Assembly: GCA_963930775.1 (NCBI GenBank)
Contig: OZ005705.1
Coordinates: 4,712,001-4,776,000 of the forward strand
Source: Cliona cf. orientalis
Taxonomy: Eukaryota > Porifera > Demospongiae > Clionaida > Clionaidae
Reading direction: 5' to 3'
DNA: 64,000 nt
How positions within the stretch are numbered: the first letter of the stretch is position 1; the number at the start of each line of letters is the position of its first letter. Shown here in pieces: positions 1 to 64,000 of this stretch. Below the pieces are notes generated by a model, which saw nothing but the letters and a program-made list of their open reading frames with translations, was not told the DNA's origin and ran no database searches. A program made the translations under genes and the position numbers.

Positions 1-2114
1 AAAGAAAACGCAATGAAGATTATACGTGTTTGGTGCGTATGCGTGCCAGTGATCGCAAGTCTCGATCTCGTACATTTCGATCTACTTGTATACCGGTATA
101 GAAATCGGACACCATTATCGGAAGAATGGAAATAGCTACGATCGTCAATCTTGCGCGAGGATGTAGCCTCACCCAACGGGAGCTTGGAGCGATATTGCGT
201 TTTCACCAGTTATTTTTCGGACAGCGACGGTGCCGGATATCGAAAGTACGTGGCCCGCACGCAAGGCACGCCTCCTTTCAAACGAATCTCTAGCTCAGTA
301 GCGTTGCTCGTTTTCTAAATCAATCAAGCTAAGGGAATACAGGCACCATTACATAAGATCAATCTTTTAGTTTGGGCTGCAAGATTGTCCCTCCTGCAAA
401 CGACCTCGTTTGCGCTTCTCGTTACCTCCTCAGGAGCAATCTTCACATTTGTCCGTCATTTAGAAGTCCAAGCAACGCGGTTTTTGCGGTCAAGGTTCTT
501 TGCAGGCCACTGGCTCTGCTTCTGGACGCCTATGATAAGCGCTGATCGACACTGGTGTTTCTGGCGAAAACGCAACACCTCCAAGCGGTTTGCAAACATT
601 GCGTGGGCTATGGGTCGGGCTACCGACAAGCGTAGCTACCCGATATTGGTGTCCGAATAATAATTGATAACCGCACACAACTGTCTATACGATTGAGGGT
701 GTGGTTTTTCCGTTTGGCAATTCGCAATCGCAATTTGGCTTATATAGCACCATTCGCAATCACTACGCATTCAAAACCCAACCAAGGGTAATGTATTCGC
801 ACTAAAATTTTTAATTTGGCGGTTTGGCGATTTACAACCGCCAAATTTTCCTACTCGCATATATTATACGTATGGCGATCCCGTACCGAAACGCCAAAAT
901 TTAATATTCTTATTTTGGGGTCAACCGCCAAATATAATTCGTGAATGTCATGATTTGACTTCTAATCACGAAAATTTTCCTCACAAAAATTTAGAATTAT
1001 TGTGGGCGTGACTACGTTCTGTGTGCACCGCAAGCTCATGCATGCGGTACTAGTGAACGTGTGAACTGTCTCAGAATCGCTGCCAACAATGTACAGACTC
1101 TGTACGCTTACTTTCAATAGGTAGCAAAAGAGACCTCCGAATTTTACCAGTTTTTCCGTGGACCTTCTCCCAGTGGGATATCAATGTTCGAGTATCAGAA
1201 GGTATAATATAGCTCTCCACGAGCTCTATCCAACGGCGCTTGCGTATAGGTAAAACCGTTACGAAGCCACGCCCGCATAAACTTTCTCCAATATATACAA
1301 GTAAGTGATTCCGCGCAGCCGATTTGCAAGGATAGCCGTTTCATTGAGCTATCTACTGCAATTTGTTTCATGAGATATTCACGATCTACTGCAGGTCCTT
1401 TGAGGTCCGTATTAGATCGTTGCCACAAGGATTTTCTTCCTTCGTCTCTTTAATACTAGCGATATCCAACCTCCAAGGGCCTCCAGTAAATCGAAAATAT
1501 CTCGGCTCTGGCTAGGAGTACACTCACGGAAAAAATTGCGCTGGATAGCTCACTGAATGAGCTATCTACTGACGCCTGAATAATGACCATAGCTCTACAA
1601 CTTTAACTGAGAGATTAGGTCAAAGAATAGTCTCGTCCCCAGCCCCTTTTCACGCACGCTTTCTCCCTCTTTGGGTAGGAGGGGCTGGCGCGCGAGACTA
1701 GTCAAAGAAGCCTCGAACGCAGGCTGATTTTCGAGGAGCCTGAATTCGAGACTAAGTTTGAGCATAGACTTAGCTATTTAATAAAAGGTAGATACTTTCT
1801 ACTACATGCATATTAGCTAGAATAAATAATAATTTACTCTTGCTATTGTCTTGATATTAGTCATTGTTATACTATGATAAATCTACTCTGACTTCTCCCG
1901 AGTCTCCACATAACGTGAGCGTGAGTGTATGATGCTATCATAGATAATAGAGGGGGGAGGAGGGATTGGAAACGCGCGTGTACAGTGCGGGGATAAGCTC
2001 GTCACAGTCACGTGACTTCATCAAAGTTCGCGACTGGCACAAAACCTCGTGAAGACAGTCTGTCTGGGCATGGCCTGGGATCCATCCATGGACATAGCCT
2101 TACTAACCCATCAG
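1..2114. other. Gene-free left end with small hairpin repeats
   Basis: No reading frame here shows domain, splice or codon signs of a real gene. Two recognisable repeats are present. Around 808-950 lies a diverged copy of the inverted-repeat family seen whole at 63249-63442 (it shares the stretch 'aatttggcggtt' and the paired 'aaccgccaaat'). At 1628-1700 is a short hairpin beginning 'tagtctcgtccccagcccc' and ending in the reverse complement 'ggggctggcgcgcgagacta'. The rest looks like ordinary intergenic DNA. Confidence 0.5.
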
Positions 2115-2467
2115 CAGGGGCGTACCTTAGTTGTTTCCTCGTTGCCCGGAAACCCCCCTTGGCAGTCAGATTCAGCATTATCTTAGTATGACTTAGCTGC
2201 TATAGGAAACCCCCTTGGTTTCCAGATTCCATCTGCAGGCACTAAAATCTCTTAAATCTTAGCTTAGAACTCTCCTCTGGTGTTATTCCTTGTGTTTCTT
2301 TGCTAAAATCTTCGAGAATCTGGCAAACTGTTACTAAAACATGCTAAACGGCGATCGTTAATTAGAGGGCGTGGCCCCAAAAGTGGGCGTGGTCGCTCAA
2401 TTTTTCGCGCGCGCTTCGCGCGCAACTACTTAGAAACCCCCTGTATTAAATCCTGGGTACGCCCCTG
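2115..2467. mobile_element. hAT-like MITE, about 353 bp
   Basis: The element starts 'caggggcgtacc' and ends in the matching inverted 'gggtacgcccctg'. It is flanked on both sides by 'catcag' (2109-2114 and 2468-2473), which looks like a target-site duplication. The terminal sequence resembles the CAGGGG-type ends of non-autonomous hAT elements. No transposase is encoded. Two relatives lie at 47159-47495 and 49084-49409. Confidence 0.7.
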
Positions 2468-3108
2468 CATCAGGTATCTAAAGCCAAACATTTAAGGCAA
2501 AAATAGCACTTTTTAGAACTGTTTTGGAGACATACGAATCGCCGATTGACTTTGTGTAATTTTTACGAGACCTGTGCACAGTGTAGTTTCTTTCAATGCC
2601 TGGCACGAACTATGGCCACCTAGAGAATGCAACCATTGCATCGAAGTAAGTTCTTTTCTTTCAAAACGACCACACTAAGCTCGGGTCTGTCTGAACACTG
2701 GTAGACTTTGATCTCAAAAAGCTCGCTGGAGAGCACACCACATCCAGAATGCTTGTGAATGCTTCAGTTGTACTCTCTATCTGACTGTGGACCAGGTGCC
2801 GTGGGCTTTTCTTCTGGGTTGGTCACCATTTGCAAAGGAAAATTACACAAAGAATTTCGGGCGTATACAACAGCAGGCAAGATAACTGAGACTATTCAGA
2901 TCACTCTTTTCACTACATCATCTCCAGCTCCATAACACTACACTTAGTTGTGACCAGGTTTCCATCGAATTCTAGGCCATAAGACAATGATAAGAGAGCC
3001 ATAGACTATGATACTGTGCACGTGCTATGCTAGCATGTACAGCCTTGCTAAAGGGGGTGTGTCCAACGTGACAAGCTTGTTCCGTGACATCACTATAGAG
3101 CTATATAT

Positions 3109-3559
3109 ATACCGTATACGCGCATAGCGGAAAATTTTCATTGGTGCTAATTTTCGTATAATTGACCAAACGCCCAAATTTTTGTATTTTTTTAAATTTC
3201 GTATGCTTGCAGTGTAAGATTGCACGCACGCGCAGCTCGCAATGCTAGCTCAGTAGGCCACGCCCGATTGCTTGACAATGACATCTTGTCGATTGAAGGC
3301 TCAAGCGATGGTGAGAGGCTACCATGAGTCTACAAGAGTATTTGGACTGCTGCCGTTGGCGAAGAATTCGAAGCCTTGGCAAAGAACCGATACCGAGACA
3401 TCGTTAGCACCTGCAGCTGCGCTAGCGACTGCGTGTGGTGTAGGTCAAAGGTCACGCTCGCTAGAAAAAATTTCGTAGGTTTAAATTTTCATATAAGGGA
3501 GGGAGCATACGAAATATACGAAAATTAGCACCATACGAAAATTTCCCGCTATACGGTAT
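3109..3559. mobile_element. MITE of the 'accgtatagcggg' family
   Basis: An inverted-repeat element. The left end reads 'accgtatacgcgcatagcgg' and the right end 'cccgctatacggta', with long matching arms that contain 'ctaattttcgta' and its complement. The interior (about 3226-3480) has no convincing gene. It belongs with the copies at 5154-5630, 20573-20780 and 21199-21386. Confidence 0.65.
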
Positions 3560-3814
3560 GCGCGTTTCCAATCCCTCCTCCGCCCTCTATTATCTATGAT
3601 GCTATCAGTCTCATTGTCTCGGTGATACTGAAGTCCATTCCTGTGAGGAGATGCTATCCCAGCCGGGCTCACCGATTTTCCAAGGGAAATGTTCAACTTC
3701 TACATGCTTACAAGTACTCTTGAAGTAGCCTCCAGGGCAGCTCCTTGTGACTTAAGGTAGCATTAAAGTGCGTGTGCGTGAGCGTCAGGATTGGCTAATT
3801 CAATTAGCGAATCG

Positions 3815-4700
3815 TGAAGGGGCGTGGCCGGAAAGGCCATACGAGTGCTTTTGGTCGAAGGTGGGCGTGTCTAGAATCGGCCAGGGATGATTATGCGCGT
3901 GTAATTAGCGACCGGAAGTGGCCCCTGAAGAAAACACCGGTAATTGCCCACTTCAAAGCAAGATCAAAGCATTCTTTCTTAACTATTTTAACCGCAACGA
4001 CTTAAAAAAAAAAAAGCCTTATTAGGCCTAATTAAGCATGTGGGCGTGTTCCTGGCACTGTGTGGAGTGTGTGCGTGTGCGTTAATGTAGGTTTTATTGC
4101 TTCCGATTGGGCGTGGCTTCACGGGCCAGTGCTTGGATATCGGCGCCTGGGACTTGGCCTCGGCGATAGGTGGGCGTGTCCCGGAAGCGGTGGTGACCTT
4201 TGAACCCCGCGAGGAGGCTTTGGGGGCGTGGCAGGAGGTCAAAGGTGAGGCCATGTCTGTCAATGAGGCACTGTACGCCGGTGCGATGGAGGGGACCGTA
4301 CGGCTGGACGGAAGCTGACGATGGTTTGAAGCGGATGTGGTTGCGATGACGTGTTGTTACTCCGCCCACACAGGAAATGAGGTGAGCTCTTGTGTGGGCG
4401 GTGTGGCAGAACGGCCTCCAAGTGTTTGTGTGTGTTTTGGCCTTGAGGAAGCTGTGTTTTAATTGGGATTGATTGTGGGCTTCCGGTGGACATCCGGTGG
4501 TTAGTAGGCACTTGATTGAGAATGGTGGTCCTTGGGGAACAGGGTGGGGCTGTTTTGGGCGTGGCCTGGCCCCTCCCTTCCGGCTCGGCTTCCGGTCCAT
4601 GGAGGATATTAAATGAACACTTCCGGCTCTAGCAGCCACACCCCTGAGACCTGTGCAATTAAAAGGGCGTGGTTACACAACATGCACCTCACTAATGACT
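3815..4700. other. GC-richer gap rich in 'gggcgtgg' motifs
   Basis: A locally GC-rich stretch with open frames on both strands, but none has splice logic or a recognisable domain, so I treat the frames as chance. The octamer 'gggcgtgg' or its complement recurs many times here (for example near 3823, 3865, 4043, 4109, 4173, 4665). No structured inverted repeat is obvious apart from local ones. Confidence 0.35.
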
Positions 4701-4838
4701 TTGATGTGGTTTAGGTGTCATATCCCCCACCTCACGCCCACGCACTTTAATGCTACCTTAACCTCGTACCCTGAAGGGCCTGGGAACGTACGGACGAGAC
4801 TGCTTGTGACTAGCCTAGCTTGCAGTTGTAGTACCGTG

Positions 4839-5686
4839 CTAGTCTCGTCCCCTCCAGTGCGCGAGAAGAGAGAGGGAGGGTCTGGAACATAACCCTGGGC
4901 GGAAGCGTCCCGAAGGCAGAAATTCCGCGACAGGTGTTGATTGGCCACAATACAGGGCTAGGGTGTTAAACCACTATACTCGAATCGGAATGGACTGCAA
5001 AACGTGCCCAAACGTGCTGCATGCAGTGCTCGTGCGCGTGCGCACTTCAGTAAGTAATTTGCATTCTTTGTACGCGCGCGAAACCACAAAAGCCAGATTA
5101 CGCGTCACGATTACTTGTGCGCAACATTCCTTCGGGACACTTCCGCCCGGGGTTACCGTATGGCCGGAAATTTTCGAGGGATCCAATTTTCGTGGAAGGC
5201 CCATCTTCAAAGATTTCGCGATCTAATTTTCGCGGATGGACGTTCCAGGGTTGCTCCACCCACAATATCCGTCCGGCTCCACCTCTTACTGCACGCGCGC
5301 CGCAGCTCAGGAACCGGCCGAAAAAACAGCAAGCGATCGATCGATCGTACTTGTACTTAGCAGAGATCGAGAAATGGTACGAGAGTAGCATATGATCGAG
5401 GCTAGAGACATTTGTGCAGAAGCTCAACAATAATGAACTGGTGTAAAGTAAACCAGCTGTTAGATCAATCCAGCTGGGCAGCGGCATGCACCACGATGGC
5501 CACGCCCCCTGTTATCGCGCGTGCGTTTATATAGGCTTTTTTATTTCGCGGATTTAATTTTCGTGGGTCGCCAGTCAACCGCGAAAACCGCGAAAATTGG
5601 CTCCCTCGAAAATTTCCGGCCATACGGTATGTTCCAGACCCTCCCTCTCTCTTCTCGCGCAATGAAGGGTCTGGGGACGAGACTAG
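4839..5686. mobile_element. MITE with 'ctagtctcgtcccc' ends, containing a second MITE
   Basis: The left arm (4839-4890) carries 'ctagtctcgtcccc', then 'gcgcgagaagagagaggg' and 'ggtctggaaca'. The right arm (5630-5686) is its inverted copy, ending 'ggggacgagactag'. Between them sits a separate inverted-repeat element at 5154-5630. Similar termini occur at 1628-1700, 10256-10571 and 16753-16796. Confidence 0.65.
5154..5630. mobile_element. MITE nested inside 4839-5686
   Basis: The ends read 'taccgtatggccggaaattt' and its inverse 'aaatttccggccatacggta', with arms that continue for at least 35 bp ('tcgagggatccaattttcg'). Its position between the arms of another element shows the order of insertion. 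The core holds low-complexity 'cgcgaaa' repeats and no gene. Confidence 0.7.
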
Positions 5687-6593
5687 TACCATGCCTTCTA
5701 TCCGCAGTCTCTTGGAAATGGTAGTCATTTCTCTGCGCATCAGTCCAAAATCGAGTCCAAATCTCAGTCCACAGTCCAGAGTCCAGGTTTACACTTACCC
5801 CCTGTGCGCAGCTGTTTTCAAACCCAAACCCCGCCCCTTCACGTGACCAATACATTACTCGTTGCGCATGCGCGCGAGGTCAAGTTCATACACTTGTTTA
5901 TAATAGTGTACCCAAGTCTCCAACTTTGACACCATCATGCTGCTACACTCTGGTACACCCTTCTGTCTTCCTTTCACAACCTCTGTGGAATGATAATTTG
6001 TAATTATTGTAGCTACTAGTCTGGCCAGCTAGACCCACTCCCCCTCTCCTATTCATTATGCTGAGTTATGCATGATGGACCCAATAATAATTATTGTCAA
6101 ACACATTAATTTTAGTGATAATTATTATACTTAGTTTATACGATTGATGACTATAATATTACATAATACCAAAGCTAATTGGTGGTGCTGTTCAATCGTT
6201 CTTCTAATAGGAATGTTGGAAATGCATGGTTTGCCCGGCAAGATCGGTCACTTGAAGTTCAATCTCTGATCCATTCACTTTTTCTGTTCATTCCTTGGTG
6301 CATGTGGCTCCAAGATAGGCTGGAGTACTGATAAGTTGGTTCTATATTATATGAGTTGAACACCCTCACATATTAAGGCACTTTGCTGTCTTCCCTGATA
6401 ATTCTGAGCCATCGACGCACAATAATTATGCGGCACAGAGGAGTGTATACATATTATAATAATAAAATATTATATAGTACGGTATGCATGCATGGGAGGG
6501 GCTGGGGGTTTGGGGATGGGTTACCAATGGTAGCAGGGTTAGTCTCTAGGGTTTGTCTATGCAAGGGGTAAAAATTAATAATGATTAACAACA

Positions 6594-6690
6594 GCGGTGG
6601 TGTAGTGATTGGGGCTCTTGTGTGCTGAACAGAATGTAGCAGGTTCAAAATTAATCTCGATTTATACTTTGTTTTTTTTTTCACTTCTCG
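6594..6690 (+). mobile_element. tRNA-derived SINE-like unit
   Basis: The sequence has an A-box-like 'ggtggtgtagtgattggg' near 6596 and a B-box-like 'ggttcaaaatt' at 6642-6652, spaced like the internal RNA polymerase III promoter of a tRNA-derived SINE. A T-rich run (tttttttt near 6671) follows and could end transcription. No cloverleaf fold of a working tRNA is evident. I saw no second close copy in the window. Confidence 0.4.
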
Positions 6691-6816
6691 AAATTTTTCT
6701 AAGTTCTCGTAGGATCTCTGTACATAACGAGATCCACATGAGCCTTCACCTATATATACGTGCACTCGAGAAACGGAATCAGTTGCGCATGCGTACATAC
6801 CCAACTGCATGACTAT

Positions 6817-9354
6817 CTATGAGGGTGAAATCAATAATATCATTATAAATAACCATACACAATCCAGTTCATTCCTAATCCCATCCATATCTTTTTTTTC
6901 GTCTTGTAAGTACACTCTATCCGTAAATTTCCTCTGCAAACAATAGTTGGTGATGCATGTAGCTTCCTTTATGAACCTGTAGTTTTCGCTTTGAGATCGC
7001 TGCGCTGGTTGCATTGCATGGTAGACTCCCTGCTGACCCTTTCCTTTAATCAAAGCCTGCTGATCTCTGACTTTTATAGCCAATATCAGTGGTTTGTTCA
7101 CTTTTCTCATGGCGTTTCTTCTTGATAGTTTGACATTGCCACGGTCACTGTGCTCTGGTGGTGGATCTGATCTGCTCTTTTTGCCATGCCAATGGAGCAA
7201 GAGGCTTTTCGCTTTCTTCAGTGTTTGTCCTGCTTTTGTATTTAATTGTTTGATCATGAATTCATTGTGAGGTTCGTATGAGCTCCGCCTGTGGTGTTTG
7301 GTATGACTCGATACTGCAATAGTAGAATCACTGGGATACTTGCCAGAGGACACGACTAGAGGTGTTTGGTTTAAGTTATCAATCTTGTGTCTTTTCGTTG
7401 GAGTACTAGTGCTTCGTCGAGTTGGGCTCAGACACCCTCGCAGGGCACTATGGTGGGTGGGGCTGGATCTAGACAGTGCACCTGTTGGCTGTTGCCAAAA
7501 ATGCTCCTTTGAGAAGCGGTAGAGGCGTCCTTCCTTGAACATAGTTCTCTCTTTGTCCCTGACGTCCTCTATGACTCCAGTCACGACCAGCTGGTGGCAG
7601 AGAATTAGCACCTGTCCGACGGAGACCGTCTTAGGCAGGACGGCGTTGAGGTAGGTCGAGAGGCATGCCACAGCCTCTGCTCCACGGAAGCAGTTCTCGT
7701 AGATCCTGAGCCCGCTAGTGTGTCGTCCTGGCTTGATGCTGTTCTCTAAGTGGAACACTGTGTTCTCCCAGAGTGTAGTTGCCCTGAAAGGACACTTGGA
7801 CACCGCGAGAGCTGTGCAGTATTGTACCTTTATATTAGTTATACTTTCTTATGATTATACCTATGAGAACTTTGCATTTAATTATACTAAATATACATAT
7901 AATATACTGTATAATATAATTAAAATTTGTATATGACCAGTATATTTTGTATATTTTATCCTCAGTATTGACTGACAATATTATATTATGGCTATATCTA
8001 ATATTATATAGCTATATAAAATTATCCATGATATAGTATAGCTTCCTCTTATGAAGTTAGCTCTACTGTATAAAGTGTATAGAATGTATAGTTATACCAC
8101 TTTATATTTAACCTATACATTATATGTAATTATAGTGTATAATTGTATAACGTATATTATTGTATAATTATTTTCTATGTCACGATGAGCTGTATAAAGT
8201 GTATAGAATGTATAATTATACAGCTTTATATTGAATCTATACATTATATATAATTATACTGTATAATTGTATAATGTATATTTATTTTATTGTAAAATTA
8301 TTCTTCGTTGAGCTAATTATAATATAATTATATACTATAACTATTAATTCAATATGAAGTGATATAGCTAGCTATAATGTCTGACACTTGGAAAAAGTGC
8401 TTAGCTAAACTCGACGGCACGGTTGCTTAAACTTATCACGTCTGACACTTGGAAATATTAAGTGCTTAAACTCGACGGCACGGTTTCTTAAACTTTTCAC
8501 GTCTGACACTTGAAAAAGTGCTTAAACTCGATGGCACGGTTGCTTAAACTTATCACGTCTGACACTTGGAAAAAGTGCTTAAACTCGACGGCACGGTTTC
8601 TTAAACTTATCACGTCTGACACTGGAAAAAGTGCTTAAACTTGATGGCACGGTTGCTTAAACTTATCACGTCTGACACTTGGAAAAAGTGCTTAAACTCG
8701 ACGGCACGGTTGCTTAAACTTATCACGTCTGACACTTTGAAAAAGTGATTAAACAGAGTACATTATACACTTTATACAATTATACTATAGGCCCAGCATA
8801 TACGTCTATAAGAGTGAATCAGATTGGGATATAATATTATAATATTATACATTTTATATACTATAATCTAATTGGTATAATTATATATCTATACAAGTTA
8901 TACATGCATGCATAGCAGATTCATGTACCATCTGTATACAAGTTATACTATGCATGTATAAAATGATATATTAGTATAATTTAATATAGCTACCATTATG
9001 GCTGTGTTAGACAGTTATACGTATATTTGTAGTATATTTGAGTATACTCTGTATATTGATCCAATCCTGCACCCTTATGGACACCGCACCACCGGGCACT
9101 GGCAGCAATCGTGGAATGACACATGTGGCAGACTCCATGGAGACGTTGCTACTACTAGCAGCCCTCCCGAGGCTCTCAGTTTCACATGCAGTAGTGGCTA
9201 GAAAGACGGGAAGGACACCGACAGGGACAGAGGAGAATGTCAAGCACTTGAGGCAGCTCTCTTCTTTGTCGTCTAAGAATCCTCGAATGTTGAGGAAGTC
9301 GAGAGAGCTGCTCATCGACCTGCTCGCTTTGAACCGTCCAGTCAGCTTTTCCAT
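6817..9354 (-). CDS. DEP-domain protein, split by an AT-rich insert
   Basis: A cytoplasmic signalling protein by domain type; DEP domains bind membranes or GPCR/G-protein partners. The downstream exon (about 7806-6817) encodes a DEP domain: 'FRATTLW' opens helix 1, 'YENCFRGAEAV' is the hallmark turn, 'GVIEDV' precedes 'GRLYRF'. A basic, Ser-rich, probably disordered tail of about 200 residues follows. The upstream exon starts at an ATG at 9354 and reads in a compatible frame to about 9088, ending 'LLPVPGG'. Between them lies about 1.27 kb of AT-rich DNA that must be intron or insertion. It is bounded by the 10-bp direct repeat 'tggacaccgc' (7797-7806 and 9078-9087), so exact splice sites are unclear. 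The domain is closer to the DEPDC4/DEPDC7 type than to DEPDC1, but the tail matches neither. The DEP exon is solid; joining the first exon is tentative. Confidence 0.6.
7807..9077. other. AT-rich insert or intron in the DEP gene
   Basis: Strongly AT-rich DNA containing 'tataattataca'-type repeats on both sides of a 57-bp minisatellite. It is flanked by a perfect 10-bp direct repeat 'tggacaccgc'. Removing it together with one repeat copy leaves the coding frame continuous. No gene is seen inside. Confidence 0.6.
8379..8755. repeat. 57-bp minisatellite, about 6.5 copies
   Basis: The unit begins 'gtctgacacttggaaaaagt', continues with 'gcttaaactcgacggcacgg' and closes with 'cttaaacttatcac'. Unit starts are at about 8379, 8440, 8501, 8557, 8614, 8670 and 8727. 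The first two units are 61 bp and the later ones 56-57 bp. Copies differ by a few bases (g/t in 'ggttgc/ggtttc', c/t in 'ctcgac/ctcgat'), so the array is fairly young. Each unit holds a small stem, 'cactt...aagtg'. Confidence 0.9.
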
Positions 9355-9901
9355 AATTGAACTACATAATCATTCTAGCATAGATGATAATATATACGTA
9401 GCACCAACCACATCAAAAATGAAGCCCCGGAAACAAACTGCACCTCGAAGATCGCCAATAATTAAAATTCTTAATGCAATAATACAAGATTGACACATCA
9501 TAGCGCAAAATATTAAAAGCTCATTATCATGTTAGAGCAGATAGGGTGACAATAAGGACAGGGTACAAAGTACAAGAACACAAATTAAAATTTAATATTC
9601 GTTAACTATGCAGCAGTTTCCAAAGTGCTTGCCATCTCTTTTATCTGACTCGAAAAGTTCTGCATTGTATAGAAAAATGACCACAAAATTAATTCAACTT
9701 CAATACAAAGTCATTGATTACATTATCTTTCAGATGGACTAGAAATGCTACATTATTTAACACGCTCGCGAAAATTCTACAATCATTGTTATGGCCGGAA
9801 GTGTACCCGGAAATATCTGACAGTATACTGTACTAGGGTACCACGACATTCAATATGGCCGTCTAGTACTTCTATGAAGGCTTGTAGGAAACTCTTAGAT
9901 A

Positions 9902-10937
9902 ATGTTTAGCACACCAAATGTTGTTTACCCAGTGAAGCAACAGGTAAACTTAATGCTCATGTCTGTTTTAGTTTGTGAGATTATCCAGCACAAAAGGTGT
10001 CCATCTTGTCAAGTAAATTTTTAAATTTAGGGGGTCTTATGCTCCTAGAGTACCTTCCAGCTCAAAAGAATACTCTGCACCCAGTAAAGCAAGATTGGGG
10101 CTTACTACTTGTACTGTGTAGAATCCTGTAAGGGCTTCACTTTCTGACACGCTCCTTTGCCACCTTTGGCAATTCATATGCTTCTGGTTATAATACCGTA
10201 GTGTAGCGCCCACTCTGCCCATGTACCCCATTTAAATAATAGCAGTAGTCTCGTCCCCAGATCCCACCCCCAAAAGGAGGAAAGGGTCTGGTACACATCG
10301 AGCGATTTTCTTGGGCTTGCTGACGTGGCGTTTCTGAAATCTGTCATGCTAATCAGAGTTGCACCATGTGGCTTACATATTATGATTAGTATGTGATACT
10401 GCGCTATAGCCAGCTATTGCTGTTTGTGAGAGCGGTTGATGCGTTGCTATGCCAAAATGATGTGTTGTCATGACAGTCACATGATGAGTTGCATCCTGTG
10501 CGCCCAAAAAAGTGCTCAATGTGTATCAGACCTTTCCTCCTTTTGGGGGGTGGGGTCTGGGAACGAGACTAATATTATAGCAGCTTCTATACGAACATAC
10601 GGAATTTTGATCCTGGGTACTAGCACCCTTGCGGGCCAAAATTGCGAATTATCCGTCCATGGGCACTCACTATGGTATGTGCTGGCCACATCACTAATAG
10701 CTCCATCACTATGGTGAAATGAACGTCTTAATTGTTGGTTGGGACAGGGACTATACATTATCTTTCAGATGGACTGGAAACCTATTACAAAGTACATATT
10801 TCCGTTTCTGCAATAATCGTTACAGGTAAACAAATATCGCGAGCAGTAAGAAGCTACAAATGCTGCTTGGAAACACCAACGGTGGTCAATCTGACAATGG
10901 AATCAGAGTCTGTGAGGACGTCTACAGTAAGCCATAG
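9902..10937 (+). CDS. Possible two-exon micro-gene, about 42 aa
   Basis: Tentative. An ATG at 9902 opens 14 codons (starting MFSTPNVVYP) that end at 'caacag|gtaaac', a good donor. The region about 100 bp upstream has an ETS-type promoter motif, 'ccggaagtg'. A candidate second exon, 10851-10937, follows an AG and reads KLQMLLGNTNGG then QSDNGIRVCEDVYS before a stop, which looks more protein-like than chance. I do not recognise the product. The acceptor is weak and other exons could be missing. Confidence 0.25.
10256..10571. mobile_element. MITE with 'tagtctcgtccccaga' ends, 316 bp
   Basis: The left arm runs 'tagtctcgtccccagatccc' through 'aaaggaggaaagggtctgg'. The right arm is its inverse, 'cctttcctccttttggggg' to 'ctgggaacgagacta'. 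The arms are about 55 bp with a few mismatches. The interior is unique sequence with no gene. Confidence 0.75.
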
Positions 10938-11012
10938 TCGTAGTACGATGTGCTGAAAGCCATTTTTGTGGTGAGTGTGCTTCTGAGTGCACTCTATGAA
11001 TGAAAACGTTCA

Positions 11013-11480
11013 GTATAGCTGTGTTTCATGTCCTGGCAATACTTGGTGCTGGATTAGCTCTGAACTTGCATGCCATTGAAATAGAAATTCATGCAAGAAC
11101 TGGACGTGGCCAGCTGAGCAGTAAATACAGTGGAACCCTTCTGAATGTCCGGATTGTACTCCCATAGATTTCAATATATTCAAACCCCCTCAACAGCGGA
11201 CACCCCGCTATTACGTATAATGGATACTTCAGTATAACTGTGTTTCATGTCCTGGCAATACTTGGTGCTGGATTAGTGCATGCCATTGAAATACAAATTC
11301 ATGCAAGAACTGGACGTGGCCAGCTGAGCAGTAAATACAGTGGAACCCCGCTTAACGGACACCCCTCAACAGCGGACACCTGCAATATAACGGACAATTC
11401 TGAATGTCCGGATTGTATTCCCATAGATTTCAATATATTCAAACCCCCTCAACAGCGGACACCCCGCTATTACGTATAAT
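11013..11480. repeat. Tandem duplication of about 220 bp
   Basis: Two adjacent copies each begin 'cagtatagctgtgtttcatg' or 'cagtataactgtgtttcatg' (11013 and 11231) and both carry 'ggccagctgagcagtaaata'. The second copy keeps a longer stretch of the pogo-like element ('cgcttaacggacacccctca') that the first copy has lost. The duplication therefore includes a transposon end, and one copy was later trimmed. Confidence 0.75.
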
Positions 11481-11830
11481 GGATACTTATTTTGGTCCCG
11501 CTCGAGCCTGCGCAATAGTGAACAACCTTGCATAACGGACAGTTAGGCTACACCCACCATCAAAATTGGTCGGTTTCAGCGATCAGTAACTACAGTATAG
11601 CCGAAATATGTCTCAAATTCTTGCTTAGGAGCTGTCAGTTGGCAGATCTCTCATCAATACGGTTTTTTTCGTCGTCCACAGTAGTATTTTGGTCTTTTTC
11701 GTCGTCCACAGTAGTGCTTTAGCATAGCTGGCCGCGATTGTAGGAGGGGTGTGGTCAACCACTAACCCCTGAGCTAAGGACACTATAGTGGACGGTCCCA
11801 GTGGTGTCTGCTTTAGAGGGGTTCCACTGT
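11128..11830. mobile_element. pogo/Tigger-like MITE, rearranged
   Basis: Outer ends are 'cagtggaaccc' and the inverted 'ggggttccactg', with internal 'aacagcggacacc' repeats. A cleaner copy lies at 53620-54066 and a very short one at 38144-38217. The left end is duplicated here by the tandem event at 11013-11480. It has no transposase and was probably moved in trans by a Tc1/mariner-pogo enzyme. Confidence 0.65.
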
Positions 11831-11954
11831 ACGTACCAGGCATTTCCAAATGTACTTTCCGAATATGGAATGTACTGCTGCATGAATTTGTATTAATTTT
11901 GATGATACCAGGACATACATGGGAGATTCATGCTTCTTCACCGCCTTCTGCAGC

Positions 11955-14664
11955 TCATATGCTCCCATTATAACATACAACATCCATTTTCTTTCCCAGC
12001 TAAGGAGACAAAGTATCATGAACATTATTGGCGTCTAAAAATTGAGACTCAACTACAGCACTAACAGTAACTCCACCACTAGAACATCTCAGCCCCCCTC
12101 CCCCAAACTCAGGAATATTACATACCATAATAGAACGCAGGGAAGAACTCTTTCTGCCAAACGTCTTTCTGGTAAAGGTCGTCAACTGCTCATATATAAT
12201 CGTTACTAGAATTCATAGATCATTAATTTTCTTGGATCATGTGTTCTATTAGACTAGGTATAATACTGATAATTGGAACATGTTAGCACTCTCTGCCGGC
12301 TGGAATTTGTTTGTGATCTAGCTAGCATTGAGAGAGGGAGGGAGAGAAAGACTGACTTACTTGAAACTCAGGAATTGTCATCTCCACAGTTTGCAATCTT
12401 ATGTTGCCTCCTGACTCAGCAATTCTCAACTGCAAGCTGACATAAGGTGAATTGAGGGAACGGCAAGAACTAGAGCTCATAGCAACACCCAGCTTCCAGT
12501 CCATGGACACCAACTGAAACGATATAAGCAACATCAATTTATTGCATCTGGCTGATGATCATCCACACTTTGCTACCCCTATCAATGATACCAGGAAAGG
12601 GGGGGGGGGGGTGAAAAGTACACATGACAGTGATGCACATAATCGAAGATTGAAGCAGGGGAGTGATAGGAATCATAAATCCTGACCATACATGTACGTA
12701 TGTCCTCTGCAGTTCACTAATCCAATGTGAGCACACATTCTTGCACTTTAGTGCATATCCATCAAGGTAGGTGAGAGTCGTGCATCCAGGCCAGGGAGAC
12801 TATAGATGGACTTACAATGTACAGACAGACTTGGGACATGCCTACAAGCTAAACCAGGAGCATAGATTATAATGAGTGCCAGTTGTTAATAATTTAAGGA
12901 AAATGCTTTGATCTTACTTTGATGTAACAATTACTAGTCTCTTCTTCGGGGACCACTTCTGGTCGCTAATTACATAATATACACTCACATAATCATCCCT
13001 GGACCTTCCACCCCTGCCCAAAAGTACTCATATTATGGTTTCCTCCACCATGCACCCCTCAATCCTGTGCCTCAGCAAATCTAGTTAATATATTATTACG
13101 AGTAAGAATTGGGATGCATAATTTGTTTATCCATGACCCCCTTTCATCATCAGGTTATGGTACCCTATGATCATCTACACTCATCCTATAGCCAACAATT
13201 AGTCTATAAAAATACACATTGCTAGGCGTTAACACACACACACCTGGCCAACAGAGAGTGTTTCCTGGGGCATGCTGATGAGTGTCGGTCCCTCCTCCTT
13301 CCAGACATGCCTTACCACTGCCATGGCTCCTTCACTCCACTCCAGTGAGCTTTTTAGCTCTGCCAGCAGATCATCACCACTTAGCTTCTCTTGAGTCGCT
13401 GCTCTATAACACAGTTAATATCAAAACTAGGTTCTCAGTGGTGAGAAGAATAGTAACATAATGCTATGGGTATCTTGGGAGGGTTTATAGTGGGCGTGGC
13501 AATAGTTAAATTAGCTTCTTTGCAGTAAGTACTCAATGAATACTGCATTGTACTGCTCTAACTTACATCTTAACAATCCATTTCAGCTGTAGAAATCCAT
13601 ACCTTTCAGCGCTTAAAGTATGGCGTGTGTGCAAGAACTCGCGCAAGCTTGTACACTATACATGTACTTGTTCGAAGTTTAATAGTCAGTCACGTGATCC
13701 TAATTAATGGGCATGGCCAAGGCGAAAATTTTTCGCACGCACTGTCAAGCCCCCCCCCCCCCCCCCCATACTCAGAATCCTGGCTACACCCCTGGGTGTA
13801 CGCCGTGTTTCAAGTGCTAAAAGGTATGGATTTCTATTGCTGAAATGGATTGTTAAGATGTAAGTTAGCAGTATACTGCAGTATTCATGGAGTACTTACT
13901 GCAAGGAAGCTAATGTTAACTGTTGCCACGCCCACTATGGCTGATGACAAAGGGGGGGGGGGCTCGAGCCCCCAAAGCCCCCACCCCCCCTCTGCCTACG
14001 CCACTGCCAATAGCCTCCCTCTCATCATTGGTCTACCCATGACCACCACAACCTACTAGGCAACGGCCAACAAACATAGTTGTCAGTAAGCTGGATTGCT
14101 CACCATACCTGAAAATGAAGGTTAGTGCATTAACACAATTTTGAATGTCGGGCTTTGGTTCAATCTTCAGTGAAGCAATACTCTGCATGAAAGGTACATG
14201 TACACTTGTTGAAGAAGGATCAAAGATCACAGTGATTACAGCAATTCCATATGCATGGGAATGATATTAGATATCAATACACTGAAGCTCTGGGTGTAGT
14301 AAATTAGTTTTGGTGGCAACTTGACATCTTTGGTCTATTGGGGGCGTGGCTAGAATGATGTATGTGTGCTGAATAATACCTCTGGCTACATAACTTACAA
14401 GTTTGAAGTGTTCAATATTAATAAATCCTGGTTGATAACGCAAGAACGCGACTACGTCCTGGCACTGTGTGGAAGGGAAGGAGTGAACACACAATTGTGA
14501 TGCGCATTAATTAGAAATGGACACTAACTGCTCCGTTCTAGAGTTCGACTCAGCTTTTGCCATCACTTACGACGTACCATTTCTGCAAGAATCCCCTGTG
14601 GTAGGGAGTTGATTGCTGAAACTGCACTGCTGAAACCTTGAGGAGCGTTTGCTAAGATACCCAT
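11955..14664 (-). CDS. COMMD6: COMM domain-containing protein 6, full-length form
   Basis: COMMD proteins form the ring of the Commander complex, which recycles membrane cargo from endosomes and tunes NF-kB signalling. Six exons fit with consistent phases: 14664-14578, 14464-14399, 14182-14109, 13403-13244, 12513-12361 and 11999-11955, giving 194 aa. The COMM domain in exon 5 reads 'LVSMDWKLGVAMSS', then 'CRSL..PYV' and 'EMTIPEFQ', a close match to COMMD6 rather than COMMD7. Human COMMD6 is only about 85 aa because it lacks the N-terminal helical domain. This gene keeps that domain (exons 1-4), as other COMMDs do. The last exon (LGKKMDVVCYNGSI) is the least certain. The start codon lies 130 bp from that of RPL4 on the other strand, so the two probably share a promoter. 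Confidence 0.82.
13489..13937. mobile_element. Long inverted repeat in COMMD6 intron 3
   Basis: Two arms of about 120 bp face each other. The left holds 'gtgggcgtggcaatagttaa' and 'gaaatccatacctttcagc'; the right holds the inverses 'aggtatggatttct' and 'gttgccacgcccac'. The 200-bp loop contains a long C tract near 13750. It looks like a foldback MITE, and in the COMMD6 pre-mRNA it would form a long hairpin. Confidence 0.65.
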
Positions 14665-14794
14665 TGTTGTCAACACTGAGCATGCGCGATACGTCATTCC
14701 TTTTCATCCCTCGTGCATGTGGCACAGTGATCGTGAGCTGGTGACTGTTGTTGAATCCGCGTCAATCTTCATATAGAGAGCGTTCTGAGATAGC
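14665..14794. promoter_or_regulatory. Shared COMMD6/RPL4 promoter
   Basis: Only 130 bp separate the two start codons, which point away from each other. The interval contains 'catgcgcgatacgtcattcc', with a CRE-like 'acgtca', and no TATA box at a usual distance from either gene. A bidirectional promoter is inferred from the spacing alone. Confidence 0.55.
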
Positions 14795-16581
14795 ATGGTA
14801 AGATGGGTAGCCAGCTGTATCTTGTTTAAAAACTCACCTAGCTAAAAAGAAAGAAATTATAAAATGGGTGTACGTTAAATAAATTTGTAGGCGACATCGC
14901 GTCCTTTGGTGTCGGTATTCAACAGTGATGGCAAGAGTGATGCCCAAACTGGCCTACCAGCTGTATTCAGAGCTCCCATTAGATCTGATGTTGTTCAGTT
15001 CGTTCATACCAACATGCGGAAGAACAAGAGGCAGCCTTATGCTGTGAAGGCAGTGGCTGGCCACCAAACGAGTGCCGAGTCCTGGGGCACAGGCCGTGCT
15101 GTGGCTCGTATCCCCCGTGTTAGGGGAGGGGGCACCCATCGCTCAGGACAGGCTGCCTTTGGAAATGTATCCTACCCAATTTCAACCAATATGTTAGATT
15201 ATTGATGATCGCTGTCATGAACATGTGACAAAATTAATGTTATCCATTGTTCTGGAGATGTGCTAAAATGTTTGTTTTTCCAAAAATCATTTTGGTAGTG
15301 AACCAGAGTACAACCAGAAAAGGGACTGTACTACTATAGAAACTTGTTTGAATTTCAAGGTGCCCTTATGTTTAACACCCTTCCTGACGAAACAAGATCA
15401 CTTGAAACAAGGCCGCCTTCAGAAGAGCACTGATCAGGCACTCCCAAACTCTTTAGTAATTATTATGTACTAAGTTAAATATTACTGTTAATTTTGTGTT
15501 GTGTAATTAGCTGTATCTATACAGGACCTGCATGAAAACCTACCTGCAGCATACCTGTCAAAAATAAAATTTATTACTACTACTACTACTGTATGTTTGC
15601 CTTGACAGCAGGTGTTTTAGATGTGCCGTGGAGGTCGTATGTTTGCACCAACAAAGACCTGGCGCCGATGGCATCGCAGGATCAACCAGAACCAGCGTCG
15701 CTATGCCATGTGCTCTGCCCTTGCTGCCACCTCTCTACCTGCGCTCTTGATGGCCAGGGGTCACCGCATCGACAACATTGGAGAGGTTCCCCTTGTTGTT
15801 GACAATGCTATTGAGAAGCTGACCAAGACTAGGGATGCTGTTAAGCTTCTCAAGGCACTCAATGCTTATGACGATGTTCTGAAGAGCAAGGCCTCGAGAA
15901 AGATCCGTACTGGCAAAGGCAAGATGCGCAATCGCCGTTTCGTTCGTCGCAAAGGACCATTAGTCATCTACAGTGAGGATCATGGGATCACTCGTGCCTT
16001 CCGCAACCTGCCTGGAGTCGATCTTCTTAAGGTAGACCGCCTCAATCTCCTCCTCTTGGCTCCTGGTGGGCACATGGGACGCTTCTGCATCTGGTCACGT
16101 GGAGCTTTCGAGAAACTTGACTCCCTCTATGGTACTTGGAGCAAGAAATCGAGCATAAAGAAGAACTACAAGTGAGCACTCCACCAGTCCCTTCCACTCC
16201 CACTTCTCTCCTCCCCCCCCCCCCTTCCTTCCTACCTGATAGTTTGCATTTCTTTCTAATGTACAGCCTTCCTCGTCCAAAGATGATTCAAACAGACTTG
16301 TCCAGGCTTATCAATTCTGATGAGATCCAGAAGGTTGTCCGCCCTGTCCAGTAAGTATATTGTTTATAACTGTAGTGTTGGTTTATAAGAGGTGGTGTAT
16401 TTCTCTGTACAGGCCGAAACCTAAGCGATTCTCGCAGAAGAAGAATCCTCTGAAGAATCTGAACGTAATGTTACGATTGAATCCATATGCCAAGACATTC
16501 CGACGCAAGCAGCTGCTTCTAGAGGAGCAGCGAAGGAAGGAGAGAGCTGCGGCACAGGACAAGAAGAGAGGACTCAAATAA
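14795..16581 (+). CDS. RPL4: 60S ribosomal protein L4 (uL4)
   Basis: A structural protein of the large ribosomal subunit whose loop lines the peptide exit tunnel. Five exons: 14795-14797, 14891-15166, 15621-16171, 16267-16350 and 16413-16581, all with GT/AG ends and consistent phases, giving 360 aa. Exon 1 holds only the ATG, a common trait of ribosomal protein genes. Diagnostic stretches are 'RPLVSVF', '[20 protein letters not shown]', '[19 protein letters not shown]', 'GPLVIY' and '[19 protein letters not shown]'. The last, in the C-terminal extension, separates eukaryotic L4 from bacterial uL4. The protein is about 65 residues shorter than human RPL4, all from the lysine-rich C-terminal tail. 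Intron 2 (454 bp) is where vertebrate RPL4 genes carry snoRNAs, but I could not identify one here. Confidence 0.97.
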
Positions 16582-16752
16582 TGCTTTATAAAACTAAGTG
16601 TATATTTGATGTTTATGTAAACATCTTAGGCCCTGTGATTGAAATAATTAACATGAAGTTCGTTCATTCAATGCTGTACATGGAGTGTGAAGTACATCAG
16701 AATATGCATGTTAGATGTCTTTATCAGCGCTAGGTTTGCAGAGTGTACATGA

Positions 16753-16796
16753 AGTCTCGTGTACCAGGGCTAGGCTGTGGTCTGGTACACGAGACT
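16753..16796. repeat. 44-bp hairpin between RPL4 and EFG1
   Basis: The arms 'agtctcgtgtaccag' and 'ctggtacacgagact' are perfect 15-bp inverse copies around a 14-bp loop. Termini match the 'agtctcgtccccag' MITE family, so this is probably a minimal internal-deletion copy. It lies in the short gap after the RPL4 stop. Confidence 0.8.
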
Positions 16797-16886
16797 AAGT
16801 AGAAGCTAACCACACCCATCAAAATATTTCCACGTGGACTGTATGGTACCGGTATTCGTATTACAACTATATCAAATCTAGTGAGT

Positions 16887-19800
16887 ATGGACTCGGGAGG
16901 CGCTCGAATTGAAAAGAAAAAAGCTGTGAAACGCCAGATACGAGATACCAAGAGACTTCTTTCAAGGGTATTGTGACAGAATGTGTTGTCGACCCTTTAC
17001 CCATGTTGGATTTATGTCTCCAGGAGGATCTCCCTGAGACAGTGAGGCAGACCAAGGAACGGATGTTGAGATCCCTCCAGCAGGAACTCACAGACAAAGC
17101 AACGGAGAAGAGATCAAAGAAAGTGGCAAAAAAGTATCGTATGGTCAAATTCTTTGGTGAGTATATTTTGGACTGTGTACCGTAAAAATTCTAATTACAG
17201 TGCCAAAAAAAGTAATTCAGAACCGTGCTTGGTGCTCCAATTAGAACATTAAAAATTTACTTAAGGCGCCTGTTTTTATATCTCTGACTGTACTTTGGCA
17301 CTATAATTAGAACGACAATGATATTGTCCGATGCCAAATGGCGTATCCTCCCGAAAATAAGGTTCCCATTTTTTAACAGTAGACATGTGCCCAGACTGGG
17401 GATAGTCTCGTGTACCATGCAGACCACTACCTCCGCAGCGCTGGGTGTATTGGCTTTGCTTATCACCTTGTCTCCGCCTATATTATAACGCTTGTCTAGC
17501 CATCTTATGGAGTCTACTCTCGTTCTGAGCTCCAATATAGCAACAAGAAGAGGTGCTACACTATGCGATCGATTCTGTGATACTAGCCATACCGATAGCT
17601 ATAGTAGGTTACCACCACCATCCAAGGAACATTTTCCATGCTTTTGCCGTGATATTCATTAGATACAGTCTACACTAAGACCTCCCGTTTAATGGCAAAA
17701 CGGAAATGATGTTTTGCTGTGTATGATTACGCACGCGCGCGTATGTATTACGGGGGTACACGCAATAATCTCGTATACGTCCGCATATCTATCCGTGTAC
17801 TGCGCCCTACCCAGGACAGAATGAATTTTTCTCGTTTTCGAAGGCTCGTTTCTCGAAGCCCCTCGAGCGGTTCTGTTCCACGCTACTGCTATACACTGCC
17901 ACTATGGTATAGACATCGAGGATGCCTCGTTTTTGGTTCTGGAACGAGAGTTACTGATTTGCCCCCAATTCAAAGTTCCATTCAGCCAGTAAAGATCGAA
18001 AAATGGACGAGCGAGTTGAAGTATCACGAAGAAAGTACTCAAGACTAAGAGTTGGTAGCTATAACCTAGCTAGTTTAGTAGCTAAAGTTTAGTATTTTCT
18101 TTGGTTGACAGTCTAGTTAACTCCTACTAAGAAAATAGAACAGACTAAAGTGATAAATTATTTTCGATCTTCAAAGAGCGCTCGTGGTGGCAGAGTGGTC
18201 CTGGAAGACTCAGGATTCAGCGGAATAACTGCTCTGGTACTTACCTACTTGTGGACCAAGTCCCCTGGCGGTGGTTTGATAGTTACTGATTTGCCCCCAA
18301 TTCAAAGATGCCCTCAGCCATACGCAGCCGAAATCTTTGTCATCTCTACATCGGTCATCTCGGCACGCTTAGTCTTATTCTTGGTATCAATGTGAAGCTC
18401 AGCTCTTCCTCTTTTCAATGGTACTCGAGATAGAACGATAGCTATCTCACACTAGAAGATACAGTTGTACATAGACATGCACTATTTTTGACCCCACATG
18501 CATGGCATGCATATCATTAACCCCCATAGGTGCCATGCAAACCGCGCGTTGACATTAAAATGTATTGTACGTATATGGACTTCCGGGTGGTCTTAGTGTA
18601 GACTAGATAGAGCTGATAAATGAAAGATACATACCATTCAGACTATGAATAATGTCGATCTCCAGGCATTAACTTTTTGCTGACAGTGTAATTTCACACG
18701 GTAGGGGCGGGGGCTTATAAATGAGGCAAAAATACCTGTGCAAGAACTTATGGATCAAAGAGTGGAAGGGGGCTTATTTTCAGGACAATACGTGTGATAA
18801 CTAAACTTTGCATACATATACATGTAGAGAGACGAAAGATATCAAGAAGGTTGAAAGGCAGGTTGAAGGAGTACAGTGCTATTACTGATGAACATGAGCG
18901 GTATGTAATGATCTTATGCATAGCCTAAACCAAAAGTAATGACATTGTGGAAACAATATTTTACACTTTGATAATCACTAATACAGATCTAAGCTTTTAC
19001 AAGATCTGCAATGTATTCGTAAAGAACTAAACTATGTGATTGTAAGTTCTCTACACTTATGGACACCAGTACAACACTCTTGTGGATTACAACGTGTGGC
19101 AATAAGTACATCACAGCAGCTTCCATGGACCAAACGTTTGTTGGTGGGGGGAAAGGTTAAACTAGTGGGACACCTTGGTTGCCCACCCTGCAAGTTGGTG
19201 GGTGTGGGAGGGGGATGTGCCCTTCCCGCACAAGGCACTGGAAGATAAAGCGTAGATTGATAATGGTGTTGCCAAAAAGCCACCTAAGCAACACTTGCAG
19301 GAGACAAGTAAACCAGGACTGCATATACATGACATTGTAGTACAACAATTTAGGTAGATTTGTTTATTGATCCGTACATGCATACTTTGTTTTGTACTAG
19401 CACTTTCCTGAAGAAGAAAAGTACATTGCTCTGTACCCATCAACAGAGACAACCAGTGCCAAGGCAATGGCTAGAAAGAGTAAGTACGCACTCCTATGTT
19501 CACACATTCATACTGTATGCCTTTGTTTTGTGTGAAATGCAGAGAGATTGCTGGAGGAGATACTAGCAAGAGTGGAGGACGGAGAGCTACATGATGCTGC
19601 AGAAACAGAGGCTCAGTGGAGCTCATTCATAACCACAGCGACGCCAAGTATCAAATCACAAACTGGAGACATTTCTGGGAATGCACTATGCTCTGGAAAG
19701 GCATTGAAAAGTAGCAGGGTTTCCACAATAGACTCAAGACAGAGTACTAAAGGCCACTCTATTATTGCTGAACAAGTGGCTTGTTCTATGGGTCACCGCA

Positions 19801-20171
19801 AGAGAAAGCTGGCACCAGTTGATGAAGGTAAGAACTTTAAAGCATTGTACCTACAAGTGAAAAGAGAGAAAGAGGGAGGAATGACTCTAGATAGGCACTA
19901 GCTAGCCATTATCTTGCCCCATGATGTTGCATGAAAGCGTGATAATATATTTGTACCTCCTTCCTCTATTTTGATTAGAAGTGGTACATTGTATGAAAAG
20001 CTTGACCAAATCCCCAGTAGCTGCATAGTTCTAATGGTGTATATGGTATAAAGTCGTCAACATAGTATTCTGTTTATTCTATTAGAGCCCAGTCCTGAAA
20101 GTGAAGCTGTCTTACAAATTAGAAGGCAATTAAAGCAAGACGATTTCTTTTTAATGACTGAAGCTATTTAA
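16887..20171 (+). CDS. EFG1: rRNA-processing protein EFG1
   Basis: A nucleolar factor; in yeast, Efg1 acts in early 40S maturation (20S pre-rRNA production). Seven exons fit: 16887-16967, 17024-17156, 18828-18900, 18987-19041, 19401-19479, 19543-19827 and 20086-20171, giving 263 aa. The EFG1 domain (about residues 10-135) is clear: 'KRQIRDTKRLL', 'RSKKVAKKYRMVKFFERRK', 'RKELNYVIHFPEEEKYIALY'. The second half is charged, low in complexity and diverged, and ends with an acidic-aromatic 'DDFF' motif near the stop. Intron 2 (1.67 kb) is inflated by the transposon at 17667-18604; the others are small. The start is the first ATG of exon 1. It lies 305 bp downstream of RPL4 on the same strand, so both genes serve ribosome production. 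Confidence 0.85.
17667..18604. mobile_element. Non-autonomous DNA transposon in EFG1 intron 2
   Basis: Ends are 'agtctacactaagacctccc' and the inverted 'gggtggtcttagtgtagact'. The interior carries a direct repeat, 'ttactgatttgcccccaatt', near 17950 and 18284. Open frames inside are short and match no transposase I know. At about 938 bp it is one of the larger non-autonomous elements here. Confidence 0.65.
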
Positions 20172-20572
20172 CTATCAAACAGTATTTATAACTTGTGTGT
20201 CTGTATTATCTGAAGGTGAGAACCTGTGAGGCTCAACATGGTTATGACTGATACCTCTCTTGTTCCTTTCTTTGTAATCTTTCATTGGTTTTCCTGTACA
20301 TGAAAGAAATACTATATTTCTTCTAAAAATCCGGCATGGAAATAATATTGCTTGAGCTTTGCTGAATTTTTAGAGGGCTAACATTCAACATTGCATCCGT
20401 GTGTGCATTCTATTCCCGTTTATAGCATATACACATGATGACTTTTTCTGAAAATTTAGAGATTATTTTGAGTTATTCGGTAAAGGGTGTTAAATAATTA
20501 GAAAGGCCGAATTTTTAAAAGAAGTACAGTAATATCAATTTTATACAAAAATTTCAATGTGTGCATATACCG

Positions 20573-20780
20573 TATAGCGGGAAACTTTCGAGGGAGAAAA
20601 CTTTCACGAATTTCGCGATTTTTCAGCCATCCGCGAAAGTTTTCTCCACGAAATTCTAGGTATGCCACACCCATTATGCGACCAGTTTTAGTATTCTGTG
20701 AAAGTTTTCTCCGTGAAATGCTCCTTTCCTACCGATCCGCGAAAGTTTTCTCCCTCGAAAATTTCCCGCTATACGGTATA
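20573..20780. mobile_element. MITE, 'taccgtatagcggga' family
   Basis: A palindromic element: 'taccgtatagcgggaaactt' at the left, 'aaatttcccgctatacggta' at the right, with inner arms 'cgagggagaaaactttc' and 'gaaagttttctccctcg'. A partial copy of the 63249-63442 type abuts it at 20779-20935 in head-to-tail contact. Confidence 0.75.
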
Positions 20781-21198
20781 CCGTATAGCCGGAAATATTG
20801 GCGGGAATTAAATTTGGCGGTTGAGCCCAAATCGCTATTGGAAGAATATTGGGAAATTTGGGGGTTCGGTACGGGATCGCCATACACATTATATTTGCGT
20901 GTAGGAAATTTCGACGGATTTTAATTTGGCAGTTGTAATATAGACCGGTATGACATTGTGGTACTGTCTGTGGGGGAGGGGGAGGGGGGAGCGGTGAGTT
21001 TTGTATCCCATGTATGCACCCAAAATCACTGGGTATATTTAAGGGGTGCTTACTCAGGACACTATATGTGCCACATCTTGAGAAGTAACTACATACAGTA
21101 TTTGATGCATGCAAGAAATTTCTCCCTGTACTAGGCCTGGGCCAAATATTCGTGAATGATTTTTTTAATAATAGGCAGTTTTTTGAAGAAGTTGAATA

Positions 21199-21386
21199 CC
21201 GTAGATCTGGAAATTTTCGTGTAAAGAAACTTTTGTATGATAAATTTTGTGTAAAAAAATTTTCATAGGAACGACCCCTTACCGCATTAGCGTTAATAGT
21301 GCATGTTAATTTTCGTAAGATTAATTTTCGTAGCCGCCATCGACTACGAAAATATTTTTACAACGAAAATTTCCAGATTTACGGTA
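21199..21386. mobile_element. MITE, short 188-bp copy
   Basis: The ends 'taccgtagatctggaaattt' and 'aaatttccagatttacggta' pair as inverted repeats, with inner arms 'tcgtgtaaa' and 'tttttacaacga'. A diverged member of the 'taccgta...ggaaattttcg' group, lying in the gap beyond the 3' end of the downstream TIR receptor. Confidence 0.65.
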
Positions 21387-21726
21387 ATGGGCTTTTCAAC
21401 AACTTAAGGAAGTAGTGTGCATACAGAAAGTGTGCTTAAAATAGAAAACTTTGTGTTATGTGACATGCATGATTCTGTGATCAAATAGAGGAAGAATTCC
21501 TTTAGCCTCAGAACTTACAACAAAGAGAAAAGTTTCATATAATCCAGCACTTGTTGACCAAAATATATATGTACATTCTGGTCGTATTCATGTTTCATTT
21601 GCATTTTGTCAGCTTTTTTTAAGAATAATAAGTAACTTTCTCTTGGTAGATAAGTGAAGAGTAATTATTTGAATAATGGGCAAATTTAAAGGAATATTTG
21701 GCCCAGGCCTACCCTGACTCCTGTAC

Positions 21727-24162
21727 TCACTCCCCACTTTTAAACTTGAGTACACTTGACATACTTGTACCTAAATGCAACCTCTTGATTAATTTTTGCG
21801 AGTTGCTTGTTGATGCACTGGTGATGTTCATTGCTCTAATTGGGTGGAGCTGTTGAAGTTCTTTTGTGCACTCTCCGTCTTGAATCACAAGTGGAATCAC
21901 TCTCCTATACTTGCCATTGTACTCCTTATAGTGACTGTGCAGTGCATACTTGAGCTCCTTTTGACAGAACTCTGATGTGTGAAAGTATTTGCTACAAACA
22001 AAGATCACTGTACGGCTTAGCTTGGTGGCTCGAATAATGTTTTCATCTATTGTTAGCCCAGCAATGAAATCACAGTAGTGCCAAAACACACTGTACCCTT
22101 TTGCTTTTAGTGGGACATGGAGGTAGTCTGTGACAAAAGACCTATCCGCATCAGCAAATGATAGAAAAATATCGTAGTCAAAATCTGTATCACAAAAGCG
22201 ATTGAATTCACATTAGTTTTATATTGACAAGATCATTTCCAGCAAAAAATCAGTATGGGTACTTACCATTGTGTGGGGCTCCAGATGAGTGCTGAATATG
22301 TTGGAGATAGATGTAAAGGATGATTGTGATGATAGTGGAGACTAGCAGTAGCAAGCTCCCTAAGATTGCTGAAGCAATGATATTATAAACTACAGATTGT
22401 TTCTTGCTGGTATGTTGCATACACAGTTTAGGGTCTGCCAATTGGTTGTCTGTAAAGTAACAGTCATGGTAACGTTTGTTTTTTTTTAGACTTTAAACTC
22501 ACCTAGAACATATGTATTAGTGTGTCCATAGCCACCGTATTCACCATAATACACAACACTAGCTCCAATCTCCATACAAGCATCCAGAGACTTGGCTATT
22601 AGGTATGTATCATTGCTGCCCAGTATTTTAGAACCCACAGCCACTGACACAACCATGACGTGTTCAAAAGAATATGAAGTAGTGTCACCACTATGAAAGT
22701 ATTCCAGCAGAGGAACTGACTGTTCATATCCTTCTCTTTGTATATGAATATCTCTAATGTTGTAAGATTCTGGAGCTGTCATCACTAGAGTAATGTAGTA
22801 TTGCTCTACTTGAGGCACTAGAGAATGGGATAGCAGTAAGCTCTGTTGCCGAGTAAACCATTCCACTGGTTGAAGTAAACTTGAAAAATAGGGTTCACAA
22901 AGTTCATAGACAATAAGGACAGGAGTAGAGCTCCGTATTATCAGGTATGTGTACATTGTTTCCTTGACATTAATAGAAAGTGGTTGCTCTGCTTTAAGTT
23001 TATATTTTTTGGATAGTACTGGTAGCTTATTCCCTGGGGAGTATGCTGTGACTATGATCTTTGTATCTTCATCTGCAACTGTATGGAACAAAGCTGCTAC
23101 ATGTAGTCCCTTTCTTATCTGATGTTCCTGCAGATGACCCAGGTCAGTGACAAATGTTGTCCCCCACTTTCTTGAGGGTGGTAAAGAGTAAATTGGATTA
23201 CCAACATACCCAAATCCCCTGTCGCCTCTTGTCACATTGCAGTCAGCTTCTGCAACGTAGACTGCCATACTTTTGGTTGATCTGATTATAGTTCCCTCTA
23301 AGCTTGGCTTCTCTTGCTTGCAGCTAGAAATCCTTGGCTGTATCCATACAACCTCAAAACTCATGAGACACTTGACTACTAGTGTTGTGTTGGCATAAGT
23401 TGACTGTACAAACTCATCTCTGTGACGAGCCCTATAGATGAGTGAGTCCACTGTCATAGTGATAGAGATATTTACACACTCAGAGCTGACAGTTGGAAAT
23501 GTGATAGCCACTGCAGGAATAGAGCTATTCCTAGGTTTCCCATGCAACACTATGTACTTGTATGTGAAGGTGTTTTGAGCAGAGCTGTTATACACATCTT
23601 CAACTGGTATGGATGAGTAGATATACACTCTCTCTCTTATCTTATGACTGACCAACGACTTAACTGTGGGATCTTCAATAATGATACTTGCAAAAGCAGT
23701 GATAGAGTCGGACACTGTGCAAATACCTCTGACAGACTCTTGTACTGATCCTGTAGCTTGTGCCTGGTCACAATAGTAGTGGAGGCAATGATGGAATTCT
23801 GATGCAAGTTCAGTTGGTGTGATGAGGTTCAGCATTGCTAGTCTATCAACTGATATTGGTCCAATGGTCAGAATGGGTGCACTGCCACCAATCAGAAAGC
23901 TTCCTAAGCTAGTGCTATAGTTGAGCATGTTAGAGTAGTAGATAGTGAGTGACTGTGGACTCGGTACAGCAGAGCAGTTACCATAGGGAAAAATCATTGG
24001 CAGGCCAAAATAAGTAGAATTTAAAGCTGCAAGGTATAAAACAGAACTCTTATGTAGACTACTTTGTTATCGTATTGACACATCACTCTATTGCTTACAT
24101 CCATTTGAGGCCACGGCTGTCAGTGCCACCAGTAGCAATGGTAGTTGATGTCTGCTGTACAT
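21727..24162 (-). CDS. IgGFc-binding-like/TIR transmembrane receptor, copy 2
   Basis: A predicted type I membrane receptor that could signal through its TIR domain. Four exons, 24162-24099, 24026-22503, 22449-22267 and 22184-21727, keep frame and give 742 aa. Exon 1 is a signal peptide (LPLLLVALTAVAS). Exon 2 is the whole ectodomain (residues about 22-529). Its middle resembles the IgGFc-binding N-terminal domain: 'SLEGTII' before a Cys-containing strand, 'WGTTFVTDLG', then 'SSTPVLIVYE' and 'LLQPVEWFTRQQ'. It has many N-glycosylation sites. Exon 3 holds the membrane span (about 548-572). Exon 4 is a TIR domain: box 1 'YDIFLSFADAD', a BB-loop-like 'CDFIAGLTIDENI', and 'SEFCQKEL' carrying the conserved Glu used by NADase TIRs. 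The stop overlaps a possible donor ('ggga|gtgagt'), so a further exon is possible. Its upstream neighbour is a paralog with the same exon plan. The ectodomain assignment is by motif, not by search. Confidence 0.75.
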
Positions 24163-24561
24163 TATTCTTGCTTTTGTGCATTCAATACCTTGCAGTACAT
24201 GTATTCTAGCGTGCATGCATGTTGTGCTTGTGATTGCATGGGTGTGATTGTGTAGTCTGAGACACCTCAAGTATTTGTACGAGAAACCACACAATATAAG
24301 GGTACCATACTTCCTGTAGTATGTATTACAACTGTAAGCAAAGTCAACAATAACACATAATGCAAGTCAAACTTTGACCAGAAAATTAATAATTTAATCT
24401 GATTGTATGAGTACAGTGAAGGCTGAGAGTGTATACGTGGCCATTGGTAAGTAAACATTGTTTCCCCAACTTCTGTTGTTGCAAGGGATGGTGGACAGTG
24501 GTCTCCATAACATAGCAGCTCCTTATGCACTTCATTAAGATTGTAAATTTCATTGCATAGT

Positions 24562-27209
24562 TCATGATTGAATAGGTCTCCCTGTATGTATGTATGTATG
24601 TATGTATGTATGCATGTGTGCGTGTGTTCATTATAATGGTACAGCTGGATGGGTTTATTTGATAATGACAATGTAATATCAACTTACCTAAGTCTTTCTT
24701 CAGCTTACTCATTAAGTTAATATGCTCTATGTGATTCAGATTTCTTGTTTTGATCCTGATTTGTGTGTATCTCTTAAGCTGATTTGCTAGCTGGCACTCA
24801 TCCTCTATAGTGACTGGAACCATCCTTCTCATACCCTGACTATTTTGTATGTCTATACAGTATGCTACTTCTTGATCGAACTCAGTGCCGAAGTGCTTTG
24901 TGCATACGATCACAACTATTCTACACACCTCTGCAGCACAGTGCATACTCTGAATGATTGATTTGCCAGGAGAGAATATATTAGATGTTGGGTCATGCTT
25001 CCAAAGTAGTTTATAGCCTTCCTTGATCAGGGGCTGATAGATGGTATATTTCACAAATCGTGAGTCTTCATCGGCAAATAAAAGAAGTCCATCATACCTG
25101 TAGTCTAAAAGCAATGCAAGAGGCAGTTTCTGAGATGATATGAACTTGTGTGGTGATGTATACCTTCACTTAGTTGAACTTCTTCATCCCTGTTAGTTCT
25201 AGCTGGATGTTTTCTCTTCTTCTCCCTGCACTGATAGCAACATGCTGATACTAGGCATATTGAGGTGCAGAAAAGTCCAGCAGTCAGAAGCCCACTTGTC
25301 ATGTGTACTGGCATCTGCTTCCTCTTTTGTTTGGGGTAACTCTTACAATCCAGGGTTTCATCCACTCCAGGTTCTGCATATGTTTGTTTGTTTTGGCTGA
25401 GTGCATAAACTGACTGCTATGACCATACTAATCAAACTAAGTGTTCCTGGTTGTGTCTTAGTACAAGTGTCAACTTACCTAGGGTGTATCCATTACTGTA
25501 GGCATACTGTAGGTCACCAGCATATGCAAATACTGTGGCTCCTATATGGATATCAGTATTTCTGTGCCATATGAGTAGCTGTGTCACATCTATTCCACCG
25601 GTGATATTGAGCTCTATGTAGAATACTATATACCCAAAGCTCACTTCAGTGCTACTCACGAAAGCCTTGTAGTTTAAAACTGGGATACTTTGGCAGAGGT
25701 CTTTGCCTTCTGTGATCTGAATGTCCGTTGGGTTGTAGTGCTCTTCAGGTACAACTACTGAAATGTGATACCAGTATACCTCATCATTGGTTGGATGCTG
25801 TAGAACTATGATCTGTTTATTAGAGAACCACTCTACTGGTTGTAGTAATACTGAATGGTGTACATTTGCATACTGTGAATAGATTGTGTAGAGCACTAAA
25901 ATGGGATCACTTGCTTTGATGGCGACATGACTAGTGCCAAGCATTGAGCTCGCTGAGTGCACAACTCTATAGACATTGCTTGTCATTAACACATCTCTAG
26001 TAATTTGAGGTGGTTGACTGAACTGATAGTATGTCATGTTAATAGTAGTACCATTTTGAGCTGCTCTAATCAATAGCTCATACTCAACATCATTCCTCAT
26101 TGATTTTGGTAACATGTTGATTTGCTGTGTATCAATGATGAATGTTTTGCCCCAATCATTCACTTCAGGCATCTGGTGGACCACCTGGGACTCATAACTG
26201 AACTCCACTGTACCACTACACCTTGCTTTATTTGTGAACACAGATATTGGTTTATTTGACATAATTATCGTTCCTTCCAAGCTTCTTGGATTTAAATTAT
26301 CACAAGTAGAAACCTTTGGCTCAATCCACAGTGTGGTATAGGTATTGCCTTGATCTTTGATGCTAAATTGTTGGTTAATTGGTTCCTCTACTGTGTTATT
26401 CAAAGCTTGTGCCGCTCCACTGAGCTGAATTGTGATTTCTGTCTTTTGGTGCATCTGAATTGTAATTCCATCTAAACGTGGTGTGCTTTCACTGCCATAG
26501 ACTGGCCCGAATAAGACATAGTAGTAATACTCTGCTCTGACTGAGGATGTGCATGACATATCGTCTTTGCATACCGGGTACATTGCAAAGGATTGATTGA
26601 ATGCTAATCCTGCAAAGAAAGCAATAACAGAAATTGTTGGATTCCCTTGAAAGAAGAAATTTGTCCCAAATACATCATTTTTGCAGTTATAGGCAAGTGA
26701 ATACATTTCTGCATGTGTTCCAGCTTCATTTGCTGTCATTTCAAACAGTGATGTATAAGACTTGCCCAAATGAAAAGTCTGCTGAAACTGGAGTGACTTT
26801 CCTGCAGAAATTGTCTCAAATGTCAAAGTATTTGGCTGGGTAATTTGTGAAGCTATGTAGAATGAGTAGTTCATATTGCTACTGTTGTACATTGAGTCAC
26901 AGTCACTGCGGTAGTGGAAGAGCAGAGGGACACCAAAGAATGTATCAATACCATTGCTCACCTTTACACCTATAGTACATGGATATGTATGCAATGATGA
27001 TGAGCTTGAAATATTTCATAGATCTGTAGACAGAATGGCCTGGGTTTTCAACTGTCTGATGGTAAGTACCGATAGTCTAGATGCTTAATTTGCTCACTGC
27101 ACATAGCTATTCAGTAATATCTAAGTCTAGGTATTAGCTTACCTATCATTAGGATAATAATATTATTATACACCAGCACTGGTAGGATGAGCAGTAGTTG
27201 GAATTTCAT
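24562..27209 (-). CDS. IgGFc-binding-like/TIR transmembrane receptor, copy 1
   Basis: Paralog of the neighbouring receptor, about 400 bp upstream on the same strand. Exons 27209-27143, 26969-25479, 25373-25164, 25104-24688 and a tiny last exon 24581-24562 keep phase 1 at every join and give 734 aa. Exon 1 is a signal peptide (MKFQLLLILPVLV). Exon 2 is the ectodomain with the same landmarks: 'SLEGTIIMSNKPISVF', 'WGKTFIIDTQQ', 'DPILVLYTIY' and 'LLQPVEWFSNKQ'. Exon 3 gives the span (about 541-564), followed by Cys and basic residues. Exon 4 is a more diverged TIR: 'YDGLLLFADEDSRFV', 'FSPGKSIIQSM' and 'TEFDQEVAY', so the usual Cys before the Glu is Asp here. The 3' splice site of the last exon lies in a 'catacata' microsatellite and is the weakest part. 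Ligand and adaptor are unknown. Confidence 0.72.
24583..24630. repeat. (catg/cata)n microsatellite at receptor 3' end
   Basis: The tract is 'tgtatgtatgtatg' and close variants, overlapping the polypyrimidine region ahead of the last exon of the upstream TIR receptor. Length changes here could alter that splice site. Confidence 0.8.
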
Positions 27210-29086
27210 ACTGAAAGTGAAAATTACCAGCAGATCAAACTTCACTTATTGATGAACCACGTGTGTAGCTTGATGGTGCTTGGGCAAGAGCATGATCCAT
27301 GAGTAGGTGGCCTATAGGTTCATGATCCAGCATCCTGTTTGGTATAGCATGCTAGTGGGTGAGGTCGTCATGCTCTCCCTCCACAGTCTAAACAGCAGCA
27401 ACACCAATGATAATCATTGTGGTTTTCAACCCATACCCCTTGAGACATTTATATTCCATGCATTTAGTAGTAGAATTTTCATGATCACTGGGCAACTATT
27501 GTTCATTGCTGGTCCATGCTGGTTGACATGGGTTTGATAAGTTTTAATGGACTAACAGTGCCTCACATACTGTGCATACCATAGGTGTGTATATTTAATA
27601 TGTCGGTTTTATTGCAATTCACTAGACAGACAGTCGGGCGATTATTAAAAAGGTCTGAGAACTGAGTAAATTGAGACTGAGATTATGAAATTAACTTTCA
27701 ACTCATAATTTTATGCCAATGAGATCACAAGATTTGCTTGCCAAGAAGACTGAAAAGAAATATGGCATGCAACTCAAGTTTCCTTTCTAACTCCAGAAGG
27801 GTCATGCAAAGTGCTTAAAGATCAAAAGCTAATGACCAACACGTGTATGTGGTAATAATGAGTCTAGAAACCACTGAACTATACATGTAGTGGTACTAGC
27901 TGTGAGGCAGGCTCAGGGACATAATATTGTGTTTAGAGCCAACCATATCAGATCCACATGATTTATATCTAGGAAGAGAAAGAAGACTGTGTGTGCATGT
28001 ACATGGCATATTATGACATAGAGCAAGCATATTTGATGTATTGAATAACCTTTTTAGTGCTCTGCGGTATACAGTGATGCAGCCCATGGTCGTGGATGCA
28101 TTGTGTGTGGGCTGATCCACACCAGCAGTCCCACTAATTCATATGCTGTATTAAGTACATTGGTAGTTTTGCTTTATGCAGATCTTCTCGTATGAATTAT
28201 CCATTGAGCACACTGTGATAATAAGTAAACTATGCTCTATGGTATCATAACAGCCATTAGTGCACCAGTTGGCCATGGGATCACCAAATGCCTTGCACAA
28301 GTGAGATTAGCAGTCTGCCAAATGTTTGAACAAGATCTATAGTTGTTGGTGCTATCTTTTTCAACTATCCCAGCCAGAAATTCTCAGGGGAAGATTTTAT
28401 TCACCGGGTCCTTCTATGACATATTCTCTGTATCATGTATCAGTATGTATGTGGGTGCATGCAATGATAATACTTATCTGTGACGTGTGAATATGACACG
28501 ATTGTACGTAGTCTATTATGCAATCCCCAGCTGGGTGCCCACTTTAGAGTTGGCACCTGCTCCAGATAATTCAGCTACAAAGAATGAAAAATTATACGAT
28601 ATCAGATTAAGAGGGGGATAACTCGATAACTCAAGATCTATTAATAAGAAATTGTGGCCGTTGTAATTTGTCTGGTTACTGTAGGCACAAAACTTAAAAA
28701 GATGAATGCATGAAAGTTTTGTGTAAGTTAATGTCTGTTTGCTCTATAGAGCAGGTCACAGAGTGTGTTGTGCAATGCTCAGTGAACTGTGCAGAGTTTG
28801 TGATAATAGAGTGCCAAATCTGGTTTAGGTTTTAAATCTCTATGTGGGTGGGCAGCAGAGTAATCTGACACTGCTGAATATAAGTCAGTAATATAGAGTA
28901 CATCATCACGGAGATACTGCTATTGTTTGTCATAAATTGCCTCCCACATGAAAGGAAATTTTTTCTTGCGGTTGTGGAACAATTCGATAACACCATTTTT
29001 ACTGTCATAGTATTATGGCTAATTGTTGGCGCTGCTGTGGCTCAGTTGCTGGCAGTTCTAAGTTGAGGTGAAGAGTATATGCTAGA
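27210..29086. other. Intergenic gap, receptor and GPCR promoters
   Basis: About 1.9 kb between the divergently transcribed TIR receptor (start 27209, -) and the GPCR (start 29087, +). I see no inverted-repeat element and no convincing exon. A short stretch near 29026 ('gctgctgtggctcagttgct') recalls a tRNA-like A box but lacks a B box. Confidence 0.4.
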
Positions 29087-30715
29087 ATGCCAGATGAATT
29101 TAATACACATGTCATCTATCCTGCAATAGTGATGAACAGATCTGTGACTGAAGGCGTCAATTCCACGAGTGAAAGAGATCCATTCATTGTCTGTGTAGAG
29201 AATAACTTTGGAAAGACAATCCTAGACTGTAGCAATTGCTTCAATTTGACAGCGACCCCAACTTGGATTCTAGTTCTGCATTCAATTGGAAATGGAGCCC
29301 TAATTCTTGCTAGTTCAATCCTCTGCCTGTTGATACTTGTATTGGTTATAAAGTACAAGAAGCTTCAGCGCCGTGCTGTCATTGTCAGCTTAAGTCTCAT
29401 CATTGCTGATCTGCTTCTCGTCTGTTCCTACCACTTACCAGCATTCACCAGCACCATCATTCTTGCCTGGCCATTTGAGTTTATTGGATGTCAAATATTT
29501 GGCTTTCTATCAACAACTTTTGTATTGACCCGTTGGTACATGATGAGTGTGCTATCTGCAGACCGTTTTTTCACAGTACGCTATCCATTCTCCTATGAAA
29601 AGTACAGCAAAGTTATCCTTACCATTATGACACTGATAGCGTGGATAATTCCAGTTCTCATCAGTATGACCTGCTTGAATATTCTGAGCAGTGTTGCCTT
29701 TCGGGAAAATGTTCCCACCTGTCTATTTTATTCCCCTACACTCGACAGAGGGTTGGTCTTTTTCTCTATCACATCTACATTATCATTTGCAATAGGGTGC
29801 ATACTACCAACAGTTTTGTATATGTGGTTGTATCGCAAAGCTAGGAAGCTAAGACCTTCAGCCACAAAGTTGGGAAAAATGTCAGTACAAATTGCAGCTG
29901 GGACAGTTATCCAAGTACCTCTTGGCCCTCTTGATAGGGATAAACGTGAAAGACGAGCATTGGTCACTTTTGCACTAATATTCATCACATTCTTTGTTAC
30001 AAGTGCTCCCCTCTTTTTCTTTCAAATACTTCGCTCACTATTCACTGATGCCTGGTGTAAAATTCCCATATCTGTGCACTTCATCGTGATTCAAGTGTTT
30101 CTCTGTTCTACTCTGCTGGACCCCATTCTAGTCATGAGGGATAGAGATTTCAGAAAATGCCTCAAGCTTTTCTTTTCTTGTCACAAGTGCATGGAAGCGG
30201 ACTTTGACACTGCCCAATTTAATGTGTCAGAAAACGGCTACCAGAGTAGACGATCTGATTCAGTGGACATTATCAGCTATAGAGGGAGAAGAGGGTCACT
30301 CTGCCCATCCACTGGCTCAGCTTCACGAATGTACTATGACACTAACCACGACTCTTTAACCATAACTGTTGGAAGTGATGCTGATCCATACCATAGAAGA
30401 ACTCAACTGACTACTCTACACGAACATTTATCAGAAGTAACGGTTACCAATTCTAATGGTACATGTGTAGTATCAAGCCCAGAACACCAGAATCACCAAA
30501 CTCCTGACAGTACAGGTGGTGGTCATGATCAACCAGCACATGATCGAAGTTATGATATTGATCAAGACACTAACATAAACTGTGAAGCAAGTCGTAATGG
30601 TGTTATTCATTTCCCAGATGCAGAGGCAATTGCAATCGATTCGTCATCAGAAGAGGTATGTTCTCACTGGACCATAACTTGGTATCAGCCACATAGTGTA
30701 CAATGTACGCACTAA
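29087..30715 (+). CDS. Class A (rhodopsin-like) G-protein-coupled receptor
   Basis: A seven-helix receptor in one long exon of 542 codons as read. An N-glycosylated N-terminus of about 70 residues precedes TM1 (near 75-97). TM2 has 'LSLIIADLLLV' with the conserved Asp. A Cys at the top of TM3 ('GCQIFGF') can pair with 'VPTCLF' in loop 2. TM3 ends 'SADRFFTVRYPF', a DRF variant of the DRY motif. TM6 is 'FALIFITFFVTSAPLFFF', with no CWxP. TM7 ends 'LLDPILV', replacing NPxxY with DPxx(V). The Ser/His-rich tail is about 160 residues. Near its end 'GAAGAG|gtatgt' is a good donor, so the true C-terminus may be spliced, for instance to an exon at about 30845 (MKSMILAAVS then stop). The ligand cannot be predicted. 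Confidence 0.85.
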   Translation: MPDEFNTHVIYPAIVMNRSVTEGVNSTSERDPFIVCVENNFGKTILDCSNCFNLTATPTWILVLHSIGNGALILASSILCLLILVLVIKYKKLQRRAVIVSLSLIIADLLLVCSYHLPAFTSTIILAWPFEFIGCQIFGFLSTTFVLTRWYMMSVLSADRFFTVRYPFSYEKYSKVILTIMTLIAWIIPVLISMTCLNILSSVAFRENVPTCLFYSPTLDRGLVFFSITSTLSFAIGCILPTVLYMWLYRKARKLRPSATKLGKMSVQIAAGTVIQVPLGPLDRDKRERRALVTFALIFITFFVTSAPLFFFQILRSLFTDAWCKIPISVHFIVIQVFLCSTLLDPILVMRDRDFRKCLKLFFSCHKCMEADFDTAQFNVSENGYQSRRSDSVDIISYRGRRGSLCPSTGSASRMYYDTNHDSLTITVGSDADPYHRRTQLTTLHEHLSEVTVTNSNGTCVVSSPEHQNHQTPDSTGGGHDQPAHDRSYDIDQDTNINCEASRNGVIHFPDAEAIAIDSSSEEVCSHWTITWYQPHSVQCTH

Positions 30716-30935
30716 TCTGTCATGTGCCTTATGATTAGTTATTCATATTTGTTACCGCATCCACATACGCCTGCCACTGGCTAGGCAATAACAACAAATT
30801 ATTTATACAGTGATATTATAATAACAATCAATACACTATTATAGATGAAGAGTATGATATTAGCTGCAGTATCATGATCAGTATTAGTACTATGGGATAA
30901 TGGAGGAGCAGGATACTTGATAGATAGTGTCACAG

Positions 30936-32156
30936 TCATAGCCATTGGGCCCGTAGATCTACTTCTTTCCAGTCAAGTAATTCCAGAAGAGCTACATTAA
31001 ACTGCTTATAGGCTCCAAGCAGCTTTTTCCTGTCCATCTCAGTGAGCTTTTGCTGAGCAGGAACATCTCTCTTGCCCTTATTGTAGACCACAGCTGTTAT
31101 CCATTCATAAGTTTCAGAGTTTAGCCTTTTTAGACCTAGAAACTGAAACACCTGGTCAAGGATGACGCTGGGCTTTCGATAAAACTCCTCACTATTGAGG
31201 ATTAGAATGTTTTCTGGAGGAAAGTTGCACAGCCAGTTGAGGAGATGGACATAGTAGGCACCTTCCCAGACCATATTCATGGCAGGCTCGAACAGGCATC
31301 TCAACTTTGACCACTCCTTTGCAAATTTTGTTACGTCAATATGTCTTCCCAATGCCTCATGGAAGAATTTATCCAACTGTAGTTTTAATACTGTTGAAAT
31401 GGAGGTTGTATTCTGAATTCTCATGATGTTCAATCGTGCACGCATTAAGAAATTGGACACAAACCTGTCCACAGGATTCCTAAACAGCATTACAACTTTT
31501 GCCTGCTTTCCACACGACTCAAAAAGCCTTTTTGGTACCTCACAATGCACTAAGTTTCCAACACTGGCATCGCCAGTCATCACAGTATCAGATGGAAACA
31601 GCTGCAGGTACCTATCCCAGCTCACTGTCTCGTAGTGTGATGAGAAGTAGAAGGTCTCTCCAACTTTTGGCCCTTGATCAAGCCGGGTTCCTTCAAAATC
31701 TGGATGCTTTGACAGGTAATGATAGAGGGAGGAGGTACCTCCCTTCCTTGCACCAACTAGGAACAGTGTTGGACAATCCAAATGAAAGGGAGTGAAGTTT
31801 GCATGGTTTTCCCTCCGCACTGAGTTTGCTGGACAATTGGACTCAACATCAAAGTATAGATCAGACCCCAGTCTTGTGAGCGTTTCAGTACGATAGCGTG
31901 GATCTAGTTTGGGTACTGATGCTGCAATACTAGAGTAGCTTATGGCTGAATGCAACATATGAAACTCCTTAGGTCCATCTGTCGTGCAGTTGCATTGACA
32001 GTTCTGGTCATCTGGTGCTATGAGCTGTTCTCTCTTGATCCCCATTTGATATCTCAGGAAATGCTTCATCAATACAAGTAGAGTATTGATTACAAGCCCA
32101 CTTGATACTGTGAAGAGTAGCCACCATATTATTCTGTTCTTCCATGAAATGGCCAT
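30936..32156 (-). CDS. Golgi carbohydrate sulfotransferase, single exon
   Basis: It should transfer sulfate from PAPS to a glycan in the Golgi lumen. The intact frame is 406 aa: a short cytoplasmic tail, a membrane anchor at about residues 9-31 (type II), a Cys-rich stem ('CQCNCTTDG') and the catalytic domain from about 125. The 5'-phosphosulfate loop is 'LFLVGARKGGTSSLYHYL' and the 3'-phosphate motif is 'VVMLFRNPVDRFVSNF', both complete. 'WEGAYYVHLLNWL' and 'NILILNSEEFY' follow as in the GalNAc4S-6ST/CHST15 and heparan sulfotransferase group. Which sugar it modifies is not determinable. The ATG at 32156 lies 125 bp from that of the ClC gene on the other strand. Confidence 0.88.
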   Translation of the reverse strand: MAISWKNRIIWWLLFTVSSGLVINTLLVLMKHFLRYQMGIKREQLIAPDDQNCQCNCTTDGPKEFHMLHSAISYSSIAASVPKLDPRYRTETLTRLGSDLYFDVESNCPANSVRRENHANFTPFHLDCPTLFLVGARKGGTSSLYHYLSKHPDFEGTRLDQGPKVGETFYFSSHYETVSWDRYLQLFPSDTVMTGDASVGNLVHCEVPKRLFESCGKQAKVVMLFRNPVDRFVSNFLMRARLNIMRIQNTTSISTVLKLQLDKFFHEALGRHIDVTKFAKEWSKLRCLFEPAMNMVWEGAYYVHLLNWLCNFPPENILILNSEEFYRKPSVILDQVFQFLGLKRLNSETYEWITAVVYNKGKRDVPAQQKLTEMDRKKLLGAYKQFNVALLELLDWKEVDLRAQWL

Positions 32157-32281
32157 TGCTTGGGGGCGTTGCTCGCAGTGCCTGGCGCCATGGCCCTCCG
32201 GCTGGGTCAGCTCCGCCCCTAGCCAAGCCAGACCCCTCCCACTTACCGGTTCTCAGTCATGTGACTAAACAACTTAGTCAT
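32157..32281. promoter_or_regulatory. Bidirectional promoter, sulfotransferase/ClC
   Basis: A 125-bp interval between two divergent start codons. It contains 'gtcatgtgac' at 32256-32265 and 'gtcatatgac' at 32277-32286, which resemble the E-box-type CLEAR element (GTCACGTGAC) bound by TFEB/MITF factors that control lysosomal genes. No TATA box is seen. Confidence 0.4.
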
Positions 32282-35200
32282 ATGACCAGTGACAAGCTCT
32301 ATGGTCTGAGCTCGAGCATGAGTTTGTCTTCTCTTTCCTCGGTAGAAGGTGAGATCCGTGACATTTGTAGCGATGATGGATCACGCTCTGACTATGGGAC
32401 TATTGGTGGAAGTAGCTCTCCCATCGTAGAAGTGGTTAACGGGCTCTCTGCCTCCCAGCAACGCCGACGGATCACAGCCTCTTCTGTGGAGAAACGTCAA
32501 GCTAGGGCCAGTGTCAATACTGGTGAGTGAGTAGTATGTATATCTTGTACTGTAGAGAGTCAGTCTCTCTCTCTCTCTCTCAGCTGTTTTTCTTCCTTCC
32601 CTAGTTGACAGTGATGTTGATCTGATCGACATTGGCAGCGGTGGTGGTGAGAGCAGATGTCAGGGGGGTTCCCCTCCCGGCTCCACCCAGCCTCCCCGTG
32701 TCACTAGTTCACACCAGCCCATTGTTCATTTTGAAGCTAGCGTCAGTGTCAGGGCAAGATCACCGTCTTATGACTATGATGTGGACTTGCTACCCAAGGA
32801 GCTGCAGAGCCCTAAAATGTAACAGTAATGATGTATAGGGATCATTACAAACCCTCTGCTGCATCGTTAGATTGCTGCTGGGGGGAGGGGGTGGGGTGGG
32901 GGGAGATAATCTGTAAGTCAGGCTGTCCAAAATTCCATGCCTCAGGCTCTGCTCCTACTAATGGAATGACTGATTCACACTATCAGAATACTCAGGAGAT
33001 ATTGATGTATATATAGTTTTGAAGTCTATGTACAAAGCTAGAGGGAGAGGGAGGGGGGATGTCAGAAAGTCATTCAAATCAGCTGTGCTACATGTGCATG
33101 TGTGTCCAAGCAGGGGTGCTTGAGTACTCATGCTATATACTATGGAGGCTGATCGTGTGCCTTCTTCTGGTCACTGTACATAGGTACTATGATGATTTCC
33201 ATACCATTGACTGGGTGAGAGACAGGGATAGAGATCGTCAGAGGCACCAAAGATTGAACAAGAATAGAAAGCTGAGCTGGAAGGGTTGGGCCAAGAAGTT
33301 CTGGGATGCTGGGTCTGGATGGCTCATTGTCTTCCTTGTTGGAGTCAGCTCTGGGATACTGGCAGGTATGTACCAGTATAATGATGAATTCTCAACCTGA
33401 TCCTGCTCAGAACATGTATCTAAACATGTCCCCGATCAAGGTTTTTCTCATACTAGTATGCTCTCCCCTTGCAGAAATTTAAGGTACGACGGGTGGGTGG
33501 AGCCTGTAGCCACATCAAAGCTTGTGGATTCTCTCCATTCCCACTCAAAGGAAAATTTATATTGAAGGCTTATTGGGCCAACATGCCCTAGAATACTGAT
33601 ATTATGCTAGGAGAACACTGATATTTGTTGGCCATCATCGCCTGGCAACCAAAGTTTTTATAGGCAAATTGCCAGCTATCAGAGGGGTATGGGTGATCAT
33701 AGAGTAGGCCAATAATGAGAGGGAGTCGTGGGTCAACAAGACAGTTATAAGACCTTAATTGGGGTGCATTCAACTGTGCATCTCATGCACCCCAATTAAA
33801 GTATTGTCATACATGACCAATATCTTTTCCTGTACTGTACTGAATGAATTTGACCTACATGTACTGTCTCCCATCTTTGTCCGTAGGAGTGATTGATGTT
33901 TCAGCAGAATGGATGACTGACTTGAAAGAGGGCTTCTGTCCACAGTATGGCTACTATAACAAGGAATCATGCTGCTGGTTCAGTAATCAGGTTCGTGGAA
34001 AATATAATTCCCCTAGTGCATACACTTAGCAAATAGACTGTAATAGTATTGTACATGTATAATATTATATTAGTTAGATACTATTTAGGATGATTCTAGA
34101 TGATCAAAGGGTTCTACAGAACCCTGGGGTCTAAACCACATAGAAACCGACTGAAGCTAACAAGTTTAGATCATATTATTATAGTAAACACTGTAATAGC
34201 CCAAGGATACAAAGTTGTAGGGATTCTATCAGACTTGTAGGGGTTCTATCGCATATAGATACCTGCTAATGACCAATCAGATGGCAACTATGATCTAAGT
34301 GTGGATATCATAATTACCCCGCACGCATGCGCAAGGGGTAAAGTAATCGGTTGTGTCGTTGTTGTTGTCATTAGCACTAAAATCGCCATATCTCGAGATA
34401 TAGGCATCTAAGCGACTCGTAAGCACAACGAATCAATCAAATTTGGCGAAAAACTGGCTTCAGTGTGCGTCAAATCGAGGGATACGGTCCACGAGCGTCA
34501 CAAATAGTGCCTTTTTGTTGGCCACCGTAGCCACGCCTATCGACAGTGCCTACTCAATGCATATGCATACCAATTATGCTTTCTGCTCATGCGCACAACT
34601 ACCCGGTAAGTGGCCAAGCGTGTGAGTGGTAAAGATCGTCAATGTAAGTATAAAATTAATGATATCTATAGTGTAAGATAGCTATACTACTATTGTTACA
34701 ACAAATATAGAATCTGATAGAAATTCATATCTTCCTAGTCTGGGCTAGGTCTGGGTGTCGAGAGCGCTTTTTCAAGTGTCACCGGCACCCCCAGAACAAT
34801 CATCTATTATCTATGGCAGCATTTCCATTATTTCTCTGAAGTTCACGAACTTACAGCCATGTACCGAAAGTAAATCTATAGATTGCGCAATGTGCGCGCG
34901 GGGTATGTGCTCTACAGAGCTCTAGTTATTATGATAGTCAGTGACCATCCCTTCCTATCCCTTAGATCCTAGTTGTAACAAATACTGTTATCTGATTGGT
35001 CAGGAGCAGGTATCTATTTCTCATATAAACCTGTAAAAAGCTCATATAAACCTGTAAATTTTTCATATAAACCTGTAAAAAATTGTTGCCTATGGTTAGG
35101 ATTGTTGCTAGGCAGCAGTTTATATGTCAAGCCTATGGGCATTGTTGCTAGGATCTAAAGTTGTTAGACACTGTTTAGTCGGTTTCTACGTGGTTTAGAA

Positions 35201-38200
35201 GACCTCAGGGCTCAGTAGAACCCTCGCTTCGCTCGGGATTCTACATAGAGCCCTTCGGCCTTCTAAATCACGTAGAAACCTCCTAAACAGTGTCTAACTA
35301 TTATTTAGTGGTTGACTAGCTATTGTGACATTTTGGGGCCATTACTGTCCTATAAAAGTACTACCTTGTTGATGTGGAGATCATTACAAGGTATAGGTAG
35401 GAATGTACTCATCTATATCTGTACGGGACAACAATGAATATTCAGCAATAAAGTGACGCATTCACTAAAATAGATAGCGATTTTGCAAGTGTGTGTTGTT
35501 TATCAAGTATAATAATATTATTACCCCGCGCGCATGCGCAAGGGGTAAAGCAATCGGTTTGTATGTCTGTTGTTGTCGTTGTCGTCGTCGGCACGAAAAT
35601 CGCCAGATCTCGAGTTCTAGGCGTCTGTGCGTGCTATAAGCACAACCAATCGGTAGATATCGGTGAAAAAATGGTTTGTACGCGCTTCGAATTTCTCGAA
35701 AAAGCTTACTAGTTCTACAAATCGTGCATTTTCTGTTCAGCATGCCTGTGGTTTATCGACCACACCCACTCTTTTAGTATGCGGATGCGACTGCGCATGC
35801 TCAAGCACTGTGTTGTAAAGGGTCGTCACGTCATAAAACCGCTACATGTGTGCCTCATAGTATTGCAATACTACGCTAGAGTGGCTACAGGGCGCGTGGG
35901 GTATGTGCTCTATAGAGCTCTAGTTTCCGTAGTGTCCTGGGTAAGCACCCATGGGCGCTTAAACATACATCGTGATTTTGGCCTACATAGGCGCTTACCC
36001 GGGACATAATTTCCATACGTTTGTATAGAAGCTGCTACATTGACCCCTTGAAATGAGGTACATGGGCGCTTACCCGGGAGTGGGCGCTTGCCCGAGATAC
36101 TACGGTATTATGCATATTTATACGTACAATATACTGTTATGTGGACTCTTACCATTTTATTCACATGCTCGCTCACTCACGCTATTCAGAGTGATGTCTA
36201 CTCTCCCGATGGTAAATGTGCATCCTGGAAGGAGTGGTCTGAGATAGCTGGGGTGCACTCTGACCTTGGCTCCTACCTCTTCAACTACAGTATCTATGTC
36301 TTCATTGCCCTCATTTTCGCTGGAGTGGCTGGCCTCTATGTCATAACATTAGCCCCCTATGCCTCGGGCTCTGGAATACCAGAGGTACATATATTATTAC
36401 CTGATTGTACTCTAGCCGCTGTACTCTTCATGGATAGAGGTGTCAGACTGTGTATCTTGGATGTGGAAATAATTATAAGTCGTGTTGAAGACCCCATCAA
36501 TTGTGAATATAATTGTGTTTACAATGAAAGTTTCCACATTTTCACTGTTATGCCCAACTTTATCAGTCGTAGTGATTTGTGTGTGTGTGTGTGTGTGTTC
36601 AGATTCCTCAGTGGATTATTATGATTTGCATGGAGTCTCAGTGGATTTAAAAATTTGTATATGCATGAGCTGTTTTTACCATTTTCAGGTTAAGACCATT
36701 CTGAGTGGTTTTATCATTCGTACCTACCTGGGTGCATGGACGCTGCTCGTCAAGTCTGTTGGTATGGTACTTGCTGTGGGGGCGGGGCTCTCCCTCGGCA
36801 AGGAAGGACCACTAGTCCATGTGGCATGCTGCGCTGGAAACCTCTTTACAAGGTATGCGGTTACTCATAGTAGAACGCTTTTTGTATAGCACGTGCTCAC
36901 CACAGTTTCATATCCTAGTTTTTGAGCCAAGCATATGTGGGTGGGACATGAAACTGTTTGGATCGAAACATAATGTAAAAAGAGTAGCAAGACTTACTCA
37001 TACTCCTATGCGTGAATCCTTAATCTAATACGAGAATTTTGAAAAACACACACTTTTCTGGTAAAGGTCATCAATCGCTCAATATAATTATAATTACACA
37101 CATTATTATGAGAAGTCCTAAAATGCTAATTTCTTATGTTAAATTGGATCATACGTTGTATTTGATTAACCGTGCACCAGACATAGAATTGATGCCTATT
37201 ATTTGTTATCTCATTCATATTGTTTAGAGTTTTTCCCAAGTATTTCAAGAACGAGGGTAAGAAGAGGGAGGTGCTCTCTGCCGCGGCTGCAGCTGGGGTG
37301 TCTGTGGCGTTTGGGGCTCCTGTTGGTGGAGTTCTCTTCAGCTTGGAAGAGGTAAGCTCTGGGGATAGAGTGGGCAATAATTACTGTCTGTGTGATGGGA
37401 ACTGGCGTCAGCATAATATCATCTATTCATCCATTTGCATACTAGTTATTATGATATTCTAGATGGCTGAGGTGGGGGATTGTTCCCATAGGCATGGAAT
37501 TTGTGATGAAAGCTGAGCCTTCTCTTTCGTGTATGGTTATAATTTGCAGGTGTCCTACTACTTCCCGCACAAGGTGATGTGGAGAGCCTTCTTTGCCGCC
37601 ATGACCGCAGCCTTCACCCTCACTCTCATGAACCCTTACTTTTCCGGTCATCTTGTCCTCTTCTATGCCAACTACGATCATCAGTGGCACCTCTTTGAGC
37701 TGGTTCCATTCCTACTCATTGGCGGGTTCGGAGTAAGTTCACAAAAACCATTACCGCAAACTTCATGATGTCTACTCAATGCATGAGCGATAATCCCCAA
37801 ACATCTATTCTTCACTGATGCAGTGTCGCATCTGCCTCATATTAAGCATGTTGTTTTATAATAGACCATTTGATAAGGATCTACAGCCTTGCTTGCCTCC
37901 TATCATCATGAACCAGTGTTAATATATATGGCGTTAGAAGTTAATTTCCGGTGTGATTCATCTGGCTGTATTTGAGTTGGTTATTTTCTCTTTTAGGGAT
38001 TGTATGGTGCATTCTTTATCTGGTGCAACGTGAAGTGGACTAAGATCAGAAGAAAATACTGGAGTAAATTTCCATATCCATTGATTGAGGTATGTATTGT
38101 ATTCCTGTTACCTAACATTATGCCTTTGTACTATATCATAGAATAGTGGAACCCCTTTATGAGGACACCTAATGACGACACTTTCCAATGGTGTCCAAAC

Positions 38201-41200
38201 TAGAGGGGTTCCACTGTATACTCTTGACTGTACATCCTGCAGGTGCTGGTGATAGCACTATTGACAGCACTGATTCAATATCCCAATCCCTATACTCGCT
38301 TCAATGCCAGTCAAGTCATCAGAAAGCTGTTCTCTCAGTGTGGGCCTGAAGACACTGGGGACCTATGGTCAGTTGCACGTCTCCATCCTCTCTGTTTGCT
38401 AAAATATCTAGGTGTGCCTGAGCAGGCTCTGGCAGGATGGCCTCCCTAGATGTGGGGTTGGTTATAGAAAATGAGCTGTTGAACTTTTGTGCAGTACAGT
38501 CAGCTTTTTGTACTTCTCTTCTAGGCTTGCCTTTTGCCTTTAACATGTATCTAGTAGGTGGGCATTGGAATAGTTTCCCCTAGGTTTGGGAGTAGCTATG
38601 GAAGATGAGCCTTCTAAACTTTCATGATCAGATGTTAACGTATCATCCCCTATTCTCAAGGTTAGGTTCCAAGTGACTCCACCTATGCTAGAATGTCTAG
38701 GTGTGCCTCTGCAGGCACTTGTAGTAAGTAATAAGATATTTGTAGGTCCCCTCCTTCCTTATGAGTATTCTAGTCGCATTTGTATGTGTACATGTATTAA
38801 ACACCAATCCATATCCCCCCGCTGCAGTAACTACAACCTGACGTCTCAGAACATTGATGCTGAGTACCATGACACGCAGGCCCTGGATGGTGTCTGGAGA
38901 GCCACATGGCAGCTGGTGCTAGCCATGGCTGTCAAAGGACTCATCACAATCTTCACCTTTGGAATCAAGGTAAGGTTAATGCAGTCACCTGGTCATGGGA
39001 TCTTAGGTACAAGGATCTGACTCTATACTGGGCTCTGATCTTTTCCGCAGGTTCCTGCTGGCTTGTTCATTCCCTCCATGTTTGTTGGCTCCTGTATGGG
39101 CAGAGTGGTCGGCATTTGTGTGGAGCAGCTTGTCTAGTGAGTTGATACTGTACCCCCCCCCCCCCCCCCCCAACTGGCTCCTCTGGATTTACCTACCTTT
39201 TTTCTTTTTGTGTATATAGTCAATATCGAGACTCGACATTCATCCGACTGTTTTGCTCTGAGAATGACACTTGTGTCACTCCAGGTCTCTATGCTATGAT
39301 AGGAGCAGCTGCTGCCCTGGGTGGCGTCACAAGAATGACAGGTAAGGCTTGGTTCTGTGGTAACATACTTGCATATCTTCATCCATTAATGCTCACTCTC
39401 CTCTCTCTTTCCATCCCTTCTCCCTCTCTCACTCTCCCAGTGTCTCTTGTGGTAATCATGTTTGAGTTGACTGGTGGTCTGTCTTACATTGTTCCCATTA
39501 TGGTTGCTGTTCTTGTCAGCAAGTGGGTTGGTGATGCTCTCGTCAAAGATGGAATGTATCCTTAGCAATTACGCAACTTTCATTATTCTGCACTACGGAG
39601 GAATTAAGCTGCTCTTATTTATCCTCTGTGTTGTATAATTGTACCGTGGTGACGTTTACTATCTTGGCTAAAAATATTCCCCACAATGCTCATGCATAGG
39701 CAACATTTGCATGGCCACTTGATCAAGTTTCTCCCAAAATATTTCCCCCTTTAACTCAAAATTAGTTACGATGCTCACATTCACCTCCTTGGCTATCCGT
39801 TCCTGGACAGTAAGGAGGAATTCACTCACGACTCGCTGGCCTGTGATGTGATGAAGCCCGGGAAGAACGATCCTCCACTGACAGTCATTGACCTCTCCAC
39901 AGTCACCATCGGCAGTCTGAGAGAGGTGGTGGAGGAGACAGACTACTTTGGCTTCCCTTGTGTCCTGAGCAAGGACTCTCAGCTGCTGGCTGGATTTATC
40001 ACTAGGAAGGATATTCTCTTTCTCTTAGGTAAGGACTTGCAGATTGGCTATAGCCTTGTTCCTGGCCATCCCCATTCCCAGTTTTCAGTATTGCATACTG
40101 AATGGTGGAAATGGAGCCAGGGACAAGGCTAGTTGGATAAGAAATCAGCATTAAAAGGATATCATTTATTTCCATTGGGTGTCTCCTGGGAGCCACTGAA
40201 AACATCCAGTTTATGATCTGCAGAATTCTGCCCACCCGTCTGCATACTAGCATTGTACAAACGAGGGAAGGGGGCTTATGTGCATATGTGTGATCGTGTT
40301 CCATATGACGACCATCACTAACCAACGATTACCAAGTAGACGCACACTAGCTCTCATTAATTACGACACAAATACACAATGTAGCTGCTACTGTACTACT
40401 TGTAGCTATAGCTACTGCCCACATTTGATGGTTAGAGAATTGAATGAGCGTTTTGTGTGCAAGATAAACTACCTACCGTGTTTATTCTAATGGAACGCAA
40501 GCTAAAAAATAATTACAGTTTTCTCTCGTGCGATTTTCTGGTAAAGGTCGTCACACGCTCCATTAAAATACATTATGAAGAGTTCAAGAATGCGAATTTT
40601 CTTGTGCTAATTATATCTTGCATTTTATTCACATAAACACAGTATGTAGGAAGTTGAGCTAAAAGTGCAGGGGGGGACATAATATGTGTGGATACTATGG
40701 TATTTCAACATTGTTTCTATTGTTGGTCCACATGCAGACCAGGTGGCTCTCCGTGAAGAAGGAATTGAACTAACAAGTCGAGTATTCTTCAGCGAGTCAT
40801 CTCGGAGAGTTTCCAGTAACATGTTGGATTCTGATGTTCCTTCCGTGAACTTTAGGGGACTAATGGACCCTGTACGTTCACAATACCCTGCCGTAATTTT
40901 GCTGGCTAAGTATTATTATATACCTACTATCATGTTGCATCAATATTATTTTGTTGCAGTCACCATTCCAAATCGCTGACCAAACCCCAATGGAAACGGT
41001 TGTGGAAATGTTCAGAAAAATGGGCCTGAGGCAGGTCCTTGTCGCACACAATGGGTGAGTATACATTATAAGTAGTGACATAGGATCGCTCTCAGCATGC
41101 TGGGATTGTAATATAGGATGACGCCCCCTGTACTCAGCCCTGCTGGGGTTTATGCTGAACCACCAGCAATTATAATAATAATTATGTTTATGTAGCTAAT

Positions 41201-41302
41201 TCTCTTTACAGGAGACTACTAGGTATTATCACTAAGAAAGACGCACTGCGTCACATCGCCGAACTTGACAAGAAAGACCCGTCAGCAATCAGATACCATT
41301 GA
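32282..41302 (+). CDS. CLCN3-like: ClC-3/4/5-type 2Cl-/H+ exchanger
   Basis: An endosomal exchanger that lets endosomes acidify and load chloride. Eighteen exons keep frame to give 890 aa: 32282-32522, 32605-32818, 33184-33365, 33887-33990, 36190-36384, 36689-36852, 37228-37351, 37550-37732, 37997-38089, 38243-38367, 38828-38969, 39051-39136, 39220-39341, 39441-39555, 39766-40028, 40738-40871, 40960-41054, 41212-41302. 'YDDFHTIDW' and '[11 protein letters not shown]' are specific to the ClC-3/4/5 branch. 'GSGIP' and 'GKEGPLVH' form the anion pathway, with the gating Glu near residue 351. 'SLEEVSYYFP' holds the proton Glu near 408, so it should be an exchanger, not a channel. Two CBS domains fill about residues 700-885. 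Exon 2 uses a weak donor (at|gtaaca) and encodes a Ser/Pro-rich N-tail. An in-frame ATG at 32144 would overlap the neighbour's start and is less likely. Confidence 0.93.
33755..33799. repeat. 45-bp hairpin in ClC intron 3
   Basis: Perfect 14-bp arms 'ttaattggggtgca' and 'tgcaccccaattaa' around a 17-base loop. No obvious target duplication. Compare the tighter palindromes at 42223-42263 and 45184-45217. Confidence 0.85.
34315..34925 (+). mobile_element. 'ccccgcgcgcatgcgcaagg' repeat family, copy 1
   Basis: Begins 'taccccgcacgcatgcgcaa' with 'ggggta', itself a small palindrome, and ends 'gggtatgtgctctacagagc'. Internal 'tcgttgttgttgtc' and 'aaaatcgcc' are shared with copies at 35521-35925, 41706-42057 and (inverted) 48376-48552. 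Family unknown to me; perhaps a SINE or MITE. Lies in ClC intron 4. Confidence 0.6.
35163..35299. mobile_element. 137-bp foldback MITE in ClC intron 4
   Basis: 'gttagacactgtttag' at the left mirrors 'ctaaacagtgtctaac' at the right, with inner arms 'tttctacgtggtttagaaga' against 'ttctaaatcacgtagaaacc' and 'gaaccctcgcttcgctcggg' near the tip. A second copy is at 51490-51626 and a fragment near 34110-34165. The high pairing implies a stable hairpin in RNA. Confidence 0.85.
35521..35925 (+). mobile_element. 'ccccgcgcgcatgcgcaagg' repeat family, copy 2
   Basis: Starts 'ttaccccgcgcgcatgcgca' and ends 'ggggtatgtgctctatagag'. Its internal 'gtcgtcgtcggcacgaaaat' matches copy 1 in position. Both copies lie in ClC intron 4, in the same orientation and 600 bp apart. 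Confidence 0.65.
35928..36107. mobile_element. MITE, 'ccgtagtgtcc(c/t)gggtaag' family
   Basis: Ends 'ccgtagtgtcctgggtaagc' and inverted 'gcgcttgcccgagatactac' with 'gg', plus internal 'gggcgcttacccggga'. A well-preserved copy is 51045-51176 and a worn one covers about 50852-51000. It sits just upstream of ClC exon 5. Confidence 0.7.
38144..38217. mobile_element. Minimal pogo-like MITE in ClC intron 9
   Basis: Only 74 bp: 'tagtggaacccctttatgag' then 'gacacc' and the inverted 'ggtgtccaaactagaggggt' then 'tccactgta'. The ends match 53620-54066, so most of the interior has been lost. Confidence 0.7.
40051..40131. repeat. 81-bp imperfect hairpin in ClC intron 15
   Basis: 'tagccttgttcctggc' pairs with 'ccagggacaaggcta', with further inner pairing 'ccattcccagttttcagta' against 'tactgaatggtggaaatgg'. 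It begins 22 bp after the donor of exon 15. No target duplication is evident. Confidence 0.75.
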
Positions 41303-42213
41303 TGTTGATCCTTTGTCAATGTATTAGTTCATGTACAACAATAATGTTATTTATCAATAGTCATACTAATAATTATTGTGACTGTGCAGTTTTAAAACAC
41401 ACCCTTCATCATAAAAGTTTTAAAAATCTGACAATAACAATAAATTTGATAATAATTAGCAGGTAATGAGACTGATCATTGAGCTATTGAAAGTCATTGT
41501 CTATAATTTATAGGCAGTTTATCTCCTAGCATGTTCAAAGTTTGCACAGAACCACTCCACTGTTTCTCTGATGGCTGCATAGTGCAATAACGACACCAAT
41601 AATCAAATTAATTTGATTTCACCATGAAACTTTGCATATAATAATAATATTATAAGTTGAACTATACCACCACTATGTTGTAACATTTAATTCGCCACCA
41701 AACCCTTTATTACTGCGCAAGGGGTATAATGGATCCTGTCATCATCAGCACAAAAAATTACCAGATCTCAAGATCTAAGCACAAGAAATCTGTCAAATTT
41801 GGTGAAAATGGCTTCGGTATATTATATGCCTTGAATAGTAGCCACTTTTTGTTGATCACTGCAACCTATATACAACGTCTACGGGGGGGCTATGTGCTTT
41901 CCACATGTGCACAACTGGCCTAGTATATACACATAGGTAGAGGTCGCTGGCATAATAATATTATTATTACTATTATTGCAGTGTGCTGCAGTTATCTCAG
42001 TGCAGATGAACTGCGCATGTGCACGTGGGGTATGTGTTCTACAGAGCTCTCATTCTAGTATGGTATATAACATGATTATGACCATATCAATGAACCATAA
42101 TACTGTACACACAGTACTGAACATCCAAATCACTACAACGAGAACCAAGTAAGGAGCTTACACAGAAAACAAACTTAGCTAGATTATAGTATCGAGGTTC
42201 AACTTCATGGGTA
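41303..42213. other. Gap between ClC and GFUS, with a repeat
   Basis: Convergent gene ends meet here (ClC + and GFUS -). A diverged copy of the 'gcgcaaggggta' repeat family covers about 41706-42057, ending 'gggtatgtgttctacagagc'. Poly(A) signals 'aataaa' appear at 41438 for ClC. No exon is seen. Confidence 0.5.
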
Positions 42214-42221
42214 GGTGACAG

Positions 42222-42263
42222 CAGGAGCTTATGAGCCGCCCGTAGGGCGGCTCATAAGCTCCT
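42222..42263. mobile_element. 42-bp palindromic insert with 8-bp target duplication
   Basis: Perfect arms 'aggagcttatgagccgccc' and 'gggcggctcataagctcct' (19 bp each) around 'gta', flanked on both sides by 'ggtgacag' (42214-42221 and 42264-42271). It is too short to hold transposon ends plus interior: the whole insert is one hairpin. Compare 45184-45220. Confidence 0.85.
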
Positions 42264-42497
42264 GGTGACAGTATAGCAATAATTAATTTTTACTGGTTGT
42301 ACTCAAATAGACCCCTCAAAAAAATTCAGCAGACTCATGGTACGTTGCTGGCTCTGCATGTGTGCATCACTGAATAACAGTCACTACTCCGAAATATGCT
42401 ACATGTGTACATTTTCGACTTAGCAATTTTTGTTGTCAGCAGGTAAGGCTAATTTTTGCAACTAGACAACTATTCCTTTGAAGCATGTGGCAACTCC

Positions 42498-44667
<2,170 letters not shown>

Positions 44668-44820
44668 GATCTGACAGCTGGCTAGCTGGGAAGGGGATTG
44701 GTGGAAGCGGAGGTAACATGCCCCGCCCATCATAACGAAATGCGCATGCGTACTAATAATGCTTGCGAGATGGTGCTGTTCATACAGTGAACGTGACATG
44801 ATAAAAACCATTAGACCGAA

Positions 44821-45709
44821 TTAAAAATTTGCGTGTGGAAAATGTTGATTGGGATCGTTTAAAAGTCGGATGACTATTGTTTGTGAGCATGTTCCTTTTT
44901 TACATCTCTTACATTCTGGTACATGAAGTATCACTGGTTTAGAGTACCATGTGCCTGGTGGAATAATTTTATTTATTTTGTCAACTGCTGGCCGAACTGG
45001 AAATAAACTTTGATTGACCGTTGCTAGTGTCATGTGAAAGCCTTGAAGTTTTGTGTGGGGTATGTGTTTCCTTATTCCAGTGCTACGTTCAAACTCTCTC
45101 TCGCTATTTAGGGTATACTGCAGTAGCCTAGCTTGTGAGTTATTGTCCAACATCAGGATAAGAGAGACCATGCCCCCAGTGCCTAGTCTGGCGTAGCCGG
45201 TCGGCTACGCCAGACTACCCAGTGCCATGGATGGCACACACTAGTCTGTCAAATCGGACCTCTTGTACTCTCCAGTCATAGTTGCTTACAAACTGCCCAA
45301 TCTTGACGGAGTCCTCTGGGCTATAACAGCAAAAGTAGTCCAGTCCGATATGAAGATAGGACTTTCTTTCTGTGTCCAAAGAGTTTAGTGGACCATACTT
45401 TTTCAATATTTCACCAGCATGATGCATATTGTTCCGAAGATCACTTGGCCACCTGTGTGTATTATTGTAGTATGCAATTCCATATGAGAAGTTCTGTGTG
45501 CCACCACTAGAAAGGCATTTCGGACTACAACCAGATCCTCCTGATGAAGGGTAGGCTGGGCTGTACTCGCGGCAGTCCGTACTGGGACTTTCAAACACAG
45601 CTCGAAGTACAGATCTGAAGTGAGTGCTCATAGCGATGACAAATACCACAAACATCAATATCAAGATCATCCACTTCGACTGCGTCATTATTAAAATTTT
45701 CCTGGTCAT
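44821..45709 (-). pseudogene. Membrane-anchored 2H-phosphoesterase-like gene, interrupted copy
   Basis: Close paralog of the gene at 54558-55328 but split into two frames by a palindromic insertion at 45184-45220, which adds 43 bp including the duplicated target and brings a stop. Before it: an N-terminal anchor (MILILMFVVFVIAM), 'CSPKCLSSGG', 'RWPSDLRNNMHHAGEIL' and the first motif as 'HIGLDYFCCY' (HxG instead of HxT). After it: 'ILMLDNNSQARLLQYTL', the second motif 'HMTLATVN' and a C-terminal part longer than the paralog's. Both halves stay open apart from the insertion, so the break is recent and may be absent in other alleles. ATG choice: 45709, with a second in-frame ATG 8 codons later. 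Confidence 0.75.
45184..45220. mobile_element. 37-bp palindromic insert with 6-bp target duplication
   Basis: Arms 'tagtctggcgtagccg' and 'cggctacgccagacta' (16 bp, perfect) around 'gt', then 'ccc'. Flanked by 'agtgcc' at 45178-45183 and 45221-45226. The paralog at 54.8 kb shows the empty site, 'cccccaatgccatgg', so the insertion is directly demonstrated by comparison within the window. Confidence 0.92.
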
Positions 45710-45777
45710 GTCCACGGTAGGAAAGGGTCGTGACGATCATTCAAAGGATCGTATATTATACGGCACCTCTATTAAAA

Positions 45778-45818
45778 CCACACCCTTCAATTTCTCGCGT
45801 GGAGATTGAAGGGTGTGG
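45778..45818. repeat. 41-bp hairpin between divergent starts
   Basis: Arms 'ccacacccttcaat' and 'attgaagggtgtgg' (14 bp, perfect) around a 13-base loop. It lies midway between the start of the interrupted 2H-like gene (45709, -) and the small frame at 45848 (+). Confidence 0.85.
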
Positions 45819-45847
45819 CTTGCGGATACCTGATACATGTAGGTGAA

Positions 45848-46060
45848 ATGGCAGAAGATATCGATCAGGGCAGACAACGTGGAGAAGATGATGGGAGAGA
45901 GCACGTTGCCACAGCTGAGCTGCTGAGCGATCCACAGATAAACCCTCCGCCCAGTGCAACCTCGTCCAGTCCTGACACCAAGACAGCCTCCAGCACCCCT
46001 GCTGCTCATAGAAAACCAGGCTACCACAGTGGATACTATGATCTTAAGGAATTGCCTTGA
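45848..46060 (+). CDS. Small acidic, disordered protein, 70 aa (hypothetical)
   Basis: An ATG in fair context opens 70 codons: acidic start (MAEDIDQGRQRGEDDGREHV), a Pro/Ser/Thr-rich middle, then 'HRKPGYHSGYYDLKELP' before a stop. Composition and the Tyr/Gly-rich end look like protein rather than chance, and it begins 139 bp from a divergent gene, where promoters of paired genes lie in this region. No domain or family is recognised. It could also be a first exon whose donor I missed. Confidence 0.35.
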   Translation: MAEDIDQGRQRGEDDGREHVATAELLSDPQINPPPSATSSSPDTKTASSTPAAHRKPGYHSGYYDLKELP

Positions 46061-46279
46061 CGCGAACGACGGAGAATTGAACGAGAAATATGAAAGAGGC
46101 GTAAACCGGGTGAATTATGATGATATTAAAATAATTTTTGACCATGAATATTCATTGCTTGTTGTTTCCCTTTATAAGCCTTTTTGATCAGCGGCAGCAT
46201 TCCTCTTAATGGGCTATTCCAATATATAAAGATACACCCCCACGGAAGACTAAATTTTGATTTACCCCCTCAGGAGGCC
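46061..46279. other. Short AT-rich gap
   Basis: About 220 bp between the small frame and the next MITE, with nothing recognisable. Confidence 0.4.
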
Positions 46280-46775
46280 TACCGTACTCGCTCTAATTAT
46301 TCGAACATTCTAATAGCCCGAACGGCAAGTTTAAGTAATTTATTTCCTTCCTAATTCGTCGAATATCTTGAATTTCAAGTTTTCTCACCCGCTCTAAATC
46401 AACCGAACGGCCATGCGGTACGGCATGGCAGGAGCTCGAGACAACTCTTCCACGTTCATTGAAGAGTGTGGCTATCACATCTTGGACAGCATATAAGAGC
46501 GGAAAGGTAACACAGACACAGACGGTGATCATTTTGCGATCGCTCCTGAGAGCACAGCGATACTGAGAACTCTAGAGCTGACAACGATAAACCTATAGTT
46601 GGACATTGACTGCTGTTTCTTCGTCGCTATAAAAGTGCTTTCTCCATTTGCACCGGATCCGCTCTATTTACACTCGAACAAACCATTGCCCGAATTAATT
46701 TACTTTCTATTTAACACCGAACGGCGAGATTAATAATTATTTTTGGCCGTTCGGATAATTAGAGCGAGTACGGTA
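46280..46775. mobile_element. MITE with 'taccgtactcgctctaatta' ends, 496 bp
   Basis: Left 'taccgtactcgctctaatta' and right 'taattagagcgagtacggta' are perfect inverse copies for 20 bp, with further sub-terminal pairing ('cgaacggc', 'gccgttcgg'). A worn, longer copy lies at 52380-53228. No open frame of interest. Confidence 0.85.
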
Positions 46776-47158
46776 ATTATTGACTTTAACCATCAAGAAC
46801 CAATTAAAAAGAGGGCTTGACCCATTAAAATGCAACAAGATGCAGTGTCATTTGCATGATAACCCCCCAGGATTCATTATTGTCTTCATGGTAACCATCT
46901 AGATTTCATTAAAATTGGGTGTTTACCCATTATGATTTCATTAAAAACCTATTTTTACCCATCAAGAACTCATTAAAATTGCATAAATTTAGACACCTCA
47001 GATGTAATTATGGCTCTTCCGTGGGGGTGTATGGCTATTAAATAGAAAAGCCCAATGTCCTCCTAGCATATTAACTAGTGTCATACAGGGCCTGTTTAGG
47101 GTGAGTCTGAGCTGAGAAAACCTTGTTCGTACCCACACACTTTAAAGGGAGGAGAAAG
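46776..47158. other. Gap with imperfect 'catcaagaa..cattaaaa' repeats
   Basis: Contains several loose repeats of the form 'accatcaagaaccaattaaa' and 'cccatcaagaactcattaaa' over about 200 bp, perhaps a decayed tandem array. No gene. Confidence 0.45.
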
Positions 47159-47495
47159 CAGGGGTGGATCCAGAGCCTCCAATAAGTGGGGTGCTAAATT
47201 GAATATTGGCGTGCGATATTTTTTAACCACGCCCCCTTTTATGAAACCACACCCACTTAATTGCCGCGAAGCGAGGCAACAACCAGAAAATGTGGAGAAA
47301 TCAGTGGAACTCGAGTTTTTGTCTCTACGGACAGGTTTATCAGTCCGATTTTATAGCTAAATGTATATCAGATTGAGGTTTTTGGCTAGAAGGGGGGTGC
47401 TAGAGCAAGCTATGTCTATAGAAGCCTGTATGTTATCTTGGCTGGAGGGGGGGGGTGCTTGAGCACCCCAAGCATCCCCCCTGTATCCGCCCCTG
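47159..47495. mobile_element. hAT-like MITE, copy 2
   Basis: Left 'caggggtggatccag', right 'gtatccgcccctg', flanked by 'gaaag' on both sides. The sub-terminal region has 'gggggggtgcttgagcaccc'. Related to 2115-2467 and 49084-49409. Confidence 0.7.
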
Positions 47496-48822
47496 GAAAG
47501 GAAAGCTGTACAGTGAGATCAAAACTAAAAAGAATTGAGCTGATTAGGCCATCACTTATAATATTATAATAGTTTCCCGTCCCCCGCCCACATGCTATTT
47601 TAGCACCCGCATCCTCACTTATTATTGGCAGTTTCATTGGCCACACCCCTAATTCAAGGCGGGTTTAGAGGTGTGGTCAGATTCTTGCATGCAAGATCAT
47701 GCTCGAAGTTACTGAGCTGTATGCTAGCTAATAGCAGCAGAATAATAATACTATTAATACAATAAAAAAAAATATCCGCCCGCCCGCATGGGTTGATGGC
47801 AAATCAGGGGACGGGAAACAAGTATATTATAAGTCATGGCCTTATTGACAGCCAGTCCCCTCTACTCAAGTTGGCCAGTAGCTAGTATTCCGGTCTACGG
47901 TCATTTCTCTACAAATTAGTCTTCTTCGTGCATGTTATTGTTCAGTTGATTCAGCAATGAGTCACGGATCCACGTGAGCTAGGACAATAGCTGAGCCACG
48001 TGACTAGATCTACCTCTAACTTTGTTTATCGCCCCTCACGTTGTTCAGCTGACCATGAGCTTGTCTCGATCTTGACCCCTTTGGAGCATTCAGCTTTCAT
48101 GGCGACTTATACTTGCCTTGTGCAATAGAATATTTTGCATTTATGTCCACAGAGCCATGCTGGGTATACAATTCTGTGTGACCAATGCACCATAATTTAT
48201 AATTCCTGCATAGCTGTACTGTTTATGTGGGGCTTACTCAGGCTCACCCCAATAATAGGATGTTGGTTTTGACGTAGTCTCGTCTCCAGGTCCCTCCCTA
48301 GAATAGCATTTGACTTGCTGACCATTGCTTGATATACACATTGACACAAAGAGGCTCAAAATTCACCAAAAAAATGGAGCTCTCTAGAGCACATACCCCT
48401 CTTGTGTTATGTGTGCATCCTGCTATTGCTTGTGCCCTTTAATAAGTAAATGTCCTCGCTCTGTGCTGGGCCATTTTGGTGCCAACGACGACAACAATGG
48501 ACAGACAAACCGATTGTTTTACACTTTGCTGTGCATGCACACATGGGGTAAAAAGAACTAAAGCTAGTGCACCATCAGATATGCTGAGTAGGCTAAAACT
48601 GAAGGAGGGCGTAAGTATAGGTTATACACTGAGGTGTAGGTGGCTGTGAGGTATGATAAATCACCATAGCTACCGCAACTGAGATGTATAACCGACTTCT
48701 ACCATGGTAAACTATGCTTAGTAGTATTTAATACTGCAGCTAGAGTACCTACGCTGCTGTTCACTTCGCCATTCAGGACTGTCTGAATTGATGAAGAGCG
48801 CTAGAGCCGCTCGAACACAGCC
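47496..48822. other. Gene-free stretch with an inverted repeat copy
   Basis: At 48376-48552 an inverted copy of the 'gcgcaaggggta' family reads 'ctctctagagcacatacccc' to 'gcacacatggggtaaaa'. Around 47950-48060 E-box motifs 'ccacgtgac' and 'ccacgtgag' cluster, which may mark a promoter, but no first exon could be supported. A frame at 48823-49035 is treated as chance. Confidence 0.4.
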
Positions 48823-49083
48823 ATGATCAAGCGACTGCAAATGATGGGAGCGGTTTCCTTTCTTCAAGGCTCCCAGAATCTGACTTACAATACAGTGAGC
48901 ATGGCCTTCATCATCTACTGCAGTGATATCTCACTGGTCAAGTCTAAAAACGACGGTTCTTCTTACAGCATTGAAACAGCCACACAGCTGTTAGAAAAAT
49001 TGCTGATCTTGCATCCAATTACTCCACTCACTTAATTACCTTGCAAGCGCATGTGCATCCCACTCACAGGTTGATAAATAACT

Positions 49084-49409
49084 CAGTGGCGGATCCAGAG
49101 GGGGATCCAGGGGTGCACAGGAACCCCCCTTTGGGTTGCACCTAGCACTAAGAAGTATACTGATGTTAGGCTGAATGGAACCCCCCTTTCTGGCTACAGA
49201 ACTAAGAAAACTGCTGCTATGGCTTACCTTAGAATGCTTTAGAAGAAATTCGTTCAAAAACGGATCAATTAGACTGGTAGGGCTGGTAATTTGTCTCAAG
49301 AACGAGCGAAATGGGCGTGGTTTTGCCCGAAAGTGGGCATGGCTTTTAAAAAATTCGCGCGCAACAGTGTATTAGACTCCCCTTTCTAGAAATCCTGGAT
49401 CCGCCACTG
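49084..49409. mobile_element. hAT-like MITE, copy 3, 326 bp
   Basis: Ends 'cagtggcggatccag' and 'ctggatccgccactg' are perfect 15-bp inverted repeats, flanked by 'taact' on both sides. It is the best preserved of the three hAT-like copies. Confidence 0.85.
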
Positions 49410-49751
49410 TAACTTATAGGTTGATAAATCGCTTATAGGTTTGATAAGTGATTTATCAACCTCAATTTGAGTAATCTGATTGGTCAGAATGTTACAACCA
49501 TGGTAGAAGGTAACTGAGTATTAATAATTGAGTCAATATTATGCTCCTTTTTTTGCTTGCATACATAGCAAAAATTTTTGCCAATGCCTGTCTTTGGCGA
49601 AATATTCTTTTTTTTTTTTTTGCCCTGAGAAATTCTTGTCACACTTAATATTGAACAGTACTAATAGTGCATCAATAAGCTGTTGTACCTGCTATTCAAA
49701 GCCACTTCTTCCAAATAGTACCTTGGAATCTGCTTGACTAATCCTTTCAAA

Positions 49752-50128
49752 TACCGTATATTAGGCGCATCTCACTTATAAGCGCATGCCATTTTCCTGA
49801 CCTAAACACTCGCTGTTAGGCGCATTTCGCATATAAGTGCATATGTGACGCTTGACCTCGATATCTGCATGCTTTCTTGCTAGCCCAGGGTTCCAGCCTT
49901 TTCAAGTTACTCGAAATCACGATGGCTACTATCGATTCTCAGGTTCTTCGAGCTATGAGCGCCATTTCGAGCTGGGCAGAATGTAGCAATACGAATGATT
50001 GTGCGATCCATTGATTGGGTACGATACTGCGTTCTTGGATGTAGCTATTCTTTGTTAGGCGCATCTCGCTATTAGGCGCAGGTTTTCTTCCTGTGGAGAT
50101 ACATGTATAAGCGCATGCAATACAGTAT
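49752..50128. mobile_element. MITE, 'ttaggcgcat' family, copy 1
   Basis: Left 'taccgtatattaggcgcat' and a right end rich in inverted 'ataagcgcatgcaatacagta'. The interior shares 'cttgacctcgatatctgca' and 'ccagccttttcaagtta' with 60942-61352, so both are one family. Confidence 0.8.
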
Positions 50129-50549
50129 TATGGTTATTGCTGATTAGTGCTGACGTTACTATAGAAAAGAAAGTAATGGTGAAAATTGGCTACTTACATG
50201 TACATATAATCCAGGTACCAGTAGCCAAAGTGTATACAGTAGCAAATGACTAATTTGCATGCTATTATAGGAACTGTTGCCTTCTGCCTCGAGGCCAGTG
50301 CTGCTGTGTGCTGCATGCAGCAAGCTTAGGAGATGAAGAAGTTAGGGGTGTATGTCAAGGTTGACAACCAAATAGGAAAGCCTATTTGAGCGAGAGCACA
50401 TTCAAGAAACGTTTGCTAGCCCTACCGACTACTTCCTGGGCTTGTCCCAATGAAAAGTATGAGCTCTTGGCAAAATTAATTTATGTATTTTTATTGTGTA
50501 CTTTTGTACTCAAAATTGATTAGGATGTGATACTGCCTCTATGCTGTAG

Positions 50550-50813
50550 GTCTGACTGTTGATAATGTCAGAAAGGTACTACATGGAATACACTGGCAGG
50601 ATGCTGCTTATTCCACACTCCAAGCTCAATGAAATTGAGGGAGAGTGTTACAGTGATGAGGAATGTGAAGTAGCAGTGATCAGATACTGGATTCTCAGAG
50701 ATCCATTTGCATCATGGAGAAGAATTATAGAGTGACTTCTTCAAAAACACAAGGGGAAACATGATTATGCCATTAGAATACATCACTGCAGTGAGGAGCT
50801 GACTGGTATGTGA
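50550..50813 (+). pseudogene. Death-domain exon, decayed
   Basis: In one frame the DNA reads 'IPHSKLNEIEGECYSDEECE' followed by 'RYWILRDPFASWRRIIE', a stop (TGA where TGG is expected), then 'LLQKHKGKHDYAIRIHHCSE'. This is the helix 2-6 pattern of Death domains in sponge signalling proteins. An upstream piece in another frame ('VDNVRKVLHGIHWQD') matches the part before helix 2, so at least one frameshift and one stop are present. It ends at a good donor ('ctg|gtatgt'). A gene relic, or a gene with sequencing errors. Confidence 0.6.
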
Positions 50814-51044
50814 ATACGGCATGCATAATTATTACTTGTAACTGCATGCACGTATATCCCGTAGTGATCAGGGCAAGCGATTTAGCCTGCATGGGCATGC
50901 CGCTAACCTGGGATATAAATTGCATACATGTACATTGACTCCATTAAGTAAGACGTATGGGCATTTACCCAGGAGTGGGGGCTTTGCCAGGACAGTATTA
51001 TCAGCATGCATGCATGTACTATCTTTATATGTACGTATAACTTG

Positions 51045-51176
51045 TACCGTAGTGTCCCGGGTAAGCACCCATGGATGCTTAAACACAACTCATGATTTTG
51101 GCCCGCATGGGCGCTTACCCAAGATCAAAATTCCTTACAGAACTGGGAGTGGGTGCTTGCCCGGGACACTACGGTA
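51045..51176. mobile_element. MITE, 'taccgtagtgtcccgggtaa' family
   Basis: Left 'taccgtagtgtcccgggtaa' plus 'gcaccc', right 'gggtgc' plus 'ttgcccgggacactacggta': near-perfect 26-bp inverted ends in a 132-bp element. Adjacent DNA (50852-51000) is an older copy of the same family. Confidence 0.85.
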
Positions 51177-51489
51177 GTTATATAATGTCTTCCCATGAAT
51201 TAAAAACTCTATTGATTCTTAGAACAAATACTGCAATTTGATTGGCTACTGACAGGTATCTATATCTCATAGTCACCTACAAGATTTTCATAGTCACCTA
51301 CAAGTTTTGCAATCTGATTGATCAGTTGGAGGTCCATTATTTCACTTATAGAGACCTCTCAATTCACTTAGATCATAGCTGTAACAAATACTGCAATTTG
51401 ATTGGCTACTGACAGCTATCCATATCTCATAGTCATCTACAAATTTTGCCCTCTGGCTCTAGCAAAACAAAGCTATATGATCTAAACTT

Positions 51490-51626
51490 GTTAGACACTG
51501 TTTAGTCGGTTTCTATGTGATTTAGAAGACCTCAGGGCTCTCATAGAACCCTCGCTTTGCTCGGGATTCTATTTAGAGTCCTTCGGTCTTCTAAATCACA
51601 TAGAAACCTCCTGAACAGTGTCTAAC
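51490..51626. mobile_element. 137-bp foldback MITE, copy 2
   Basis: Nearly identical to 35163-35299: 'gttagacactgtttagtcgg' to 'cctgaacagtgtctaac'. Same length and only a few changes, so these two copies moved recently relative to the others. Confidence 0.85.
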
Positions 51627-51760
51627 TAATATTTATAGACCTCTTAGAGTGGTAGGTCTATTATTGGGCTGCCAAGGGCAAAGAAAGATGCACAGTGCAA
51701 CAGTAGCCTAGTCCCCAGGCTAAATGTCATGGTTACAGTTGCTATAATTATTCTAAATCA

Positions 51761-51902
51761 GTTAGAGACCTCGTCCAATGGTCTCTACGCTTTTTAAGAG
51801 ACCCTCAGGCCCTTAGTAGCACCCTCGCTGCACTTGGGATGCTACAGCCTCGGACCTTTGGGTCTCTTAAAATGCGTAGAGACCTTGGACTCGGTCTCTA
51901 AT
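51761..51902. mobile_element. Foldback MITE, 'gttagagacctcgtccaa' type
   Basis: Same plan as the preceding hairpin but different sequence: 'gttagagacctcgtccaatg' pairs with 'cttggactcggtctctaat', with inner 'cgctttttaagagacc' against 'gggtctcttaaaatgcg' and a 'caccctcgctgcacttggga' tip. It looks like a distant relative of the 137-bp family. Confidence 0.75.
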
Positions 51903-51944
51903 TATTATTTATGTGCTCCTCTGGACAAGAATTATATGACTTGT

Positions 51945-51970
51945 ACATGTACATGTACATGTACATGTAT
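51945..51970. repeat. (tgtaca)n microsatellite
   Basis: A run of 'acatgtacatgtacatg' just upstream of a short open stretch. Self-complementary, so able to form a hairpin. Confidence 0.85.
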
Positions 51971-52379
51971 GTACTGTTGTTGGGTACTAAACATTCTATC
52001 CCACAACACAGGAGCTGCTATAGATGATCTCACTCCCCTCTCAGACTCCAGCCTCACTCACAGCAATCTAGCAGCAGTGCTGGAGACAGAGGCAGAACCC
52101 TACCACTGACCACTGCAAACAAGCCTGCTTTGACTAGTGGCTGCATGATCTTCCTGGAGGCTATTGGCTGGTGGACTTTATGTGTATAAGGAACATGGAG
52201 CATTGGAGGTGCTGCAGATGATTTACTTCAAAGGTGAGTATGCGTGTGCTATTAATGCATGACACAGTACAATTAGCTATCTCATTGAAAATGAATAACA
52301 TTGGCCAGTTGTACTCTGACTATTTAGATATCCATAGAATCTTTATTGATTTCCATCTGTATACTCCACTTGCATAATA

Positions 52380-53228
52380 CCACACTCGCTCCAAATATTT
52401 TAATAGCCGAAAACGGCAAGTTGAAGTATTTTATTTCGTGATTCATTGAATATGCCGATTTCTTACTAACCAAACGACTACACGGTATGTCAACATAGCA
52501 GGAGCTCGAGGAGACATCTCAGAGTTTAGCGATTAGACGCTTCCATATTTATCACAGTGTGTGGCTACCATATCTTAGAATCTGATAGTATCTATGAGCA
52601 GAAAAGAAATATAGAAACTCTGAAGATTGTTTATGATTGTGGTCAGAATTATAGATGATAAACTAAAGCTGGACAATATAATTAAGCAAGGTACTAGCTA
52701 GTGTTCTCCATTATTACATGTCATATCAGCTGTTAACTCCATTCCAGTCTCATAATAATAATATTGTAGAGCCATTATGAATAGTCCTTGGATCATGGGA
52801 ATCCATCCAAGGGAACCAAAATGTGCCACTTTTTTGTGAACACTTACGAGTAACATTCACTAAAGCGGTCACTGCAGAACTCATGAATGTCTCCAGGTTA
52901 TAAGACTTGAACGAGCAGAAAGTAGAAGAGTTGCTCTCTCTTCTGGTCTTTGTTTGGAGTCCTAAAAGTGACTTGAAGATGGCCTAAATAGAACAGGTAA
53001 GAGAAATAGATTAAAAAAACAAGCATGCACTGGAATGTGCCACCGGATGCACTTCCTGGATCTGCAATGCTTGTATAATTATGTTTTGGACCACTGGCTT
53101 ATGGACTGAGATCAGTCCTATTTCACTCGAACAAGCCATCAGCTGAATTAATTATACTTTCTATTTAACTCCAAACGGTCATATTAATAATTATTTTGTC
53201 CATTTGGATAATTGGAACGAGTACAGTA
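52380..53228. mobile_element. Worn copy of the 'actcgctctaattat' MITE
   Basis: Ends 'ccacactcgctccaaatatt' and 'ataattggaacgagtacagt' match the 46280-46775 element with several changes. It is about 350 bp longer, with unique DNA from about 52700 to 53100 that is probably a later insertion. Confidence 0.6.
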
Positions 53229-53619
53229 TTTTTAGTGACTGAGTTTTCGGTTGGGAATCTGTCATTGTTGTAGTTAAGTAGTTCAAGTAGCTCTAGATCG
53301 TGATACACCAACCAGACATTATTTTTCAATATAGGGCTCTTGATAACCTTTTGTTACTTGTACTGTCAAAATGCCAATATAAATCTAACTTTGTCCAGAC
53401 ATACACATAAGTGTCCTCCACATCATTGAAAAGGGAGAACTAGCAGCAAAGCTGGAAGTGTTTTCGTCAAATCAGTTGTGAGACATGCACCCTTTAACTC
53501 TTATTATTTTAATGTTCTTTCTACTTTTTGTTTGTTCATCATCCATGCCGCACCACTTACTACCCACTATCAAGGTACAATCACATGCATTCATGACCTG
53601 GTCGATTACTATTTTGATA

Positions 53620-54066
53620 CAGTGGAACCCCTCTAAAGCGGACACCATTGGGACCAAAAAATTTTGTCTGCTGTAGCGAGGTGTTCTTAGCTCAGGGGTT
53701 AGTGGTTGACCACGCCCCTCCTACAATCATGGCCAGCTATTATAAAGCACTACTGTGGACGATGAAAAAGACCGTATTGATGAGAGCTCTGTCAACTGAC
53801 AGCTCCTAAGCAAGAATATGTGGGCTTTACTGTAGTTACTGGTTTCTGAAACCGACCGATTTTAATGGTGGGTGTGGTCTAACTGTCCATTATGCGAGGT
53901 TATTCACTGCTGCATAGGCTCGAACGGGACCAAAATAAGCGTCTGTTATACGGAATAGCGGGGTATCCGTGTTTGAATATATTAAAGTCTATGGAAATAC
54001 AATCCGGACATTCAGAATTGTCCATTATGTCGCAGGTGTCCGTGTTCGTTAAGCGGGGTTCCACTG
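53620..54066. mobile_element. pogo/Tigger-like MITE, 447 bp
   Basis: 'cagtggaacccctctaaagc' and the inverted 'aagcggggttccactg' flanked by TA on both sides, the target of Tc1/mariner-pogo enzymes. Interior sequence ('gtagtgctttagcatagctg' type) matches 11490-11830 on the other strand. Confidence 0.85.
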
Positions 54067-54557
54067 TACTTCACAATGACGGTTTTCACAGGATGAATTA
54101 TTTTAGAGATGCTGCTGTGGTGTATAGTCGCGCAGAGCCAGACCTTTACACTCCATGAGACAAGCTGCTTGTTTACAATTCATCATATTAAACCAAGCAT
54201 TAAAATTTTTAATGTGACAATTAACCTGTATTATATTCCAGATACAAGAACTTGCAGAAAATATTATACAGTCTTCTGCTAGCTAGAATGGCATGGTTAT
54301 GTAATTTTATGCACATCCAAAAAATAGACATTATAATAAGGGATGAGAGTTAATGGATTCTAGATTTAGCAATGATATAGGGAATTGACAGTCTGATGGG
54401 AGGGAATTCCAGAGAGGGGTCTACGTAGACCATGGCATATACTGGTACATTGAAAGTTAGATAATTATTATTAAGGGTATATATGGGGTATAGTATAATG
54501 CATAGTATTATAGTGATTCAAGTATACCATGCATGAAAGATAGCTAATCATCACGTT
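54067..54557. other. AT-rich gap, nothing recognised
   Basis: About 490 bp downstream of the intact 2H-like gene with no repeat ends or exons that I can support. Confidence 0.4.
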
Positions 54558-55328
54558 TTATGAGCATGTTCTTGACCTTTTCACATTTCTACATTCTGGT
54601 TTGTTGAGTATCACTGGTTTAGAGTGCCATGTGCCTGGTGGAATAATTTTATTTATTTTGTCAACTGCTGGCTGAACTGGAAATAAACTTTGATTGACCG
54701 TTGCTAGTGTCATATGAAAGCCTTGAAGTTTTGTGTGGGGTATGTGTTTCCTTATTCCAGTGCTACGTTCAAACTCTCTCTCGCTATTTAGGGTGTACTG
54801 CAGTAGCCTAGCTTGTGAGTCATTATCCAACATCAGGACAAGAGAGACCATGCCCCCAATGCCATGGATGGCACACACTAGTCTGTCAAATCGGACCTCT
54901 TGCACTCTCCAGTCATACTTATCGATGAATTCCCCAATCTTCACAGCTTCCAGGCTATAACAGCAGAAATAGTCCAATGTTACATGAAGATAACACTTTC
55001 GTTCGGTATCCAAAGATCTTACTGGACCAAACCCCTTCAATATATCACCAGCATAGTGCATGTTGTTCAGGAGATCACTTGGCCATCTGTGTGTACTGTT
55101 ATAATACACAGCTGCATAGCTGGAGTTTTGTTTATCACCAACCGAAAGGCACTTTGGACTACAACCACCTCCTCCTGAAGAGGGATAGGCTGGGCTGTAC
55201 TCGTGGCAATCCGTTGATGGACTCCCATCTCTTTGAAACATAGCTTGGAGTACAGATCTCAAATGAGTAGTAGCAAGCAGAACAGCAACCACCGCAACTA
55301 CCGAGGCTAGCCATTTTGACCGGCACAT
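54558..55328 (-). CDS. Membrane-anchored 2H-phosphoesterase-like protein
   Basis: An intact 256-aa single-exon frame. A short tail, an anchor at about residues 6-20 (LASVVAVVAVLLATT) and a luminal domain with N-glycosylation sites ('NSSYA', 'NSTHRW') suggest a type II secretory-pathway protein. Two motifs, 'HVTLDYFCCY' (about 116-125) and 'HMTLATVN' (about 206-213), each have the H-x-T-hydrophobic form of the 2H phosphoesterase superfamily (LigT, CPDase and AKAP7-type), spaced about 90 residues as that fold requires. Members cleave 2',5' or cyclic phosphodiesters. A luminal one would be unusual, so the enzyme call is inference from motif and spacing. Other marks are 'CSPKC' and 'RWPSDLLNNMHYAG'. 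It lies 140 bp from the start of the divergent micropeptide gene. A paralog at 45 kb is interrupted. Confidence 0.7.
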   Translation of the reverse strand: MCRSKWLASVVAVVAVLLATTHLRSVLQAMFQRDGSPSTDCHEYSPAYPSSGGGGCSPKCLSVGDKQNSSYAAVYYNSTHRWPSDLLNNMHYAGDILKGFGPVRSLDTERKCYLHVTLDYFCCYSLEAVKIGEFIDKYDWRVQEVRFDRLVCAIHGIGGMVSLVLMLDNDSQARLLQYTLNSEREFERSTGIRKHIPHTKLQGFHMTLATVNQSLFPVQPAVDKINKIIPPGTWHSKPVILNKPECRNVKRSRTCS

Positions 55329-55468
55329 TTTCTTGGGTCAAAGGTCAAAACCGGAGGGTGTGGGTCTCGTAGATGGGAAATCCCCTGGAATACCCCCCAT
55401 GGTTATCTCGTGAGCATTTAGCTGAGTGGGCATCTTCCAGCTCTAGCTGTTGGCGCTTTTCAAGGAAG

Positions 55469-55783
55469 ATGAATATTCTGTGGAGCTTGCTTTGGATTAT
55501 TTTGTTGATCTTCATTATCTGGTGAGCCATGCAATAGTGTATTGCTCCCGGATCTATGCCAGCTTGAAAATTATTTCGCATACTACATGGCATGTGATAT
55601 TGTGTACACAGGTATGTGTCGGGGCTAGTGGCCTGGTTCTACATCCTCATCCTTCCGTTTGTGGCGTGTATCCCAGCTCTGGACCCACTGGCTCAAATAC
55701 TGCTGAAGGTGGTGCAGTTTCCCTTGGTAGCTGGGAGGAACATCAGGGATGGCAAGCTGGGTGTCGATGCAGACTCTAAGTAA
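55469..55783 (+). CDS. Small two-helix membrane protein, 74 aa
   Basis: Two exons: 55469-55521 and 55612-55783 (tg|gtgagc ... acacag|g). A hydrophobic helix from residue 2 (NILWSLLWIILLIFIIWYV) runs into a second (about 24-40, WFYILILPFVACIPAL), then an amphipathic tail (QILLKVVQFPLVAGRNIRDG) and a short acidic end. The pattern of an N-terminal WxxLW helix, a Cys/Pro turn and 'LLK.VQ.P..A.N...GK' recalls a family of uncharacterised small proteins in many animals, but I cannot name it. Function unknown; an ER or Golgi membrane micropeptide is the plain reading. Head-to-head with the 2H-like gene. Confidence 0.7.
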
Positions 55784-56234
55784 TGTGTTAACTGACACTA
55801 CTGTCTTAGGTTTTAATGTCATTGTACCTGGTACACAATGACCATCTTCATGAAATGTATAGCTCCGAGTCTCATAATTTTGTTCTGCATCTGCATTGTA
55901 CCTAGTAGCTATGTGGTTGTCGTCTTTAAAATTATAAATTAATTTTGTGATATTTTGATCAACACTAGCCTCCTTCCCTGTCATGCGGGTATGATAGTCA
56001 CCTGACCCCCAGTAATAGTTCCATATCATTGTAATCACATAACAATTACAAATATTATAGTGACACTTCCATTTTAGGTAGCCTACTAGGTCTACCCTGA
56101 GTGTACATGGACCTGCATGCTACATGTAGCTGTGGCCAAGGATTTGTGGTTTGCCATTATCATGGACTCCTATCAATACCTATCTGATGCTTAGGTAGTT
56201 TGAACAAGTTACTAAAAGCCAGCGATAGAGACAG
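55784..56234. other. Convergent 3' gap
   Basis: The 3' ends of the micropeptide gene (+) and glycosyltransferase 1 (-) face each other. An open antisense frame covers part of it (to about 56038), but it overlaps the micropeptide exon and lacks domain or splice signals. Confidence 0.5.
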
Positions 56235-57861
56235 CTATCCAGTCACTGCAATGGCTTTTAGCCATGCTCTACCCTTCAACTTCTCTGTCCTTCCACTTTC
56301 CTTCAAGGCACCATCTTCCTTTACAGTCAGCTCCCTCAGATACCATGTATATCCATAAATTCCTGTCTTCATTTTCATGTCTACTGCCCTTTTGCTTCGA
56401 CCATGCCATACATAGTAGCTGTTTCTGTACTGCGTACACTTTCTGCATATGAGGCTTCTTGGTAGCACAGTGACTGTAAGTCCATTTAGTCTGCACTTGC
56501 CACTAATGGCCTGGTTTTCAATGCTTCGACCTTTGCTGAGCCATTCAATGTTGCAGCTATCCAGGGCATAGTTGATTTTCACCTGATCATCTTGTGTATC
56601 CACTCTAGTCTGACTCATACTTTTCCATAACAATTCTGCAGGTGTTTACATGTAGTGATAATTGCATGCATGACAAGGATATATCCTGATCAACAATAAA
56701 AATATTATGAAGTTATAATTATAATTATGAAGGGGGGTGGGATTAGCTTTGACTAGTTGTCCACAGATTTAAGAAGGTCTGCACAGATAGTTTTAACTGG
56801 AAGGGGCAGGGAGATCAGATAACTATTATTAAGGCGTGACTAGATTCATCCCCAGGTTCCTCTGGTCCCGTTGAAAAGTTGGGGATAAGGCTGAGGCTAG
56901 GTGTACCTGTGATCTCAATATGAATTTCTGTATGCTGCAATCATAATAATAATGCTGAATCATGACCATAAACTCCAAGATGTCAATGTTACATCATGTA
57001 CCTTAATTAAGCCACTCTAGATCTAGTAAAATCCTCACCTGTGTTTATTGTACTTCTGATGAGAATGACTCCCATGCACAGAGTTAGTCCCCATTTATGT
57101 CCTAGCTGGAAAGGGTAGCTTCCTGCAGATGCTACAATATCACTATCGGAGTGTGCCTCTAGGATTGGCTGCAAGTTCTTGATTACAGTGGCATCTGTGT
57201 CGTATGCCATTGCATCATACCCCCAGTGGTTCAGCAGCCGATACACAGCACATCTAGTGATCCAGATATGAGATGCCTTGGTCTGCATTTCTCCACTTAC
57301 GACTGTCTCTGGATTGACGTAGACTGACGTTATCCCCTTTCTCTCCAGTAGTGCCTGAAGTGTCTCATCAAGAGATACTGTAATGACATTTTCAAGCGGT
57401 GGGCTAGTTTTGATCTGGGCGGCAACCAACCAGTTTAGGAGACTGAGTGTGTAGTTGGTATTGCTGACAACTATTGTAACTTGTTTTCTTCGGGGCATTT
57501 GTTGCTGTGTCCAGGATGGCTGAAATTTCTTGTTCAATAAATTTCTCAATGTGGCCACCCAAGGTGACTTCATGACCATTGATGGTGATTTCACTGCAGC
57601 ACCATGTCCAAACGTCAATGAAATGTTAGTTGACTTTTTATAAGCATCCCGCCCATTTTTCTCCACTACAGGAATCTTAGTGAATATTTGGTTCTTTCCA
57701 ATCAGGATATCTGATTTACTAACATCCTGATAGGTTTGCTGAGGTGACTCATTGCTGGATGCTAACCAATATCTCCCTCTCCACAGCTGAAACGACAGTG
57801 TGCATATCAAAAGTGCCAGGAAGACTCCAATGAAGCGCATTACACCAGATCTTGTACCCAT
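56235..57861 (-). CDS. Golgi glycosyltransferase, nucleotide-diphospho-sugar transferase type, copy 1
   Basis: Predicted type II Golgi enzyme that transfers a sugar from a nucleotide donor. Two exons (57861-57039 and 56635-56235) join in phase 1 to give 407 aa. The anchor is at about residues 9-24 (RFIGVFLALLICTLSF), then a stem. The GT-A-like domain starts near 125 ('QVTIVVSNTNYTLSLLNWLVA'), with 'VITVSLDE', 'WITRCAVYRLLNHWGYD' and the metal-binding 'YDTDATVI' (DxD at 220-222), then 'SAGSYPF' and 'WGLTLCMGVILIRST'. These landmarks fit the Nucleotid_trans family (GT77-like). Exon 2 carries 'DDQVKINYAL', a Cys-rich 'LICRKC' and 'YVWHGRSK', shared with copy 2. Donor and acceptor are unknown. 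Confidence 0.82.
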
Positions 57862-58437
57862 AGCCCCACCCCCTTTTTCTGCCTCAGCTCTCGGTTATAA
57901 ACATGCAGTGCTACAGGTCCAGCGTGTTCTCTCGACGTCTTTCTTGGAACTTCCACCAAGGCGATTTCATGGAGGTATATAGACTAAATGTTATTGACGC
58001 AATCTCAAACGTGGGTGCACAATTACACAAGCCACGCCCCCTTATAACGCTTTTTTTTTTTTCCCCGCGGTTGATATCGACTCTAGTATAGCATAATATA
58101 ATAATGCTTCTATCACTTTTAATATTGCTCAACTTATCTATGCTGCACTGCAGCAGGTGTATCACAATAATAAATGAATAAAGTACGGACAGGAAAATAG
58201 TGATTTATAGATGACCGTTTCTGTGTGTGGCTTAGTGCTAATGATGTCTGTAAGAAAATAGTGATTTATGTGTACGAGGCTTAGTGCTATCTCTAGGAAA
58301 ATAATATAGGTGGCTTTGTGTGTGAGGTCTAGTGCTATCTCTAGTATTTGCTATGCTATGTACATTGCTTGATGAATGGAAGGATCTACGGTGCCATTAA
58401 TGTCTAGTAGAGTGCAGATTATGCTGGGTGGATCCAT

Positions 58438-60127
58438 TCACAAGTTAGCTATTGCTCTAATCCACTCGATACCCTTCACTTCCCTAGTTTCCATCATCAG
58501 GGAATCTATATCATCACTCCTCAAGTACCATGTTTCTGTAGTAACAGCTGCCATTCTTTTTGCTGCTCCTGTCTTCTTGGATTGCTTGTGCCAAATGTAG
58601 ACACCACTCTTGTCCTTTTTGTAGCATTTTCTACAAATCATGTTTGTGGGTAGGATGGTGACTGTGAAGCCTGATAGATCACCCCCAGACTCCGCACACT
58701 GACCTATGACGTGACTGTTGTTGCAGCTGGCATTCGACCATTTCATGCCACACTTGTAGAGGGCGTTGTTGATTGCAACCTGATCATCAAACATCCGGAG
58801 ATTTCTTCGACCATGACTGACGGCAGTCCACAGTCTCTCTATATAAACGGATGGGGATGATACATGATAAGACTATATTATAGGATAATATAGGGATGAA
58901 ATTATTAGTAACCCTGACCCTGAGGTGCTCCATGCTATTTCCATAACATGTATCCCCCAACATGGGATGCCCCTATAGTAATTTTGTTTAGCTCCATGTG
59001 CATGCATGCATGTTTACAAGCCAAAAAAAAGGAAATCTTAGCCACATGGCTAAATAGCAATACTGAGCCAATACAATCCAAGCCATGATTATGTGCCAGT
59101 AGGACAACACATCGACATGTCTTGTTTGCCCATTACGTTGTGTACATTTAACAGGCAAACAAGACAAGTACTGTTCAAGTGGCACCTAATTACCGGTTTT
59201 TCTTGTGCTTTTGAATAACACTGCCCCCATGCAGAGGGTTTGGCCCCACTCAGCTCCAAGGTTGAATGGATAGCTTCCTGCAGATCCAATTATGTCACTC
59301 TCTCCAAATTTGTCCAAAATATCTTGTATATTTCTGAGTACAATGGCGTCTGTATCATATGTCATTACATCATAGCCCCAGTGATTGAGAAGCCGATATA
59401 CAACACATCTAGTGATCCAAACTTGTGAGACTTTTCTCTTTATCTGTCCACAAGTGACTGTTTCTGGATTAACATGCACTGATTGTATGCCCTTTTTCTC
59501 CAACAGTGCATGAAGCTCTTCATCTAGGGATATGACGATGATGTTCTTTAGTGGAGGAGTTGTTACGACCAGAGCGGAGACGAGCCAGTTTAGGAGACTC
59601 AGCACATACTTAGCATCACCAAAGACCACAGTTACCTGCCTACGTGCTGCTGGCTGAAAGTTCACCGATCCAGATTTCGTTTGGAATACCATGTTTGTAA
59701 GTACATCCTGCAGTTTGGGAGCCCATGGTGCTTGCATAATCATCTCAAGGGGTTTGATAGTAGCTTTTGATGTCTTTCGGCCTGAGCATGCTAGTTGTCC
59801 AGTTTTCCTTTGACCGTACTCTGGTGATGAAGAGATGCTAAAAGGAGAATTGGCCAGTAGATTGATATCAGGTCCAGTATTAGCCTGAGGAGGCTCAGCA
59901 TTGCTAGTTCCTGAAGCAGATGTAAAATTGATTAGCCAAACATGGAGTAAGACTACCATGTAGGCAGCAGGATAGAACCTAGGTACAGACATCGTTCGCA
60001 TGAACCTTCTTGCACGTTTGAAAGACAGAAGATCTGCACTAGATCTATAAATCACGAAGGGCCCGCGATCTAAACTTGGCGCCAAAGCAGTGCGCATGCG
60101 CAAAATACTTGCTTCTGTAAAAAACAT
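58438..60127 (-). CDS. Golgi glycosyltransferase, nucleotide-diphospho-sugar transferase type, copy 2
   Basis: Tandem paralog of copy 1 with the same intron position and phase: exons 60127-59194 and 58838-58438, giving 444 aa. Exon 2 is exactly 401 bp in both genes. From the first ATG a basic N-terminus precedes the anchor (FYPAAYMVVLLHVWLI, about 51-66). An inner ATG just before 'SVPRF' would give a more typical short tail. The catalytic domain has 'QVTVVFGDAKYVLSLLNWLV', 'WITRCVVYRLLNHWGYD', 'YDTDAIVL', 'GSAGSYPFNLGAEWGQTLC'. 'LICRKC' in copy 1 is 'MICRKC' here, so the Cys pair is conserved. The start lies 231 bp from that of SLC10A7 on the other strand. Confidence 0.82.
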
Positions 60128-60358
60128 AATTTAGCTATTTGTAATAATTATGTAACGTTGAATTAGCTATCATTATTCTAATAGCCTATATACCAGTACC
60201 ATGTGTGTGCAAGGTTTGTGGAAACATAGATAGAACAGGTGAATGAGAGAACAACGTTTTTCTTCTGTAATTTTGGCAGGCTCTCACACACGTAGCTATC
60301 GAGATAAATCTGGAAATGATCGCCACCAATGTGGTCAAGGGGTTAAAATTTTGTTGAG

Positions 60359-63300
60359 ATGAAGTCCTTTCTGGAAGAAGTACGGAAGAGATGGTTTTTG
60401 TTAGGCATAGTAGCTGTCATCACTCTGGCGAAGCTAGGGCCGTTTCTTGGAGCCAAAGGAGGTGCGTAGCTTTTGTGTTCTTGAAGGGCATTGCAAAGTA
60501 TTAAATGCTGCTGTCCCACCCCCTCGGCCTCACCATGCCTTCCCTCCCATTTCCTCACCAACTAGGACATCTTCATTCATCTACAGATAGTTATGCAATT
60601 ATGATCCCGTTTATACTAAGACTCCTCTCATAGCACAGCACTCATGGGAAAAATACAAATGTGGTTCCCGTGATGTGTGTGTTCCTCCACCAATCAGTAG
60701 TTGGATGTACATGTAGTATTAAATTATTAAGGCACTTCTTCCCACTGCCATGCACAGGGTGATGATTTTTAAGTACATGTACGTCCAAAGCAGATTGAGA
60801 GTGGTGGGGCTATGGCTAATCTTGTATGTTTATAAATACCCCCTCGATTTCAATATGGTGACTTGGCACAACCATAGATTCTATGGCACAAATTGGAATT
60901 TGTATAGGAGGATTCCACACGAACGTGTGAAGGAATTTTAATACCGTATTTTCTCATTATTAGGCGCATTTCACTTGTAAGCACATATTCGTTATTAAGC
61001 GCACGTTATTTTGTTGACCTAAGCACTCGCTATTAGGCACATTTCGTGTATAAGCGCATAATACTATGTGACGTTTGACCTCGATATCTGCACGCTTGCT
61101 AGCTTGCCCAGGGTTCCAGCCTTTTCAAGTTAGTCGAAATCACAATGGCTACTGTAGACTCTCAGGTTCTTCCAGCAATGAACGCCATTTCGACCTGGGT
61201 GGAACGCAGCAACATGAACGATCGTGCGATCGATTGATTGGCCACACCCCTTAAATGATACCGCGAAAGTGCATGCGTTCTTGATGTAGCTATTTTTAGT
61301 TAGGCGCATCTCGCTATTAAGTGCATGCGCTTAATAGCGGGAAAATACGGTAATATGCAAATGATATTCAGCGCCCTTTCGGGAAGTTCTGGCCAGGTTC
61401 CTGTCATGCTCATTGGTGGGAATCGAATGTATTGCGCTCTATGGGAATAGCGTGCGTTTTGGAGGCTGTACAGAGCTTCAGCGTAGGCACAGAAAAATGG
61501 CGCCAGCTACGGCACTCTAGGGTGCCGTACACTACGTAGCTGAGGCGCTTTTTCGAGAGAGCAACTATTTGTTTGGCTAGCGCGATAAATGCATGCTATT
61601 ACCATAGAGCATAATACATTCGATTCCACCAATGTGCGTGACAGGAACCTGGCCAGAACTTTCTGAAAGGGCGCTGAATATTATTTGCATCTCATTAAAA
61701 TTCCTTCACACTTTCGCGTGGAATCCTCCTATACCATGTCTACACAGCAGTGGACCATCACTAACTTATTAACTGCTAATTCTTGGGGGGGGGGGGGGGA
61801 ATTCATATGATACGACACTAAGACAGTGGGACAGTAAGACAGTGGGACACTAAGACTGGGACAGTAACACAGTGGGACACTAAGACTACTGTATGACAGT
61901 AACATAGTGGGACACTAAGACTGGGACAGTATGACAGTGTGACAGTAGGACACTAAGACACTAAGACAGTGGGACAGTAAGACAGTGGGACAGTAACACA
62001 GTGGGACACTAAGACTACTGTATGACAGTAACACAGTGGGACACTAAGACTGGGACAGTATGACAGTGTGACAGTAGGACACTAAGACACTAAGACAGTG
62101 GGACAGTAAGATAGTGGGACAGTAAGACAGTGGGACAATAAGACTGTCTTATGGTCCCACTGTCACTGTCCCACTGTCTTAGTCCCACTGTCTTAGTATT
62201 CCACTGTCTTAGTGTCCCACTGTCTTAGTGTCCTACTGTCACACTGTCATACTGTCCCAGTCTTAGTGTCCCACTGTCATACTGTCCCGCTGTCTTAGTG
62301 TCCTAGTATATCACTGTCTGTGCACTACATACATGTATACATAGAGATAATTGATAATAATACATAACATACAGTGTCATAATAATATAATACATGTAGT
62401 ATTATTATGATGACGTCATTTCAGTACCCCCTAAATGTGCCATGGCGCCACCAGCCCAATTTCCTGACTAAACGATAATGTAATAGTAAAACTTAAAACT
62501 TCGATCCTGGCTGAATCCACAATAAGATCTGATCACTAGTACATGTATGTAATATATTTGTATGCTACAGGGCCCCTAAGACCAGAAATTACAGTGAAGT
62601 ACATTGCTGTCTCAACAATCTTTTTCAACAGTGGCCTATCCTTGAAGACAGAAGTAAGTCGTACCAAGCCTTGGTTGTATAGATAAGGGATACATACATA
62701 CATACATACTTGTGTGTAATATTATAAGAACTCATCATAGTAACTTATAGCTATAGTAATGCAAACATGGAGTGCATAATTCATGGTATCGTAGTTAATT
62801 GAATACAACATATGATCCAATTTAACGCAAGAAATTAGCATTTTACGAATTCTCATAGCGTTTATATATTGAGCGATTGATGACCTTTATCAGAAAAAAA
62901 GTGCGTTTTCAAAATTGAAATTATTTTTTCCATGCGTTGTATTAGATTAAGTACGGTATCTCCTGTTGATGATATAATATAAGAATACAGGAAAAAGTAA
63001 GGGGGCAGTGACATAATATTATTATGTCACTGCCCCCTTACTTTTACCTGTATTCTTGTGTTAGCAGTAAACAAATTGAGGTATTGGTATCAAACAGTGA
63101 CGGACTGTTTTTCATGCTCATGTAGGTACATATTGGTGGTAGTGACTAAAGTGTAGTAAGGCCAGTTTTAATGTCAGTTTACCCTAAAGGCTCGGGTACA
63201 TTGTAGGTGTGGTTGATAAGCATGGCTGAAGTGAAAGCAGGATATGGTATACCGTATAGCTGGAAAATTTGGTGGGGAATTAAAATTTGGCGGTTTGGTG

Positions 63301-64000
63301 GTCTGTATTATAACCGCCAAATCCTGCTCGCATATATACGTATGGTGATCCGGTACCGATTAAATCCACTAATATTCTTGTAATAGCGATTTTGGGCTCA
63401 ACCACCAAATTTAATTCCCGCCAATATTTCTGGCTATACAGTATATACAGCATTCATGGCCCTTATAATTCAAGAGCTCATAAACAAGATCACACACTTA
63501 ATCACTGCTACTGACATGCTCTTTTGCTATGACCCCTAGATCGAGATATCTATTAATTTTTTTGTGTGGTCAATGACACAATAACGGCGATAGAATGTAA
63601 CTCCTTGTGCATGCAAGTGGGGTATTCACTTCTTGCAGGCTGAAAATGGTATGTAGCAAACATTACCCAGTGGCTGTGATCCAATGGGAGTTTTTTTGAG
63701 GCCGATCTTTACAAATTGTGATTGTCTTTCATTCACTAGAAAATTATGGAATGCAGACATCCCAGGTGCATTGCATGTGTACACATAAATATTATGAAAA
63801 CACAGATAAGCAGAAAGTAGAATAATTTCAAGATGCATGTGAATGGTGCTTTTTATTTTGCTCAATCTGGCATCATGATTATAGACACATGTACACATGT
63901 ACACTTAGTAGACAGGCTTGTGTGCGGAAATAACAGTATATTTCGTGTTTTGTGATTTAGGAGTTGGCCCGTGCTCTTGGCCAAGTGAGACTTCATGTGT
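60359..64000 (+). CDS. SLC10A7: SLC10A7-type transporter, 5' part, runs off the end
   Basis: Member of the bile-acid/sodium symporter superfamily. In vertebrates SLC10A7 sits in the secretory pathway, affects calcium entry and is needed for glycosaminoglycan synthesis. Three exons are visible: 60359-60461, 62571-62653 and 63961 to the window end. They read '[19 protein letters not shown]' plus '[13 protein letters not shown]', '[20 protein letters not shown]' plus 'GLSLKTE', and '[13 protein letters not shown]', matching the first two helices of human SLC10A7 nearly residue for residue ('PEIT', '[13 protein letters not shown]'). Phases agree at both joins. Introns are filled with MITEs and satellites. 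About 270 residues lie beyond the window. Confidence 0.9.
60903..61733. mobile_element. Large foldback element, host of a nested MITE
   Basis: Left arm 'tataggaggattccacacga' and, after the nested insert, 'ttcagcgccctttcgggaag' with 'ttctggccaggttcctgtca'. The right arm is the inverse: 'tgacaggaacctggccagaa', 'aaagggcgctgaatatta' and 'cgtggaatcctcctata'. Arms are about 130 bp once the insert is set aside. The centre has no gene. Confidence 0.85.
60942..61352. mobile_element. MITE, 'ttaggcgcat' family, copy 2, nested
   Basis: 'taccgtattttctcattatt' and 'aatagcgggaaaatacggta' are the ends. It sits inside the left arm of 60903-61733; the right arm lacks it, so it is the younger of the two. Confidence 0.85.
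61814..62318. repeat. Head-to-head minisatellite, 'gggacagtaagacagt'
   Basis: From 61814 to about 62146 units such as 'agtgggacactaagac' and 'agtgggacagtaagac' repeat, with an internal longer period near 61880-62100. At about 62147 the array flips: 'gtcttatggtcccactgtc' and on to 62318 are the complement ('cactgtcttagtgtcccact'). The whole region can fold as one long hairpin. A G run (61784-61799) precedes it. Confidence 0.9.
62319..62570. other. Intronic AT-rich DNA
   Basis: The remainder of SLC10A7 intron 1 before exon 2. Nothing recognised apart from AT-rich simple sequence. Confidence 0.4.
62981..63057. repeat. 77-bp near-perfect palindrome in SLC10A7 intron 2
   Basis: Left arm 'aagaatacaggaaaaagtaa' then 'gggggcagtgacataata'; right arm 'tattatgtcactgccccc' then 'ttacttttacctgtattctt'. 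The 38-bp arms differ only near the 'ggaaaaag/cttttacc' bases, with a one-base loop. Larger than the 37-42 bp palindromes but of the same kind. Confidence 0.9.
63249..63442. mobile_element. MITE, 'taccgtatagctgga' family, 194 bp, whole copy
   Basis: 'taccgtatagctggaaaatt' and 'aatatttctggctatacagta' form the ends, with inner 'ggtggggaattaaaatttgg' against 'ccaaatttaattcccgcc' and 'ggcggttt' against 'aaccgcc'. Partial relatives at 808-950 and 20779-20935. Confidence 0.8.
63443..63960. other. SLC10A7 intron 2, right part
   Basis: Nothing recognised apart from the 3' splice site 'tgatttag' ahead of exon 3. An antisense open frame (about 63626-63904) shows no signs of coding. Confidence 0.45.

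Follow-up and report, generated by a model that had tools for sequence, protein, structure and literature searches.

Tandem sponge genes for candidate receptors that join an IgGFc-binding-like ectodomain to a cytoplasmic TIR domain

In the portions of the literature accessible to us, sponges are said to lack canonical Toll-like receptors (TLRs) and to possess Ig-TIR receptors instead, and have been reported to carry MyD88 alongside them (PMC6208332, PMC7308585). These Ig-TIR receptors, or non-canonical TLRs, resemble the two genes described here (A and B) in coupling an extracellular module to a cytoplasmic TIR domain (accessible text of PMC6208332, PMC12909245, PMC7308585 and PMC8242945), but their extracellular domains are of the Ig type, whereas the A and B ectodomains are IgGFc_binding-like and matched no Ig model (Pfam, E up to 1). 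TLRs likewise share the membrane layout and TIR tail, and TLR entries are the best PDB matches of gene A; they differ in their extracellular LRR, for which no Pfam model matched in A or B (E up to 1). The mucus protein FCGBP is alike in bearing one IgGFc_binding domain towards its N-terminus (its H domain is given as 450 aa in the available text of PMC9354016, versus about 500 aa for the A and B ectodomains). However, FCGBP is secreted and has a mucin-like body of vWD-C8-TIL repeats, none of which was found in A or B (Pfam, E up to 1), where a predicted membrane helix and TIR domain occur instead.

An early-branching animal also provides the FN3-TIR2 protein of ctenophores (Mnemiopsis gene 3), in which a TIR domain is combined with an unusual ectodomain consisting of FN3 repeats where A and B have IgGFc_binding (PMC11797021, in the text available). 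Since this protein is already in print, changed TIR-receptor ectodomains are an established theme, and the statement in an earlier sequence-only reading of this DNA that the ectodomains of known TIR receptors are LRR or Ig was too narrow. In the text of the papers that could be searched we found no description of a receptor pairing IgGFc-binding with TIR, nor of FCGBP joined to TIR in the literature on FCGBP, TIR and receptor domain architecture. Among these papers PMC8242945 alone mentions both 'IgGFc' and 'TIR domain', and in its available text the receptor to which IgGFc-binding belongs is not named.

Genes A and B are adjoining, animal-type genes arranged head-to-tail on the minus strand within the window, that is, the whole 64-kb stretch of Cliona cf. 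orientalis DNA that was analysed (Table 1). They occupy the span first proposed for them, 21727-27209, running from the stop codon of gene A at 21727 to the ATG of gene B at 27209, and share a plan of signal-peptide-like exon, ~1.5 kb ectodomain exon, membrane exon and TIR exon. The polyA-like hexamers are of the form ATTAAA.

Table 1. Coordinates and attributes of the predicted genes and exons (positions within the window).
Feature	Position	Strand	Attributes
Gene A	21727-24162	-	742 aa; stop codon end at 21727
Gene A exon 1	24099..24162	-	ATG and signal-peptide-like segment; phase 1 end; donor TGGAT/gtaagc
Gene A exon 2	22503..24026	-	Ectodomain, 1524 nt, symmetric 1-1; IgGFc_binding match at residues 228-453
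Gene A exon 3	22267..22449	-	Predicted membrane exon, 183 nt, symmetric 1-1; Kyte-Doolittle 19-residue maximum 2.59
Gene A exon 4	21727..22184	-	TIR domain and stop; TIR_2 5.9e-16, TIR 9.9e-10
Gene B	24562-27209	-	734 aa; ATG start at 27209
Gene B exon 1	27143..27209	-	ATG and signal-peptide-like segment; phase 1 end; hydropathy maximum 2.41 near N-terminus
Gene B exon 2	25479..26969	-	Ectodomain, 1491 nt, symmetric 1-1; IgGFc_binding match at residues 193-468
Gene B exon 3	25164..25373	-	Predicted membrane exon, 210 nt, symmetric 1-1; Kyte-Doolittle maximum 1.92; weak acceptor
Gene B exon 4	24688..25104	-	TIR domain; TIR_2 4.8e-8, 34 bits versus cut-off 28
Gene B exon 5	24562..24581	-	Final codons and stop; least certain exon of the model

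Alignment of the two proteins bore out the proposal that they are tandem paralogues, with homology in both the ectodomain (z 39.7 against 200 shuffles; ~26% identity) and the TIR domain (z 22.7 against 200 shuffles), and thus the duplicated unit contained both. The membrane exons show no similarity (z -0.2 against 200 shuffles), and this combination is what two paralogous receptors would be expected to show. Overall identity is about 27%, and identity at codon positions 1, 2 and 3 is 42%, 53% and 33% over 686 aligned codons, the pattern found under selection on the protein. Ectodomain divergence of this extent may also be seen in allorecognition genes, and FCGBP has been described as a mucus scaffold component (PMC9354016, available text), both of which would suit a receptor for adhesion or self/non-self recognition whose ectodomain binds neighbouring cells or matrix and whose TIR domain reports contact rather than microbes. 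We regard such a role as quite improbable, given that tblastn identified A and B as the sole two copies within the 64-kb window, and that a TIR domain usually signifies immune signalling.

All seven introns in the two models (7/7) are GT-AG. The exon plan and phase 1 joins originally claimed to be common to the two genes hold for the three joins of A and the three matching joins of B, and gene B possesses an extra fourth intron near its C-terminus, likewise in phase 1. On the protein alignment both genes have the ectodomain/membrane join at column 560 and the membrane/TIR join at column 630, with the signal-peptide joins at different columns (31 versus 24). Splice sites were ranked by a splice-site consensus against the 4334 AGs and 3610 GTs of the minus strand. 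By this measure the gene A acceptors lie in the top 0.4%, 1.6% and 5.9% of AGs; three of the four gene B acceptors are weak (top 13%, 42% and 14%), the remaining one ranking at 4.8%, and the third gene B donor is also weak (top 6% of GTs). The donors that link ectodomain to membrane exon are strong, ranking among the best 0.33% of GTs in gene A and the best 0.11% in gene B. In the last intron of gene B a strong donor (GTAAGT at 24687) is combined with a weak acceptor adjoining a TGTA microsatellite, and if this intron were left unspliced the TIR frame would stay open for ~100 aa more.

Could these models instead have fused secreted IgGFc-binding-like proteins with separate, adjoining TIR genes? 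The models were read from DNA alone, the gene B acceptors are weak as noted, and when left unspliced the ectodomain frames reach a stop 5 (A) or 15 (B) codons beyond the donor. Against this, the same order, orientation and phase 1 joins are repeated in paralogues that are only ~27% identical, with two of the three joins in the same columns, and strong donors are located at the ectodomain ends. Moreover, neither TIR frame has a Met before TIR box 1, the first one standing at index 127 of 161 aa in gene A and at index 73 of 259 aa in gene B, so that the TIR exons are not translatable alone as whole domains. An artefact of this kind is therefore very unlikely, and separate ectodomain and TIR genes were rejected as a model on account of the missing Met and the plan repeated in two paralogues.

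The proposed kinship of the ectodomains with IgGFc_binding (PF17517) could be examined directly, and in both spliced proteins this model scored above the Pfam gathering cut-off of 25.6 bits, clearly so in gene B (1.3e-15, 57.9 bits) and marginally, by 1 bit, in gene A (4.5e-6, 26.6 bits). For scale, the gene A ectodomain also hit a bacterial regulator model of NCBIfam at 5e-4, which is implausible. In a Pfam control with E up to 10, reversed ectodomains gave 0 families for 2/2. Within each ectodomain the first ~170-205 aa matched no Pfam model. The ectodomain frames are stop-free over 526 and 527 aa, lengths that in our judgement far exceed chance expectation at about 40% GC. No PDB sequence match was obtained for the gene A ectodomain; for gene B the only rows were those of the interleukin-21 receptor, which with an E of about 0.4 are not meaningful. 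An AlphaFold prediction of the ectodomain from a two-row alignment had a pLDDT of 29.8, too poor for fold comparison.

The C-terminal TIR domains likewise proved to be what had been claimed for them, TIR_2 passing the curated Pfam cut-off of 28 in both tails (59.5 bits in A; E-values and the gene B score in Table 1). The pairing of IgGFc_binding with TIR_2 in one predicted spliced chain is thus supported in both genes. Of 27 PDB rows for the gene A TIR domain, the best eight are all TLR entries (2.8e-8 to 1.6e-5), namely TIR entries of TLR15/TLR2, TLR1, TLR6 and TLR2 that match over about the first 90 residues; the stretch equivalent to the BB loop reads FIAG, versus FVPG in the TLR1 entry. 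The gene B TIR domain had 0 matches to PDB sequences at E up to 1, and its structure prediction from a two-row alignment (pLDDT 42.9) was too poor for fold comparison.

TIR domains may also act as NAD-consuming enzymes, as in SARM1 and bacterial or plant TIRs, and the same receptor anatomy could carry such an enzyme rather than an adaptor platform. In keeping with this, TIR_2 outscores the Pfam TIR model in A and is the sole TIR match in B, plant TIRs appear among the gene A PDB rows from 1.8e-4, and the gene A TIR matches bacterial anti-phage models (retron-TIR at 6.8e-9, PADLOC TIR models at 2.2e-7 and weaker) at a significance comparable to that of the TLR entries, so that TLR-type descent is a possibility rather than a given and a bacterial-type TIR is ranked lower, not rejected; that it scores below the curated cut-offs of these models says little, as they were set for whole proteins. 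In addition, a paper on Dysidea avara has sponge TIR2 genes that are like those of ctenophores and unlike TLR/MyD88 TIRs (PMC12909245, available text). Nevertheless we consider the enzymatic alternative unlikely, since the best PDB rows are those of TLRs, none of the 27 is named SARM1 (although MyD88 and IL-1 receptor are likewise missing from the row names), and TLR and IL-1R have the same membrane-anchored layout.

N-terminal and membrane segments were judged by Kyte-Doolittle 19-residue hydropathy alone. On this simple scale a single membrane helix is predicted between ectodomain and TIR in both proteins (Table 1), gene B having a further window barely above 1.6 (1.70) inside its TIR domain. 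No window above 1.6 occurs at the N-terminus of gene A, and there is one at that of gene B.

Searches for relatives yielded 69 and 91 pattern matches for the ectodomain alignment in viral_contigs and genome_contigs (0 confirmed), 10 for the gene A TIR in viral_contigs (0 confirmed), and no relatives of the gene B ectodomain in plasmids, phages or viral_contigs; these negatives say little, because the collections contain viral, plasmid, bacterial or archaeal sequences and a pattern-seeded search reaches mainly close relatives. A repeat of the window, sought in viral_contigs and genome_contigs, gave 0 matches.

Our best reading of these sequences is that A and B encode TIR receptors whose ectodomain is unusual, being IgGFc-binding-like in place of LRR or Ig. 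We put at roughly two in three the probability that they are tandem genes for type I single-pass receptors with such an ectodomain, a TIR tail and MyD88-type signalling. Each would comprise a signal peptide, a ~500-aa extracellular module akin to the H domain, the IgGFc-binding domain at the N-terminus of FCGBP, a single membrane helix and a TIR domain on the cytoplasmic side, an arrangement that may have arisen through exon shuffling, with a symmetric phase 1-1 ectodomain exon placed before a membrane-TIR module. The ectodomain would bind an external ligand (a microbial surface, a mucus or matrix glycoprotein, or another cell), and clustering driven by this ligand would gather the TIR domains, which might then recruit a MyD88-type adaptor as Toll and IL-1 receptors do. 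The two proteins may act as separate sensors or as a pair. The earlier sequence-only reading had suggested that they could be a new innate sensor type for mucus, bacteria or allorecognition ligands.

Only tentatively, and with some doubt, do we go further and suggest that they represent an undescribed innate-receptor lineage of an early-branching animal, in which a phase 1-1 IgGFc-binding module was shuffled onto a membrane-TIR module and a domain of mucus-protein type itself came to do the sensing for a Toll-type pathway, perhaps in a heterodimer of A and B. If the receptor reading is true, the sponge TIR-receptor repertoire would be widened by a second class of ectodomain on the same signalling tail, and A and B would be direct candidates for the sensing of microbes or mucus in such animals. 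A further implication would be that the IgGFc-binding domain is used outside IgG-bearing animals, where its capacity for recognition would be coupled to a known immune signal.

Genes A and B, two putative receptor genes lying head-to-tail as neighbours on the minus strand, were modelled with a signal-peptide-like exon, an ectodomain exon, a membrane exon and a TIR exon, with B possessing an extra last exon (see table). All seven introns of the two models are GT-AG and all seven are in phase 1, with lengths of 53 to 173 nt as calculated from the exon coordinates. The ectodomain exons (1524 nt in A, 1491 nt in B) and the membrane exons (183 and 210 nt) each have a length divisible by three and a phase-1 intron on either side, and such class 1-1 modules are typical of exon shuffling. 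Together with the A-B alignment, these exon models bear out the sequence-only reading of a paralogous pair with a common exon plan and phase 1 at the shared joins.

The ectodomains had also been likened to the IgGFc-binding domain, and in a Pfam HMM search both spliced proteins pass the IgGFc_binding (PF17517) cut-off: B at 1.3e-15 (57.9 bits), and A at 4.5e-6 (26.6 bits versus a cut-off of 25.6), a match that, taken alone, would be marginal. Because the A ectodomain is homologous to that of B, whose match is strong, we count it as IgGFc_binding-like (A versus B, z 39.7 against 200 shuffles). Raw unspliced frames gave similar Pfam values, and neither of the two reversed ectodomains used as controls matched any Pfam family. 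No Pfam model covers the first ~170-205 residues of either ectodomain, and the LRR, Ig and vWD models had no match in either spliced protein (Pfam, E up to 1). Against PDB sequences ectodomain A had no match, and ectodomain B returned four interleukin-21 receptor rows (E 0.41-0.49) that we take as chance.

Four lines of evidence favour the ectodomain and TIR exons forming one gene, in A and in B, over the less favoured possibility that they belong to separate genes. Neither TIR frame has a Met ahead of box 1, the first being at index 127 of 161 aa in A and 73 of 259 aa in B. A and B are 27% identical overall, yet exon order and phase are kept, and on the alignment the ectodomain/membrane join of A coincides with that of B, as does the membrane/TIR join. 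The donors at the ectodomain ends rank in the top 0.33% (A) and 0.11% (B) of 3610 minus-strand GTs when scored by a splice consensus. Against one gene stand the weaker sites of B: among 4334 AGs the acceptors of its exons 2, 3 and 5 reach only the top 13%, 42% and 14%, and its third donor only the top 6% of GTs. Finally, the TIR parts of A and B are similar (z 22.7), so the TIR was duplicated together with the ectodomain, which again favours one gene. The last exon of B is the least certain part of the model; without the splice that leads to it, the TIR frame would run on for another 100 aa or so before a stop. A TGTA microsatellite abuts its proposed acceptor, and changes in microsatellite length might affect the B C-terminus. 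ATTAAA hexamers, common by chance, occur at 24398 (between the B stop and A start) and 21169 (beyond A).

Across 686 aligned codons, A-B identity is 42%, 53% and 33% at positions 1, 2 and 3; on this alignment the protein is conserved, with third positions close to saturation. Amino-acid identity is 19% in the N-terminal part of the ectodomain, 31% in the IgGFc part and 34% in the TIR exon; in the membrane exon it is 13%, which does not exceed the level of shuffled sequence.

The proposed C-terminal TIR domain was recovered by Pfam in both proteins (A, TIR_2 5.9e-16 and TIR 9.9e-10; B, TIR_2 4.8e-8). The best 8 of 27 PDB rows for the A TIR are TLR15/TLR2, TLR1, TLR6 and TLR2 entries (2.8e-8 to 1.6e-5), with matches that cover roughly the N-terminal 90 residues out of 151; plant TIRs rank after these, from 1.8e-4, and SARM1, MyD88 and IL-1 receptor are not named among the 27. 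The A TIR also matched a retron-TIR anti-phage model (NCBIfam, 6.8e-9) and PADLOC TIR models (2.2e-7 and weaker), and the B TIR gave no PDB row at E up to 1 and no match among NCBIfam and PADLOC models. The BB-loop region reads FIAG in A, FSPG in B and FVPG in the TLR1 entry, the proline of this loop having a role in adaptor binding. Mainly on receptor layout, we favour putative TLR-like signalling by these TIRs over the cleavage of NAD.

Elsewhere in the window, a 24-base motif (CCGTATAGCGGGAAA-type) has seven copies with ≤3 mismatches, versus none in 100 shuffles. In two pairs the copies point towards each other across 207 and 472 bases, resembling the ends of small inverted-repeat mobile elements. 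The adjoining Nucleotid_trans frames are perhaps a second tandem gene pair, and the GPCR frame adjoins gene B on the opposite strand. One tandem repeat array holds 6.5 copies of a 57-base unit. At the other site a GACAGTAA/GACAGTGG array is followed by one whose unit is its reverse complement.

Coordinates of genes A and B and of other features in the window
Feature	Position	Strand	Detail
Gene A exons	24162-24099, 24026-22503, 22449-22267, 22184-21727	minus	742 aa exon model
Gene B exons	27209-27143, 26969-25479, 25373-25164, 25104-24688, 24581-24562	minus	734 aa exon model
TGTA microsatellite	24583-24617
Rhodopsin-family GPCR, one long frame	29072-30712	plus	7tm_1, 7.9e-27
Sulfotransferase frame	30939-32252	minus	Sulfotransfer_1, 7.1e-14
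Nucleotid_trans frames	57010-57894, 59189-60130	minus	PF03407, 8.1e-8 and 3.1e-10
Ribosomal protein L4 frame	15621-16172	plus
DEP domain frame	6820-7848	minus
CLC chloride channel frames	36479-36886, 39146-39562	plus
CCGTATAGCGGGAAA-type motif sites	20570-20804, 5156-5627, 3533-3556, 63252-63275
Tandem repeat arrays	8379-8754, 61814-62307

Sponge TLR-like receptors are described as TIR with Ig (PMC8242945, introduction), whereas A and B share the TIR and carry an IgGFc-binding-like ectodomain instead; in Dysidea avara PMC12909245 gives Ig in 6 of 14 TIR genes and a death domain in 1 of 14. Among the papers searched, one, PMC8242945, contains both 'IgGFc' and 'TIR domain', its text reporting one complete non-canonical TLR and its Figure 1 legend placing IgGFc-binding among the 'other domains' of pattern-recognition receptors, with the receptor unspecified. 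Because TIR architectures are numerous (362 TIR_2 and 381 TIR in a 2016 count of a public domain database; PMC5094078), novelty depends on current architecture tables; on the papers searched, we hold with moderate confidence that the pairing is undescribed.

In the mucus protein FCGBP the N-terminal H domain measures some 450 aa, and Fc binding is lost when this domain is deleted; a homologous N-terminus occurs in some bacterial proteins (PMC9354016); we infer that the name 'IgGFc-binding' should not here be taken as IgG binding. As surface receptors, A and B would bind an external ligand through the ectodomain and then cluster, bringing together TIR domains that may recruit MyD88; reports on sponges describe both MyD88 pathways and Ig-TIR receptors (PMC6208332; PMC7308585).
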